From Nitzschia sp. pyKryTriq1 (Eukaryota > Bacillariophyta > Bacillariophyceae > Bacillariales > Bacillariaceae): a DNA stretch of 64,000 bases. The stretch lies in contig OY101130.1 in NCBI GenBank assembly GCA_956465555.1, positions 558,001-622,000 of the forward strand, given 5' to 3'. Position numbers and translations under genes: made by a program. The notes under the pieces were generated by a model, which did no database searches, was not told the origin of the DNA, and saw nothing but the letters and a program-made list of their open reading frames with translations. Below are positions 1 to 64,000 of the stretch, in pieces. The number at the start of each line of letters is the position of its first letter. The stretch's first letter is position 1.

Positions 1-720
1 AGAGAGAGAGACGAGGAGGAGTCTACCGGTACCGTACAGTCTACCCCGGTACCGCTAGATGTAGAGACGACGAAGAGAGTCTTAACCGAGAAGAATAGCT
101 ACTGTAGTAAAGCACCTCCGGACGCGACGACTCCTCCTCCTCGTACCCCGAAAACAAGTACGGTACAGCACGTATCTCATATACTGCAGCAAGAAGGGTA
201 GTACCAGGTACAGAGTACCAGGTACCTGGTAGTCTACTGTCAAAGTACCGGTAATTACTGTAGGTCCCGTGCGTATCGGTACCCGTCTGCCGTGCGCATG
301 CACGTGGGTTGCCCGTACCAAAAATAATAATGCCCGAAGTTTGCGAGCTCCGCGGAGTTGCCCGTTGGATTGGAGTTCTCCTTCTCGTCTCAGGTCCGTT
401 CCTACTAAGAGTAGACGCGAAATCGGAATTTGAGGCTATTATGTCGTGGTCGTGCGGGGGACCCCGCTCGCTCATGGGAGTCTTCTACAGTATTTACCCG
501 TGCGCTCGCTGCCGGATGAAATAGTCGAGTGAATCAATCATTGTCCTCGAAAAATTCCAGCGACCGCAATAAAACGACTGAAAAAAGTAAATCTTCCAAA
601 TCTCGCATTATCTCATCATGACAATGATGGCGCCAAAGAGTGTACCTGGTACCCTGGTACGTATGTGGCACATCCTTGCTCCGCTCAATAGCCATCACAT
701 ACAACACTGGTACATCGTTA
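1..720. other. Intergenic / upstream region of RNase HII gene
   Basis: No gene is supported here. The region begins with an AG dinucleotide run and holds several GTAC-containing palindromes (24-55, 161-290 and 642-660), of the kind found in most other gaps of this window. Open frames on both strands are short, low in complexity and match no family I recognise. The reading frame of the downstream RNase HII stays open back to 640, but it starts there with GTG and has no ATG before 721. Confidence 0.6.
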
Positions 721-1830
721 ATGAACCTTCGTCGTCTGGTACCATTGGCAGCTCGAGTCGCCGCCATCGCACCACCGCCTCCCAACAGCAACAACAACAA
801 CATCTTGTATCCCCATTGTTTTTCGACTTGCGTGACATCCACAACGATCATGCCTCGTCGAAGTCTCCGCCTACAAGGCCTTCGTGCTGTGTCGTCGGAA
901 GAGACGGAGCAACCGACCATTTCTCCTTCTTCTTCTTCCGACGACCTTTCCAAAAAACGCAGACGATCTGCCGCCACTACCAAGAAGAAGAAGAAAAACG
1001 TGGTCGAAAACAAGCCTCAGCAAGAACAACAACAGAAACCCACAACAACAACTAGTACTGTGTCGAGTTGCCTTCCCCGTACCGTGGAACAATCCATACT
1101 CTCAAAGTTCTCCCATGTCCAACATGTGATTGGTATTGATGAGGCCGGACGAGGTCCACTGGCTGGACCAGTCGTTGCTGCGGCTGTTTGGGCTCCGGTG
1201 GATCTGCAGGGCATAGTTGATAGCAAGAAAATCACAAAAGAAGAGGACCGGGAACGTCTCTTTGAGGAGCTGATCAAGATGGACCAAATTCAGTGGGCTG
1301 TCAGTATCATGGATGCCCAACGCATTGATGAAATCAATATCTTGCAGGCAACTCTAGAGGGGATGAGAATGGCAGCGACGGCTTTGGTGGACCCTCAGCT
1401 GCTGAAGATTCCAATCCGAATAGAAACATCCGTCGACCACTTGGGATGTTATGTCGTATGTTCGTCCAAACAAGAAGAACGCGTGGACTCGGTGGTGGAT
1501 CCGGAGGCTAGTCCTTACTACGCCCTCATTGATGGCAACAAGATCCCTAAAGACATGCCGTGTCCATCGGAATCCATGGTCAAGGGCGATGGAAAGGAAT
1601 TTTGTATCGCCGCGGCGTCAGTGCTCGCCAAAGTGACGCGGGATCGATTGATGCACGGTTATGATGTCATGTATCCCGACTACAATCTGAAACAACACAA
1701 GGGATATCCCACCGCGGCTCATATGAAGGCTGTGTTCCAATTCGGCGCCTCTCCGATCCATCGCAGGACATTTGCGCCTCTGAAACACATGGAGTTTGAT
1801 GAGGATGGAAAGATACTGAAAGCACAATAG
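721..1830 (+). CDS. Ribonuclease HII, bacterial type, probably organelle-targeted
   Basis: This is an endonuclease that cuts the RNA strand of RNA-DNA hybrids and removes single ribonucleotides from DNA. From the ATG at 721 it has 369 residues. The catalytic signature GIDEAGRGPLAGP lies near residue 137, followed by a DGNK motif and a KGDGKEF...ASVLAKVTRDR segment carrying the further acidic residues. It ends with the HKGYPTAAH and SPIHRRTF motifs typical of bacterial RNase HII rather than eukaryotic RNase H2A. The first 130 residues are an extension: from residue 1 an Arg/Ala-rich, acid-poor stretch that looks like a mitochondrial or plastid presequence, then a Ser/Lys/Gln-rich linker. A second ATG at 850 would give 326 residues without that presequence. 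Single exon. It converges on the C2-domain gene with about 45 bp between stop codons. Family sure; organelle inferred. Confidence 0.92.
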   Translation: MNLRRLVPLAARVAAIAPPPPNSNNNNILYPHCFSTCVTSTTIMPRRSLRLQGLRAVSSEETEQPTISPSSSSDDLSKKRRRSAATTKKKKKNVVENKPQQEQQQKPTTTTSTVSSCLPRTVEQSILSKFSHVQHVIGIDEAGRGPLAGPVVAAAVWAPVDLQGIVDSKKITKEEDRERLFEELIKMDQIQWAVSIMDAQRIDEINILQATLEGMRMAATALVDPQLLKIPIRIETSVDHLGCYVVCSSKQEERVDSVVDPEASPYYALIDGNKIPKDMPCPSESMVKGDGKEFCIAAASVLAKVTRDRLMHGYDVMYPDYNLKQHKGYPTAAHMKAVFQFGASPIHRRTFAPLKHMEFDEDGKILKAQ

Positions 1831-1875
1831 CATACGGTATAGATGTATTCGAAATTCTGCTTTTTATAGTAATCA

Positions 1876-4800
1876 TCAGTCGTAGTTCTCCACTACTTCA
1901 AACCCCAATTCTTCGTCATTATCCTGGTTTTCGGTATCGAGAATGGTTGGAGCGTGGGGTATTCCTTCGGAAGCGTAGGGATGAATGCGTGGGGACGCTT
2001 GTTCTTGCTGCAAAGGTCGACTATGAGTATCGCTCAAGTCAAGAGTTGGTTGCCAGGCCTCATTGCGGACAAGACTGTTCGGTGGGTTGATGCTGGCGTC
2101 ATTGGCACCACTTGCTGTCGACGTTGGACTCTTTGCCGCAAGACTTTCAAAGGCCGACATGGCATCTTGGGCTTGGTCCATGGAATCGGCCATTTCAAAC
2201 CCTAGTTCAATCATACTTTGGTGATCCTGGCGATCACTACTAGGGATTCGTACAGGTGCGGCTGAGGCGGGAATGATCATTGAATCCTCATCATCTTCGT
2301 CAAAAGAATCAAAGTCATGAACAGACGAAAATTGGAAGCGTCCACCAACATCGGCATCTTCATTGTCACTAACGGTACCGCTACCATCTTCGCTATCTTT
2401 GAGCACATTATGCACAAAACCAGCCTCTGCATCGTACAAATCAAGAATCTCGAGTCCTTCTTCCGCAAAGACGGATTGGCGGCGCGATTGGGGTGTGGTA
2501 CCGATGGGACTTGTTACAGCGCTAGGGCTCTTGTCGCGGTATTTCGTTTCAGCTAGCAGCCTTGCCTCGTTGGCAGCCTCGCAGGCCAAACTCGAAGCCT
2601 CCTTTCCCTTGGCAGATTCAACTATATTTCGCCTCCATTCACCTTCGGGTCGAGGGATCAAGTTACCATGAAGTTGCTGCCCAGGGATAAGAGGCAACTT
2701 TTCTATGGAGCGAGGAGCTTTAGAGCCACCACGATAGGCAGTTGACGACGGCAATGGAAAGTCCTTGTGAGGGGTCCAATAGATGGGTGGGACCCATGTA
2801 GCATACTTTCCGTACAGGATGTGACGAAAGGATTTGAGTTTTCCTGCATCTTCTTGTCGGCACCGGGCTTCAAACATGCGTGATGCAAATATTTGGTAAA
2901 TCTGTTGTTCGTCCGTGGGAACATTCCGAAACCAAATCAGATCCAATATCTTGTTCTGGGGACCCAAAAGCAGGAGCACCAGGATTCGACCTGTCCACAG
3001 TAACAGAAAGCCCCAGGGTATAAATATCAGGATAGTTCCAAGTAGCAAGAGACCCAAGGTGATCCAAAAGGCAGCGTCGCTTTCTTCCCAGGTGATTACG
3101 GCGTCGCAGAGGCGGCATAGCCTACAGACATCTGTGAACGACAACAATCGCGGTCAGTCTACAAGAAGCTCGCACATACTTTGACGAACTGCATAGACGT
3201 ACCTCCCAGAATGCCCTGTACCTTGCCCAAAACAATCAATAGTTCGACAGGAGCAGGTTGCGAGTTGTTTTGGATCTTAAAACTTTCAACTTCCTCAATT
3301 AATTTCTCTACTGCTTCTTTCTTTTCAATGAATTCCTTGTCGTGGGCAATCCGTTTCTGCATGGCTTCTTCTTGGACCTGAAGTTCCTTGGCTCCTGCAT
3401 TGGCGGCGATCGTAGTCCCAGTGGGAATTCCGCTGTTGCCGAACACCAAAATTCTAAAGTAATGAGCAAATGAAAAGCACCGTCGCCAAGGTGATGGCGA
3501 CGCCAAACGATCTTGCATTTGTTTCAGAAATGTCATGGCAATCGCAAAACACAACATTGCGGGAAATAATCGAGGCTTTTCCACTATGAAAATACCTAAA
3601 CAAAATGCCAAAAGGGAATAGAGAGGAAAGCCCACACCTCGTATCTGGATTTGGTCTCTCCAAAAGATCAAAGATCCTGTAGCATCCTGTATCGAATAAA
3701 GGATGCGACGAAGATATCCTTCTAAAATCTCATCAATGTAGCCCGTCAGCACTTGAAGACTAAAACGGGCTTGATTGTCGTATTCTCCGCAAGCGGTGTA
3801 ACGTGCCACGGCCATGCTTTTCCTTGTGATATTCTATTAGAAGGTAGAACAAGACCAAGTGATGCAATGTGAGTGTCACAGGTGCAAGCTGCCCGCAGGT
3901 CCGTGCTCAGCCACACAGTACAAACGTACATTTATGTAAACGGGTGGTGATGGACGCAGCGCCGCCAAGAGTACCTTTCGTTGATCCTCCATTTCGATAC
4001 GGATTCGTATCCTGATGCGTCCGTTCGATATTCGCTCGGTAGCATGGGAAGATCTACAGAGATCATATTCGAGATTGTAAACAGTTTCATTCTGGAAATG
4101 AGTCGGATTCACTTCTACGCGCCCGATACTCCGATGCTGCATTGGACTTCGTTTGTATCCAAAGATGGACAGATATAAGACCTGTGAGGGATGCTGTATA
4201 TAAAAGCAAAATGCTCGCTGACTCCAAGAAGGCCAATGTGGACTCAGTTCGTCGTGAATAACGTCCGTTTGGGCTATGGCATCCCCATAGACTACAGCGC
4301 AAAATGCGTCCGTCTCGTTGCCGACTTGACTGCCAATATCAACGTTAGGGAGACCATGGGCGCTCAAAACTTCTAGGTACAAGCGACCTATTGATGACGC
4401 CTTCGATCCAGCTTGAATCCACTTTCGGGATGGAAGTATGGTTTCTTTTTTTAGTGCCTCGCGTGAAATAAAACGACAGTTTTCGGGTTTGGCTTGTGGA
4501 TCAGGGTAGGGTTTGATTCGCACATACCCTGCAGGCGGTGGAATGGGATTTAAGTTGGGTGCCATGGCCAGAATGCTTTGTTCAGGCATTTCTGTAGTGA
4601 GGGTCGCCCTTGGTATATCTGGTTCTTGGATCACACCGGTATCCCTCCAATGCTTGGGTCTTGGTACTTGATTCCAATGATCTACAAAAGCCAAATCGGC
4701 TTGGGAAGCGATCCGACACCTGTACGCCAAAAAGGTCGGTTCTCCTTTGTCATCTGTGATAGGCTCACCCAATTCATTCATTAACTGCATTTCCATTCGT

Positions 4801-5309
4801 TTCTCGGTACATTCCTCCAAGAGCGTCGGAGCGGGAATTCGTATCTTTCCAATCGAGACCAGCTGTCGATCGGCCCGACTAGCGCGTAACATTCCTCGCG
4901 GTCGACCCCACACAGTAACTTTCAAGGCCTTCTTATTTTCAATATCACTGAGCGACACATGAAAGGTCAAGAGCGAATCTTCTTGAACCGTCCAAATAGG
5001 ATCTCGAAGGCTTCGTTGAAGTATCTGCTGCGCGGATCCACCAAACAACCGGTTCATGTTCATGTAGAGTGCTTGAGTGATGCTTGAAGCCCTCGTGATG
5101 TGGGGAGAAAAGGGTTTTGTACGATGAATCGTCCGAGGACCGTATTGAATGACACAGTAGGTTTCCATGTTCGTCGCTGGAAGATTTCGGGCACCGATCA
5201 ATTCGAACAGGACGGGAAACGGCGTGGTCGTCTTTTTGGGTGAGCCGTCGTCATCTTGTGCCGATGCCTCTGGTACCAAAAGAGGGCTCAATTCCGATAC
5301 CACTGGCAT
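1876..5309 (-). CDS. Two-C2-domain, multi-pass membrane protein (MCTP-like)
   Basis: I assemble three exons (5309-3930, 3833-3203, 3131-1876) into 1088 residues. Introns 3834-3929 and 3132-3202 both begin GTACGT and keep frame. The upstream frame is open to 5399 but lacks an ATG before 5309. A first C2-like domain covers about residues 18-165 and lacks obvious calcium-binding aspartates. A second, at about 300-430, keeps an NETDAF...SPHWPSW pattern closer to a calcium/lipid-binding C2. Exons 2 and 3 then carry hydrophobic segments (around FPLYSLLAFCLGIFI, FPAMLCFAIAMTFL and FWITLGLLLLGTILIFIPWGFLLLW, here described by position 3500-3640 and 2990-3085) that resemble the membrane anchor of plant MCTPs, which tether membranes at contact sites. 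The last 300 residues are acidic and disordered. Architecture is clear; MCTP assignment is by resemblance. A local frame ambiguity near 3460-3490 could hide a further small splice. Confidence 0.75.
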
Positions 5310-5649
5310 TTTGCTTCTACATACAACAGGATGCTTTGGGTGGGGCTTTGGGGCTTTGGAGTTCCTTGCTCTTGTTGTATTGAATGTACCGGTACACAAT
5401 AAGCACTGCCTTTTTTATGCAATCGATTCTTCTAGAATAAAAATAGCATGGGATTTTCTCGAAAACGAAATCGCGAATCGCGAGGATCCAGGTCGACTCA
5501 TACGACCGTTTGCTCTTCCGTTCTATTTGGTCCTATTCCTGCGTCGACAAAATGCAGTCATCTTCTTTTGACTTTGGTCGTCCTTACTTGCTCGACGGTA
5601 TCTTCAAAGATTCTACAATGGTATTACCGACTCTAGTTGATTCTAGCTA

Positions 5650-7332
5650 TCACCAACCACTGAAATTACCGAATTTTGTCTTCTGTTGAGCCGCCTTTGG
5701 CTTGGCAGGCGGAGGCAGGACAGGAAAACCATCCTTGCCATTGTCATCGACTTCCTCCTTCTGCAAAGATACGGCGTTTTGTGGCAAGTACTTGCCGATC
5801 GTACTCGCGCCGCCAGCGGAGGCAGTACCGTTCGATTCTTTCGACTTTCGAGATCCCATCTTTCCCGCGGCCATGTCCTTTTTGCGCGCATCTTCTGCTT
5901 CCCGCTTTTGTATCAGATCTTCCATTCGTTTCATTTCCAGCTCTTCAGCTTCTTTGGCAGGATCCACAAGAATTTCCATTTTCAGAATTGTTACAGGCTC
6001 TGTGGGACGATCTTTCTTGTCAGTCGGCAGCTGCTGCATTTTCTCCAGCAGGGATTTTCCATCCACAACTTCACCAAAGACGCTATGCTTTCGATCCAAA
6101 TGGGGACACGACTTGAACGTGATATAAAATTGTCTCTTGTTGGTCGCTGCTCCAGCGTTTGCCATTGACAGAATACCGGGTCCCGCATGTTTCAATCGAT
6201 CATCGAATTCGTCCTCAAATGCTGGCCCCCATAAGCTCGCATCTTCTCCAACTTTTGCCTTTCCCCCTTGTAGCATAAATCCAGGAATCAACCGATGAAA
6301 CGATGTCCCATCGTACTTCTTGGCTTGACAGAGTCCCAAGAAGTTTGTACATGTCCGAGGGGCGATATCACAGTGCAATTCCAAGAGTAAATCACCAAGA
6401 TTCGTTATCATCCGCACATACCCCTTTTCTTTTCGAGCTTTCATAAGTTTGAATTGTGCTTGTAATATTTCTTCTTGTGAAGCCTCTCTGGTGGCATTCT
6501 CACTGGATACATCCATTGCCGAACTCGTAAAGGAACCCGAAGCCTTGCCAGATGTGTATTTCACTCCCGTCACATCTTTGGAATAAATTTTCATCTTTTT
6601 GGTGGCAGTCGCTGAAACACTTGATGACGATGATGTTGCAGCTGCTAATTCTTCCTCCTTTCGTTTCTTGGTTTGTTCCTTTTGAATTTGTTCCATGATG
6701 CGAGTAGCCGTGACAGAATGTTTGACGTTGTTGCTTGCCGATTGTTGTTTGTTCATCATTATCTGACCTCTTCCGCTCTGAATGTACCAAAAACTCTGAA
6801 TTTCACGTTTCTTTAGAAATTCCTCATCATCGGGATCATTTAATATCAGTACATCCTTTTGGGGGTGAAACTTTTTCCCGGTGGTCAAATCGAGCCAATT
6901 TTTGGGCTTGACGTTGAGTTCTTTGTACGCTTCGTAGGAGTAAACGTATGCTTCATTGCAGGACCGATCCAGTACTGCCACAATTTTGGTGTGGTCTTTG
7001 AAGGGTTTCGTTAATATGGGACATTGCCACCGCCCTTCCTCGTCTTGATCCATGTGCAAAGTGACAATATCCCTGGTGGCCAGTGGATTGCCTGTGATGG
7101 GGTCCTTGTTGTGTGCCAGCAAAAAATCCATCAACGCCACACTCTCAAAGACAACTCCATTCGTCAAGGTACACACGGGATTTGTAAAAGGGGACTGGGT
7201 CAAGGCGCAGCAATGAAAGGGTAATCGACGTTGGACCGTCCCTCCGGTCATCCCCGAACCAGAACGAAGTTGGGCATTTTTCCGATTCTCGCTGGCCGAC
7301 TGGTACTGTTTTTCTTTTTGACGCTTCACCAT
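5650..7332 (-). CDS. PPIL2: U-box cyclophilin, PPIL2/Cyp60 type
   Basis: This is a nuclear peptidyl-prolyl isomerase with an N-terminal U-box, a family that combines proline isomerisation with ubiquitin ligase activity and associates with the spliceosome. The single exon gives 560 residues, as expected for PPIL2. A U-box region lies at about residues 37-170, with the PPIL2-typical segments PFHCCALTQSPF and CPILTKPF. A Ser-rich linker follows, then a cyclophilin domain at about 302-460. It keeps the catalytic FHRLIPGFMLQGG motif and QFYITF; the position of the cyclosporin-contact Trp of cyclophilin A is His (SCPHLDRKH), so drug affinity is probably low. The C-terminal 100 residues are charged and helical, ending in a basic tail. 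The ATG at 7332 is the first in frame. Confidence 0.94.
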   Translation of the reverse strand: MVKRQKEKQYQSASENRKNAQLRSGSGMTGGTVQRRLPFHCCALTQSPFTNPVCTLTNGVVFESVALMDFLLAHNKDPITGNPLATRDIVTLHMDQDEEGRWQCPILTKPFKDHTKIVAVLDRSCNEAYVYSYEAYKELNVKPKNWLDLTTGKKFHPQKDVLILNDPDDEEFLKKREIQSFWYIQSGRGQIMMNKQQSASNNVKHSVTATRIMEQIQKEQTKKRKEEELAAATSSSSSVSATATKKMKIYSKDVTGVKYTSGKASGSFTSSAMDVSSENATREASQEEILQAQFKLMKARKEKGYVRMITNLGDLLLELHCDIAPRTCTNFLGLCQAKKYDGTSFHRLIPGFMLQGGKAKVGEDASLWGPAFEDEFDDRLKHAGPGILSMANAGAATNKRQFYITFKSCPHLDRKHSVFGEVVDGKSLLEKMQQLPTDKKDRPTEPVTILKMEILVDPAKEAEELEMKRMEDLIQKREAEDARKKDMAAGKMGSRKSKESNGTASAGGASTIGKYLPQNAVSLQKEEVDDNGKDGFPVLPPPAKPKAAQQKTKFGNFSGW

Positions 7333-8670
7333 GGCAACAACGGCTGGGTAATAATAGGCAGGTGTATGCCGGTATTGGATATGAAAGAGACTTTAAAGTG
7401 GGAATGCAACGGGGTCTCTGTTCTCCATGGGTTTGCCGCAAGGTGTTTCGCAACTTCGTCTGGTTTTGTCCTCCCCGCCCTCGCTCCGCCGGCCTATGTA
7501 TGTACTGTACATACCGGTATGGTTCGTGAAAAACGTGGTCGTGTCGGTCATGTCGGTCATGTTAGTCGACTTGATTTTTGGGCGGTCTCCGGTCAACAGA
7601 CGAACGCATCTATCGTCGGTGGGAATAAGTACAAGGACCGGGGTACCAGGTACCTGGCTGGTAGCACCAGTACCGGTAGTTCGGTCGCAGGTTTCTGAAA
7701 AGTAACCACGCCTATGATAACTCTAGCATAGGAGAACTCTCACGAAAGTCGAATCATCATCTCTGTGGTCGAACTAAAACCACCAACAACCGACGTGTGC
7801 CTTGCTTGGGCCATGCATGCGCGCTTTCCCACACATCTTTCTTCGCACAGCAGAGCCATCACCACCACGCACGCACGGATCAACGGTCACCATTGGCTCC
7901 CACGAAGTGACTCGTTTAGAGTTTTAGTTCCGTTCTTTTCCCGGGAAGTTAATCTGGCGCGTGCGTTACTTGTGTACGGGTACAGTGTTTAGTGACGAAT
8001 GGGGCTATAGTGAATTGTTCCTACGTCATTGGTGGCATATTATTTTGGAGATTCGCTACGTCAGCAACTTCTGGAGGCGAAAAAGATACCCTGACGACTC
8101 ACTTCCTGTAGAATCAACGTGGGAGTGGTACTCGAAACGCCAAAAATAGCCGAATTTCCCAAAGGGAGAAACTCGATGCCATCAATTCTTCTCTGTCTGG
8201 GCCCATTGCTTTCCACGAATGCGGCCCTATGCCCTACAGTACGATCGTACCTGGCTAGCTCGGTAGTACGTGTATCGCCGCATAGAGAAAGAAGTGCAGG
8301 TAACCGACCACGCCGTGACTTTCTGCCTGCCGAACAACTCCAACCGCACTTTGGGCGAAGCCGATTGCCACCGACGAGGAAAAAGGTACAGTAGTTTGGA
8401 AAGGTCCATTATTCCGCTCTCATTCCAAGGCACGCCGTCCCTTGTTTGTTGCATAGCAAGCATAGCAAACCTTTCCACCACCTGATTACGTTATCAGCTA
8501 AACATCATAGCAAGTCCATCGGAACCGGATCTGTGTTATTATTTCGCTGAACGAAAAGATACGTGTATCACATAAATTTCAAACGGTCATATTTCCATCG
8601 TTCTCCCCGAAAATCCGACCGATACCGCAAAATTCAAATAATAAACTTTTGAATAATCATAATATTCAAG
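7333..8670. repeat. Intergenic region with GTAC palindrome clusters
   Basis: No gene is supported in this 1.3 kb divergent gap between the cyclophilin and RING genes. It contains GTAC palindromes at about 7500-7517, 7642-7680 and 8238-8275, lying about 170-350 bp upstream of the cyclophilin ATG and about 400 bp upstream of the RING gene ATG. Short open frames on both strands look random. Confidence 0.6.
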
Positions 8671-9992
8671 ATGGCGTCTGATATGGAAGAACCCGCCGCA
8701 TGGCAACCAGACATGGAAGAACCTGAATGGCTTCAGCCAGGTATGCTGAAAGATCCAAGCGATGAAAGTGGGTCCACTGGATGGCATTTCGCCGACCAAC
8801 GATTCGGTGCCTTTGTCTTCGTCGTCGCTGGCTCTGCCATGTTTATTCTGTTCTTTGCTATTTTCCTTCGAGAATTCTATTGGAGGAAATATGGTGTCGA
8901 TCTCTGTCCTAGTTACAGAGGAGGGAATCGGCGACGAGAGACGGAGCAGGAGAGTAGCGATCGACTCATGGCCGAAGAACTGCAAAGGCGTTTGAATGAA
9001 GAAGAGCGTGAAGCGGAGCGCTTGTCCAAACGCAAGGAGCGAAGGACGTGGTATGAAATCTATATCAGGGACTTTACTATGGTAAGTTTCTTTAAATGAT
9101 AATCTATGGGGCATGGCAACAAGTGAACCCGCAAGGCTCACGATTTCCTTCTCCTTTGCCCCTTCTTCAGACTGTCACCACAGGGGACCTCTTTTACGCC
9201 CATGAAACGAATGGCACTGCCCATCTTGACAATGTGACGACAGAATCTTCAGAAGAAGAAGACATCGTTCCTGTAAGAAAATTCACCGCCTCAAGTATTA
9301 GTGACGAGGAGGCTGAGGAAATCGATGAGATTGAACGTGGCTTGAATGCCGATTTGATCTGTGCACCCGTTGCTTGCGAACCAACAGAAGAAGATGCGCA
9401 TTTATTTCTCCGATTGCCCGTGAAGGACGATGCGGGTATCTGTCGAACAGTGGATGCCAGCTGCAGTATTTGCTTTTGTGATTATGAAGGAGGAGATAAG
9501 ATCGTATGGTCCGGTCTTCAGTGTCGACATGCGTTTCACGACGCTTGCATTTTGCCTTGGTTGAGCAAAGGAAAGAAACGCTGCCCCATTTGTCGACACT
9601 GGTTTGTCCCGGGTGCACGAATCGAAGATCAAAAGAAAGAGTTGGAGGATCGTCTTCGACTGGAAGCTGAAGCCGCAGGATCCAGCGAAACCAGTGACGA
9701 AACGGACGACTCTCACTCCGATTCCGAGAATCAAGCGTCGACGACTTCAATTTCGACCGGAGAGGTGGACGAGCCTTCTACTACGGCACAAGAGCCCATG
9801 GCTACCGAGGCTCCGGGTCTGGATATCGAGTCTTGTTTAGGGCAAGGTGCGGAGGTCGATGCTTCCGCTGAAGTTGATCATGAAAAATCCTCTACCAACA
9901 AAGATTCGTTTCCAAGAGAATGCGTCCTTGGAAGATTGGAATCGACATCGGAGGTTGAATCCCAAGACGGTACCGGTATGGAGACTTCATGA
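8671..9992 (+). CDS. Membrane-anchored RING-H2 ubiquitin ligase candidate (first of two)
   Basis: Two exons, 8671-9081 and 9171-9992, join in phase 0 across an 89-bp intron (GTAAGT...CTTCAG) to give 410 residues. One hydrophobic membrane span sits at about residues 47-68, followed by a charged, coiled-coil-like segment. The RING-H2 finger is at about 234-280 in exon 2. It reads CSICFCDY...CRHAFHDACILPWLS...CPIC, with all eight ligands (C3H2C3). The tail of about 130 residues is acidic and Ser/Thr-rich. Such proteins usually recruit E2 enzymes to a membrane to ubiquitinate local substrates; the substrate and membrane are unknown. The same layout recurs in the gene at 39645-41152. Confidence 0.85.
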
Positions 9993-10104
9993 TCAGGGAG
10001 AACGGGTGCACTAATCCCACTATGATGCGACAACGATGTCACGTCAAAACATTTACATTTTGAAGCAATTATTTTAGAAGATTATCATTACAATTTAAGA
10101 TCGC

Positions 10105-10860
10105 CTAGCCTCCTCGTAAAGAATGAACGTCCAAACCGAACTGCCTTCCATCGAACTGCCACAAATCCTCGACCACTGCGTCAGCTTCGGCAATGAAAGC
10201 TTCCTTCTCCTCTTGGGTAAAGCGCTTGTCGGGGATGGCTACTACAAAACAACCAGCAGCCTTGCCAGCACGTACGCCCGACAAAGCATCTTCGAACACA
10301 AGACATTCAGACGGGTCAACTTGAAGTCTCCGAGCCGCTTCTAGGTAGATATCAGGAGCTGGTTTACCATTTATTACAGCTGGATCGTCGCCTGCTACAA
10401 TTGTTTTCATGTGCTGAAAGATTGTTTCGTGTCTTTTCCGTTTCTTTTCGACTCCTGCATAGCGGCTGGATGTCGCGATGGCCATTGGTAGGCCGGTCTT
10501 AGATAGCGCTTCCACCACTTCAGTGGCCCCATTACACGCCTGGATCTCTTCGCACATGGAACTTAGCGCATCCTCCCAATTTTTCCAAAATTGATCTGGG
10601 TTGGGGGGAGATCTTTCGTCTGTCACGCCCCAGTGATCTTTGGCGTATTTCAACGCAATAGGAGCCCATTCCGCGCCTCGAAGGCCCAGGATTTGCTTTT
10701 TCAATTCCCATGGTAGAATGCGATTGGACATGGGAGCATCCTGCAGTACATGGGCTGGCAGAGAAGAGCCGTAGGCAAGCAGCACGGCTTTGTCGCTCAG
10801 TGACTCCGTATCCAACAACGTCCCATCCATATCAAACAAAACTCCCTTTATTGTCGCCAT
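10105..10860 (-). CDS. HAD-superfamily phosphatase (pseudouridine-5'-phosphatase / sugar-phosphatase type)
   Basis: A 251-residue HAD hydrolase that should remove phosphate from a small phosphorylated metabolite. The nucleophile motif VLFDMDGTL places Asp10 and Asp12 next to the start. Motif II is ATSS, the motif III lysine is in GKPAPD, and the metal-binding motif IV is VFEDALSGVRAGKAAG. A helical cap domain lies between motifs I and II, as in the beta-phosphoglucomutase / HDHD1 branch. The ATG at 10860 is the first in frame; the open frame upstream has no ATG. No signal peptide is seen, so it is probably cytosolic. It converges on the first RING gene with about 110 bp between stop codons. 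The substrate cannot be read from sequence. Confidence 0.88.
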   Translation of the reverse strand: MATIKGVLFDMDGTLLDTESLSDKAVLLAYGSSLPAHVLQDAPMSNRILPWELKKQILGLRGAEWAPIALKYAKDHWGVTDERSPPNPDQFWKNWEDALSSMCEEIQACNGATEVVEALSKTGLPMAIATSSRYAGVEKKRKRHETIFQHMKTIVAGDDPAVINGKPAPDIYLEAARRLQVDPSECLVFEDALSGVRAGKAAGCFVVAIPDKRFTQEEKEAFIAEADAVVEDLWQFDGRQFGLDVHSLRGG

Positions 10861-11341
10861 AGTTCCTTGAGAAAAACAAGTGAAGAGGAAGCACAGAATG
10901 AAACACCTCTTCGTGGAAGAAAGACGACACAAAGACGGACGAGGCTCGGTGTTGAGAGATAAGAGATAATGAAGTGGGTAACCACTCGGCCAAGTGTAGC
11001 CAGCAAAAGATAATCAATCGTAGAGTAGAGGGCTGTTTCGCCCATTGCCACGGGTACCTCTACTCTAGATGGGTAGACGACTTCTACAGATCGCGGGAAA
11101 GGATGATGGGTCGACGTACGTACTTGGGTCCAATGAGTCAGACTCTGGACCTCGCACCCAAGAACAAAGAGCTCGTGTCTGTCGATTTTCTCGATAACTG
11201 TTTTCCGGTATCTAGCTTTGAGATCGATCTTTCTTGTAGCATCATAGTAGATTGAAGATGGAGTCCTCCATGTCAGGATACTTTGGGGCGTAAGAGACTA
11301 TCAATTGGAGCAATGCTAGTCAAAGTGCGGGTCTACCACTA
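10861..11341. other. Intergenic region, HAD gene promoter side
   Basis: About 480 bp with no supported gene. GTAC motifs occur near 11052 and at 11113-11122, about 200-260 bp upstream of the HAD phosphatase ATG. It also covers the 3' flank of the MoeB-rhodanese gene. Confidence 0.5.
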
Positions 11342-12790
11342 CTAGTATCTTGGCATAGCCGGATCGACTTCCTTTTGCCATTTCATGATGCCGCCGTCCA
11401 AGTTGTACAAGCGTGTGGGGTCCACGCCCAACTCAATGAGGCGGTTACACGCTTTCTTCCCGCGGACGCCTGCTTTACAATAGACTAGAACATCCCCATT
11501 TTTTGGAACATTTTCCACTTTGACCGTGCGATGCGGAGCCACTTGATCAGTAAATGGTAGGGCGACAATCTCGTGCTCCGTTTGCAATCTGACATCCAAA
11601 ACCCATGGTGACCAACCACTGGACAACTTTTTCAGGCATTCCTTTGGCTCAATGGAGTGGAAAGAGACCTTGGCATCTTGAGGCTCGTCGACCGTTTCGG
11701 CTTCGTCCATCGTGCGTCCATTAGAATTCAATAAGGATTTTTTTGAAGAAGCGGGGGCGGGGGTAGACTTGGGTCCAGCACAAAAACCTTGATAGTCGAT
11801 CAAATCGGATAGTACTTCTCGGTCGGGTTGTCTCGCTAATCCAATTTCACCAAATTTCATTTTGAGAGCATCGAAGACCAGGACACGACCACTACAAATT
11901 TCTTGAGGCGATCGCCCCAGCAGGATCTTCAGCACCTCCGTCGCCTGGAGACAGCCCATGGTTCCCGGCAGGACTCCCAGAACGCCCCCTTCTGCACAGC
12001 TAGGGACATCCCCAGGTGGCGGAGGCGTCGGAAGCATATCTCGATAGCTTGGCCCTACCGCGGGTGGAAAGTTGAAGACTGACAATTGGCCCTCGAACGC
12101 CAAGATCGCCGAATAGATCCACGGAATCCGGCAGATATCACATGCATCATTGATCAAATATTTCGTTGGAAAATTATCACTCCCATCCACCACAACATCG
12201 TAGGGTTGTCCTTCCTGGAATCCTTCTTTTAGAATCCGGAGTGCCGTCTCGGACGTAAATTCTTCCTCGTAATTTCGAACGCTGACATGGGGATTGATAT
12301 CGAGAATTCGTTGCTTGGCCGATTCACACTTGGAGACACCGACCGTCGAAGTTCCGTGAATGACTTGACGTTGAAGATTGGATTCGTCCACCGTATCGGC
12401 ATCCACAATTCCAATATGACCCACGCCAGCGGCCGCAAGGTACAACAGACATGGTGACCCCAAACCACCCGCGCCGATCACGAGTACCGAAGCCTTTTTG
12501 AATGCTGCTTGTCCTTTCATACCAACATCGGACAGCACCAAATGACGGGAGTACCGTGAAATCTCTTCGTTGTTCAAATCGCTATTTTTCGTCGCGGACA
12601 ATAAGGATACAGGCACAACCAGTCGATGGTTGTGTTGCCGCTTTGGCTGACTTTGAACAATCGGAAAGCCGAGAGTCGTTTGGATGGCTAGGAAGGCGCA
12701 AGCTGCCAACCAAAAATATCCAAAGAATCCCATCATCCGACCTTTATGGGTCCTGTGGTCAAAGGCGGTCGCAACCTGCGAGAATGTCAT
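11342..12790 (-). CDS. MoeB/ThiF-type adenylyltransferase fused to rhodanese, cyanobacterial type, probably plastid-targeted
   Basis: An E1-like enzyme that should adenylate the C-terminus of a small sulfur carrier (MoaD or ThiS type) and, through its rhodanese domain, supply sulfur. It has 482 residues from the ATG at 12790, or 464 from the Met pair at 12736. The nucleotide-binding motif GAGGLGSP is near residue 103, followed by NLQRQVIHG and SCAEGGVLGVLPG (about 262). The rhodanese domain fills the last 120 residues, with active-site Cys near 436 in CKAGVRGKKA. The four zinc-binding cysteines of E. coli MoeB and human MOCS3 are missing: SYRDMLP and PDREVL stand where the two CxxC pairs should be. 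As I recall them, cyanobacterial MoeB proteins also lack these cysteines and share the LIDY..FC linker. The N-terminus has a hydrophobic signal segment ending TTLG, then Phe-Pro, resembling the diatom plastid signal. Confidence 0.88.
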   Translation of the reverse strand: MTFSQVATAFDHRTHKGRMMGFFGYFWLAACAFLAIQTTLGFPIVQSQPKRQHNHRLVVPVSLLSATKNSDLNNEEISRYSRHLVLSDVGMKGQAAFKKASVLVIGAGGLGSPCLLYLAAAGVGHIGIVDADTVDESNLQRQVIHGTSTVGVSKCESAKQRILDINPHVSVRNYEEEFTSETALRILKEGFQEGQPYDVVVDGSDNFPTKYLINDACDICRIPWIYSAILAFEGQLSVFNFPPAVGPSYRDMLPTPPPPGDVPSCAEGGVLGVLPGTMGCLQATEVLKILLGRSPQEICSGRVLVFDALKMKFGEIGLARQPDREVLSDLIDYQGFCAGPKSTPAPASSKKSLLNSNGRTMDEAETVDEPQDAKVSFHSIEPKECLKKLSSGWSPWVLDVRLQTEHEIVALPFTDQVAPHRTVKVENVPKNGDVLVYCKAGVRGKKACNRLIELGVDPTRLYNLDGGIMKWQKEVDPAMPRY

Positions 12791-13392
12791 GATTGGGGAG
12801 TAAAAGATTGGGTTGGCAAGGATAGTATGTAGTCTCTCTACTCCCTATTAGTCGAGAGGGGGGGGGGGGGGGGGGTCGAGATGCATAGCATGATGGGTGC
12901 GATGTGCAATACCGGCATATGCGATGGGGGTGCGAGCGAGTTGCTTTTCACACACACCCGTTTGACGCCAAAGATCCAACGGATGGGGGTCAGACGAATC
13001 TTTCTCATTCCATGTACAGTAGTCAACTTGTTCGAGTTAGGTTGTTGTCGGTCAACGACAAAGCAACCGCCGCCACTTATTACTGCCGGTAGAATGCAAG
13101 GAGTAGGTTAACATTAGAGCTGTGCTTATTGTACCCCTCTATCTTTTAGATTGGCTAGAGAAAAACAGTCCCAGGAATATCGAAAATATATTATCAAGAG
13201 AATTATTCTTGTACAGACATTGGAGAGAGCTGAGACTCAAAGATTCGAGGCGATTGCCGTCCGACTGTCCGACTGTAAAAATAATTCTTTGTCTTTCCAT
13301 CATGTAACTTCAAATTCGAGTGGGGGCTTCTTCATGCATGCAAAAAAATTCGGAAAAGAAAAAGCGACCCTAGAGGCTCCCCTCATTCTGGT
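12791..13392. repeat. Intergenic region with a 19-base G homopolymer
   Basis: No gene is supported. A run of 19 consecutive G residues occupies 12858-12876, flanked on both sides by the short direct repeat TCGAGA. The run lies about 70 bp upstream of the MoeB-rhodanese ATG and could form a G-quadruplex or be a site of sequencing error. The remainder is unremarkable. Confidence 0.6.
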
Positions 13393-14161
13393 CTATTTTG
13401 GCCTGGCAAGCGTGGCTCCTACAGCTGCTCCAATGGCCAATCCAGTTGTCAACCAAATCAGACTTCCCCAACCAATTCCGGGATCATTTTTTAGCGAATG
13501 GAACTCGAAATCATTTTGAGGAACTAGAACGGAATGTCTACCCGTGGAAGTGCAGACTAATGAGTTCTGTACATCCACAATATTTCGATAGGGATGATAG
13601 TACCAGCATCGAGGTTCAGCGGAATGATTCCACCATTCGACGATGACTGAATCTTCCAAGAAATGAAGTGCGTGCGGGGTGTATGCCGGAATCTCAAACG
13701 TCTCAAGTTCGCGATAGATTTTCTTGTCCGTTCCATGTGGAGTTAGAATCCAAACCTCTACAACTCCACTGATAACAAAGTCGAATTTGACCTCGGGGTG
13801 TAAATAGCCCGATCTCATTACCTTGGCCTTGCTATGTAGCAAGTTAATCCGCTGTCCGCCTACCCTCAGGCGATCAATCGATCCACGATCATCATTCTAC
13901 CGATTTATTCATACCGTCGCAACAACAAACAAGTTCCAGAAGAAAAATGAGCATTGAACATTGGATTGATAGTTCACGTCGTCATGAGAAGCATGCCCCA
14001 GAATGCAGGTATTCACTTACGAATACTGAAGGGACCGGTGCGTTTGCTATTCTCCCTGGACCTTCGCTAACATGAGGACTCTCCAAGATCGCTTCGGTCC
14101 CCGTCGCCACTTGATCTGCAACTGAAGGGTTGAGACTTTGTTCAGGTTGTCGAGGTACCAT
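13393..14161 (-). CDS. Small cupin-like protein with C-terminal membrane anchor
   Basis: I join two exons, 14161-14021 and 13896-13393, across a 124-bp intron (GTAAGT...GGTAG) in phase 0 to give 214 residues. The reading frame of the second exon has no ATG of its own near its 5' end, which is why the short first exon is needed; it starts MVPRQPEQSLNPSV. The central region, LHPEVKFDFVISGVVEVW through PAYTPHALHFLEDSVIVEWW (given by position, 13640-13815), has the Gly/Pro/His-spaced strands of a cupin beta-barrel. The last 22 residues are hydrophobic and Gly/Ala-rich, ending in Ala-Arg-Pro-Lys, like a tail anchor. Metal ligands are not obvious, so enzyme activity is uncertain. Family placement is tentative; coding status is well supported by the spliced frame. 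Confidence 0.68.
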
Positions 14162-15503
14162 GGTGCCGTATCAAAATAGTGTTCGTTTCTTTGACACAAT
14201 TCAATATTTGGGTGATGATGATGATTCAAGATTCAACGCCTTTATTTTCGTACCAAGCACGAAGCTGAAGGCTGAATATGAGAGAGAAGAGAAGGAATGC
14301 TTGCGCCTCGAGTTCGCGTCGACGTTTCTACGTACCGCCGCGTATTTATTGTTGCGAGAATAAAAAGGGCGAAGGATTTCCCTCCACCGGCAGCCTGTAC
14401 CGGCAAAGTAAGGGACGAGTGCTCGTACGTAATGCGCCGCCGCGCCAGCGAGCGACGACGACGATTTGGATTGCTTGATGCATGAAACGCCGACGATGAT
14501 GATGCGCTCGGTTTGGGTGACACCCAATTTCCGGCATCTCGCCGCGCGGACATGCACTCGTACCGGTACGTGTACAAGCGGTATTTGTTCTGTCTGTCTG
14601 TACCGGTACAAGTACCGTCTGTAAAATAAGCAACAATATCATAAGGGCCTTGTTTCAGGGTGGAAGAAGCTTTTTAGCCAATCCTTTTGAGTCCAATAGG
14701 TCAAAGATACAAACTCAACTGTCCGCTCTCACTCGAGATGAGGAATGAAGAATGAAGAAGATTAGAAGAATCATCAATCATCATCGTCACGAGATATGAA
14801 TGAGAAGAATTCTTCGCGCCAACGAGCATAAGACGTGCTCTTTTGTTGGTCGCAACATCATTATCATTGTTGACATCCATACTCTATGTGAATGTGCTAC
14901 TCATGCTTTTGCGTAAATAATACAACTCCCCGTGTCGGAGAAACAATAGGCATTGTATCGGAAGTTTAATCCAATGGGAGGCGCTGAAAGTATAATGAAT
15001 ATTTGGGATGGACTTTGACGATCGGAGAAGAATGTGAATGTTGTACTGCATCCCGTCCCAATGCGTGCCGCAGAGTATAAGACAACGCACCACTTTAGGC
15101 CAAGTGCCCTCGGAACCTAATTTTTTTCGCACTGCGTACAATGTGTTTGGAGTAGACCGGCTCGTCTCGGTTAAGGTGCAACTCCATATGGAAACGGAGT
15201 GGAGACTCTGTTTAAACAGTATGATCAAGCATATATTTGTTCTGCACGCTCAAAGCCTGATCCAACGATGAAAGAAAGGACGATCGACTCTGACAGTCAG
15301 GGATTGGTTATCGACTCCTATGGAGGAAAAAGGAGTATCGATGAGTCTCCTATGATCTCTCGCTTCCTCAACACGAGTCGTCAGAGTGGACGTTCTTCTC
15401 ACCGTTTCCGCACTCCGAAACAAGATCAAGTACTCACAACAACAACAAACTCGGAATCGAAACCACATCACGCAACGCACCACTACAGCAGCATCATCAT
15501 ACC
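14162..15503. repeat. Intergenic region with GTAC palindromes
   Basis: About 1.3 kb without a supported gene. GTAC palindromes concentrate at 14560-14625, roughly 400-460 bp upstream of the cupin-like gene ATG. A 114-codon open frame on the minus strand (14884-15228) has no recognisable domain and no composition that favours coding. Confidence 0.55.
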
Positions 15504-16421
15504 ATGATATCCGGGCTATCTTCCTTATTGTCATATATTTCCACTACATGCTGCTTGCACAATACTATTCTATCGTGTGATATCAAGAATCACAACTACG
15601 ACGACGATCTAAAAACGATTTCTACTTGCTCCGCCACTCTCACTTCCTCCGAAAGTTGTTATCCCAGCCGACGACGACAAACCATGGTTCACCGACAACG
15701 ACGACAAGCCAAGAAAGTCAACAACTACACAACGATGTCTCCTAATAGGGACGGCAGCAGTAGTCAGTTGGTCAAAGCTGTATCGCCCTTTGACGAACTC
15801 ATCCCTCGCATGAAGACAATTCTTCAAGACGATGATCTTGATGATGATGTTGCTGCTGTGTTCCCCTTTGATGAAATTCTCGTGCCCAAGACCACTCCTC
15901 GGTACCGCTTTGAGGAGGATGCGCTGCAGCGACAACAGCCTCAACTTGTTCAACATCCACAAACTCGTCACGAGGAAGCTTTGGAATCACGAGAACCTGT
16001 GGATGACAGGTGTCGTCGTGAGGGTATCTCTTCCTCCTCAATGGAAATTCCTGTTATCATCAGCATTTCCGAGTCGTTCGAGGACGAAAGTGAAGTCTCG
16101 TGTGAAGTTGTTTCGGAAGCATCAGCATCACGAACATTGACTCCACATCCATCTGTTGATGGTCCAAAGAAAAACAACACCATGACGGCCAATGAATTTC
16201 ATTATTTGTATCAAGCGTCTAAGAAGCAAGAGGAGCAGGATTGGCCGAGTGACGAAGATGGGCCGCCTTTGTCAGAGGAAGGCGAGTGGTTTGAAGAATG
16301 TGATAAGATTACCAGCAGGATGGTCTGCAAAAATGGAACGACTTGGATGATCTTGAACGATCTCGATGAGACCCTTTCGCGCCGTGACAGCCTATCGCCG
16401 GCCGAACATTGCGAGATTTAA
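15504..16421 (+). CDS. Acidic hypothetical protein with two PFDE motifs
   Basis: A single-exon frame of 305 residues that I do not recognise. Other in-frame ATGs at residues 61 and 78 could be the true start. It is rich in Ser, Asp and Glu with a His/Gln-rich middle and looks mostly disordered. A short motif appears twice about 30 residues apart: SPFDELIP near residue 93 and FPFDEILVP near residue 121, each next to an acidic stretch, which may be a pair of docking motifs. The C-terminal third (from YLYQASKK) is denser in Trp and hydrophobic residues and may fold. The stop lies only 31 bp from the stop of the convergent GEN1-like gene, so their 3' ends almost certainly overlap. No membrane segment beyond a weakly hydrophobic first 20 residues. 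Confidence 0.6.
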   Translation: MISGLSSLLSYISTTCCLHNTILSCDIKNHNYDDDLKTISTCSATLTSSESCYPSRRRQTMVHRQRRQAKKVNNYTTMSPNRDGSSSQLVKAVSPFDELIPRMKTILQDDDLDDDVAAVFPFDEILVPKTTPRYRFEEDALQRQQPQLVQHPQTRHEEALESREPVDDRCRREGISSSSMEIPVIISISESFEDESEVSCEVVSEASASRTLTPHPSVDGPKKNNTMTANEFHYLYQASKKQEEQDWPSDEDGPPLSEEGEWFEECDKITSRMVCKNGTTWMILNDLDETLSRRDSLSPAEHCEI

Positions 16422-16452
16422 TACCCTACTAGTAGAGAATAATCGCAACTAT

Positions 16453-19400
16453 CTAAGTCTCCCCGAATGTATTTCCATAGTCCAACTCATATACCACAGC
16501 GCCTTCGAGGAATTGGCGATTTTCGTCGTTCCTTTGTGCTAGCTGACTTTTGTGTTCCCACTTTGCAAGGGCCGTCTCAACAATATCATACCCATCCACG
16601 TCTAAGTTCCTCCGAGGTTGTTCATCTGAAGAAAGCTCGTGGAATTCCGGACGATAGTGCCGGGAAAAGAATGCTGGCGTGAGCCAATGTCCGTCTGCAC
16701 CCACTGGTTGAGCACGCTGCAGCACGGGCTCTTCAGGATTGTACAATCGGTCTCCTGAGGACATGCGAGCTCTTGTCATTTGAAGAGGAGAATGGATTGA
16801 ATGGATTGATACTCCAGCAAAGGAATGTGCAAACAAGCTGTCATCAACGTCCACCGGGGGCAGCCTATTGGTAATCGTATCAGCGACTCCCTCCTCGAAA
16901 CACCCAGGAAAACGTTCTTGGCTGTTGTGGAGGTCGCGTTGGTGATAGACTCGAGATGGCATAAAGCTCGATCGTGCATGCTCGCAGTTGCTTTGTACAT
17001 GATACCCAACATTCCTTTCGACGACTGAGTTTTCGAATTTACCTTCCCTTTCTGTGACCAGACTTTCGAAGCAGAGCTGGTGCCGCAGGGAAAGACCCGG
17101 TTCACGATGTGGCATCAAATCTGCTGTGGGACTGCACTCAAGCATCATTTGATTTTGTCCATCAACAAACTGTAGAAGCGTGCTGGGAGTAGTTCTGGTT
17201 GGCGGTGTACTAGTAACCCGCGACCTCTTCAGGTACGGGCTTCGGTCGAAGAGGTCCGGCGACCTTGCCGTTGGTACAATTGGTGCATTCCCACTCAAAG
17301 CTTCTGGTTTGCAAACTTCGTTTTCTCTGGGACCAAAAAAACCCGCGACCCATTGCAGTGATGCATCGTGCTTATTCAATTCCTGCTGAGGTCGCATCAT
17401 CTGCTCGCTCTTAACAGTAGGTGGTCGACTGGTACCAAGAAAGTGAAGATGACCCGGAGAAAGAATAAATTTGTATGGACTGTTTTCTTTCGTGGTGCCC
17501 AATGGTTGCGTGTGAGCAGCAAGTATGAAAGATTCGCCTAGCTGAATGCTGCCGGTGGAGAGAGTGGAAATGGTGTCAATGGATTCTCGGTCTCTGTCCT
17601 CGGTGTCATTTTGTCGTGAGATAGTAGGTCTAGGCTTTCCCCCGGTAACTTCCTGGAGGAGTCTCGCAGCGTCATCTCCTATGTCATTGTATGAAGCGAG
17701 CATTGGTCTGGAATTCAGATTTCTCTTAGCCGCGTTGATGTTGCTGGCCACAGGATACACCTTATTTGACGCCCGCGAGTTCACTTTCCTATCGAAGAAC
17801 TCTCTTCCCCCCTTCGAAGACTTGTGGTTGGCTACGAGCAGGCCCTTGTCAGAAACCCGAGAATCATCTTTCGCCATAGACTCCAAGAAAGCCATACGTC
17901 GCTCCTGCTCTGCCTTTCCTTGTTTGAGTCGCTCTTTTTCGTTCATTATGAATTTGTCGACTAGGTCGGGGTAACATTTTTTGACAATAGACTGCGCTTC
18001 AATGGTAGAGAACTCAAATTCATCTATCGGATTTCCTTCAGAATCCGTCGTTGTTGCTTTGATCATCCAGCGAATCTCGAAAGAAGCGATCGCAGAACGA
18101 GTCAGTGCTTTGACGACCTTTGTTGGGACAGGCTGGTTCTTTTTGGAAGACAACGATACGCGAGGTCTAGGTGTTTTCCTTGGGTTGGCAGACTTGTAGA
18201 GACTGGATAGTTCTGATCTTGCAAGGAGTCGAGACAATGCCTGTAGAACAAAACCACGGCTTTCGGCATAGCTTCGACCTCGGATCATCAAAGAAGAATT
18301 GAGAAAGCCTTGTAGGTCTGGTGTCTTCATGAGCACATCACTGGAGGTCTTACCGACGAAGACCAGTGGAATCTGGTCATCGTTTGGTGACTGATACACT
18401 TTGGCAACCATCTCGGGGTCAAATCGAGGCTCCATCGCGAGAGCTTTCGCCTGCATTGACTTCCTAAATTTGCCACCAGGAGAAAGTTGAAAGCAAGGTT
18501 CACCCGGGCAGGTGCCGCACTGCAAGCATCCATGCTTTGCGTGGCTTGATTTTGTTCCCTTGTGGCAACAAAGCGAGCATTTCCTCTTTGAAGTTCCCAC
18601 GTATATGGTTCTACTGGTAGCATGTGCAGCTTTGGCCCACGAAACCAATTCGTCAAAAGCCGCTGTCTCTGATCGCAACGGATTGTCAATCTGACATTTC
18701 CTGATAAATCGTAGAGCTTTTCGGCATCCAACCTTGGGAAGACCGCTGCCAGCGACGTCACTCCCAGTAAGAATGGCAAATGCTATGAGTTCGATTCGAT
18801 TCAAGCTTACAACATCAGATGGGAGGGCAGACTCTTGGCGGGCCTTTGCGTCGTATTCGTCATTATCGTCGTCATCAAGACATGCTACCAACTCATCAGC
18901 ATCGTACCGCATCACCTTCCCTTCGTTGAGATTCTCAATAGAAAATTTGGTGAAAATTACCTTTGCACCAAACAGAAAGCAATCACCATCACTCGAGATG
19001 ACACCATCGACAATACCTTTCTGATTTAGCAAAGCGCACAAAGCCTCGCCTTCTGCTTTTGCCCTGACTACAGGAACTCCCAGGAGGCCAAGCATTTCCT
19101 CGCATCGTCGGCAAGCAAACCAAAACCGAGTACCACTTCTTCTTTTCTGAAATTCATCCTTCTCTCCGTCAACTCGGAGTCTGCGCTTTCCTTCGATGAC
19201 TGCGACGAGCTTGACACCGAGAGTGAGTAGCTTCAGGGTCCGGGTGAAAACAAGGTGAAGCGTGGGATCAGTATGATTTTCGGCCATAGCTGTTGAGCTG
19301 AGAGACTCGCATATCCAAATCGATAGGTCGATCGCAAGCGTAGGGTGTTGTTGCCTCGGCCGATTGTTGAAGTTCCAAGGAGTCGTCACTTGTTTCAATC

Positions 19401-19485
19401 TTTGGGGATCCAACAATCCTTCGGCTCCAAACGCTTTGCCACATTCGGCGCGATCGAGGGCTTTCCAGAGTGAAGCAACGGTCAT
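16453..19485 (-). CDS. GEN1: XPG/Rad2-family structure-specific nuclease, GEN1/Yen1/SEND1 type
   Basis: A nuclear flap/Holliday-junction endonuclease of 1010 residues. The ATG at 19485 starts MTVASLWKAL, close to the expected N-terminus for the family; the frame extends further upstream but that Met fits best. The XPG-N domain covers about residues 1-105 (AIDLSIWICES, LVAVIEG). XPG-I is at about 145-178 with EGEALCALLN and ISSDGDCFLFGAK, giving the acidic metal ligands. A helix-hairpin-helix follows (TGSDVAGSGLPKVG, about 237-258), then a Cys/His cluster CSLCCHKG...HAKHGCLQC...C at about 298-330. A segment at 465-512 (IRWMIKA...YPDLVDKF) resembles the chromodomain of GEN1. The last 450 residues are disordered, as in GEN1. 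One exon. The missing strand spacer of true XPG argues for GEN1/SEND1 rather than XPG. Confidence 0.85.
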   Translation of the reverse strand: MTVASLWKALDRAECGKAFGAEGLLDPQRLKQVTTPWNFNNRPRQQHPTLAIDLSIWICESLSSTAMAENHTDPTLHLVFTRTLKLLTLGVKLVAVIEGKRRLRVDGEKDEFQKRRSGTRFWFACRRCEEMLGLLGVPVVRAKAEGEALCALLNQKGIVDGVISSDGDCFLFGAKVIFTKFSIENLNEGKVMRYDADELVACLDDDDNDEYDAKARQESALPSDVVSLNRIELIAFAILTGSDVAGSGLPKVGCRKALRFIRKCQIDNPLRSETAAFDELVSWAKAAHATSRTIYVGTSKRKCSLCCHKGTKSSHAKHGCLQCGTCPGEPCFQLSPGGKFRKSMQAKALAMEPRFDPEMVAKVYQSPNDDQIPLVFVGKTSSDVLMKTPDLQGFLNSSLMIRGRSYAESRGFVLQALSRLLARSELSSLYKSANPRKTPRPRVSLSSKKNQPVPTKVVKALTRSAIASFEIRWMIKATTTDSEGNPIDEFEFSTIEAQSIVKKCYPDLVDKFIMNEKERLKQGKAEQERRMAFLESMAKDDSRVSDKGLLVANHKSSKGGREFFDRKVNSRASNKVYPVASNINAAKRNLNSRPMLASYNDIGDDAARLLQEVTGGKPRPTISRQNDTEDRDRESIDTISTLSTGSIQLGESFILAAHTQPLGTTKENSPYKFILSPGHLHFLGTSRPPTVKSEQMMRPQQELNKHDASLQWVAGFFGPRENEVCKPEALSGNAPIVPTARSPDLFDRSPYLKRSRVTSTPPTRTTPSTLLQFVDGQNQMMLECSPTADLMPHREPGLSLRHQLCFESLVTEREGKFENSVVERNVGYHVQSNCEHARSSFMPSRVYHQRDLHNSQERFPGCFEEGVADTITNRLPPVDVDDSLFAHSFAGVSIHSIHSPLQMTRARMSSGDRLYNPEEPVLQRAQPVGADGHWLTPAFFSRHYRPEFHELSSDEQPRRNLDVDGYDIVETALAKWEHKSQLAQRNDENRQFLEGAVVYELDYGNTFGET

Positions 19486-19856
19486 GATCGTTGCGATGTT
19501 TTTCCCACACAATGAATGAACAAGTTGAAAGATCATCCGATGTGAGGATTTGTACGGATATTAGCGAACGGAACCTTGTTTCAGAGGTTTTTGCTCGTTA
19601 CGATTATCGAAACTCTTCAAAGTGCAACTCGAAACCGACCCAAAAACCCGATGGCCGCCGCGCGCGCGAAATTAATAGTTTATCCACGACTGATTTCGGA
19701 TTCCCGAAGAATCAATCATCATCTTCTGTGGTAGGACGACGAGAGTCCAACGCGACTGTTTCGATTTCTTGGAGAACTATCTTGGCAAGTGCTGGTACCA
19801 TACTGTAGAGTTTCAAAATCATCAATAGCTAGAGTAGTAGAGTGCTCGATTGTTCT
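19486..19856. other. Gap between GEN1-like promoter and secretory protein 3' end
   Basis: About 370 bp, no gene supported. One isolated GTAC palindrome (near 19795) lies about 310 bp upstream of the GEN1-like ATG. Confidence 0.5.
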
Positions 19857-21456
19857 CTACATTTCTACGTCCACACGAAGCTTTGGTTGGATGCGTAGAA
19901 GAGGTGGTCGAACGCCGCCAAATTGGGCGATGGTTTGAGGGTCGTCGGCATCGTTGTGAACTCCGAACGTTACGCTGTTCCCACCCAGTTGATATCCTGC
20001 GTACCCCTGCAGACTTCCAAATCCGTCGGGTCTGAGCATTGCAACGAGATCAAGACCAAAATCGATTGACCGTTGTCCCGGTTTCTTCTCCTTGTTTGTG
20101 ATTTTGGTTACCTTTTTCGTCCGTTTGATCTGGGCCGCTGGGCTATCAGCAAATCCCATCACTTCGTCTGTGAGCTTGCTCTCCATTTCTCTGCAAGATT
20201 TTGCTTTGGTGAGACTCAAGGACGGCACCTCAAGATCGCTCATTGTGGAATCGAAAGCGAAGGATGCTGCTCTCATGGCAGCTGCATTTTCACTGGGAGC
20301 ATCTTCGGGAGGCGTGTCAAGCTTCTTGAGGAGCTGAGCTCGAAGCTTCTTGATAGTGGACTTTTCCAAGTTTGTGACTTGAGACGAAAAAACGTCGCGG
20401 ATAGAGGAGTCTACCAGGTCTGCAAGTTGGGATCGCATTTCCAGTCTGTACGGCGCAACCAATGGTAAACCTGCAGCGGCCAGAGTTTCGGAGTCGAAAC
20501 TTCCAAGCACCCTCTTGCGCAAAGTCTCTGCATCCGTGCCGAAACCGTCGACCCACAATCCTCGTGCCACTCGATTCTTCCACCCTACGATCTTGGCCCT
20601 AGCAAAACGGGCATACTTCGAATATGCATTCCCTACCGCAACGAAAGCCTGGGCCACATGAGGCGGATCGAGGGCGACCGATGCGATCCCAGATGCACGA
20701 ACTCGCTCATGAGCCTCTTCAAGAGCGGACGCAAGAGTAGTCCCCCCCTCAACGTTTTCGGCGGCTGCTTCACGTGCCAACTCCATTGCCTAAATGAAAG
20801 AGAGAAGATGGTTAGGGCGTTCACTTGAAGAATGTTTCCAAATGCTTATATCTCCTAGAAAATCATACCTCCTTGGCTCCAGTCTCGTCGTAGACAGAAA
20901 CAATAGAAACGTCATAGAAGTCAGCAAAAACGATCTTGCCTTCACTTTCCGCAGCAGTGGCATCAAAAAGAGCCTTTACTTCTGCTCTCAGGGCCGACTC
21001 GGCCGGCGCGTCAATCTCGCCCTTTATGCACAAGATGAGGGCTTGTTTGGCGCTGCTGTCGAGAGCAATCCGTGCACGAAAGAGAGCTGTGAGGGTTCTA
21101 GCATGGCGAGAATTTCTCCAACCTGCCTCCACATCTCCTTCTGTAATCCCGTCCACCAGGATGGCACCCGAAACGACGGAGCAAGTCGCAAGAGCGCTTC
21201 GTTCTACTGCCGATGTCCCGCTCAGAGTGGCACCGCGGCAAGCTAGGCACGGTGGATCCTCAGACTCCAACGAAAGCACCTCGTCTGAAACGCTCAATAT
21301 AGAGCTCGTTCCAGGACTGGAGATTACCGTGACGACCCCACTGCTAGTTGAAATAGATGGCATCTTCAGGCGCAAGCCACCGGCAGAATCCATCAACAGG
21401 CTGCCCGACTCCGCAGACGAGAGGAGGGATAGTAGTAGAAATACGGCGCGCTTCAT
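19857..21456 (-). CDS. Secretory-pathway protein of unknown family, 506 residues
   Basis: Two exons, 21456-20869 and 20789-19857, join in phase 0 across a 79-bp intron (GTATGA...TTTAG). The chosen start MKRAVFLLLSLLSSAES is a clear signal peptide; an ATG-less extension lies upstream. The N-terminal half is Ser/Ala/Leu-rich and folds probably as alpha/beta, with a pair of cysteines in PPCLACRG. The centre, from about residue 200 to 360, is helical and highly charged, with segment SSQVTNLEKSTIKKLRAQLL. The C-terminal 100 residues differ: alternating hydrophobic and Gly-rich strands (FGLDLVAML...GYAGYQLGGNSVTFGV) suggest a beta-sheet or barrel-like end. I do not recognise the family; a distant link to ER-shaping RHD3-type helical domains crossed my mind but no GTPase motifs exist. 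Likely location is ER lumen, plastid periphery or cell wall. Confidence 0.75.
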
Positions 21457-22363
21457 TTCGATTGGTGGTGGTTCTCGAGGACACAATGGAGAGAGTTCGT
21501 TCTAGCTGAGTTTTCACCTACGAGTACTACTTCGTATGCTAGATAATATGAAATGCCGAACGACCAGATCCATCGTCGATCGGCCCATCGCCCTTCAACG
21601 CAGCATCTGAAGCGTCTTTCGCCTCTACAAGTACAAGTACCGCCGCCGCGCGCTGTCTTGGCATTACCATAGAGATGCGACAGGTGGCGGCTTTTTGCGG
21701 TTGACATGTCCTCCGATAGATGAGTTGTGTGTTGTGTTTGCGGCCGATCGCACTTCCAAGTGGAACTTGGGGAGATGACGTCATCAAAAGATACAGTACA
21801 AGAGTACATGCACGCACACACTACCCACGCCCCGCCCTTTGCCTGTACCGGTACTGGTACCCATACCGGTACGTACCGGTACGTAAAGTACCAGTACGTG
21901 GTGCACTGCGCACTGCGCACTTATTTACTTAAAATAAAAAACTGGTTTACACTTTGGCCTGTGGCCCACGTGAATGGATTGATTCAGTCCCACTTTCAAT
22001 TTTGTAGACCAAAATCAAGATGATGTGAAAATAAGTAAAGAACGAGGCTAGACTAATGATCGTGTTCCAGTTAGATAGTGGCACTATTGAAAAAAGCCGC
22101 TAGTACTTCAGTAATTTGAAAAACGATTGATGGCTCTACTATGGATGTTCGCTCTACTAAAATAGCTACTTTCCTTTGTGTTACCTCTTGGATCGAGCGC
22201 AATAGGAAAGGCTTGCGCGATGAAAAGGATGCTCGGGTCATCTGTGATAGATTTTACCATCCAGATCAATGTTCTGCCGGGGAGTTTCCATTCCAGTATG
22301 TACATTGAACATTTGCACAGTTTGAACCCGCCATGTAGCATAGCGTCCAAACTCGCTGCAGAA
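21457..22363. repeat. Intergenic region with dense GTAC palindromes
   Basis: About 900 bp. The stretch 21844-21900 is almost entirely interlocking TACCGGTAC-type palindromes and lies about 390-440 bp upstream of the secretory protein ATG. The part nearer 22364 is AT-rich 3' flank of the next gene; a long open frame there (22108-22689, minus) overlaps that gene in another frame and looks like a shadow. Confidence 0.65.
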
Positions 22364-22918
22364 TTAGTCGATGCGTTCCATGTACTGTATCGGATACCAT
22401 CCGGTAGAACCAGGCCGATCGGATGCCGAATTTCGGCATAGATGGTAGGCCTTGTTGGGTCCAATATCGCCTTCCAAAACTTCGACAACATCCCCCACTC
22501 CAATATTGCGAAGCATTTTTGTTCCGTCCAGACTCGGTTCAATGTGAGCGATTCTGCATTTAAAAAGTGTGGGAAGACTACTATCCCATTGTGCCTGGTT
22601 TTCTTCGTTGGCCTCTTCCTGCATTGCATACAGTAGGCGGCGGTGTTCATCTGCTTCTCGTTCTTGTTTGTATTGAAGAATCTGATCAACAGTGACCAAT
22701 CCTAAAATAGCCCATCCGAGCCCAATCAGCATCCCACCGCGTCTCTGAGGGGGCTCATCTTTTGCAGACACTTGAGACGAGAAAAAGTTTTTGCTGTTCC
22801 GGAAAGAAGTACCGCGAGAAGTTCTTTTACAGCACACAGTTGATGACAGCGGGCTTCGTAGCCCCGTCCAGAGAGTGCGACGTTGAAGCACACGTTGCCC
22901 GACGCTTTTTGAAATCAT
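22364..22918 (-). CDS. Small mitochondrial-type membrane protein with SH3-like tail
   Basis: A 184-residue single-exon protein; the frame upstream begins with GTG, so the ATG at 22918 (MISKSVGQRVLQRR) is chosen. The first 50 residues are rich in Arg and Ser with no acidic residues, as in mitochondrial presequences. One membrane span follows (GGMLIGLGWAILGLVTVDQIL, about residues 61-81), then a charged helix. The last 70 residues (LFKCRIAHIEPSLDG through GWYPIQYMERID, 22364-22560) look like an SH3-like small barrel with a closing GWYP motif. No enzyme motif is seen. It may be an assembly or anchoring factor of the inner membrane, but that is inference only. Confidence 0.7.
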   Translation of the reverse strand: MISKSVGQRVLQRRTLWTGLRSPLSSTVCCKRTSRGTSFRNSKNFFSSQVSAKDEPPQRRGGMLIGLGWAILGLVTVDQILQYKQEREADEHRRLLYAMQEEANEENQAQWDSSLPTLFKCRIAHIEPSLDGTKMLRNIGVGDVVEVLEGDIGPNKAYHLCRNSASDRPGSTGWYPIQYMERID

Positions 22919-24740
22919 ACTCGGCACAGGAGACGGCTTGCAAGATGATGTGATAACTTGTTGAATCTCGATATCTATTCGAAGACAGATAATCTATGGG
23001 GTACGTATTTTGTCATCACACTACGAAGCTAATATGGAAGACCGTACAGGGCAATGATGATTTGCTTTTTGCTCCGAGTTCCATCCATCGTCATCATCAT
23101 CATCTTGTTGCTTCTTGCTTGCTGACTTGGCTGCATGCGTTGCGTGTTGCGTGTTGCGCGTTGTGATTGTATCGGTACTTGTACCACGTATTGGTACCAG
23201 GTGCTTGTACTGTACGATGAAACTACCGATTGTTGAGGGATTATTTGACTCCGATTAGTCAAAATGATCATCCGTTGTTCTTGTTTCATTCTTACAACTA
23301 GAGTGAGAATGACCGGAGGACGAGATGCAAATTCACACGAAGACTCTTACTCAACTACTCGAGCGTTCTTTTGTTATCTTTGCTATTGTGATCTCTCTTG
23401 ATCATTGTATCTATAATCAATTGACATCTATGAGCCTACCCCACCTCCGGATTCTACTGTTGGTCTGCGTGTCCTTTTTCAGGAGGAATGCTGTTGCACG
23501 AACTTCAAATCCCCTTCTTTTCACGAAAGACCCAGCGCGCATTGGCTCCCGTGCATCCCACCAAAGTCTGCTGCTACGCAATATGTACTGTCATTTTTTA
23601 CTTAAGAGCTGTTAGCCGAGCACACCCCACTCCGCTTGCGACAAGATATCGGGGACATCCTGCCAATCCTGCCGATTCTGCGCCTCTGATGCAAAGGCGA
23701 ATAGTAATACAACTGAGCTGTGATCCAGAGAAAATGTTCACTCTCTTCCAGTTGCTCGGCCATAGAGCAAACAAGGTTGGTTGGAGCAACAATCCAGAAG
23801 GGATCCTCTGGATTCATAATTTTCATATCACGTTAGTTGTTAGGTCTATGTAGAGAGATAGATACTAGTTCTTCGATGGTACGATCGGTACTGTATTGCA
23901 TTTTTGGCATCTGTCATCTGTCCACCGCACGAGAGCGAAAGGGCGGTTCGCCGGTTTCGCGCGGCGATTGGATTTTTCGCCTGTGGTAGTACCGGTAGAG
24001 ACTACTCGTACAGTAGACTGTATTGCTAAAACCAAAAACCACGATGTACTAACTATAACTATTGCAAGTGAGATACTTCGTACGGTACCGGTAGATGGGG
24101 TCGTCAAACAACCTGAAAAATGAATTCCTAGGAACACAGTCGTTATTAGTAACGCGCGAAAAACTTCCAGTATGATGTATAGTTATACTTTTTCCTTGCC
24201 CCCATATAAGCAATATCGCGGGAGAGAGGGAGCGTTATATAAAAGCTATATGCCAGCAGGCATTATTTCTCAGATAATCGGAAGGAACGAGAAATAAATT
24301 CTACCCGTGCGTAAAGCGCTGGACTTCGACATGGTTCCAGGACTTCCAAAAGTACGAGTACCTTGTACCAGTAGATCTACACTACTGGCAAGAAGGTACT
24401 GGTACATAGACGTACTGGTAGTGTACAGAACGATACCAGGTACCAGGTACAGTACCAGTATGTCAACAAGTATGTACCAGTAGCACGCACCCCGGACCTG
24501 GTAAAGTTTCGGCTGCTTAGCCGGGCGCAAAGGCAGAGGCTCTTTCTTCCTTGCTTTGTTTCCGCTCTAGTCTACTGGTATGCCGGCACAGAACATACTT
24601 TACTTTCTCAAGTACGGTAGCATAGTGGAGGCCAAGTACAGGTGAAAGGTGAAATATCCCATTCGTTCTCGCTAATAAAGCTCGAAGATCGGAGAGAAGC
24701 TTCAAAAAGGTCCACCTCCCCCATTCATTTCCATCGAGCA
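22919..24740. repeat. Long intergenic region with GTAC clusters
   Basis: About 1.8 kb with no gene I can support. Two GTAC clusters are present: 23170-23220 (about 250-300 bp upstream of the small mitochondrial-type gene) and 24352-24485. The second holds 11 GTAC sites in about 125 bp by my count and ends about 260 bp before the STAND ATPase ATG. Open frames at 23325-23853 (plus) are short and overlapping in two frames, with no convincing domain. Confidence 0.65.
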
Positions 24741-27700
24741 ATGCAAGGAATCTGCGACCCTGTTTCGTCTCTGTCGAAAATGGTCGACACTGGCGACTTC
24801 GGACCCGATGACTTCGTCGTCCTCAAAGGTGATGATTCGGCTTCGAGCTTATTGAAAGACAACAACTCTAGTGGTCATGATTCGAAAAGGAGTGGTTTCA
24901 GCGAAAGACAGTCGGCTGCCAGCCGCGGTGGACATTCAAAGGTCTCCTATTTTTCTGTTGGTCAAGAGTTTTATGATGACCGATATTCAGACAACGAGGA
25001 CGAAGCCAGTATTGCAGATAAACTGGATTTCTCACATTTACGAGTGCAGGGTCGAAAGCGGGAGCTTCTGCGACTTCATAATATCTACAATTTTGTTCAT
25101 CAACGAGGTCTTGGACGAAGACAAAATCGAAAGAAGGGGGAGACATCGGTGGCGATCATTAAAGGATTATCTGGCACGGGGAAATCTACCATTGTAAAGC
25201 AATTCATAGCAGAGTTGGAAGAAAAAGCCAGGTTACCCGGGGGTCCATGCATGCCTTTCTTCATCCACGGAAAGTACGACGAACTTGCGGTCACTGATCC
25301 ATTTTCGGCGATTGTTGAAGCTTTTAGCAGATTCGCTTCTCTGCTGCTCTCAGGGGAGAGTGAAGAGCTAGAACGGATACAGAAAGCAGTCCGGGAAAAG
25401 CTGGGCTCAGAGGCTAATACACTGGCAACAGTTATTCCAAGTCTAAAGGCGGTATTTCCCAACCAAGCACTCGCCAAGGGATCAAGAGAGAACGCTAGAA
25501 ACAAGCTACGATATATTTTTCAAACGTTTGCGAATGCAATCAGTACTCAAAAACGACCGGTGGTGATGTTTCTGGATGACCTTCAGTGGTGTGATTCCGC
25601 ATCATTAGAACTGATCCAGGCTCTGCTTACCGATGTAGACCTTCGCTATTTCATGTTCATCGGTGCGTATCGACCGGACGAAGTGGAGTCAGGTGACGAA
25701 CTTGTTCGGTGCCTAGAGGCAATCAACAATATTCAGCACCTCGAGGAGGTCGAGTTGCTAAACCTGTCGAAGTGCGAGTTGAACTCTATTGTAAAAGACG
25801 TCCTTCATCGAGACGAGGAAATGGACACAATGGAGCTGACTGACGTTATATTCAGGAAAACAAATGGAAACATCTTTCATTCTATTCAAGTGATGGAGGA
25901 GCTTCAGCGAAAAGGCGTGCTTGTATTCTCTCGTCTGACATTTCAATGGGAGTGGCAGTTGGACGATTTCGACCTTGAAAATCTTCTTTCTGAGGATGTG
26001 ATCCAGGCAGTTACTGAAAAAATTATGAATTCCCACAAAGATTTGCAGCGGGTGCTGGTTTTGGCGGCATACACTCGATCCAGCATTGATATTCAAACTT
26101 TGCAGCAACTCACAGATCTTGACGGACTTCCCATCCCATACGAAGGTCTACTTGAGATTCTTGACAAAGCGGTGATTGATGGTTTGCTCACTAATAGCAT
26201 GGGTTCAAAATATTACAGTTTTGCTCACGACCGTATTCAGCAAGCTGGTGAGTAAAGGCTATGCTAGTTTCTCAAAGCCAAGCGGCGAATGCTGATAATT
26301 TTTGTTCTTGTTTTTTGTTGGTTGCAGCTTATGCAATGGTTCCTCCTGGAAAGATCAGAGATAACCTTCGTATGAATCTTGGTTTAAGACTTTATAACTT
26401 GGGTACTTCGTTGGAAATAGATGATTGGATGTTATTTGTGGCAGCCGATCATTTGAACGCCACCGCGCTACATTTAAGCAAGGAAGACCCATTATTTCTG
26501 ATTCATTTAAATTTGGAAGTAGGCGATCGAGCCGCCTCCCTTTGCGCCTACGGGACCGCTTCAAAGTATCTCGGTATGGCGATGCAATCTCTCTTGCGAT
26601 TGGAAAAACCATGGGAGGAATATTATGAAACCACGTTGCGGGTCTACCGAGCAATATCGGAGGTCGAGTTGTGCCAAGGGCATTTTGAAGTTGGCAAGGG
26701 GATCGGGCAGCAAGTTCTGCGACGAGGTCGGTCTCTTGAAGACAAATTACCAACACAGGTGGCAATTTGTAGAGCTGTTGGACGCGAGGAGCGCCATATG
26801 GAAGCCTTCAAAATGAGCGTCGGCATACTTCAAAGTCTTGGGACCTTGTCAAAATCCAACATCGGTTTGAAAATACGGATGGTGAAAGATTTTCTTCATG
26901 TCAGACGCTATTTGAAGAACCATTCAGATGAAGAGCTCGTGAATATTCCAATGAGTAACGACAAGAAGCTGGAGATGACCATGGAACTTCTTTCGGTCGC
27001 AGCGTACCATGCATATTATAGTGGGGCCATGGTCGACTTTTTGGTCGCAATTTTGAGGCTTCTGCGACTATCAGTGGAACAAGGATACTCGATACATTCT
27101 GGGGTTGCTATGATGGGATATTGCCTAATTTGCAGCAATTTAAATGATATGGAGGGGGCCCTTCGCTTTGCTCGTCTCGCTCGCGATATTCTCACCCATA
27201 CCAAGGCCAGGGAGCTAGAGTGCCTGCAAATCTTCGTCGTTTCTCACTGGGTACTAGCATGGAAAGAGCCCCATGAAGAAGTCATTGAGTTGTACGAACT
27301 TGCGTCCAAGTCTGGCATGGAGGCCGGTGATTTCGAGAATGGTCTTTTGAGTCGGACTGCCGGTTATCATCATGGATTTGTTGCTGGGCATGAATTGGCT
27401 GCACTAGAGAGCAAGCTTTCGGGTCTGATGGAGAAACTGAAGGTATACAAGCTCAACTCAGTGCAAGTCATGACCGTCGAGCAACTGCGTCCAATTCCCT
27501 ATCTTCGAGGTACATCGAAAGTTCCACTTGATGCCAAGGAACTTCAAAATTTCGGACCGGTAACGCACAGTTCCTCGGAGAATTATCGTTTACTCTATGG
27601 CTATATGGCACGTCTCCAACTCGGGGTATATTTCAACGAAGATGAACTTACGCTTGTGATGCTTCAGAAGTTTGCGTCTCTGCCTGACTTTGATTTGGCA

Positions 27701-28402
27701 TTTGGTACCAAGTCGATTCGCTTGTGTTTTTCATCTTTGGCTTATTCAACGCTCTACCGAAAAACTGGAAAAGGGGGTTATCTCAAGAAGGCTAGAAAGT
27801 TCATCAAACAGCTAAAAGGTCTCAGCAAAGTCAAGGGGGCCAATAGTTGGCACCGGTGTATGCTGATGGATGCGCATTTACTCGCAGCAGAAGGCAAGAG
27901 GGGGGCAGGCATTCAAGCCTCGTATGATCACGCGATCGGAGCTGCAAAACGAAGTGGCCATATCCATGATGCAGGTCTTGGGGCCCAATTAGCCGCCGAG
28001 TACTTTTTAAGCATGGAGGATGATTTCAAAAACCATGCGGTGCTTTCTAAGGCAAAAGATATGCTAGTGCGTCAGTACCTGGAACACGCCCGAGAACTTT
28101 ACCTGAACTGGGGAGCGGTTGGTCTGGTGAATCATCTGGAACGCAAGTACTCAAAATACCTTCAGCCGACCTCAATGGAACAACAATTGACCGAGTTTAG
28201 TTCCAATGGACCGTCGTTCAATTCTCAGGGAGAGCTGAATCTGATGCAAAATCAACTATTCACTATGCCCAAGACTATCAACGATCAGCCTCGGGAAGAA
28301 GGAAAGGACGAGCTTTCCGTGCTTACCGATCCGTGGAAAGATAATCCTGAGTTTGCTACAAACCCTCACACCTCTGAGGGCGACTTTCCTGCTTCCGGCT
28401 GA
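24741..28402 (+). CDS. STAND/AAA_16-type predicted ATPase with helical repeat tail
   Basis: Two exons, 24741-26247 and 26328-28402, join in phase 1 across an 80-bp intron (GTGAGT...TTGCAG) for 1193 residues. The frame upstream of 24741 lacks ATG. After an acidic 70-residue start, the ATPase domain begins with RKRELLRL; Walker A is GLSGTGKST (about 143-151) and Walker B is VVMFLDDLQW (about 273-283), followed by a sensor-like FIGAYRPDE. From about residue 480 on, the protein is a run of amphipathic helices resembling TPR-type arrays, with a disordered last 60 residues. The domain matches the predicted-ATPase module found in cyanobacterial and stramenopile multidomain kinases, where it sits between a Ser/Thr kinase and a histidine kinase; here both flanking kinase domains are absent. 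STAND proteins act as nucleotide-switched signalling scaffolds. Partner unknown. Confidence 0.83.
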
Positions 28403-29630
28403 GAAGCATCTTTTCAGATGCACCAGTATCAGATCTAAAGTACTGGTGCCGGTAATGAAAACAACCTACTTTGACTTACTACTGTATCTAATCGACGAGG
28501 CAGAGGGGGGCGGTAAAAGTATAACTGCCGCCTGCTACTAATCACTGATGTATGCTATCTATCTAATGTATCTACCGGTACGGGTACGTAGCTGAGACTG
28601 TACAGTACCGGTACGTAGCATCCCTCATTACCGCAGGTTGAGCACTTGTCACGACATCCTCGCAGAATAACGCTCGGTGTTGAAATATCTCTGACTCTTC
28701 CTACTATCGGGGACTTCTTCTGTACCCCAGTAAGTCTGGCGATAATACAGTGATATAGTTGACTAACTTGACTCGAGTCTTACTCAATTCGTGCTAGGAT
28801 CAATTATTATGAGACGAAACAAACCTTTCGTCTCTCTCTTTGCTAAAAACTAATCGTGGTTCGAGATCTTGCTCTACTCCACTCATTCCATATATATTAG
28901 AATCCAATCAGTACTGCTCTCACAGCATGCTACTGATGGTCATTACAAATGTCCAAGATCGGAGTGAAGTAACATCATACTAGACCGACCTGCCATATGT
29001 ACTTCCGATTCCCGTTATTACGTCGCCGAGCGCGGCAGAATTACCAAAGCTGGTACATTGATGTAGAAAGGCATGATGCTAGACGTATGGGTGACCAAAA
29101 TATCTTCATGTCGTCTACTGTGGGTCCTCGTACTGGTACCTACTATTCCACATACCGATACTTCCACACTTCGCACAAGAGGGGTGGGGTGGGGGGCGGG
29201 GGCGCGGGGCAGGGGGGCGGGGGAGTCCCTGTACGTACACACATACGATACCGGTACATACATGCGATGCATGCGACGCGAGCGATCCCGCGCGAGGGAG
29301 CAAAAAATAATCTGCGCGGGCGGGCGGGAAGAATGGGATCAAGATGATAAATAATTATTTAGCTCTGTTTCATTCGGAGATCGTCATTTTATTTGTTATG
29401 GAGTTCGGCGCGCCATTGTGGCGGGAAGAACGAGCGGACAGCGCGGGCTCTCGGAGGTCGGAGGCCAGCCAGCAGCAGCAACAGCACGGCGCCATCGAGT
29501 GGTGAAGGATCAAGACAGGATCTCAACGTTGTCAACAACAAATAGAAAGCACCCAAGCCTGGTTTGTCATTACTATTGGTGCCCCAAATACCACATGAGA
29601 GCATTTGCATATTCTCTATAAATTGCGGCC
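28403..29630. repeat. Intergenic region with G-rich tract and GTAC palindromes
   Basis: About 1.2 kb without a supported gene. GTAC palindromes lie at 28573-28618 and 29125-29260. Between 29179 and 29225 the plus strand is nearly all G in runs of three to six separated by T, C or A, a strong G-quadruplex candidate about 410-450 bp upstream of the EP400/Eaf1-like ATG. Confidence 0.6.
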
Positions 29631-32600
29631 ATGTCGTCCACTCGAAACAAGCGGAAGCGGCCCGAAAACGACCCGGCAGCAATGGCCCCTGCTTCTCGTC
29701 GCAGATCACGCGATTCGCGCGCGGCAGCTGACGCTGCGTCGGCAGCGGCAAGCCCAAAAAATGAAGCCGAGCCAATTTCGGGTGACAATGGTGCCGGTAC
29801 AGCTATCAAGACTGAAGACACCGTCTCAAGCTCCCCAGCCGAAATGAATATGGAGAAAGACACTTCAGGTAAAACAGCTCCCAATGTTCCAAAGCCGCTG
29901 AAAGAAGAAGCTGAATCAGCTCTGCGGGAACCTGCCGATCCGGGAGCTGGATCCAGTGAGTCGGGCTCTGCTCCAAACCAACCCTTGCACTTATCGGCTG
30001 GTGGAAATGAAGGTGACAACACGTCAACAGAGGATCCGGACCCTGACGGCAGCGATCGAGCTTCCCATATACGCGATCTTATAGCGCATCGATCGCTTTT
30101 GCTATCAAGGATACGGTTGTGTCGGAGGGCTTCCGAGAAACGACTGTCGGAAACCAAAGCTGCAGTGCATATCACAGGGGATGCGCAACAGAATACCGGG
30201 GGGGCGTGTAGGGAAATGACAGACGATGAAGAGATTCAAGCGCATCGAGAAATGGCGAGGCTTGCGTCTCAGGCAGCGAAGAGAGCTCGAGGTGAAGGAG
30301 GCGAGGGACCAGCGGAAAAGCGAACCTCTCTCTCCCTTCGAAGGGGGTCTAGCGTCGGGAAACGAATGAACGCGGCATTGTCATCCTTAGCACCAGGTGT
30401 AGGTGCTGCGGCTGGATCAGGCGCCGATTCGCCGGTCCCGGTGCAGGCAACCAGCACAACCGGAGGGAAGACATTTCAAAAAGCCTCTTCAGCTACTACA
30501 TTGGCAGGCACAGCTACGCCTGGACAAATTGCATCGCTACCAAAAGTTGGAAGCGCTATGATGCCACAAGCACCGACTTTGCCAAACACTAAAAATGCTA
30601 AGTCTGGACCTGGCCAGGGGCATCAGTTGCCACGCCAAACCTCGTTTGGTGGTTCAGATGGGAAGCCGATCCGCACCTCAGGTGGAAAAGCTTTCAAATC
30701 AAGCACTCCATCGCTGCCGAGAACTGATCTAGCACCTGCTTCCTTGCGTCCCAACAACCTGCATTCAAACTTGCCTAATCGTTTGCCACAATCGAAGACG
30801 AATTTCACTGAAGCTATGTTGCTGAGGAAAAGAAGGGATGCACTTAACGCGCAGCTTCGAACGTTACTGGAGAAACAAAAACCCCGAGGCAGTGAGGTTG
30901 ATAGCATTCGACGGAGTACATCACCCACTGGTCGGTCTTCTCGATTTTCAAGTAGTGGTAGCCTAGAGATCGGACCTAAGGAGGAGCTTCCGAAACGACG
31001 CAAAACGCACTGGGATCGCTTGCTTCAAGAAATGAGTTGGCTTGCGACGGATTTTATCGAGGAACGGAAATGGAAAATGTCTTCAGCAAGAACAATAGCT
31101 TCGGCCGTGTTGTCTTCCAGCTCAAACCTAGGCCCAATCAATGCTGCTGCGAAAAAGGTGAGCACTACCGCTCTTACCACAAAGGCAGAAATAGAAGCCG
31201 CAGGCGAAATGAGAACAGTCAAACTGAATGACGAAACGCATACAGATTCGTGCCCCCTGGAGGAACGCAAATACCTGAAACCGTCGTCTGAGGATACCAG
31301 AATGGCCAGAAAAGCGGGGCGATTGATGGCATCCATGATATCCGAACTGGTGCTTGCTACGACTGAAGTAGGAGCGATGGGGCACACAGATGAATTTCAC
31401 ACCCAGGCACTTGATCGCTACAAAAAAGTCAGGGCAAAGTTGTTGAATGACGGACCTTCTGGCTCTCAAAGCACTGTTCCTGACGGACACTCCTCTACTG
31501 AAGACAACCCACAATGCGGTGAGGTAAAGATAGAAGTCGACGAAAATTCATCGGAAATGGCAGATCCCAATGGCGATTCCGGGGAGTTGACCTTCAGCGA
31601 CATCAGCAAACGAATAAACGATCTTGGCCTTCCAAACGGCAAAAGGGACAAATTTGCCTTCAAAGATCTTGCTGCAGCTGTTACCAGGGGGAAGTTGAAT
31701 GTCTCGGATGAGCAGAAAGAAATGATTGAATTTGTCGATGGGATATGGAACACGACTTCTGCAGGGGCAATGCTTTCTGGGTGGCCAGTATCCGGCAAGA
31801 CGGTGGCAACTTGCGCTTTGTTGTGGAAACATAGGCAAGATGGCCCACACCTGATTATTTGTCCACCTGCTAGTATGGTAAGTGACGCGCGCCTGTGGCT
31901 GAATCTACGCGTAGACGATCTTTGACTGCTGCTAATGCACTTTTCTGCAGCTTCGGTGGAAGTACGAAATTAGTCTTTTCAAGGATCTTCGGGTTTTAAA
32001 TTTCGGTTTGGTTGGAGGTATTGGGTGCACAGTCAAGGGTGTGTCTTTTGAGAGCGTTTCACCAGGTCCCGGTGATGTTGTACTTTGCGAATACTCTTCG
32101 GTCGGGAAAATTCTTGAGCTGGTGCGAGATGACGGGATCGAGTTTCGTTCGCTATGTATTGATTGCCGACACCCCGAGGGTATGTTTGGGTGTATCGGGC
32201 TTGATGAGTCGAAAATGACTCGGAACGAGGGATGGCATGGTTCCACTGAATTGATCACAGTCGAATGGTGGGACAATGTCATGGCTCTGGCAGCTAGAAA
32301 AAGCCCCCATAGGCTGATGATCGATTACTGCGACCCTGATACGTATTCCCTGAGACGGTCTGGCTTGAGGCAAAGGCTGCAACTCGAGATCATGTCTTTG
32401 CGCACAGCTTTTCTGGTGGGGCCTAGAACATTTCGTCCTTCCAACTATCCACTTCCGAGGACTGTTATTTCGTGGGCACGCCACCAGCAAAAAAATGAGG
32501 GTGAAGACAAGTTTGAGCGGGTACATCGTGTTCTTCGAGAGACAACGTCGCCGCTATCGATTTGTATTCGGAAAACTTTTTCTGTATCGTCCTCCTCCTC

Positions 32601-35600
32601 GTGGGATGTCCGGGAGTGTGATATGCCAAGTTTGCAGCGGAATGCATATGATAGCTGCTGTTCCCACATTCGAGGCGCTCTTTCTTCTTCGCTTGGTGCA
32701 AATATACAGGATGATATGGTGGCCAGTACCTACTGCGCAGTGCCAGCTGCACTATTTAGGCTTCGGCAAATCTGCTTAACGTCCAGTAGCTTGGAGAAAG
32801 TACAAGGCAACGAATCTGCTTCTTCAGCTGGGACTCGACCATATGTGAATACTGAGCCGTGCAGCGTCAAGGCAACTCCAACCGAAGCAGGCCCATACAA
32901 GATGGCCTCTGACAACTCGTCTCAACCTAACGTTGAGCTGGCTGAGGTGCTGTTGACGAGTTCGGCGAAATTCGTAGAACTTGTATCCATCTTACGGAAT
33001 GAGTGCGGCTACGCCCTAGAGAACGACGAGGTAGTCGGTGCTTTGACGAAACGCACGGGGAATGCTAAAGAAGCAGACTCATACCATGGCAGTCCAAACC
33101 ATCGCAAGGTTGTGATCTTTGCGAATCTTCCACGGACACAGTGGCTAGTGTCAATTCTTCTTGGCTCTCTTGGCGTCCGACACAAGTTAATCCGTCGTGA
33201 ATTCTCGCACACGTCCGCCAGTTCGAGTGAAGACTTTCGTCAACACAATCAAGCGGCTCTAGCGTGGGCAGAATCGCAGAACACACTGGCGGCGTTCAAT
33301 TCAGAAAGAGACACAAGGGAGAAGATGGGGGTTTATGAAAGTGCCGACATTCTTATCGTGTCGCCTGATTCCTTGGCATCATGGCACGGCGGGATTGGCG
33401 TTGACAGTGCTGACACGGTAATTTCGTTGGACGAAGATTGGTCTGGTCGTGAAATGGGGACACTCGAGGCATCCATATCTCGCTGGAAGGCCTCAACGTC
33501 GCTTCGAAAAGCTCCTTCCAAAATGATTAGATTGATATGCAAAAGCACTATCGAGGAGAAACTCTTCAAGTCATCAGATCCACATAACGTCTCCGGTATC
33601 TTTCAATGGCCGCTTGATCGTTCGGGAAATCACTTACTGTATATGGCCATCACTGATCTTGTCTCCATCTATCAGAAAGCCATGGAATCTCGTGCGTCAA
33701 CGGTCCAGCTTCCCGGGCTTGATATTCTGAAACTTCGTGGGAAACCCCTTGACAGTGTGCTTCTTGCTTCAACTGAACTCGCACCTCTATTCGGAAATGG
33801 CTCGAACATGTTGTTTTTGCCTCTTGATGAAAGTAGCGACGGCCGTGAAAGACGTGATAACAACGAAGTGACGAGAGGAGTTTATTTGTTACGTTCGCTC
33901 TTCGAACTGGAGTGCGGAGAAACCTGCAAGGATTTGTCTGAGTCGTCTACTGATTCCTTAGCATTCACAAGAAAACATCATTTCGGTTCCGGTGTTCTGC
34001 CCCCAGAGCCTGCTTATTTCCCAGAGCATGTCATGTCCCGCTCTGATCTGCAATTTTTGTCAATTAGGTATTTTTTGGAGAGGCAGATTGCCCTATCGGG
34101 GCGACGTTCTTGCAGCCGCAGAGGGATTACACTCTCTCGGCTGTCCGACTCAGGAGGGAACGCAACAAGGCTTAACGGCGCAATACCAGAAAGTTCCACC
34201 CAGGATGGGTTTGCGATGGCAGATGCCTGGCAAAAAGGTGGCCTCGGTTCGAAACCGGATGAAATGGCAAAAAGTTTGCTTTGCTACAGGCCGGTCACGG
34301 AAGGAAAGCCCAGCGCTGAAAATGTTAGCAGTATTTCTGGGACTCCTGGGACGGGCGGTCGTTTCAACGTCTATTCTCGGCTCTACAGTACCACGTGGGA
34401 CGAGAACTACGTGAGAGACGGCAGCCAGGGGTGCGAACCGGTCGTATTCTTCCCGCCTCTGCACCCCAAGATTCAGCTTGCCCCAGCTGCCACGACGAGA
34501 AAAACAACTGTGCATCCTACCAAAGAACGCGACCCAGTTCCGAAGCAAGTGCCTCCGTCTCCGTCGACGGAGGACAGTTTGGCTTCCGCCAGCGCAATGA
34601 AAAGAAAAGAAAGCGATGCTCATGTAGGTGTGGAGCCAGGTGCAAAGCGGCCTTGTACGGAAAACGACTCGTCAGCTGTGGAAGTCGAGTTGCCACTGAA
34701 AGAAGTCATTGCGGTGCCGGACAGTAGTGGGCTCAGTATGCCCCCAGAGGCAACAAAGAACGAGCCTATTGGCCAGACTGAGAAACAGTCACCTCAGGCT
34801 GTCGGGCCCGGGCCCTTGGGGGCTTCTACGAGTCGCGAGCTTGTAGCAGAAGGATACGAGGAAGATGACTACGGTTTGCTAGGAAGAGGTGTACTTCCCT
34901 TGGCTGCAGACAGCGCTTTGCTCATGGCCAATGAATCGACAGGAGTTGGGGAACGCAGCGGGAATGCTGACTTTGTACAGAATTTCCTTGCCTATGATGA
35001 TGAGGCCGAATCATGTTGGTCTCATGATAGTGAGGACGCTTTGCAGCTTATCGCTCTTTTTGTCAGGCGGCGTCCCCGGAACATGATGCCCATTCGCGAG
35101 CAGCATAGTCAGTCCTATCGCCCTCATACTGGTTTGTTCCCAGGGGAACCTCGGCGAGCAAGCGCACAACCTCTCCCTACGCTGGATCCTGTGCCATCCG
35201 TGGCTTCAGCGCGAGAAGTCAATGGGGATGAAAGCGCCAAGAAAGCAAAAAAGAAAGTCACCAGCCAGGTTGCAGCTTCGGCGTTCACTCGTATACCGAA
35301 TCCCGGACAAATACGACAACCGCCGGCTATAACGTCTGCACAGTCCAATGGAAAAGACAGCCACAAGCACCGCATGCTGGCTACGTATGTTTCCAGGCAA
35401 TTCGGGACAGGTTTGAGCATGTTTGAATCTTCTTCCTTCAGGGTCGCAATGATGCACGTGCAAAAGCGAGTCATGAAGAGAGTCGATAGAGCTTTCGCAA
35501 AGTCTTTCTTGTCCAACGATGCAGGTTCAGGACTTCCACTGTATGCCTTGAATCAGCCGAAAGCTATTTCGGAGTTCGAGCAAGGCATAATTCAATTCAC

Positions 35601-36849
35601 TTCGATTGTGCAAGAGCTCAAGGCGGGTTCCAACACCGGCGATGCTGCTAGAGTCCTGGCAACTGCACAACGATCGACATTGCGCCGTTCTTTGGTTTCA
35701 CCATGCAGAGTAGATTTTGGTCCCTTTGCAGGCGGATTTCTTGCATCGCCAGCCGGCATGACTGGTATATCGCCACCGCGCTCTCGGTTAGGCGTTTCAT
35801 TGCCCATGGGAGTGAAGGTAACTCAAGCCATGCATGACCAAGCGCAACCTTCCTGGACTATTGAGGAGGACAAGCTTCTGCAAGACGCCGCCGTTAGATA
35901 TGGTATGAACTGGATCATAGTTGCACGGGCTTTGAATGGGGTTGAAGGCTTCCTGGTCACTGATGCGGAAGTTGGACGTCCAGCTTGCAGATTGGCACGA
36001 TCTCCGCGATCGGCACGGCAGTGCAGAGATCGCTGGCAGTCCCTGGCCAGAAGTCAACCTTCGTTGGCTAGCGAGGTACGCAAGTCCGAGAAAATACTCC
36101 GCGAGAACGCACTTAGACGGGTGGACAGTATGGGCAAAGAAGAAGTTGTTGTCGTGCGATGTGCAACTTTGGGTCCCATCGGTAGCGGTGGAAAATTCGT
36201 TCTTTTGTCGAGGCCCTCGCTGTACGACGAAAGTATAGCCACAGACAATGACAAGATGGAAGTTGACTCGCGGCCGACCGACGATAACTTGCCTACGCCG
36301 ATGGAACCTGTTGCGAACGAGACGAAGGCGTCTCCTTTGCCACCGAAGCGATCCTTTTCGATACTCAGAGCTGCCATGGCGAAACGTCAAGTCACCCCCC
36401 TCACGATTCCGGGCATACCTCCTGGTGGCCAACCCAATCAGCCGGTTCCATCTCATCCATCCCATATGCAGTCTGTTCAGTCGTCCGTTGCCGCTCAGTG
36501 GTCGAATGGAAGAACAGAGATGTGGCCGTTGCAGATATTGGACTGTGCTGACAAGCACCGTGCCGCAGTCCGGGCGTCAGCTCAACGCGCAAGTGAGATG
36601 AAGCAAGCGTCAGCAAGTTCTACGAACGCCTCGTGCAGTGGCAGCGCACCACCCTCTACAAACCACCGACCTGCTCCAATGAGTAGTCGACCCCCATCGT
36701 ACTCGACTTCTCAACGACCTTCGGCTTCGACCGCTTCGCCCAAACGAGGCAAAGGAGAATCATCAGGAGGCCAATCAAACACGTCCAAAAGTTCCTCGGC
36801 AGCCGCCAAGAAGTCCGACAAGAGCAAAGCTCCGGCAAAAAAGACATAA
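29631..36849 (+). CDS. EP400/Eaf1-like chromatin protein: HSA + degenerate SNF2 motor + SANT
   Basis: Two exons, 29631-31877 and 31951-36849, join in phase 0 (GTAAGT...CTGCAG, 73-bp intron), giving 2381 residues. The HSA domain is at about 453-525 (KTHWDRLLQEMSWLATDF), a platform for actin-related proteins. An SNF2-like region follows, about 700-1285. A GKT Walker A is kept (GWPVSGKTVA, about 715), with the LIICPPASML segment after it. The DEAH box is replaced by CIDCRH (near 817) and motif III is unrecognisable. A linker with VHRVLRE, MPSLQRNAYD and FRLRQIC follows, then the second lobe with KVVIFANLPRTQWL, GIGVDSADTVISLDEDW and STIEEKLF, but without the arginines of motif VI. A SANT/Myb domain is at about 2047-2120 (PSWTIEEDKLLQDA...ARQCRDRWQSL). 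Family knowledge: HSA plus SANT defines Eaf1/EP400 scaffolds of the NuA4 acetyltransferase. Inferred: a non-catalytic scaffold. Confidence 0.85.
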
Positions 36850-37026
36850 AATCAACACTATCGGTTATTTTTCTCAGAGAGTCGTCTACACTACCAGGCG
36901 TCTACCATACAAGAACTATAGACCACCATTTCAACTGATCAAATACTATTCACTGACTGACTGGTAGTCTGTCAACGGGGTACTGTCTTGATTTGGAAGA
37001 GTATACTCGCTGGCATTACTTCTTTT

Positions 37027-38520
37027 TCACAGCTTTTGCAAAACAACCAGTAGGCCCAGTACATCCGATCCTTGATTCTTTCGTATCGGTGCTGTTTGCA
37101 ACTTGACACATTGGAACCCATTCGCTCTAGCAAGATCTTCTATATAACTTTGTCGATGGGAAAAACGAGCACACGAGTGCAGTTGGAAGGCGGGACAAGA
37201 ACCCGCGTCTACTGTGTCTTCCAGCAACTCGGTAGAGAAGCAAAAGTACCCATCGGCGGTGAGAGAACGTGCCACCGCTTGAAACACTGCCATCAGGTCT
37301 CCAATGTAACAAAACACATCACATGCCAATATCAGATCAAAATCACCAGAACGTCGTGCAACACTATGCCTTGCTTTGTCGTCTTCCATTTCGTGTTCGT
37401 TTGCTCTTACTAAAAGTATTGTTTCCAGGGTTGTCTTCACGTCCCCGAGATGCAAATCCGAGTAGCATCCACGTTTCCTTGCTTGGTCCAACATTGCCGG
37501 TGACAGATCGATGCCTACCAATGCTCCACCATCAATGAGTTCTTGAAAGGCCAACCCCGAAAGCCCCGTCCCACAACCCAAATCACAAACATAGTGAAAA
37601 CGACGTTTGTGGTTGTTTGTTGTTAATACGATGTCCAAAAGTTGTCGAAGTTTGGTAGGTGTTTGATACTGGAGCTTTTCCACTAGAAGCTCGTCGAATC
37701 GTGCCGCAAATGTGGAGTATAGGCCGACCACGTATTCTGCAGGGCATTTGTCAATCACAACAGTAATTGCTGTTGAAGCAGCTACAGAGCCGTTGTTGTT
37801 GTTGTTGTTTGTTGGAATGGTGGCCAACCAAAAGCTAGCCATTTCATTTTGGCGGGACGAGCCGTAAATCTGGGATTGTTGAAAATGGTATCGAGCGCTT
37901 GGTTGATGCGTTTCCGATGGAAGCTTTTTGCGAAAGAACTGCCCCAATCGAAACTCTTGTTGACTGATAAACTCTTTTTCTGCCTCTGAATAATACAAAC
38001 TGTCGTTGGCGACTCCTCGAAGATCCTCGAGGAGGCGTTGGTACAGCTGGGTCTCGCAAATTGTCAAATTTCGTCGATTGGGATGGGCCTTGCTTCCCTT
38101 TCCAATTTCCCCCTTAATCCTTTGAGACTCTTCCTCTCGTTCTTCTATCAGTAGCCTGACTAACAATCCAATCCGAGCCAATCGAAACTTATCTGACGAC
38201 GACGACGACAAGTCTATTGCTTGGACGAGAGCCCGTCTTCGTTCGGACCAGTCTCGAGCGGCGATCGACAAGGCAGCATATCCAAAAGGTCGTTCCGGCG
38301 CCACTTGAATGGCACGTTCCGCAACAGCAACAGCCTCATCCCTCAGCTTCTGCGTGTCGTCCAATGAATGATGATGTGCCTTTTTGGATCGGTTGACAAG
38401 AAGGGATGAAAGTTGCATCATTGCCCGGGCATTGCGAGGCTTGTCGGAAAGCAAATTCCTCAAGGCATCTTCTTTGGATTTCAATTTCAAAGAATCATCA
38501 TTATCGTCAATTGCGGTCAT
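37027..38520 (-). CDS. TPR-containing SAM-dependent methyltransferase
   Basis: A 497-residue single-exon protein; the open frame runs upstream of 38520 but has no ATG, so MTAIDDNDDSLKL is the start. The N-terminal half is helical: segments ARAMMQLSSLLV, AVAVAERAIQVAPERPFGYAAL and ARRALVQAIDL-like repeats look like TPR units. The C-terminal half is a class I methyltransferase: motif I DLGCGTGLSGLAF is at about residue 310, then VGIDLSPAML, and motif IV-like FDLILACDVFCYIGDL. The combination matches a predicted TPR-methyltransferase group better known from bacteria; the substrate is unknown. The start codon faces the LSm10-like gene, so the two share a promoter region of about 320-430 bp. Confidence 0.83.
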   Translation of the reverse strand: MTAIDDNDDSLKLKSKEDALRNLLSDKPRNARAMMQLSSLLVNRSKKAHHHSLDDTQKLRDEAVAVAERAIQVAPERPFGYAALSIAARDWSERRRALVQAIDLSSSSSDKFRLARIGLLVRLLIEEREEESQRIKGEIGKGSKAHPNRRNLTICETQLYQRLLEDLRGVANDSLYYSEAEKEFISQQEFRLGQFFRKKLPSETHQPSARYHFQQSQIYGSSRQNEMASFWLATIPTNNNNNNGSVAASTAITVVIDKCPAEYVVGLYSTFAARFDELLVEKLQYQTPTKLRQLLDIVLTTNNHKRRFHYVCDLGCGTGLSGLAFQELIDGGALVGIDLSPAMLDQARKRGCYSDLHLGDVKTTLETILLVRANEHEMEDDKARHSVARRSGDFDLILACDVFCYIGDLMAVFQAVARSLTADGYFCFSTELLEDTVDAGSCPAFQLHSCARFSHRQSYIEDLARANGFQCVKLQTAPIRKNQGSDVLGLLVVLQKL

Positions 38521-38947
38521 CGCAACAAGTACGAGTACATACTGTATCAATATCTGCGGCGGGAGCGAGGAAGGAAACTCCAAACTACTCCTGCCGGTAT
38601 ACTCTGCGGTACTGCTGTGGTCGAAGCGCAAAAAGTCGTCATTGTCAAAGAACAAAAATTGCCGGAATGCGGAATAATGCGATCCTGGCGTCCATCCGTC
38701 TGACGCAAGTTCTCTAAAAGATACGGGGGAACTGCAAAATCAGGGAAGAGAGTGATGAGTGTCAACCCCCAATAATCACATCAATCTCCCTCCGCCGCAT
38801 ATTGTACATACCGGTACTGTAAGCTCCGCAAAACGCACTGTCATGCCCATTGTAGTACCAGGTACTGTACCCGAAGTAATAACCCTGCATCTTCCTCTGC
38901 CATACCACGATACCATACCAGGTACTGTAGAGCCAGGAAACGAAATC
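38521..38947. repeat. Bidirectional promoter region with GTAC palindromes
   Basis: This gap separates the divergent methyltransferase and LSm10-like genes. From about 38810 to 38935 it is full of GTAC palindromes spaced by a few bases. The frame of the LSm10-like gene is open through it and an ATG at 38843 exists, but the repeat composition argues that coding begins at 38948. Confidence 0.55.
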
Positions 38948-39529
38948 ATGGCTCCGGTTGCCTCTGCGTCCTCTACTAATAGCAACAAGAGCCAGCCTGG
39001 AAAGAAAAGAATTTCCAACTCACTCGGTTCTCTCCTTCATTACATGGAGGGCATCGAGGTCATTGTGGAATTGAAGACTGGGAAACGCCATCAGGGAATC
39101 TTGGCGTCAGCTGATGAATTTATGAATCTGACTTTGGAAGGCGTGAACAATACTAATGCTGCTTCCGCTTCTGCGGAAAGGGCGGCTGTAGCTGTATCCT
39201 CTGCCACTAGTATTAGCAGCACAATTCGTCCAGGTACATCACCAGCATGGCCTCAACACCAGGTCGTCGACGACGACGACAAACAACAACAACAACAACA
39301 AGACATCACTAGCAGCGGCTGGCATCCAGCAAACGCCCCAGTATCAAAAATGGAAAATATTATTTATGACACTACACGTACAATATATTCTTCCTTGGAC
39401 ATTCGGGGCTCCAATATTCGTTACATTCATTTCCCCGACAATGCCGATTTGAGCACCCTGGTAAAAGCTGGTGTGGATAGAGAACGAGCTGCGGCCAAGA
39501 AATACAGTCGAGGAAAACGGAAGAAGTAA
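38948..39529 (+). CDS. Sm-like protein of the LSm10/SmD1 type with long internal insertion
   Basis: A 193-residue single-exon protein from the ATG at 38948 (228 residues if the ATG at 38843 is used). Sm motif 1 is NSLGSLLHYMEGIEVIVEL through ASADEFMNLTLEGV (positions 39018-39150). Sm motif 2 is LDIRGSNIRYIHFPDNADL, close to the GRNVRYVHIPDD pattern of LSm10 and the IRGNNIRYFILPDS pattern of SmD1. About 75 residues rich in Ala, Ser, Asp and Gln, including a Q run, are inserted between the motifs, where other Sm proteins have a short loop. It ends with a basic Lys/Arg tail. Family members form heptameric rings on snRNA; LSm10 belongs to the U7 ring for histone mRNA processing, SmD1 to the spliceosome. 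Which one applies here is open. Confidence 0.8.
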   Translation: MAPVASASSTNSNKSQPGKKRISNSLGSLLHYMEGIEVIVELKTGKRHQGILASADEFMNLTLEGVNNTNAASASAERAAVAVSSATSISSTIRPGTSPAWPQHQVVDDDDKQQQQQQDITSSGWHPANAPVSKMENIIYDTTRTIYSSLDIRGSNIRYIHFPDNADLSTLVKAGVDRERAAAKKYSRGKRKK

Positions 39530-39644
39530 TGGAGAATAAAATAGTCCCTCATCCGCTCTACAAGTACAAGTACAGTACGAGTACAGTCACAAGTGGATTT
39601 GGAGTACAATATTATTTTAACTTGAAGGCGGCTATGACTTCCTA

Positions 39645-39712
39645 TTACTGCTGGCTGGCGGCGCTTTCTTCATCATTTTCGGCGGAAGCTGATGCTGGCG
39701 TGGATGATGGTA

Positions 39713-39747
<35 letters not shown>

Positions 39748-41152
39748 TCTTGCGTGCAATGTTCCTCCCCTTCCCCAGAGGAAGAATCCCCCGTTGATAC
39801 ACCTGTTTCTTCGTCCCTTACTTCGTTCGGAGAAGTATCAGCCGAATGGTCATCCCGTCCTACCTCGCCTGTTCCCAACGGCACATCTGTTTCGTCTGTA
39901 GTAGCGACAGCATCATCATTTGCGATGACCATCGTGCTAGGCCTTTGGGGAAGTGGATACGGCTGAGACAAGTCAATCGTCTGAGGAAGAGTCTGGGTCC
40001 CCGCGGAGGACAATGTGGCTACGGTCAAGTCAGGAGTGATGGTTGGAATTCGAATAGCGTGATGACTTCGCATAAAGAAGGGTGGATGGTGCACACGTGT
40101 GCCAATGGCAGCAGGAATCAGTCCAAATGGAGTCATAATGGCGAGACGTTGAGTGTTGGTTGTTTCTGGATCCGGAATGGGCTCGATGGTGCAAAAATCT
40201 TGTCTGCAAATTGGGCATTTTGGTTCATTCTTTTTCGCTAGCCAAGGTATGACACAGTTGGTGTGGAAACAATGTCGGCAAGATTCTTTTCGGGACCATG
40301 TCACTGTATCTCCCTCCTCAAACGGACATAGACAAATGGCACAGCCACCACGTACGGTGCGTGGGTTCTCAGGAGAACCACCCACTGCTTCCGACGGCAA
40401 CGTCAAAATAGTATCATCCATAGATGCTTCTTCGTCGTATAATTCCAAGGCACCACCCAATTCTTCGTCCATGCTGACAGTGGGGCTTGGCTTTTCACTC
40501 TTCTTCTTATTTGTGTCGACATTTTCTGAAATATCTTTCGCTTCCACAGTCTTGAAAAAAGTAAAAAGTGTGGGATAGGAACACGCATGAGAAAAATTTG
40601 CAAAAACCACAAGGAGAGCAATAGCGGGACATGATCCATCGTCCATTACTATACAACAATCATACTCACAAACGTTGTCGATTGAAGCTCTTCCGTAATT
40701 CGCCGGGTACGTTCGGCTTTGATTTGTTCGGAATCCATACCACCAGAAGAGGATGAAATCTCGGCCCGAAGATGACTCAAAATAAAAACATTTTGTTGAT
40801 GCAGTCGCTCAAAACTGAGCTGCTGAGCCATGCGTGCTTCCACCAGTCGCCTTCGGCGATAGGCACAACAGGTCGGTAAAATACAGCAAATCACCAAAAA
40901 CAGGTACCACAGCAAAAAGGACACAAACTCGTACGTGTCTCTTCCAAAAATGTTATCATCATCACCATTCTCGCCGTTGGTACCATTTTGCACCATATCA
41001 TTGTTTAGTTGATTGCCTGATACACCATCCATACCGGTCACTCCAACCTTATCGTCGTCATAAAGAGTAGTGTTGGAGGAGGTGGTAAAGGCGGCAAGCG
41101 CACGGACGAGTCGGACAGCAGGTTCCGGGGGATCAAGAAAAGTGAAACTCAT
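39645..41152 (-). CDS. Membrane-anchored RING-H2 ubiquitin ligase candidate (second of two)
   Basis: Two exons, 41152-40670 and 40550-39645, join in phase 0 across a 119-bp intron (GTGAGT...TTCAAG) for 462 residues. The upstream frame to 41179 starts without ATG. One membrane span lies at about residues 71-92 (FVSFLLWYLFLVICCILPTCC), followed at once by a basic RRRR stretch and a charged helix, so the RING side is probably cytosolic. The RING-H2 finger is at about 229-270: CAICLCPF...CRHCFHTNCVIPWLA...CPIC with all ligands. A Pro/Thr-rich tail ends in a run of 12 serines encoded by a trinucleotide microsatellite (39717-39746). It shares layout and finger spacing with the gene at 8671-9992. 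Confidence 0.85.
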
Positions 41153-42305
41153 GATAGGGTTGCTGGTTGCGACATTCAATGTAAAAATACAATACTATGA
41201 AAATATGAAAAACCACAACTCCTGGAAGAAGGACGATCGATTCAATGTTTGTGCTCTGGTGGCCCTTTGATGTTTGATGTTGACAGGAACGAAGATGGCT
41301 TCACCCACCGTCCTTTTGGGAATGAGAAGTCGCAATAGAAAACACCCGTACCCGGCCGGTACCTGTACAGCTCTAGCCTTTTAGTCTTGTTATCTTTTTA
41401 CGAGTACTGTGCCTGTATATGTACCTGGTGGGTCTACCTGCACTGTGCCGGTACGCGTCCCTTCTTCGACTACCTTTTGCTTTTGTTCGCCGTTCGCCGG
41501 CCCTTTCACGGAAAATCTGCTGACATCATCGGGTTTCGCCGCCCCGACGCAACGCAACCAAAACAGTGCGCTATGCTCGCAGCTAGCAGGCAGGGACGAC
41601 GCGGATGTAAATTGACTCAATGGACCTTCTTTCGTTTCGTCGTCATTTCCTGGGTCATTTTTTGGTCAGCTGTTCGAATAACTACATCGAACGTCCACGG
41701 AACGACGGACGGACGCGACCAGCGTTCGCAATTACGCACGATCACGCACGACGCACGTTTCGATCACGACCCAGAGATTCATCCTAAGACCCTCTGAGAC
41801 AGTCTATGATCCTCCAAGAAACTATAAGAAGCCCACAGACTTCTATCGATATACATGTCAACGATTCAAGAAAAGTAGAAATGAACAAAAGTTCATTTCA
41901 TCAGTTAGAGCAAGAGCTCATTAATTTATGTTAGCGCACTTCGTTAACCCACAGTCAAATTAGTCCTTTAGCCCGAATCCCTGAGCCCATTAATTTATGT
42001 TAGCGCACTTCGTTAACCCACAGTCAAATTAGTCCTTTAGCCCGAATCCCTGAGCCGCTAGCCACTGCCTAGAACTCACGGATTTTAACAGTCAGCACCT
42101 TCATCTTTCGAGTTTTGTTTGGGCTTTTTAGATGCTCTGGCTCTTTGGCCTCTGGGCTTTGGCGACTATGGGTGCTGTGTATCACCATCCAAATCTTTCT
42201 ACACCACGACAGGTACTCGTACAGTAGTATATTACTATCTATTGAGTACGATTACTCATTATTTATGTATTTATTTATTTTATCCGCTCGCAATACAGTA
42301 AGATA
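41153..42305. other. Intergenic region with GTAC palindromes
   Basis: About 1.15 kb. GTAC palindromes at 41347-41453 sit about 195-300 bp upstream of the second RING gene ATG. A perfect 69-bp tandem duplication occupies 41919-42056 (listed separately). Open frames are short and overlapping; none is supported. Confidence 0.55.
41919..42056. repeat. Perfect 69-bp tandem duplication
   Basis: Positions 41919-41987 and 41988-42056 are identical over 69 bp, directly abutting. Each unit starts CATTAATTTATG, contains the palindrome GTTAAC and ends CCCTGAGCC. The absence of any difference indicates a very recent duplication or an assembly artefact. Confidence 0.95.
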
Positions 42306-43245
42306 ATGATGGATCCCGAGCAGCGGTTTCTCCAATCCCGACAAGCGCGGCTGTCTGCCTCGACAACTTCGACCTCGACGTCTCATCATCGGAACGAGGA
42401 GTTGAGTGTCTTTTGGTCGGAATTGAGGCGACGACTCAAAGATTGGACCGATCGTTTAGAACAATGTTGTTGTTCTTGTGACGGCGGCGGCGAAGTCCTC
42501 CGTGATAGTAGCCGCAGTTTAGACGACAATAATGAAAAAGGCTCGCTTCGTCGTCAAGAGTTGCAAGACTTAAAGGAAGAATTGCAAACGTTGCGGCAGT
42601 ATTGTTTGCATAATCATCATCACGCCGATAATTCTGGAATGACGTCGTTGTCATCATCTTCGTCGTCGTCGTCGTGGTCGGTGCCCACTGATTTGCCCAA
42701 TGCCGATCTACGATTACTGCATGCGGAATTCACTCGATGTTCGACGCGCTGGGAAAGCGTACATGAAAAACTATTTCCCAGGGGCAAGTTTACCTTTCGA
42801 CGTTATCGAGAAGAATTGGCGAGACGAAAAGTTCTGGGGATTCCCTTGGAGGAGGAGGAGGCGGCGGCGGCGGCAACAATAAGTGCAAGTACCATTACTT
42901 CGAATAGTAAGGGACAGGGTGCTGTTTCATCGAGAAGGAATCATCATGTTCTGGACGACAATGGCAGTATTCAAAATATATCCGATTCCACCATTCATAT
43001 TCTTGACAACGGCACGGTACAAATCCATGGACGAGAGCACAGTCCTGTGTACAGGGAGGATTCCTCTTCGTCGGCCAAGAGAATATCCTTTGCAGCGGTC
43101 TTGCTCCGAAATGTCCAGAATTGTACTGTTCAAATGTACGTTGATTTTTTACTGTATTACGTCAATATCGTCGTCATGACATTCTAGTAGACCAAGCTCA
43201 TGCATCGTCGTTGATCTCTCTCTCCTTCTCTCTCCATCTCTCTCC

Positions 43246-43283
<38 letters not shown>

Positions 43284-43849
43284 CGGTTTCACCTCGTTGT
43301 TGGGTCTCCAGAGACAAAGCCTTGGAGGCGCTGCATTTGGTAGATACTTCCCATGTTACTGTGCTGGTATCGCATCCCATTGCGTCCTCCATCCACATAA
43401 CCAATTGTCACCAGTGTGACATTACGGCTCAATCTCAACAGCTCCGGATTCATGAATCGACTGGTCTACGTTTTCATGTCCAATTGGTGGCGGGTGCGAT
43501 CTTGGAAGAATCCAACGACATTGTGTTTGTCGGTGGTGGGGGTAGCGATTTGGATGTCAAAGATTTCAACTGGTTACGGACCGGTGTTCCAAGCCCCAAC
43601 TTTCGGATAGAGGAGTCGTCGTCATTGGATGAGAAAGCCACCGAGATGAGACAAGGTGGCGAACAAGTCTTGACCCCATCGATGAGCGACGACAGAGACA
43701 AATTAACAATCGAAAGTGCCACGACAAGAATAACGGCTAGTACCTCGGCTGAAAACCCATTGATCATGGTTGACAAAATTGCGAGTGGCGGCCCAGTTGA
43801 AATATCGAGTCCAGGAGATCCGGATAGCGATGACGATGACGAACTTTGA
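42306..43849 (+). CDS. TBCC: Tubulin-folding cofactor C
   Basis: Two exons, 42306-43135 and 43312-43849, join in phase 2 across a 176-bp intron (GTACGT...CTCCAG) that contains a CT microsatellite; the product has 455 residues. TBCC completes alpha/beta-tubulin dimer assembly by stimulating GTP hydrolysis on beta-tubulin. The N-terminal helical domain shows the family pattern RWESVHEKLFPRGKFTFRRY near residues 150-170. The C-terminal beta-helix (TBCC/C-CAP) domain runs from about residue 235, with QQLRIHES, whose Arg corresponds to the conserved catalytic arginine, and DVKDFNWLRTGVPSPNF. A long acidic Ser/Asp tail follows. Ser and His runs in the linker between domains are low complexity. Its stop is about 60 bp from that of the convergent Mps1 kinase gene. 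Confidence 0.9.
43249..43280. repeat. CT dinucleotide microsatellite in TBCC intron
   Basis: An uninterrupted TC run of about 32 bp inside the 176-bp intron, preceded by imperfect CT repeats from 43215. It forms the pyrimidine tract region before the 3' splice site and makes this the longest intron in the window. Confidence 0.9.
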
Positions 43850-43910
43850 GGATTGAAATATCATCTTCTGTTAGTACATACAACTACTGATACTACTGAT
43901 TGACCTATTT

Positions 43911-46724
43911 TCATGACTTTTGGGGCTGCCGATTGGAAGACGAGTGTAGAAAGCGGTGTTCATTGAGCAGCCCTCCCTTGCCTACTATCGGAGGCCTGTC
44001 TTCCGGGTTTCGTTGAAGGCATTGCTTGATAGCATCAATCGCTCCGTCGTCAGTGTCATTTGAAAACTCAATCGTATGGTTTGGATTAATGATTGCCTGT
44101 AGCTTTTGAATAAAGTGCAGCTTAGCAAACGGTGTCTTCCCATGTACCATTTCATACAGAATGCAGCCAAGCGACCAGACATCAGACGCCTGTTTCGGGG
44201 GTAGAGAGAAGTTAGAACTGAGCGATAAGACAAGGATACAACTAAGCGGGATGTCCACAGTAATTCATGCACTCACCCGTCCGATTCTCATTCGTGGTCC
44301 ATTGCTTCCTGTCTCAGTGTCAAGAATGGCTTCAGGAGACATGTAGTTGAGGGTTCCTATATGACTTTCCCGATAGATATTTGTAGTATCGTCGCTTTGA
44401 ATGGCCTTGGCAATACCGAAATCGATGAGCTTCAAGGCCCCTCGCACAAAGAGAAAGTTAGCCGGTTTCAGATCCGAGTGAATGATGCGTTCTTCATGAA
44501 TGCAATGGACGGCACTCAGCATTTGTTGCCAAGTCAGCCGAATGAAGTTCATATTCAGCGATCGACATGCACCCGATAGAGCACGCTGCTGGAGAACATG
44601 ATTCAAGTCGGCCTCCCCCACTTCCATGACCACAAATATTGATTTCCGTGCAAGATCCACTTCACTGTCATACATTTGAATAATCGCTGGGTTCCCTTGG
44701 AGACGTTTCAGCAACGAGATCTCGTTTGCGTACCCTTCGATTGCTTTCCTATCCATTCCTTCAAGCTTGACTTTCTTGATAGCCACGACGGAACATTTCT
44801 TTGAAAGCGCTCGATACACTTTGCAAGATCCTCCCTTTCCTATCACACCGAGTTTTGCGTAAGACGAACCATTTACGTGAAGAATGTTGTTTTCGTGCAC
44901 TAGAGGTAGGAACTCTCGATTGACTTCTGCAAGCGCATTGTTTTCTTCCGGCGTCGACTGTTCCGTATTGGATTGAGCAGGTGCATTATCTACAGCTGAG
45001 GGAATCTGGACGGAAGATGGCTTTGACGACGTTTCTTTGGCTTCGGTGGATAATCGACTGCTGGATTTTCTGCTTTGAATTGTGGAAGCGGAGGTTGTGG
45101 AAGTCGTTTCACCACTGCGATTTGTAGCATGCGAAGATGCCATCGTGGTTTGTCCACTGGAAGAAGAACCCTCCTCAATCTTGTCCATGGTTGGTTTTCG
45201 CGTCTTCAGCTCTTGTGTCTTGCCGCGTGCAGTGGGATCCCACTCCCACATGTAGCCCAGATCCATCTTTTTGATTTTCTGCGCCGGTTTGGAAGTTTTC
45301 GAAGCTGAAGAAGGCTCAATATTGTCTGTAGCTTCCCCACATGTACTTTCCGGCTCACTCTCGGAATCCTCGTACAACGAGGTTTCAGCCTCCACTCGCT
45401 TAGGTTTACCGCTGAGGCCTTTTCGGCCCAGACGGGTCGGGGCCAAGCGACTTGTCGGACGGCTTCTCAGTGCAGCAGGTTTCCCATCAGGATTTAGAGG
45501 CTTGCTTGTTCCAGCTAGTTTTGAATTGCTCAATGTTATCACGGTCGATTGAGCACTCAGCTTTGTGTTCAGTTTGGATGGGACCAGTAGTGGTCGCTTC
45601 GCTAGTCCTAATGGCGGTTGCTTGTTTGTCTGTGCTGGAGCGATGGTGGCATTTTGATCGCGAACAGCAACAAAACCGTCTTCTGTCTTTTGACGCTTCG
45701 GTGAGGATTGAGATTCGAGCTTGCGTTTGCGGGGAGACAAAGACGGTACCTTCTCCGACTTTGAAGGAGCAGTCGGAGCTGCCGAAGTCTTGCTATTTGT
45801 AAGTTTGTTGAGTGCTTCCTGAAGTAATTCTCGCGGTCCGACATTCGCTGCTAGGCCACGGCGGAGAACTTCTTCGGAGCGGCTACGATCAAGATCTTCT
45901 TCTATCCTTGCGATTTCAATGTAAAAGGAGGCTCCCAAGGGAGTATTTTGGTTTTCTATGTAACGCCAGGTTCTTCGAGCCTCGTCCATCATCCCTAGTT
46001 TGGCGTGAATGGACGCAAAAGAAAGCCAAATTCCGAGTACGTCGTCACGGTTATCTGGGCGCATTTGATCAATCGGGAACAGGAGTGTCGCCCTCCTGTG
46101 CAGGCGGATTAGATCAGTTCCATCCGGTGATGGCTTGAGGTCCGAGGCAAATTGAAGAACCTGTCGCCATGCCTTTGGATCATCCACCAGCGAGCCGTCC
46201 GCAATACTTCTAGAAAGCCGTCGATGTTCTTGCGAGCTCTCACCAGTCACGCAAAAGAGGATTTCTGTTGTTTCGCCAAACCGAAGGACAGAACGTCGGT
46301 TGCTCTTGGCTGTGGAGCCGAGTGAACCAGGCGATGGCGACTGTTGTAGCCTCGTCTGGTGGCGACCATCACTACCGGTACCCATCTTTGTATGCCGTGA
46401 GGCGGAAGATTTATCTGTAATTCCTGTCTGTGGCGTTCGGAGACCCAAAGCGGATCGATGATTCGTGGACTTCAAAACTCCTGGGGAATCCTTCGACATA
46501 CTCGTCTCGTGGTGGTCCTTGTGGTCCTTCTGAGTGCGAACATTTCTATCGTTCTCTTTGCCGTGTGATGATGATGGCAGAGGTGGTATCATCATTTCGT
46601 TATCTTTGCCGTGTGACGATGAGGGCAGAGGAGGTATCAACATTTCGTTATCTTTGCCGTGCGACGAAGAAGGTAGAGGAGGTATCAACGAGGGAATGTC
46701 GAACGTGGGATGATTGCTAGACAT
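43911..46724 (-). CDS. MPS1: Mps1/TTK spindle-checkpoint dual-specificity kinase
   Basis: Two exons, 46724-44277 and 44189-43911, join in phase 0 across an 87-bp intron (GTGAGT...AAACAG) for 908 residues. The kinase domain is C-terminal: the Mps1-type glycine loop IGKGGSCKVY (about 624), VAIKKVKLEG, catalytic HSDLKPANFLF (about 745), LIDFGIAKAI (about 765), IGTLNYMSPEAI and ASDVWSLGCILYEM in exon 2. The region at about 200-330 (WRQVLQFASDL...WRYIENQNTP) resembles the TPR-like kinetochore-localisation domain of Mps1 and Bub1. The N-terminus has three tandem copies of a 16-residue Pro/Ser-rich repeat. Known role of the family: kinetochore kinase that starts the spindle assembly checkpoint by phosphorylating Knl1. 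The start at 46724 is the first ATG; upstream frame starts with TTG. Confidence 0.9.
46556..46699 (-). repeat. Three tandem 48-bp repeats inside the Mps1 coding sequence
   Basis: Three in-frame copies with period 48 bp start at 46556, 46604 and 46652. Each encodes about 16 residues with the core IPPLPSSSHGK, near the N-terminus of the kinase. Copies differ by a few bases, mostly silent, so the protein motif appears conserved after duplication. Confidence 0.93.
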
Positions 46725-47903
46725 GCTCCTCGTTTCCGAGTGCCTTGAACACAAGCTCCAGCAAGGAAGCTCTATGAAGCCAACACGTGTTAGTACGAGT
46801 AGTCAGAGTTGCGAAGGATGAAGTCCAGCATCATCGTCAAAATCATCGGTCGCTATGTAGTTGCCTCGCGGTTTTTCGATGGGAATTATTGAGGAAACGA
46901 TGATCCCAGTTTCAGTTTTAAGAGTTCAAACTGCGAGGAGCCGTTAGAATTGAAAACGGTATTTTAACCGCTGACAAATCAGGAGGATGGACTGACCCCG
47001 CCTCCCTCCAGAGACAGCGAGAACCGGTACATGGTTTGTACATACCGGTACCAGGTACTCTGTAGCTACCAGGTACGGGTACCTGGTACTGTACCAGTAC
47101 AGGCGTAGAGTACTGGAACATCCAAGGGTGCGGGTCACCGCGCACTAACGTGGAACTCGCTTTACGGGCACGCTTGGACAATGCTCTTTCGCGCTAGCCA
47201 CGCTCCGTGGCAAAGCCCGCTTGGCCCAGGCCATGGGCCACGCTGCTAAGCAGACACCGCGGTTTCGATTTAACGCGCTTTTGAGTTCAGTAGAGGAAGG
47301 TGGTGCGCGCGTGATCGCTCGATCCTTGGATGTTCCTGGTACCCGGTGGTAATTGTGCGTACTGTACCTGGTACTCCTGTACTGTACTGGTGTACTTTAC
47401 TGTACTGCGTGCTGTACTGTACTGTACTGTACCTGGTACTGTACGAGTGGAGTACGTGGTAGACATACCAGTACAGTACTGTACTTCGGTTTCCCCCGCA
47501 TTTTCACCGCGTTTTCATTGGCTAAAAGGTGCCGTGCGCGCCGCGCGATTGATGATTTCTTCCCAATCGCCTCGGGAAGTTTTGAGTTCCTTCGCCCTCC
47601 TGCATGCTGGCTTCTCCCGCCTCTACCGGTACGGGGAAAACGTACTGTACGTACGAATACTGTACAAGTAGTTACCACCGACAACCGACATGGTTTTTCT
47701 GCCGATCGAGACGAGATGAGAGATGGGATCATCATTCATTCACCCTCATCTCGAGAGAAGAAGAATCATAAAAAACTTTCGTCGACGGCACAAGTATCAT
47801 ACATTCGCCTCGTTGTACTAGCTCTACTCAGAGAGTTTTTTGTTCTATCGTCAATCAGAAGAAGCAATACTAAGCAACAACAACAACAACAACAACAACG
47901 AGA
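46725..47903. repeat. Divergent promoter region with the densest GTAC clusters
   Basis: About 1.2 kb between the divergent Mps1 and Mpv17-type genes. Cluster one, 47029-47105, has about ten GTAC sites and lies 305-380 bp upstream of the Mps1 ATG. Cluster two, 47336-47481, has about twenty, many as direct CTGTACTGTAC-like repeats, and lies 420-570 bp upstream of the Mpv17-type ATG. A CAA trinucleotide run at 47876-47899 sits just before that ATG. No gene is supported. Confidence 0.7.
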
Positions 47904-48955
47904 ATGTTTGGATCGAATGCTGTGCTACGACGAGGCCTCGCTACAAGCGGTGGAGCGGCGGCTGTAACTTTGGCGGGGTGGTTCGGAGAACACTCGGCGT
48001 CGAGGTCGGCATCTCGAATCGCCTCCAGTACCATGGAAAGTGTTGCAGCTAAGACTCGTTTCATGCAACAACCAAAGAAATATTTCTCCGCGCCGGCGAC
48101 GGAAACGCCTGTGGCGAAATCTGCGTCGCCTTCCTTTGTCAAGTGGTATGAAGGTCATCTTGAGAAAAATCCGATTCTCACCAAATCGGTCACCGGCAGT
48201 ATTCTCTGGGGCGTAGGCGATATCGTCGCCCAGCTCGTTCCTCAGCTAGTATTTGAAGAAGCGGACGAAAAGGACGGAAAGTTTGAGGGTTTGACTTATG
48301 ACGCTGTTCGGACAGGTCGTGCTGTTGCCTTTGGTGGGTTCATCCATGCTCCTACTTCCCACCTCCACTTCAACTTTTTGGAGTGGTTGACAGTGCGGAC
48401 AGGTGTTTCTGGACTGGCAATCCCAGTCTTCAAGACCATCATGGAACAGGTACGCAACTGAATGGCATGCATGTTAGATTGTTGAACAGCTTTGGCTGGA
48501 TTCATTCTGATTTACGACTGTTTTCTTCTTTTTGCCGCTTGCTTCTAAAAATAGTTTGTGTACTGGAGTTGGATTTCAAATTCTATGTATCATGGCGCCA
48601 TGGGAGCCATGCAAGGGATGACACTCACTCAAATTTATGATCGAATTGCGGATGTTCTCATGGATACTCAAAAGGCACAATGGGTACGTGGTGTAGATCA
48701 GATGAATAGTAGGCGAGAATGGTCTAGCCCATTGCGTGTTCCAAAACTCACCTCCCATCTCTTTGCTTACGTTGCTTCCTCCTTTGCCTGCAGGTCTTTT
48801 GGATCCCTGTTCAGCTCTTGAACTTCAAATTCGTTCCTGTCCGGCACCAACTGAATGTTGTGTTGTTGACTAGTATCGTTTGGACCGCCTTGCTTTCCAT
48901 GTGGTATCCTCCTGTAGAAGGGAAGCCAGATGCCGATTACGTTCATCCCGAGTAA
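47904..48955 (+). CDS. Mpv17/PMP22-family membrane protein
   Basis: I assemble three exons (47904-48449, 48555-48683, 48794-48955), all phase 0, with introns of 105 and 110 bp starting GTACGC and GTACGT, for 278 residues. The family has four membrane spans and resides in the inner mitochondrial or peroxisomal membrane, where it affects membrane permeability. Family hallmarks seen: WYEGHLEKNPILTKSVTG with GDIVAQ, FGGFIHAPTSHLHFNFLEW, and in exon 3 the signature FWIPVQLLNFKFVP followed by W...LSMW. The N-terminal 75 residues are Ala/Ser/Arg-rich with almost no acids up to residue 25, like a mitochondrial presequence. The last two exons are too short to stand out on their own but fit the family pattern exactly. 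Confidence 0.9.
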
Positions 48956-49470
48956 ATCCTGGATCCAACAACCTGGGACAGTCTCCGACTGTTTCTTGGC
49001 TACCATTACAAATATCATGTTTGCAGAGTTGACAAAAACGAGTAGAGAAAAGAAATAATGTGCGTTTCAGATGACCACTACTACAGCGGTGTCTGTTGGA
49101 TGGAGATGCCACTGTAGCGCGCGAAATGGTTCCTGCTAAATCATTAACTGTAGAATACTTTGTATAATACCGTTAGGATTGAGCTACATCACTACACAGT
49201 ACTTCGGAAAGATACAGAACGGGCTCCACTGCATCTATAGTAGAGGCCGAATTGTCTCTCATGGGGGCTGTATTAGACCCTACTGTACATCAGTTACAAT
49301 TTGCTTAGTAATCTCACCAAACTAGATCATTCCAAGTTTCGAAGCATTATATGGAAAGTCAGAACTGTACCGACAACGCAACACTTGATGCTAGCACTTT
49401 TAGTCGATGCCCACGGACAGAAACTCATTCTTTGAAGGAAATATTCCACGTTCCGCTAGAAGTATTACTC
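48956..49470. other. Gap between convergent genes
   Basis: About 515 bp between the Mpv17-type gene and the convergent small coiled-coil gene. I see nothing in it beyond ordinary 3' flanking sequence. Confidence 0.5.
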
Positions 49471-49980
49471 CTAGTTCGTTGCTGTTGCCGCTGCTTTGTT
49501 CTTCCCTTTTGGAACTCGTTTACTAGGAACAAAGTCAGGATGATCCTTCATGAGTTTTTCTTCTTTTGCCTTCCTCTTTTGCATATGAAGCTGGTCCATC
49601 GCCTTCAAATCCGAATCGCGGTTTGTGATGGAATTCATTGGGTCTCTTGCATTCGCTCGCAAGCTATGGACTTCGTTTAGGAGGTAATTGACATCTTGTT
49701 TCAATTTCTCCACATCATTTCCCCTGGAATTGATAAACTTCATTCGTTGCTTTTCGGGCATAGAGACCGCCTTTTCAATTTCCTTGGCATGCATCTCGGG
49801 ATCCCTCAAATAGTTCATTTCTTCCTTTCGATAGTCATTCCGAAGGAGATTGCGCAAAATAAAAATAGCCACGCAGGCCAAAAAGATATTCCGCTTATTC
49901 GGTTTGGGAAGTCGCTTTGTATACTTCTGCAGCTCCTGGCGCCGTCTCAGTACGAAATTATCGCCGCCGAATCTCACCAT
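49471..49980 (-). CDS. Small single-span membrane protein with coiled coil
   Basis: A 169-residue single-exon protein starting MVRFGGDNFVLRRR at 49980; the frame extends further upstream but this Met gives a compact protein. Basic residues precede one membrane span (IFLACVAIFILRNLL, about residues 36-50). A charged helical region follows, with regular leucines in VEKLKQDVNYLLNEVHSLRAN, predicting a short coiled coil, and a Lys-rich, Ala/Thr C-terminus. I do not recognise the family. The positive-inside pattern suggests a short N-terminus on the cytosolic or matrix side. Confidence 0.6.
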   Translation of the reverse strand: MVRFGGDNFVLRRRQELQKYTKRLPKPNKRNIFLACVAIFILRNLLRNDYRKEEMNYLRDPEMHAKEIEKAVSMPEKQRMKFINSRGNDVEKLKQDVNYLLNEVHSLRANARDPMNSITNRDSDLKAMDQLHMQKRKAKEEKLMKDHPDFVPSKRVPKGKNKAAATATN

Positions 49981-50618
49981 GATGCTGTTGTGGTTTCGTA
50001 AGATCGACTGGTTCGATCTCGATGCCTCCCTTTGCTGTCCAAAGTGAACGACCCTACAAAAGAGATGCAAGAGAGCAGATGTCGACTGTAACGCTTCTTA
50101 GAAATTAGTCGACTTTTATGGAGGGTTATGTAGTCCTATGTTGATGATGATTGTTTTTTTATGGCGGTGATGGACGGAATGCGAGGGCGAGGGCGAGGGC
50201 GATGATGTTGAGGGGAGGGTTCTTGTTCCTTGCCTCGAACGAACGCCAAGAAGAACGGTCATTTCGCTTCGGCGGGAAATTTTTGATTTGTGACTTCCCC
50301 AGATGACCCATACGACTAACCTTCACCCTTCAGATCCCCACGCTTCAAGTACCAGTACTGTAGCACGCATCAGATCCAATACTAGCTAGTTCATTCATAC
50401 TCTCCATCTCCATCTATTTTCAATTTACGACGATACTAGAGTAGTAGTTGTAGTCCCAAAACTATGTATTGTATGGTTCCGTTTCTTGTTCAGCACTCCG
50501 AGCTAATCTTGACGATGTAGCTCCAGGTTGGTTTGGGCTTCTGCAAAGAGTGCACACGACCCCAACGCCGCGACAACAACTCGATACCTCAACGCTCCCT
50601 TCCCCGTCCAGTAGCGTA
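49981..50618. other. Intergenic region with GGGCGA repeat
   Basis: About 640 bp without a supported gene. A short GAGGGC-type repeat lies at about 50181-50203. A small open frame at 50469-50849 on the plus strand runs antisense into the 3' end of the large acidic protein gene and looks like a shadow. Confidence 0.5.
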
Positions 50619-53600
50619 CTAAGCAGCCATATTTTTTCGGGGAACCCGACGAATACTAATCGCCTTGGGGATTACGCTTGGCTTGGCGTTAGGCGTCTTG
50701 GTACTACTGGCATCACCCAACCCAATAGTCCACTTGGAATCTTCAAAGTTCTCAGAAGCAACTTGCAAACCTTTCGATGGCACCCAATCTGGGACGATCT
50801 GAGAAGCCAAGAAGGGGCGAGATTTCCTCTTCTTCTTGATAAGTGGTGAAGTCACTTGAAAAATTTCCACGGAAGAAAGGTCGTCGCATTCGTTATTCGC
50901 CATGGGAAAGTCAATTTCTTCAGGCTCATCCAGCCGTGGTACTTTCGCGTCTCGAGGCGAGAGCAGCGAAGATGGTGATTCATCCAAGGCACGTTTCCCA
51001 CGCACCTCAAATGCACTACTAGGCGATGGAAAAAGTTCATTCGCGTCGATAGCGACACTAGAACTATTCGGGCAATCATTAGTGGACCATGGCTGAGGCG
51101 GTTCCTGGGGAGATCCCGATTCGAAACTGGGCCTTGGAGAATTATTTCCATGAGCAAGCCCATCACCCACATTGAGCCCCGACTTGGGTAGTTCTCGATG
51201 TGGAGGTTGAATGTTCGCGTCTTCACTCACGAGATCACTGTCGGGAGGAAGAGTGGAAACGTAGGAACTGGAGGAGTCATCATGGTCTCGCCCACAATCG
51301 TTTCGTGGAGAAATGGATTCGTCGTCAGGTGAGTGTTCCACCTTTGGATTTGCCTTTTCATCGCCGTCCGATCGAGGCGAAGAAGCAGATTGTATTCCTT
51401 CTTGCGATCCACCATCATTTTGCGACTTCAGTTTCATCGATGCAACACTCGCATTGCAGTTCGCCCAATCCAACTGTGGCAGTACGGATGGCCCAGGCTC
51501 ACCCATTTCTGTTGCAGCCTCCATTTCCTTTTCGGCCTGTGAATGTTCTTCAGTTTCGGTGGCTTGCCTCACTACAAGCGAGTTCTTCGTAGCAGCCACG
51601 TTACGGCTTGATGATCCCTCGTCCCGCGCTAAATTCCAAACTTGAAACGGCTTTTCCGTAAAGAAATTTTCCGCTATGCCTTCTTCTTGGGGACTAGTAG
51701 CTGCTGTCGCAACTAGCTTTTCTAACGAAATAGCTTGAGCCTGCTGGTCACAAGGCGTCGAGAGATTCGAAAATTGGGTGAGTATCTCCTCTCCTCGCTG
51801 CCATTCTTGAGGCGAGACACCATCCACTGATGTTTGAACATTCTCTCTCCTCGGTAGTTGAAGGGGGGATTCATTCTCTTGATCCGTGTTTTGGGGGAGG
51901 GAGCATTGCTGCAGTCGCACAGACGTACTTTCGTGCTGGTCCGCCGGTGGTGTGCTTTCGCTTTTGGTAGCCGGGGTCGAGTCTTTCGCTTCCATTTGAT
52001 CTTCGTGTGGAGAGACCACACGGGCAGTCTCAGTCAGTGGGGGCATACACTTGTGAAGATTACAGTCATCTGGAGCAAATTGTAGTCTGTCATGCATCGA
52101 AGCTGTGGTACTCGTGTTGTGCGGACCATCCATAGGAGTAGTGTGATCGTGACGAAGAGTACTGGCATCCTCCTGGAGGGTTGCATCTCGGAACGAATTG
52201 TGGACAATATCGTCGACTGTCGGGTTCGATGATTGTTGTGCCGCTTGTAACTGTTGAGGATCAAATGAGACTCCGCAATCGTCCCGAGTGCTGGCAACCT
52301 CCATCGAATCTCCTCCCTCGTTATACATCACCACTGGCTGGATGTGTTCACCGTTCGAAACATCATTCGAACACCGATAATTCTTCTTGGAGAGCAATGT
52401 ATCCCTTGCAACCGGGAGAAGAGAGCCAGCAGCATTTGATAGCATTGCTGTTGACCACTCAGGCGGGTCATAGTCCTGGGTAGTGCTTCCGGTAGTGTCC
52501 ACGGGCTGTTGGAGCAGCACATGAAGTGAGGCGGCGGTAAGATCCTCTTCTTCCGAACGAGTGGCACCGGTAGGAATAGGGACCGAATAAAAAGATGACG
52601 CAGCACTCTCGTATTCCGAATGAGCCTCGTGATCCGACATTCCCTCTCCTTCTTTTCCTTCTGCCTCGTCCCCAGTGTAGTCTGAATTATCGTCGTGGTC
52701 TTCGTCGTCGTGGTTGTCGTTGTCTAAGAGTACTTCCTCTTGCTCCGACGAAGAAAATTCATCGCGAAGAGGATGCTCTAAAGATACATCTTCTTCTTCT
52801 TCTTCTTCTTCTTCCTCGTCGTAGTACTCGGAACCAGAAGCATCCATATTACCACTCTCGTTGCCGTGTAGTGATGATGATGGTGATGATTCTTGGTAGG
52901 AATCATCATCATCATGACGATCTATACCATCAACACTTTCTTGTTCGTTGTAGTGTGGCAATTCGGAAAGTCGTCTCCGCACCAATCTCGGGGGTTCCAT
53001 GATCTGAGCTTGTGCGTCGTCGTCCTCCTCGTCGGCGTCCTCCAGGATGGTGGCACGACGAGGAGATGGATTCCGCGTCATGATCATTTGCGATAGAAGC
53101 AACGCCACAATGAACACCATATAGTACTTCCACGGATGTCTTGACGGCGACGTCCACCATGGAAGAAAGGAGGACATGCTGCTCGAGTTGTCATCATGTT
53201 CCGTGGATCGTCGGGAAGCGGTGGACGGTGACGACTCGCCATAGTGGTCTAGCTCCTCCTGCGAACGCCGCTCACATGTATACTGCAATTCCACACTTGC
53301 CACATTTTGTTGGAGCGCCGTCGGATCCTTGAGAGAGAATGCTCGGCGAGGGACAGTGGCTAGCCGTCTTGTCAACACTCTTGGAATGTCAAAAGAAGGA
53401 GTAGTATCGTCTTCTTGCCACAAGGCCACAACGAGTGTGCGGGAAGCGCCACCGGTCCTCATCGTGCGTCTCAGCAGATCGGCCGCAGTAGTAGCTGTCT
53501 GTTGCGTACTTGCTTCCACCTCTTGACTAGTAGCACCCAAAATTGATGCTGAATCTTCCCAGCCGTCGCCTTTATCAAATGGAATCAAAACGGTGGCGAG

Positions 53601-54002
53601 CGTCGTCGCAGACCACCACAACGTCTCGCCATTGGGGGTGGTATCATTGTTCGCCGTAGCACGGAGATTCGTGGTGGTTGTCGATGCCGGGAAGCCCGAT
53701 GGCAAGGACGATGATGATGATTCTTGCAACACCCAGTGCAATGCCAGTGGTTGCTTGTACACAAACAAGTCTTTATCGTCTGAAGAAGTCGCCTCTTGAA
53801 CGGTCAATACGAGGTTCGGCGAGGACGGTCGCGGTGTCCCGGAGCACCCGGCGACCACGGCGACTCGTACAATGCCATGCGTATTCAAGGAAAGACCGAC
53901 CACTGCTGTTGGCTTTGAAGAAGATATTGTTGTGAAAGAAGCCTCAGTGGAAGGCACAAGGACGAGCGCGAGAGCGAGAAGGGAGGAAATAGAGAGCATC
54001 AT
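50619..54002 (-). CDS. Large type I membrane protein with long acidic disordered tail
   Basis: A single-exon protein of 1127 residues from the ATG at 54002 (a second Met follows at once). The start MMLSISSLLALALVLVPSTEA is a signal peptide. The luminal part, about residues 22-288, is a beta-rich-looking region with Thr/Ser runs and repeated VVAL/VVAG strands. One membrane span lies at about 290-306 (YYMVFIVALLLSQMIM). The remaining 820 residues are acidic and disordered, with Glu, Asp, Ser and His runs; an 11-residue Glu/Asp tract is coded by a CTT microsatellite near 52795-52820. Close to the C-terminus is a basic cluster KKKRKSRPF (about residue 1055), which could serve as a nuclear import signal. 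Family not recognised. The composition of the tail resembles low-complexity acidic proteins, so homology search by tail alone would mislead. Confidence 0.75.
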   Translation of the reverse strand: MMLSISSLLALALVLVPSTEASFTTISSSKPTAVVGLSLNTHGIVRVAVVAGCSGTPRPSSPNLVLTVQEATSSDDKDLFVYKQPLALHWVLQESSSSSLPSGFPASTTTTNLRATANNDTTPNGETLWWSATTLATVLIPFDKGDGWEDSASILGATSQEVEASTQQTATTAADLLRRTMRTGGASRTLVVALWQEDDTTPSFDIPRVLTRRLATVPRRAFSLKDPTALQQNVASVELQYTCERRSQEELDHYGESSPSTASRRSTEHDDNSSSMSSFLPWWTSPSRHPWKYYMVFIVALLLSQMIMTRNPSPRRATILEDADEEDDDAQAQIMEPPRLVRRRLSELPHYNEQESVDGIDRHDDDDSYQESSPSSSLHGNESGNMDASGSEYYDEEEEEEEEEDVSLEHPLRDEFSSSEQEEVLLDNDNHDDEDHDDNSDYTGDEAEGKEGEGMSDHEAHSEYESAASSFYSVPIPTGATRSEEEDLTAASLHVLLQQPVDTTGSTTQDYDPPEWSTAMLSNAAGSLLPVARDTLLSKKNYRCSNDVSNGEHIQPVVMYNEGGDSMEVASTRDDCGVSFDPQQLQAAQQSSNPTVDDIVHNSFRDATLQEDASTLRHDHTTPMDGPHNTSTTASMHDRLQFAPDDCNLHKCMPPLTETARVVSPHEDQMEAKDSTPATKSESTPPADQHESTSVRLQQCSLPQNTDQENESPLQLPRRENVQTSVDGVSPQEWQRGEEILTQFSNLSTPCDQQAQAISLEKLVATAATSPQEEGIAENFFTEKPFQVWNLARDEGSSSRNVAATKNSLVVRQATETEEHSQAEKEMEAATEMGEPGPSVLPQLDWANCNASVASMKLKSQNDGGSQEGIQSASSPRSDGDEKANPKVEHSPDDESISPRNDCGRDHDDSSSSYVSTLPPDSDLVSEDANIQPPHRELPKSGLNVGDGLAHGNNSPRPSFESGSPQEPPQPWSTNDCPNSSSVAIDANELFPSPSSAFEVRGKRALDESPSSLLSPRDAKVPRLDEPEEIDFPMANNECDDLSSVEIFQVTSPLIKKKRKSRPFLASQIVPDWVPSKGLQVASENFEDSKWTIGLGDASSTKTPNAKPSVIPKAISIRRVPRKNMAA

Positions 54003-54307
54003 CGTCACCGACCTCACCACGGATTCAACACGAAAAGAATCTGGTTTGCTTTTCCCACTCGTCTTGGAAATTTGGAATTGAAAAAATGAATGTGATGCCA
54101 ACCTGTACTGTCCCGTACAGGAGATTTTCCGCTTCCTTTTTGGACGCCGTGATACTGCAATACGAGCACGAGTAAAAAGGGACCGCAGAGCATACCGGTA
54201 GAAACAGGCGCAGGCGCGCCAAAATTCATCCCCGTACCATTCCGCGCGTTTCTGCGGCCTGGGACCGCAGTTTATGCCCAACCTTACCGATGACGGCGAT
54301 CGGGAAA

Positions 54308-54329
54308 CGAAGGCCTCACTTGAGGCCTT
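54308..54329. repeat. Perfect 22-bp inverted repeat
   Basis: The arms GAAGGCCTCA and TGAGGCCTTC are exact reverse complements separated by two bases (CT). It would fold as a very stable hairpin in either transcript. Confidence 0.93.
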
Positions 54330-54406
54330 CCGTCTGCGCGTTTTCCCCGATTGTCATGCTAACACTATCATCAAACTTCAGGTTTACCATGTGAAGGATA
54401 ACACAG

Positions 54407-54425
54407 GTGCTGCCTTTGGCAGCAC
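54407..54425. repeat. Hairpin with GTGCTGCC arms
   Basis: GTGCTGCC and GGCAGCAC pair perfectly around a TTT loop; ATTTTTT follows on the plus strand. The start resembles the 5' stem of U6 snRNA, but the rest of that RNA is absent. Confidence 0.85.
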
Positions 54426-54672
54426 ATTTTTTAGCATGACGACCACATGATGGTGTGGACTCCATCAAGGCAGACGAAAAACACATTTTTAGCTGCCTCT
54501 GGCTTTGAGGGATAGAGTGTTCACCACCAAGGAACGTGGAGCTCACAGAAAATTTACTGGGGTAGACCACTGCACCACTGCAAGTAGTACCAACAACACT
54601 TTCAAATTGATACCTTCCTCTCCTCGACTTTGAAATTGGATACATATCTATTTACGTTATGTCCTGATAGCC

Positions 54673-54744
54673 AGCTCTGTGGCGCAGAGGAAGCGTGTTG
54701 GGCTCATAACCCAAAGGTCCGAGGATCGAAACCTCGTGGAGCTA
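54673..54744 (+). tRNA. Initiator tRNA-Met (CAT)
   Basis: A 72-base intron-less tRNA folds completely: 7-bp acceptor (AGCTCTG with TGGAGCT, two wobble pairs), 4-bp D stem GCGC/GCGT, 5-bp anticodon stem TTGGG/CCCAA, loop CTCATAA with anticodon CAT, and 5-bp T stem CGAGG/CCTCG. Initiator features are present: A1-T72 end pair, three G-C pairs at the bottom of the anticodon stem, and a T loop ATCGAAA with A at positions 54 and 60 in place of the usual TTC start. It thus delivers methionine to start codons rather than to internal AUG codons. The internal promoter boxes are TGGCGCAGAGG (A box) and GGATCGAAACC (B box). CCA is not encoded, as in eukaryotes. Confidence 0.95.
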
Positions 54745-54746
54745 TG

Positions 54747-54758
54747 TTTTTGGTTTTT
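54747..54758 (+). terminator. RNA polymerase III terminator of the tRNA
   Basis: Two runs of five T begin three and ten bases after the tRNA 3' end, the usual stop signal for polymerase III. Confidence 0.8.
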
Positions 54759-55402
54759 GTCTGTGGAGGGATATTGCGCTCTAGAAAGTACCATTATTTT
54801 TTTAATAAGCAACACCATTGGGCCATTGGTAGAACGCAGCCAGCAGTGTTCTTGTCATGTGCCACATCATAGAGCTAATGAAAGGTTGATGTTGTCTTTG
54901 TTGTCCCCTTTTAATCAAAATGATTTTGCAACGTACTAACCAGAAACAGCGAATAATATTATGTGTACCCAATTCTTCAGGGACTAAAACATGTTTCCGG
55001 GACTCATTGCGCACGCAAGCACTTCTCACACATTCATTTTTCGCGCGTGCATCGCCCTGATGACTACAAAAACGGACCGATAACATTACAAAGTATACGT
55101 ATCTTTACCGTATATAACTGGCAGGCGCTCACGCCGGCCCACTATATGTAGAGCCCGTCGTGTTAGAAATTTCGCGAGAGCGGAAAGGCGTCAACGCCCG
55201 CCCGCATGAATGCAATCAGCGGCAAGCATTGTCCACGACCACGCTAGCTGTCTGTTTTGGGAAAGTCAGTCATCTCGCATCATCAAAACGAACACACGGA
55301 ACGTTTGTTGTTGTTGTTGCTGCTGTTGCTGCTGCAATAGAATTGCAAAAATTAGCAAGGTTTATTCTTCCATCTCCTTCATCATCAATTTTAAGTTCCA
55401 CC
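54759..55402. other. Gap between tRNA and CRAL-TRIO gene
   Basis: About 640 bp, no gene supported. The part next to the CRAL-TRIO gene contains a short GTT/GCT trinucleotide-rich stretch (about 55300-55335), likely 5' leader. No GTAC cluster is seen here. Confidence 0.5.
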
Positions 55403-56548
55403 ATGTTTAGCTTTCTTACAGATTCTGCCCCCGCAGAGGCCGCCCCAGCTCTTTCCAAGGAAGAAGCGGAAAAGGCTGAAGAGTTGGCGAATGATGACGA
55501 ATTCAAGGATGCCTTGGAGGACGAGGAAGCCGATGTCGATGGAAATTTCCCAGTGAGCCCTGAAGAATTGTCCATCATTCGCGCCGAATTGGCGTCTGAT
55601 TTCCCAGATGACTACAAATACTTGAGTGATGCCTATGTCTTGTCCGTGGCCTCGAAACCGTATTCCAAAGACCCATCAGTGCGACGACCACTTGAGGTAG
55701 GTGACACAATGGTTCGTGTTGTGTCAACTTGGAGTTTGTCATGGCTAAAGGTTCCCTTTCTTGCTGCCGTTCCTTGTGTGTTCCCTCTTGTCCTCCTATC
55801 GTAGTACTCCATGGAGAAATTGACTCATGTGATGGAATGGCGTGCCGAGGAGGGTGCTCCTGAGATGATTGAATTGGTGAAAATGGCAAACGGTCCCGAC
55901 TCGGCCCCTGAAGCTCTAGAGAATCCCGAAAATCTGGCCAAGGCCAAGGCAATGGCGACCTCGCTGAACTACGGGTCAATGTACTTTCACGGAATGACCA
56001 AGGATGGACGGCCTGTCATGTGGCTGAGAACCAACAGAAAGCCTTGGTACCCCGATGTCGACGCCGAAGTAAACGCTTTGATTGCCATGGCTGACGCTGG
56101 AATCAAGTGTATGCCTGAAGGTATCACCGACTTTATCTGCATTTCCGATTCGTCATCCCCTCCTCCTCCTAATCCGACCTTTATGATTAAAATGCTCAAG
56201 GCGCTGGTCCGAGGATACCCCGATCGATTGCATTTGCTCATGTCGGCCCCTGTTTCGAGCATTGTTCAGTTCGTCATGAATTTGTTGCTCCCGCTGATGC
56301 CCGGTCGACTTGCATCCAAGGTCGTCTTGCTGGATTTGGAAGGAATTAGACCCAAGCTAAAGGACTTGTTGATGCATGGGGAGGAAGACATTCCTACATT
56401 CTTTGGTGGAACGTGTGACCACGACAAGTACTTCCCTGAGGAGTATTACTGCGAAAACCGAGGACAAGGTAACTTGAAGTTTGACTTTTTTGGAATGGTG
56501 GAGCGACTTGAAGCGGCCAAGAAGGAATTCGAAGCCAGCAAGAAATAA
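55403..56548 (+). CDS. CRAL-TRIO (Sec14-type) lipid-binding protein
   Basis: Two exons, 55403-55696 and 55805-56548, join in phase 0 across a 108-bp intron (GTAGGT...TCGTAG) for 345 residues. The start MFSFLTDSAP at 55403 is preceded by an open frame without better support. Residues 1-55 are acidic with a helical EEAEKAEELAN segment. The Sec14-like N-terminal helices follow (DDYKYLSDAYVLSVAS), then the lipid-binding fold at about 130-325: YFHGMTKDGRPVMWLR, YPDRLHLLMSAPVSSIVQFV, KVVLLD and the closing IPTFFGGTC segment. Such proteins carry phosphoinositides, tocopherol-like or other lipids between membranes; the ligand cannot be told. No targeting signal or GOLD domain is seen, so it is probably cytosolic. 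Confidence 0.87.
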
Positions 56549-56898
56549 ATTCAGGGAATGCAATGAGGATTTACGTACATGATAAGGAGCACCATATACA
56601 CTATTATTGGTATTGGAGAGCAGGGTATGTGTAACAAGAATAGAAAAAGACTACTATGATATAATAATGTTGACTGAGGGATTGATTCCATTAACATACC
56701 AGGGAGTACGAGTAGTCTATAGTCACTTTTGTGAAGCGACTCCAGCAGGAGGAAGGATCGTCTATACAGTCCACGAGTACGAAACAACCGTCCTCCAAAA
56801 CTATTCCTCTTCGACGATGATTCTTGACTCCTCGTCTACCAGTACTCCACAAGTGTTGGCATATATTCATGTTCTCTAGCAAAGCGTTCTGTACTAGT

Positions 56899-56934
<36 letters not shown>

Positions 56935-57345
56935 ACTACTCTACTCTACCCGAGTGGAGAGAAAGTATACATAGAGATTAGAAGCCGGTGGTAGCTACCA
57001 TGTACCATCAGTTATTAGTCCTGGCTTTTACTGGCAACAGGCACCACATAACGACGTCGCAGCGCAGCTCGTCCTCCTCGCTCCGGTTCGTCGGAGGGGG
57101 TCAAGGGTCAAGCCACGGGGTCAAGGGGATCTGTCGTCCGTCCGTCGATAAACGACTTCTTTGACTAAATCGACTTCAAGAGGTTTTTCGTTCGGCTTCG
57201 ATGCGCGACGGGAGATCGATGCTGGGCGTCGGCCATGATGAAAATAGATGCTGGATGAGAGGATCATCACTCGTCCGTCGTCCTCGTTTTGCTTGCGATA
57301 CTTCTTGCTTGACAACCATCACAATTCACATTTCGTATCGCGACA
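56549..57345. repeat. Intergenic region with CT microsatellite
   Basis: About 800 bp without a supported gene. An uninterrupted CT run of about 31 bp lies at 56901-56931. The 300 bp before the Rpn11 ATG are ordinary, with only weak GTAC motifs near 57000. Confidence 0.6.
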
Positions 57346-58284
57346 ATGGAACGCTTGCAACAACTTATGCGTGGCATGCCAGGAGGCGGCGGCTTGGGCG
57401 GAGGTGCTGGTTCCGATTCGCCCTCTCCAGACTGCGCCGAAAAAGTTCACGTCTCCTCGTTGGCTCTATTGAAAATGCTCAAGCACGGACGAGCCGGAGT
57501 TCCCATGGAAGTCATGGGTCTCATGTTGGGTCAGTTCGTCGATGACTACACCATCAACTGTGTGGATGTGTTTGCCATGCCCCAATCCGGAACCTCGGTG
57601 AGTGTCGAAGCCGTCGATCCCGTCTTTCAGACGAGGATGTTGGACATGCTCAAGCAGACGGGCCGTCCCGAAATGGTGGTGGGTTGGTACCACTCGCATC
57701 CTGGGTTTGGATGCTGGTTGTCGTCGACGGACATTAACACACAATCCTCCTTTGAGGCCTTGAACAGCCGGGCTGTTGCTCTGGTTGTGGATCCGATTCA
57801 GTCTGTCAAGGGCAAAGTCGTCATTGACTGCTTCCGATTGATCAATCCCCAGTTGATGATGCTCGGACAGGAGCCGCGCCAGACAACAAGTAATATTGGT
57901 CATTTACAAAAGCCATCCATTCAAGCTTTGATCCATGGTCTCAATCGACACTACTATTCCATTGTCATTGACTATAGAAAGAATGAACTCGAAGAGCAAA
58001 TGCTCATGAATTTGCACAAGCGCAACTGGACGACTGGACTGTCCTTGGAAAGATTTGAAGACCACCAAGCGTCGAATGAGAAATTCGTTGACAAGATGCT
58101 CAAATTGACAAAAGACTATAATGAGCGGGTCCAAGAGGAGGAGGGCAAGAACGCGGAACAAATTTTGGTGGATAATGTGGGAAAGATCGATCCGAAACGA
58201 CATTTGGAAACATCTGTGACGGATCTTATGAGCTCCAATATTATTCAATGCTTGGGAACCATGCTGGATACTGTCGTATTTTAG
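57346..58284 (+). CDS. RPN11: 26S proteasome regulatory subunit Rpn11 (PSMD14), metallo-deubiquitinase
   Basis: The JAMM/MPN+ deubiquitinase of the proteasome lid, which removes ubiquitin chains from substrates as they are engaged. The single exon gives 312 residues, the usual length. The zinc site is intact: Glu in [10 protein letters not shown] (near residue 56) and [14 protein letters not shown] with His116, His118 and Asp129. Other Rpn11-typical segments are [24 protein letters not shown] and [27 protein letters not shown] (given at 57888-57962). The C-terminal helical part [16 protein letters not shown] matches lid-assembly sequences. The start [11 protein letters not shown] agrees with homologues. 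This is the most conserved protein in the window and a good phylogenetic marker. Confidence 0.97.
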
Positions 58285-58631
58285 AGCGCCGAATCAATCA
58301 AGACGGGGTCACTCCTATCTATGGGTAGACATATTCCTACTAGTGGCCAGTAGTCACAAAAATATATTATGATGCTCACCCGTATCATTGCATTACAGTA
58401 GGTGTGGATGCTAAGCGCAAGTATTCTGACTTGGATGCGATGCACGCATGATACTCTAGTAGGTAGATATCATCAGGAGTGCGCAGTATATTTGGGAACT
58501 CAAAAAGTGGCAGGCCCTTCGTACAGTGATATCGACGAGACTGCATGTTTCTTAATAGTAATAGTGGCAAAAAATGGAGTAAACATACTCCTAGCCTCTG
58601 GTGCGCGGATGGTGTATCAGTACTACTTGTA
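58285..58631. other. Gap between convergent Rpn11 and DnaJ genes
   Basis: About 350 bp of 3' flanking sequence. I see no feature in it. Confidence 0.5.
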
Positions 58632-59693
58632 TTAGCTCGAAGATGACGAGGACCGTCGCACGCGAAACTGGACGACCAAGTCTCCTCGTGCCGGCCCTCC
58701 CTTGATCGGCATGCCCTTAGACGGGATGATCATTTGTTTCCCGTGAGGCACTACAGTTTCGTCGTCGCCTCTGGGTATCTGCTTGGACCAGACTTCTCCG
58801 GTGGGCAACGGAACTTTCAGTTTGATTCCTCCCTTGGTTTGAGACTCAGATAACCAACAAGTATAATATAAATCGTTCCCCTGTCTTGTCAGATACGCGT
58901 GAGGTGATTCCTGAACTTCAAAGACCATGGTTGCCGGGAAATCGTTACTGGCGGCAAAGGTTATTTTGGTTCCTTCCTTCCAACCAGGTTTCAGAGCAAT
59001 CTCAAATATCTTTTCTTGTCCCTGAAAGTTGACTTTCATCTTTTTCGTTCGTCCCGTGGCGAGATCTTCCAACGTGCACACGAGCGGTTTGGTGAACGAA
59101 CGGGGTTGAGTTGACTGCTGGGAATGTTTCTGTCCCCTCCCTCCCGTACTGCCGCCTGGTGTAAAAAACGATGATGATCCACCTCCTGCCCTCATCATCA
59201 TGTCTCTTAGAATCTGCGAGATATCAATGTTTCCACTTCCATCCGGCCCTCCAAACGAGAAAGTCTCAGTTCGAAATCCTCCAGTATTGCCCCCAGAACT
59301 TGAAGAAGAAAAGAAGCTTTGAAATGGATTGCCACCACCGTTGGCACCAGCAGCAGTAGTAAATCCACTACCTCCACCCCCAAAAGGGAATCCACCACTA
59401 CCACCATTCTCTAGGCCGGCTTCTCCGTAACTATCGTAGACTTGACGCTTCCCTGGGTCCGACAAACAGTCATAGGCTTTGGATAGTTCTTTAAATTCTT
59501 CCTCGTCTCCTCCCTTGTCGGGATGGCACTTGAGGGCGAGTTTCCTGTAGGCTTTTTTAATTTCCTTCTCACTCGCCGTCTTTGGGACTCCGAGAACATC
59601 ATAATATGAGGAAGCCCGACCTTGTGAAATATCGAGGAGACGTAATAATAGCCATAGCAGCAGCAGGGGCTGACGTACGAGTAGCGTCCGCAT
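58632..59693 (-). CDS. Class B DnaJ/Hsp40 co-chaperone with signal peptide (ER lumen)
   Basis: A 353-residue single-exon J-protein. The frame opens at 59699 with GTG; the ATG at 59693 starts a signal peptide ([20 protein letters not shown]). The J domain is at about residues 29-95, with the Hsp70-activating tripeptide in KCHPDKGG (His57-Pro58-Asp59). A Gly/Phe/Ser-rich linker of about 80 residues follows, then two beta-sandwich client-binding domains ([41 protein letters not shown]). There is no cysteine zinc-finger region, so it is class B rather than class A. Homologues with signal peptides assist BiP in the ER lumen. No KDEL-type retention signal: the protein ends in six serines, so it may be retained by binding partners or be delivered elsewhere. 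Confidence 0.9.
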
Positions 59694-60606
59694 GAACACG
59701 CTGGAAAGAAGGGAGGGGGTGCCAGTACGAATACTTTGCGTTGCAATATACCCGAGCTTTTCCTTGAATACAATGTCGATCGTAGCTACCCGTAGCTATT
59801 CATATATCAATAGAGCTTGGCCCATGAAAGTGAAATGTGGTTTTCATTCTATCGTGGTCCACGTTCCATCACCGATCCACCATCGCGTCTTCCTTTTTCG
59901 CCTCCGAACTCTCGCTCTCGCGCGATGTCACTGCGGCGGGATGACTCCGTCATTGAATCGTTTGAATCAAATTTGGCGCCCCCGAATATTACTCCTTTTC
60001 TTCCTGATTTCCTCTTGTTCTCATTTTTTGCCCGCCCCCCGCCGTTCCCTCGCTCTTTCATCGCACCTGAGAAAATACCAAATGGATTTTCCCTGGCTGC
60101 GTATTATAATAGCAGGGGAAGCCTATTTGATATACCATACCACCAGCTTACTAAAATTGTGGAAAGAAAGGCGAGACAAAAAGGGATTCGATGAATGGAT
60201 AGCTAGAGTGCGCGACGTGCGAGCACCATGTACTAAAGTAGTCTCGATACATTGTATCTTGCGAAGAACGGCCCGACGCGACGATGCATGATGGGTGATG
60301 TGGGTGATGGGTTTTGTTTTGTGTTTCGCGTCAACGATCTGCTGTATCGGTATCGGTACTATGTACCCGGTACGAACGCACCTTACACAGTGTCATTGTG
60401 TCACAAATACTACAAATACAGTACGGTACGAGTTACGAGTTCGACTCCTCGCCTCATCCCCAATTTTGCATTGGATGCTGATGCCTCCATCAGCCAAGAG
60501 CTTCAAAGATAGCTACTAGTAGAGGAGTAAAGAAGGTCAAGGTCAACGTTCAAGTTGGCAGTACATATACAGTACCGGTAGTCCCTACCCATTCCAAAAA
60601 TAGACA
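59694..60606. repeat. Divergent promoter region with GTAC motifs
   Basis: About 910 bp between the divergent DnaJ and MFS genes. GTAC motifs occur at about 60346-60440 and 60560-60590, 20-260 bp before the MFS ATG. Open frames on the plus strand at 59692-60291 exist in two overlapping frames and have no supported domain. Confidence 0.5.
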
Positions 60607-62586
60607 ATGTCCGATGCACTTCTCTCCCAGAATAATCAGACTAAGTACGAGTCCATCCCAACGCTCTACGAAGAGAGTGGGGACGATGAATCGATATCCG
60701 ACCTTGAGAAGGAAACAGTTTTGTCGGAGCTACCTGCGTGGGATCTCGTATGCATCCTCTCCCTGGCGTTTTCGTACGGTTGCATCCTGACGACCTTGTT
60801 CCTGATTACTCTGCCAGTAGAATGCGAGCGGATAGAAAGTCAGCATCCCACAATACCGAAAAGTGTGGCACTCGGCATTTTCGTGGCTATCAGTGGGGCC
60901 TCCAACCTTATAACTCCGCTGGTTGGAATGCTGTCAGACACATACAGGCCACCCAAACATTTTGAACTGGGGCAACGGATGCCCTATTTTGTCTTGGGGA
61001 GCATCTTCAGCACGGTAGGTCTGCTGGGTCAATACATCGAATCATACGAAAACCTGTGGCTACGGTATGGCGTCTTCTACTTCTCAACCATGGTGGGTCT
61101 GAACGCTTCGTACGCCATGATGTTGGCGCTAATTCCAGATCAAGTACCAAAGTCCCAGACAGGTACGGCCAATGGTATTTTGGCATTTCTCCTTGTCACT
61201 GGATCCTTGTGCGGCTTTGGAATCTTTCATGTTTTCTTTGAGAAGCGAGTCCAAAACATGTATGGTATGTCACTACTAGCTCAGGGGCTTTGGAAGTCGA
61301 TAACAACAACAAAAATTGCTCAACCCCTGCGTCGTGATGTTGAATATACGAACTCTTAGGTCTCTACGTCTGTGTAGTCATTGTCACTACAATTCTCACA
61401 GGAATGCATGCCCATGATCGAGATGCGACGCTCAATGGCAAGCGTGGCATGATTGTGATGAGGATGGCTGGGGAACGCCGGTCAAAGCGTAGGATGATTT
61501 TAGGACCCCTGATTTTATTGAAGACAATGTTGTATGACCCGGTGAGAAAGCTCAACCGAACATCCCTGATCGCTACCTACAGCATTGATACTGAGCGACA
61601 CCACGATTTCTTTGTGGTCACCGTCTCGCGATTGTGCTATTACTGCGGGGGCTCCGTTCAAACTGTAAGACCTGCCGCAGACTTTCTATCTGACTGGTGT
61701 ACCCGTATACATAGCACGACTTGACTTATGCTGATCGAATCTTGTTCTATTGCAGTTCTTTCTCTATTTTCTTCACGATGTTGTTCGGACAAAAGATCCT
61801 GAATCCTCGGTAGCCTATTTGGCGGTCTTGGGTCAAATATCCGGTGCTCTCATTTGCTATCCAGTGGGATTGGCATCAGATCGACTGCTTGGTGGAAGGC
61901 GGACACCCTTTGTCTACTTTGCCTGTGCTATTTTGGGAGCGGTCACATTTGTCATGATCTTTGCAAATACTCTACAAGATATGATTATTCTTTGCTTGTT
62001 CTTTGGTGCTGGGAATGGGATGTACTTGACGATGGAAACTAGTTTGGCCGTGGATACGCTACCAGAACACTACGAGGATGGTCCATCGGGAGGACATGCT
62101 CAGTTGCTAGGAAGTAAGTGCATTGAAACCATGACTACGTCTCATGTCCCTACTGTTTCTGATCTTTGCCTTTGATGTTCTCCAGTTTGGGGTGTCGCTG
62201 CTTTTCTGGGGTCCGCATTGGGTCCTATGATTGGTGAGTTCAAGCATTTGCGTTAGAGAAGTGGCTGGATTGTGCGTGGAGGTCCCGCCTGTCAGTGTCC
62301 TCATGTGTCCTCTTGTTATGAATACTGCTAGGTGGTCCACTCCTGTACCTGTTTGGAAGGAATCCAGCTGATGAAGAGCAAACATACTCTCTACGAGGTA
62401 CGCCCCGCGACGAACGTGGTGATGACGACGATGTATGGTTTCTGATATATTTCTCTCTTCTTCTTCTCGCTGTCTTTGCTTCGTGCATGCCCAACTATAG
62501 GCTACATTGTAATTTTGGGCCTTTCAACGTTCTATTTCTTCTTGGCAGCGGTTTCCCTCCGATGGGTCAAAAAGGCGAACGTGTGA
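60607..62586 (+). CDS. Major facilitator superfamily transporter, six exons
   Basis: I assemble six exons: 60607-61264, 61360-61664, 61756-62113, 62186-62233, 62332-62397 and 62501-62586, giving 506 residues with all five introns (72-103 bp) in consistent phase. The last three exons are tiny, so the gene would be missed by a single-frame scan. The N-terminus is hydrophilic (Asp/Glu-rich, 45 residues). Hydrophobic spans then alternate with short loops: about six before a long hydrophilic loop in exon 2 (rich in Arg/Lys, RMAGERRSKRRMI), and about six after it. The MFS loop motif between spans 2 and 3 reads GMLSDTYRPP...GQRMPYF, and its second-half counterpart reads GLASDRLLGGRRTPF, as in the sugar and GPH-like branches. 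The substrate is unknown. Confidence 0.85.
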
Positions 62587-63120
62587 TCAGCACTCTACTA
62601 CCGGTAGTCTACTACCGAGTACGCACTGTTGTCTACAGCACAGGGGGGTTTTCCTTGACGCCTTCTGGCGTAGTACCGGTACCGGTACTGTCAGTGTTCG
62701 GCCTCCGCTAGTAATCCAATTTCTTCATTTTGCCCTACACATAGAGGGACGAGACAGCTGAGATCAAGATGCAATCAAATAGATATTCTTCCTACTGCAG
62801 CCAATACCAGAGAGTGTACGTACCTGGTAGACTACTATTATAAAAAACTCACCGGTACAATACCCCGTTAGACTACCGGTACATACTCTCTCTCTAGAGT
62901 AGAGAGAGAGAGAGGAGCCTACCGATGATTCTCTACGCAAGGAACGACTTTCAAACAGCACCGCGCAGTGAATGGCGCGCCGTGGGTCTGTGCGTCGCCC
63001 GATCCATATCGGTATGTACCGGGTGCGTTTTCTTGACAAATTCCAGGGACACCCGGCGAAAAGAAATTTTGTCAGCCGTTGAGAATTACCCCTTAGGCGT
63101 CAAAAGCGAATTGCGAATTT
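62587..63120. repeat. Intergenic region with GTAC clusters
   Basis: No gene is supported. GTAC-type palindromes occur at 62599-62695 and 62816-62883, and a CT/AG inverted repeat (TCTCTCTCTAGAG...AGAGAGAGAG) at about 62885-62914. If the pattern elsewhere holds, these would mark the promoter side of a gene beyond the right edge, or a short gene not recognised here. Confidence 0.5.
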
Positions 63121-63126
63121 TGCTAT

Positions 63127-63330
63127 GATCGCCAAAGCAATTAAATGCAAAAAGGGCAACAAATAAAAAATTGCTATTATCGCCAAAGCAATTAAATGCA
63201 AAAAGGGCAATAAATAAAAAGTTGCCATTATTGCCAAAGCAATTAAATGCAAAAATAGCAATAAATAAAAAGTTGCCATTATTGTCAAAGCAATTAAATG
63301 CAAAAATGGCAATTTTAGCAATTATTGCCC
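63127..63330. repeat. 51-bp minisatellite, four copies
   Basis: The core CAAAGCAATTAAATGCAAAA recurs at 63133, 63184, 63235 and 63286, exactly 51 bp apart. The last copy is partial and diverges into CAATTTTAGCAATTATTG. Because 51 is a multiple of three, an open frame crosses all copies on the minus strand (63086-63454) and reads as a Phe/Asn-rich 17-residue repeat, but codon content and context do not prove it is expressed. Confidence 0.92.
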
Positions 63331-64000
63331 TTCCGAGCGGTTGAGGGGTGGTGTCACCAAGAGGATCTCGAAAAAGGATACAGTGGATTTTGTTCCGGCT
63401 TGGAAGGTCTGTGTTGCACCGGGGAGTACAAGCCTTGAGCTTTTCGGCAACCACAACATGGCGGGGGACTTTTTAATCAAAATTCCATTAAATAAATGAT
63501 TAAAAGGTCAAAAGTCCCTTTAAATATTTCATTAAAAGGCATGTCCGAAACGAGCTATTTCATTAAAAGCCTCGTCTCACTTCCTAAAGATCTCTGTCTT
63601 CTCGATGTCGTAGAAGTGACGTCATTTTGACTCATGGATTCGCCCATTAGGGGGGCCCGAGATTACGGGGTGCGTGCGTTGGGAGGCTTCTTTTTGGTGC
63701 GCGCCAAAATAATTCGATCGCTCTTTGCGCATTGCGCGAAGAAGCACGTTCAGAAGCACTTTAAGCAACATTGTCCACACCAACAACACAACACAACACA
63801 ACCCATGCAACTGCAGGGAATCAGACACAACATGTGTTGATGGTGAGGGCGGAGAAGATGATGACATGTTTTTTTTTGTTTTTTGTTTTGTTTTTGAGGA
63901 TAATCAATTCGTGGCTGAATGGCTGATGGCTCGTCGAACGCTCCCGATTACCACGGAAAATTTGGCTTCGAGTGCTGTGATTTGAAGTTGCGGATTCCAT
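63331..64000. other. Gene-poor right end
   Basis: No gene is supported. The stretch 63478-63570 repeats the motif ATTTCATTAAAAG or CATTAAAAG several times in AT-rich context. A T-rich homopolymer-like tract lies at about 63869-63896. Small open frames at 63634-63985 on the plus strand lack any recognisable motif. Confidence 0.5.

Follow-up and report, generated by a model that had tools for sequence, protein, structure and literature searches.

Does the gene at positions 29631 to 36849 of the window, a stretch of 64,000 nucleotides from the diatom Nitzschia sp. pyKryTriq1, encode a chromatin scaffold with a motor, as in EP400, or one that has done away with it? Yeast Eaf1 is a scaffold without a motor. 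The original prediction described an HSA domain, an SNF2-like region and a SANT domain in a single protein of 2381 residues, with a motor that had lost catalysis, and regarded it as a possible intermediate between EP400 and Eaf1. The gene, with all of its features described here, lies on the + strand and consists of two exons. Exon 1 (29631..31877) encodes residues 1-749, comprising the N-terminus, the HSA domain, motif I and the first half of motif Ia, while exon 2 (31951..36849) encodes residues 750-2381 and the stop codon. The exons are separated by a 73-nt GT-AG intron (31878..31950), which interrupts motif Ia.

The HSA domain (residues 451-494, 30981..31112) was matched by Pfam PF07529 with an E value of 3.4e-13. 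When compared with solved structures, it was closest to the HSA of human EP400 (43.4 bits), followed by SRCAP (38.0 bits), only about 5 bits lower, and EAF1 (34.6 bits). In the alignment with chain 8qr1, the EP400 residues R807, K809 and H811, reported in PMC11995519 to touch DMAP1 and the post-motor domain, stand opposite Arg, Lys and His in the diatom HSA. C-terminal to the HSA, a SANT/Myb domain was detected at 35851..36045 (PF00249, E 2.2e-6, 28.1 bits with a cut-off of 24.4 bits), its 65 residues being spread over 43 profile positions with extra residues between its parts. Pfam gave no match between HSA and SANT, even at E values up to 10, and solved structures gave none to 33640-35400 at the same limit. 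Because Pfam reports no motor, a domain-based survey would probably file this protein as Eaf1.

Profile comparison revealed a motor nevertheless. Against a profile of 94 SNF2 cores, built from 12 of 24 own-genome SNF2 pieces and all 82 loci L042-L123, the motor region scored 47.7 bits, whereas the best of 200 shuffles reached -2.5. (Locus extraction excluded L002 and L003, whose places are identical to L034 and L035, as well as L009-L015 and frames of less than 300 residues.) A profile of 34 SNF2 pieces from the same genome gave 29.1 bits, the best of 200 shuffles scoring -0.4. With hhalign, the match to SNF2 had a probability of 98.3 and an E value of 1.4e-14 over 388 columns, covering both lobes. 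The two exon frames ranked first and second among the 55 stop-to-stop frames of the window (28.8 and 9.2 bits). However, the third-ranked frame (42246-43184, 5.2 bits) also passed the HMMER inclusion line, and exon 1 alone is hence not strong evidence. Judged by its sequence, the region between HSA and SANT is a degenerate SNF2 motor relic, and the domain combination of the original prediction was thus borne out. The peptides that had drawn attention to the motor, GKT (722), LQRNAYD (977), FRLRQIC (1018), ISRWKAS (1258) and STIEEKLF (1281), are all present in the protein.

Each motor block was scored against 120 shuffles. Blocks Ia, II, pre-lobe-2, RQI, GKL, V2 and post-VI survive, each exceeding all 120. 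Motif Ia (residues 739-759, 31845..31980) spans the intron, and its match runs unbroken across the splice junction with 28.9 bits. Motif II, or Walker B, was found as MFGCIGLDESKMTRNE (32182..32229, 14.9 bits), with residues 827-842 as the top-scoring site and the core LDESKMTRN at residues 833-841. The DEAH box had been read as CIDCRH (32155..32172), an assignment which we reject, as this peptide scores -0.25 bits on the motif II of the profile, compared with 13.3 bits for LDESK. With LDESK as motif II, the Asp-Glu of Walker B survives. Further downstream follow the pre-lobe-2 block ECDMPSLQRNAYDSC (32614..32658, 14.4 bits), the RQI block LFRLRQICLTSSSL (32752..32793, 18.3 bits), the GKL block SSAKFVELVSILR (32959..32997, 13.8 bits), the block after motif V VDSADTVISLDEDWSG (33400..33447, 19.3 bits) and the block after motif VI MIRLICKSTIEEKLFK (33523..33570, 24.8 bits), all unequalled in 120 shuffles; the last of these keeps 0.75 of the maximal score. 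Other motifs persist as remnants. Motif I AMLSGWPVSGKTVATCA (31767..31817) retains its Lys-Thr while the first Gly of the P-loop is gone, and it reaches 9.1 of about 45 bits, a score equalled in 2.5% of 120 shuffles. Motif Ib, GDVVLCEYSSV (32071..32103, 10.5 bits), and motif IV, RKVVIFANLPRTQWLVSILL (33103..33162, 9.2 bits), were equalled in 1.7% and 6.7% of 120 shuffles, respectively. Motifs III, V and VI rose above chance neither in the protein nor in any of the six frames of 31400-33900, which agrees with the predicted loss of motifs III and VI. A single Arg lies close to the motif VI position. In the protein scan, the non-catalytic blocks post-III, LRR, LDG and, at its expected place, pre-I were likewise at chance level.

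Three HSA matches in the genome exceeded the cut-off, namely the scaffold gene, SWR1 and an SNF2 protein read as bromodomain type. Given the identity of the other two, none of the three except the scaffold is a NuA4-platform candidate. The same genome contains family matches for TRRAP/Tra1, EPL1, DMAP1 and YL1, for two MYST and for two RVB proteins. We consider it fairly probable, on sequence grounds, that the scaffold is a NuA4 platform of the EP400/Eaf1 kind, whose motor relic is inactive and which works in an Eaf1-like manner. By analogy with the human and yeast complexes, the HSA helix would gather actin, Arp4 and DMAP1, and the SANT domain would hold TRRAP. The relic is probably still partly folded and might act as a spacer or docking body. 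The scaffold would then function like yeast Eaf1 with a body plan that is still EP400-like. In the fly, the ATPase of DOM-A is reported to be dispensable for H4K12 acetylation (PMC7239659).

The decay of the motor is uneven. The ATP-site blocks retain a share of 0.20 of the maximal score and the other 13 blocks 0.40 (p 0.018, 18 blocks); with pre-I scored at its expected place, the other blocks retain 0.38 (p 0.038). The comparison took in all 82 loci L042-L123 and all 24 own-genome pieces. The sign was opposite, with ATP-site blocks above the others, in all 82 non-diatom motors, whose scores, like those of 12 own-genome pieces, are raised by their membership in the training set of the profile. 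Nine of the 24 own-genome pieces showed a negative difference, down to -0.15, several of them cut by introns or frame ends, for example the frame of SWR1 lobe 2, which becomes complete on joining. The seven pieces in which all five ATP-site blocks reach at least 12 bits had differences of +0.05 to +0.19, this choice being circular. Since the losses extend to blocks outside catalysis (post-III, LRR, LDG and, at its expected place, pre-I), the motor fold may not be intact. The relic of the same platform could be an unfolded, neutrally decaying linker on its way to a motor-free Eaf1. The joint loss of structural and catalytic blocks fits such a linker, and the unevenness of decay is modest over 18 blocks. 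We nonetheless regard it as unlikely, for Ia, RQI, GKL, V2 and post-VI stand above all shuffles and post-VI is so well kept.

SWR1 and EP400 carry a RUVBL-docking insert in lobe 2. The scaffold has at this place a spacer of 55 residues (32794..32958), compared with 251 residues in the SWR1 of its own genome and 222 in L042, in a block-spacing comparison covering 28 of the 82 loci L042-L123 and 24 own-genome pieces, 18 of these non-colinear. The long EP400-type insert is thus missing, and for this reason the scaffold should not recruit RUVBL1/2. In a tree the motor was too diverged to be placed (its end branch amounts to 6.96 changes per column and meets another long branch), and pairwise scores against SNF2 subfamilies favoured no single one. 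A lineage-specific fusion, in which an Eaf1-like HSA-SANT gene captured an SNF2 motor that later decayed, with no descent from EP400, would be compatible with the unplaceable motor and the missing insert, and the fusion model of Auger 2008, as recounted in PMC4358907 and PMC6089883, makes such events thinkable. Even so, it demands capture at precisely the place of the motor in EP400, followed by its death, the HSA is closest to EP400, and the order HSA-ATPase-SANT is also reported in plant PIE1 (PMC4358907) and in Acanthamoeba (PMC6089883), so that a fusion appears quite unlikely.

As motifs have been lost, the motor of the favoured NuA4 platform most likely does not hydrolyse ATP, in line with the predicted loss of catalysis; III, V and VI are the motifs concerned. 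It may still bind nucleotide, since the Lys-Thr of Walker A and the Asp-Glu of Walker B are retained. These same residues, and the single Arg near motif VI, could also belong to an active, very fast-evolving EP400-type remodeler with motifs III, V and VI unrecognisable yet functional. However, these motifs are at chance level in the protein and in every frame, and the LRR and LDG blocks are gone as well, which makes an active remodeler very unlikely.

A separate and intact SWR1 was found in the diatom genome, a gene whose presence had been proposed as a check. If the scaffold does not recruit RUVBL1/2, histone exchange would fall to this protein. The scaffold might itself be a degenerate, PIE1-like SWR1 paralogue (HSA-SNF2-SANT) in H2A.Z exchange and no NuA4 platform, as PIE1 has an identical domain order (PMC4358907) and the HSA of SRCAP scores nearly as high as that of EP400. 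Yet the genome encodes a further SWR1, in whose three frames no SANT was detected, and the HSA matches over the cut-off include no other NuA4-platform candidate; we consider a paralogue highly improbable.

All 2381 codons are open, the coding score of exon 1 peaks in frame 0, and the in-frame coding score was positive and highest in all six segments, the lowest value being 0.040 at 850-960. The gene is thus real. Although motor divergence is extreme, a pseudogene or an error of gene model or assembly is scarcely credible with these open codons and scores, the colinear surviving blocks and no hidden intact motif in other frames.

For a protein known from one species, an EP400-to-Eaf1 intermediate is plausible, and the eroded motor suggests how motor-less versions, such as that of yeast, may have arisen. 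The diatom protein combines the domain order of EP400 with a motor relic that has lost motifs III, V and VI, in a genome that also has a separate SWR1; found outside animals, fungi and plants, this combination points to loss of the motor at least once. More tentatively, and with the odds rather against it, the order HSA-SNF2-SANT could be ancestral and Eaf1-type proteins decayed EP400s; many of the protist proteins that domain searches label 'Eaf1' would then hide dead motors as structural pseudo-ATPases. If true, this would overturn the usual picture, given in PMC11995519, PMC6089883 and PMC9643008, in which Eaf1 and Swr1 merged to form EP400. Scans with six short peptide patterns per exon, which detect only close relatives, gave no orthologues in viral contigs (exons 1 and 2) or genome contigs (exon 2). 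Among the literature matches listed, from a limited library and set of terms, none describes a dead motor in an EP400 or Eaf1 of a diatom.

A precedent for an SNF2 remnant in a chromatin protein is Arabidopsis MOM1, a CHD3-derived protein whose partial remnant is reported to be dispensable (PMC2507757); unlike the scaffold, MOM1 belongs to a different family, keeps lobe-2 motifs only and acts in silencing. Plant PIE1 shares the order HSA-SNF2-SANT, but it is reported to be required for H2A.Z incorporation (PMC4358907), whereas the diatom has a separate SWR1. EP400/Domino-A, the animal TIP60 platform, resembles the scaffold in its order of HSA, SNF2-derived motor and SANT, in being the top match of the HSA and in the TRRAP, EPL1, DMAP1 and MYST family matches of the diatom genome; the scaffold differs in lacking motifs III, V and VI and the long RUVBL-docking insert and in its damaged P-loop. 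With yeast Eaf1 and plant AtEAF1 it has in common HSA and SANT, a separate SWR1-type protein and no expected remodelling, but, unlike them, it still shows recognisable remains of SNF2 between these two domains.

The gene lies at 29631-36849 on the plus strand of the window, contains a single GT-AG intron (31878-31950, +, 73 nt) and encodes 2381 residues. Pfam searches detected HSA (E 3.4e-13) and SANT/Myb (E 2.2e-6) domains, bearing out the original prediction that one 2381-residue protein carries both. Between the two domains no Pfam match was obtained at E up to 10, in a search where the HMMER filters discard most weak matches. When the whole genome (40.65 Mb, 20 contigs) was searched with PF00176 (SNF2), 45 matches with E no greater than 0.001 were found, none of them in this gene. 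The silicon-transporter family has 8 matches above cut-off in the genome, which is accordingly regarded as that of a diatom.

By homology, the region between HSA and SANT is an SNF2 motor. A profile built solely from this genome's other SNF2 proteins (34 pieces) gave the protein 29.1 bits, spread over three colinear segments, the top of 200 shuffles being -0.4; the reversed protein was absent among the matches listed. With 94 cores in the profile (12 of this genome, 80 bacterial or archaeal, 2 from viral contigs), the score was 47.7 bits, compared to -2.5 for the top of 200 shuffles. hhalign aligned 388 columns of the region (probability 98.3, E 1.4e-14), and the SNF2-like region originally proposed is thus recovered by profile methods. 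Among the 55 open frames of the window, exons of this gene ranked first (28.8 bits) and second (9.2 bits). One unrelated frame reached 5.2 bits; consequently, small profile scores mean little.

The protein was scanned with 18 motor blocks and 120 shuffles. The recovered blocks stand in the correct order: motif I (residue 713, weak, 9.1 bits), Ia (739, 28.9), Ib (790, 10.5), II (827, 14.9), the pre-lobe-2 block (971, 14.4), RQI (1017, 18.3), GKL (1086, 13.8), motif IV (1134, weak, 9.2), and the blocks that follow motif V (1233, 19.3) and motif VI (1274, 24.8). No score above shuffled sequence was obtained for motifs III, V and VI, nor were they found in another frame, in line with the predicted loss of III and VI. 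The post-III, LRR and LDG blocks were likewise at chance level, as was the pre-I block where it would be expected, and the 7.4 bits of the block before motif V are reached by 28% of shuffles. As judged from the sequence, the decay is uneven and worst at the ATP site, the structure being partly eroded as well, since the five ATP-site blocks keep a mean 0.20 of the maximal score versus 0.40 for the 13 others (p 0.018; setting the pre-I block at its expected position gives 0.38 and p 0.038). The difference has the opposite sign in 82 of 82 non-diatom cores (+0.03 to +0.15); it is negative, down to -0.15, in 9 of 24 pieces from this genome, several of which are cut by introns or frame ends. On the evidence of this one sequence, the motor fold may be kept under selection.

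The DEAH box had been read as CIDCRH (residues 818-823), which scores -0.25 bits as motif II on the 94-core profile. LDESKMTRN, a few residues further on, scores 13.3 bits (12.43 versus 1.99 for CIDCRH on the own-genome profile), so the Walker B Asp-Glu is kept, as D-E-S-K. The original interpretation is thus partly supported, the assignment of motif II being the one central detail that changes. The two closely spaced motif-II-like stretches, FRSLCIDCRH and FGCIGLDESK (window 32155-32229), are perhaps a small internal duplication. Of the predicted GKT loop, the Lys-Thr is kept and the first P-loop glycine is lost. Because Walker B Asp-Glu and P-loop Lys-Thr are both present, nucleotide binding is possible; the argument that the enzyme is dead is built on the absence of motifs III, V, VI and that glycine, given the residues that act in catalysis in SF2 enzymes.

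Against solved structures, the HSA segment matched human EP400 best (43.4 bits), followed by SRCAP (38.0) and EAF1 (34.6; remaining EAF1 chains 19.4 to 17.0). EP400 R807, K809 and H811, which according to PMC11995519 contact DMAP1 and the post-motor domain, align with Arg, Lys and His of this protein. In the genome, HSA gave three weaker matches and three above cut-off: this gene, a SWR1 and a SNF2 protein read as bromodomain-type. A separate SWR1 gene, whose presence was to be checked, thus exists; 13 of its 13 scanned blocks score high, and its three frames show no SANT. Family matches also include TRRAP/Tra1, EPL1, DMAP1, two MYST, two RVB and YL1. In the motor tree, the end branch of the protein measures 6.96 changes per column and joins another long branch, so that the tree gives the motor no reliable subfamily position.

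According to PMC9643008 and PMC11995519, the RUVBL ring of EP400 and SWR1-type complexes accompanies an insert in the motor. At the insert position, the gap measures 251 residues in the SWR1 of this genome and 222 in L042, a comparator locus with a SWR1-type motor; the remaining comparators listed have 6 to 40, one misaligned row aside. Since the gap is 55 residues here, the protein probably does not hold RUVBL, as is the case for yeast Eaf1. L042 itself (2501-4507, IMG/VR contig) has a best segment 62% identical to the diatom SWR1 query; although it is filed as viral, the contig is possibly eukaryotic. At L035, a locus of the same genome (2439-5450, -), a frame with diatom SWR1 lobe 2 continues into an F-box-like domain, representing either a single protein or two genes whose boundary was not recognised.

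Downstream, the gene adjoins a convergent methyltransferase-domain protein (37030-38655, -). Upstream, an AAA_16-type ATPase frame (24642-26252, +; Pfam match) is directly followed by a 713-residue frame that has no Pfam match; together (24642-28402, +) they are perhaps one large gene. An XPG-type nuclease with a chromo-like domain (16456-19536, -; XPG_I, XPG_N, Chromo_2) presumably resembles GEN1-type resolvases. The frame at 42246-43184 (+) has no Pfam match, and its SNF2 profile score (5.2 bits, E 2.9e-4 for one sequence) is probably chance.

In the usual account, EP400 arose by a merge of Eaf1 and Swr1 (PMC11995519, PMC6089883, PMC4358907). The survey in PMC6089883 places p400-like proteins in animals and plants as well as in Acanthamoeba and 'molds'; for brown algae it reports both Eaf1 and Swr1. 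The diatom protein, from one species, fits a history of motor loss without establishing the direction of change; local fusion followed by decay of the motor is possible. The protein shows that such motors can escape a domain search. Yeast Eaf1 and human EP400 are described, in PMC11995519 and PMC9643008, as platforms in which HSA holds the ARP module and SANT holds Tra1/TRRAP. In flies, H4K12 acetylation does not require the ATPase of DOM-A (PMC7239659). A motor situated between HSA and SANT can thus be idle, and in Arabidopsis the chromatin protein MOM1 carries an SNF2 remnant that is dispensable (PMC2507757).
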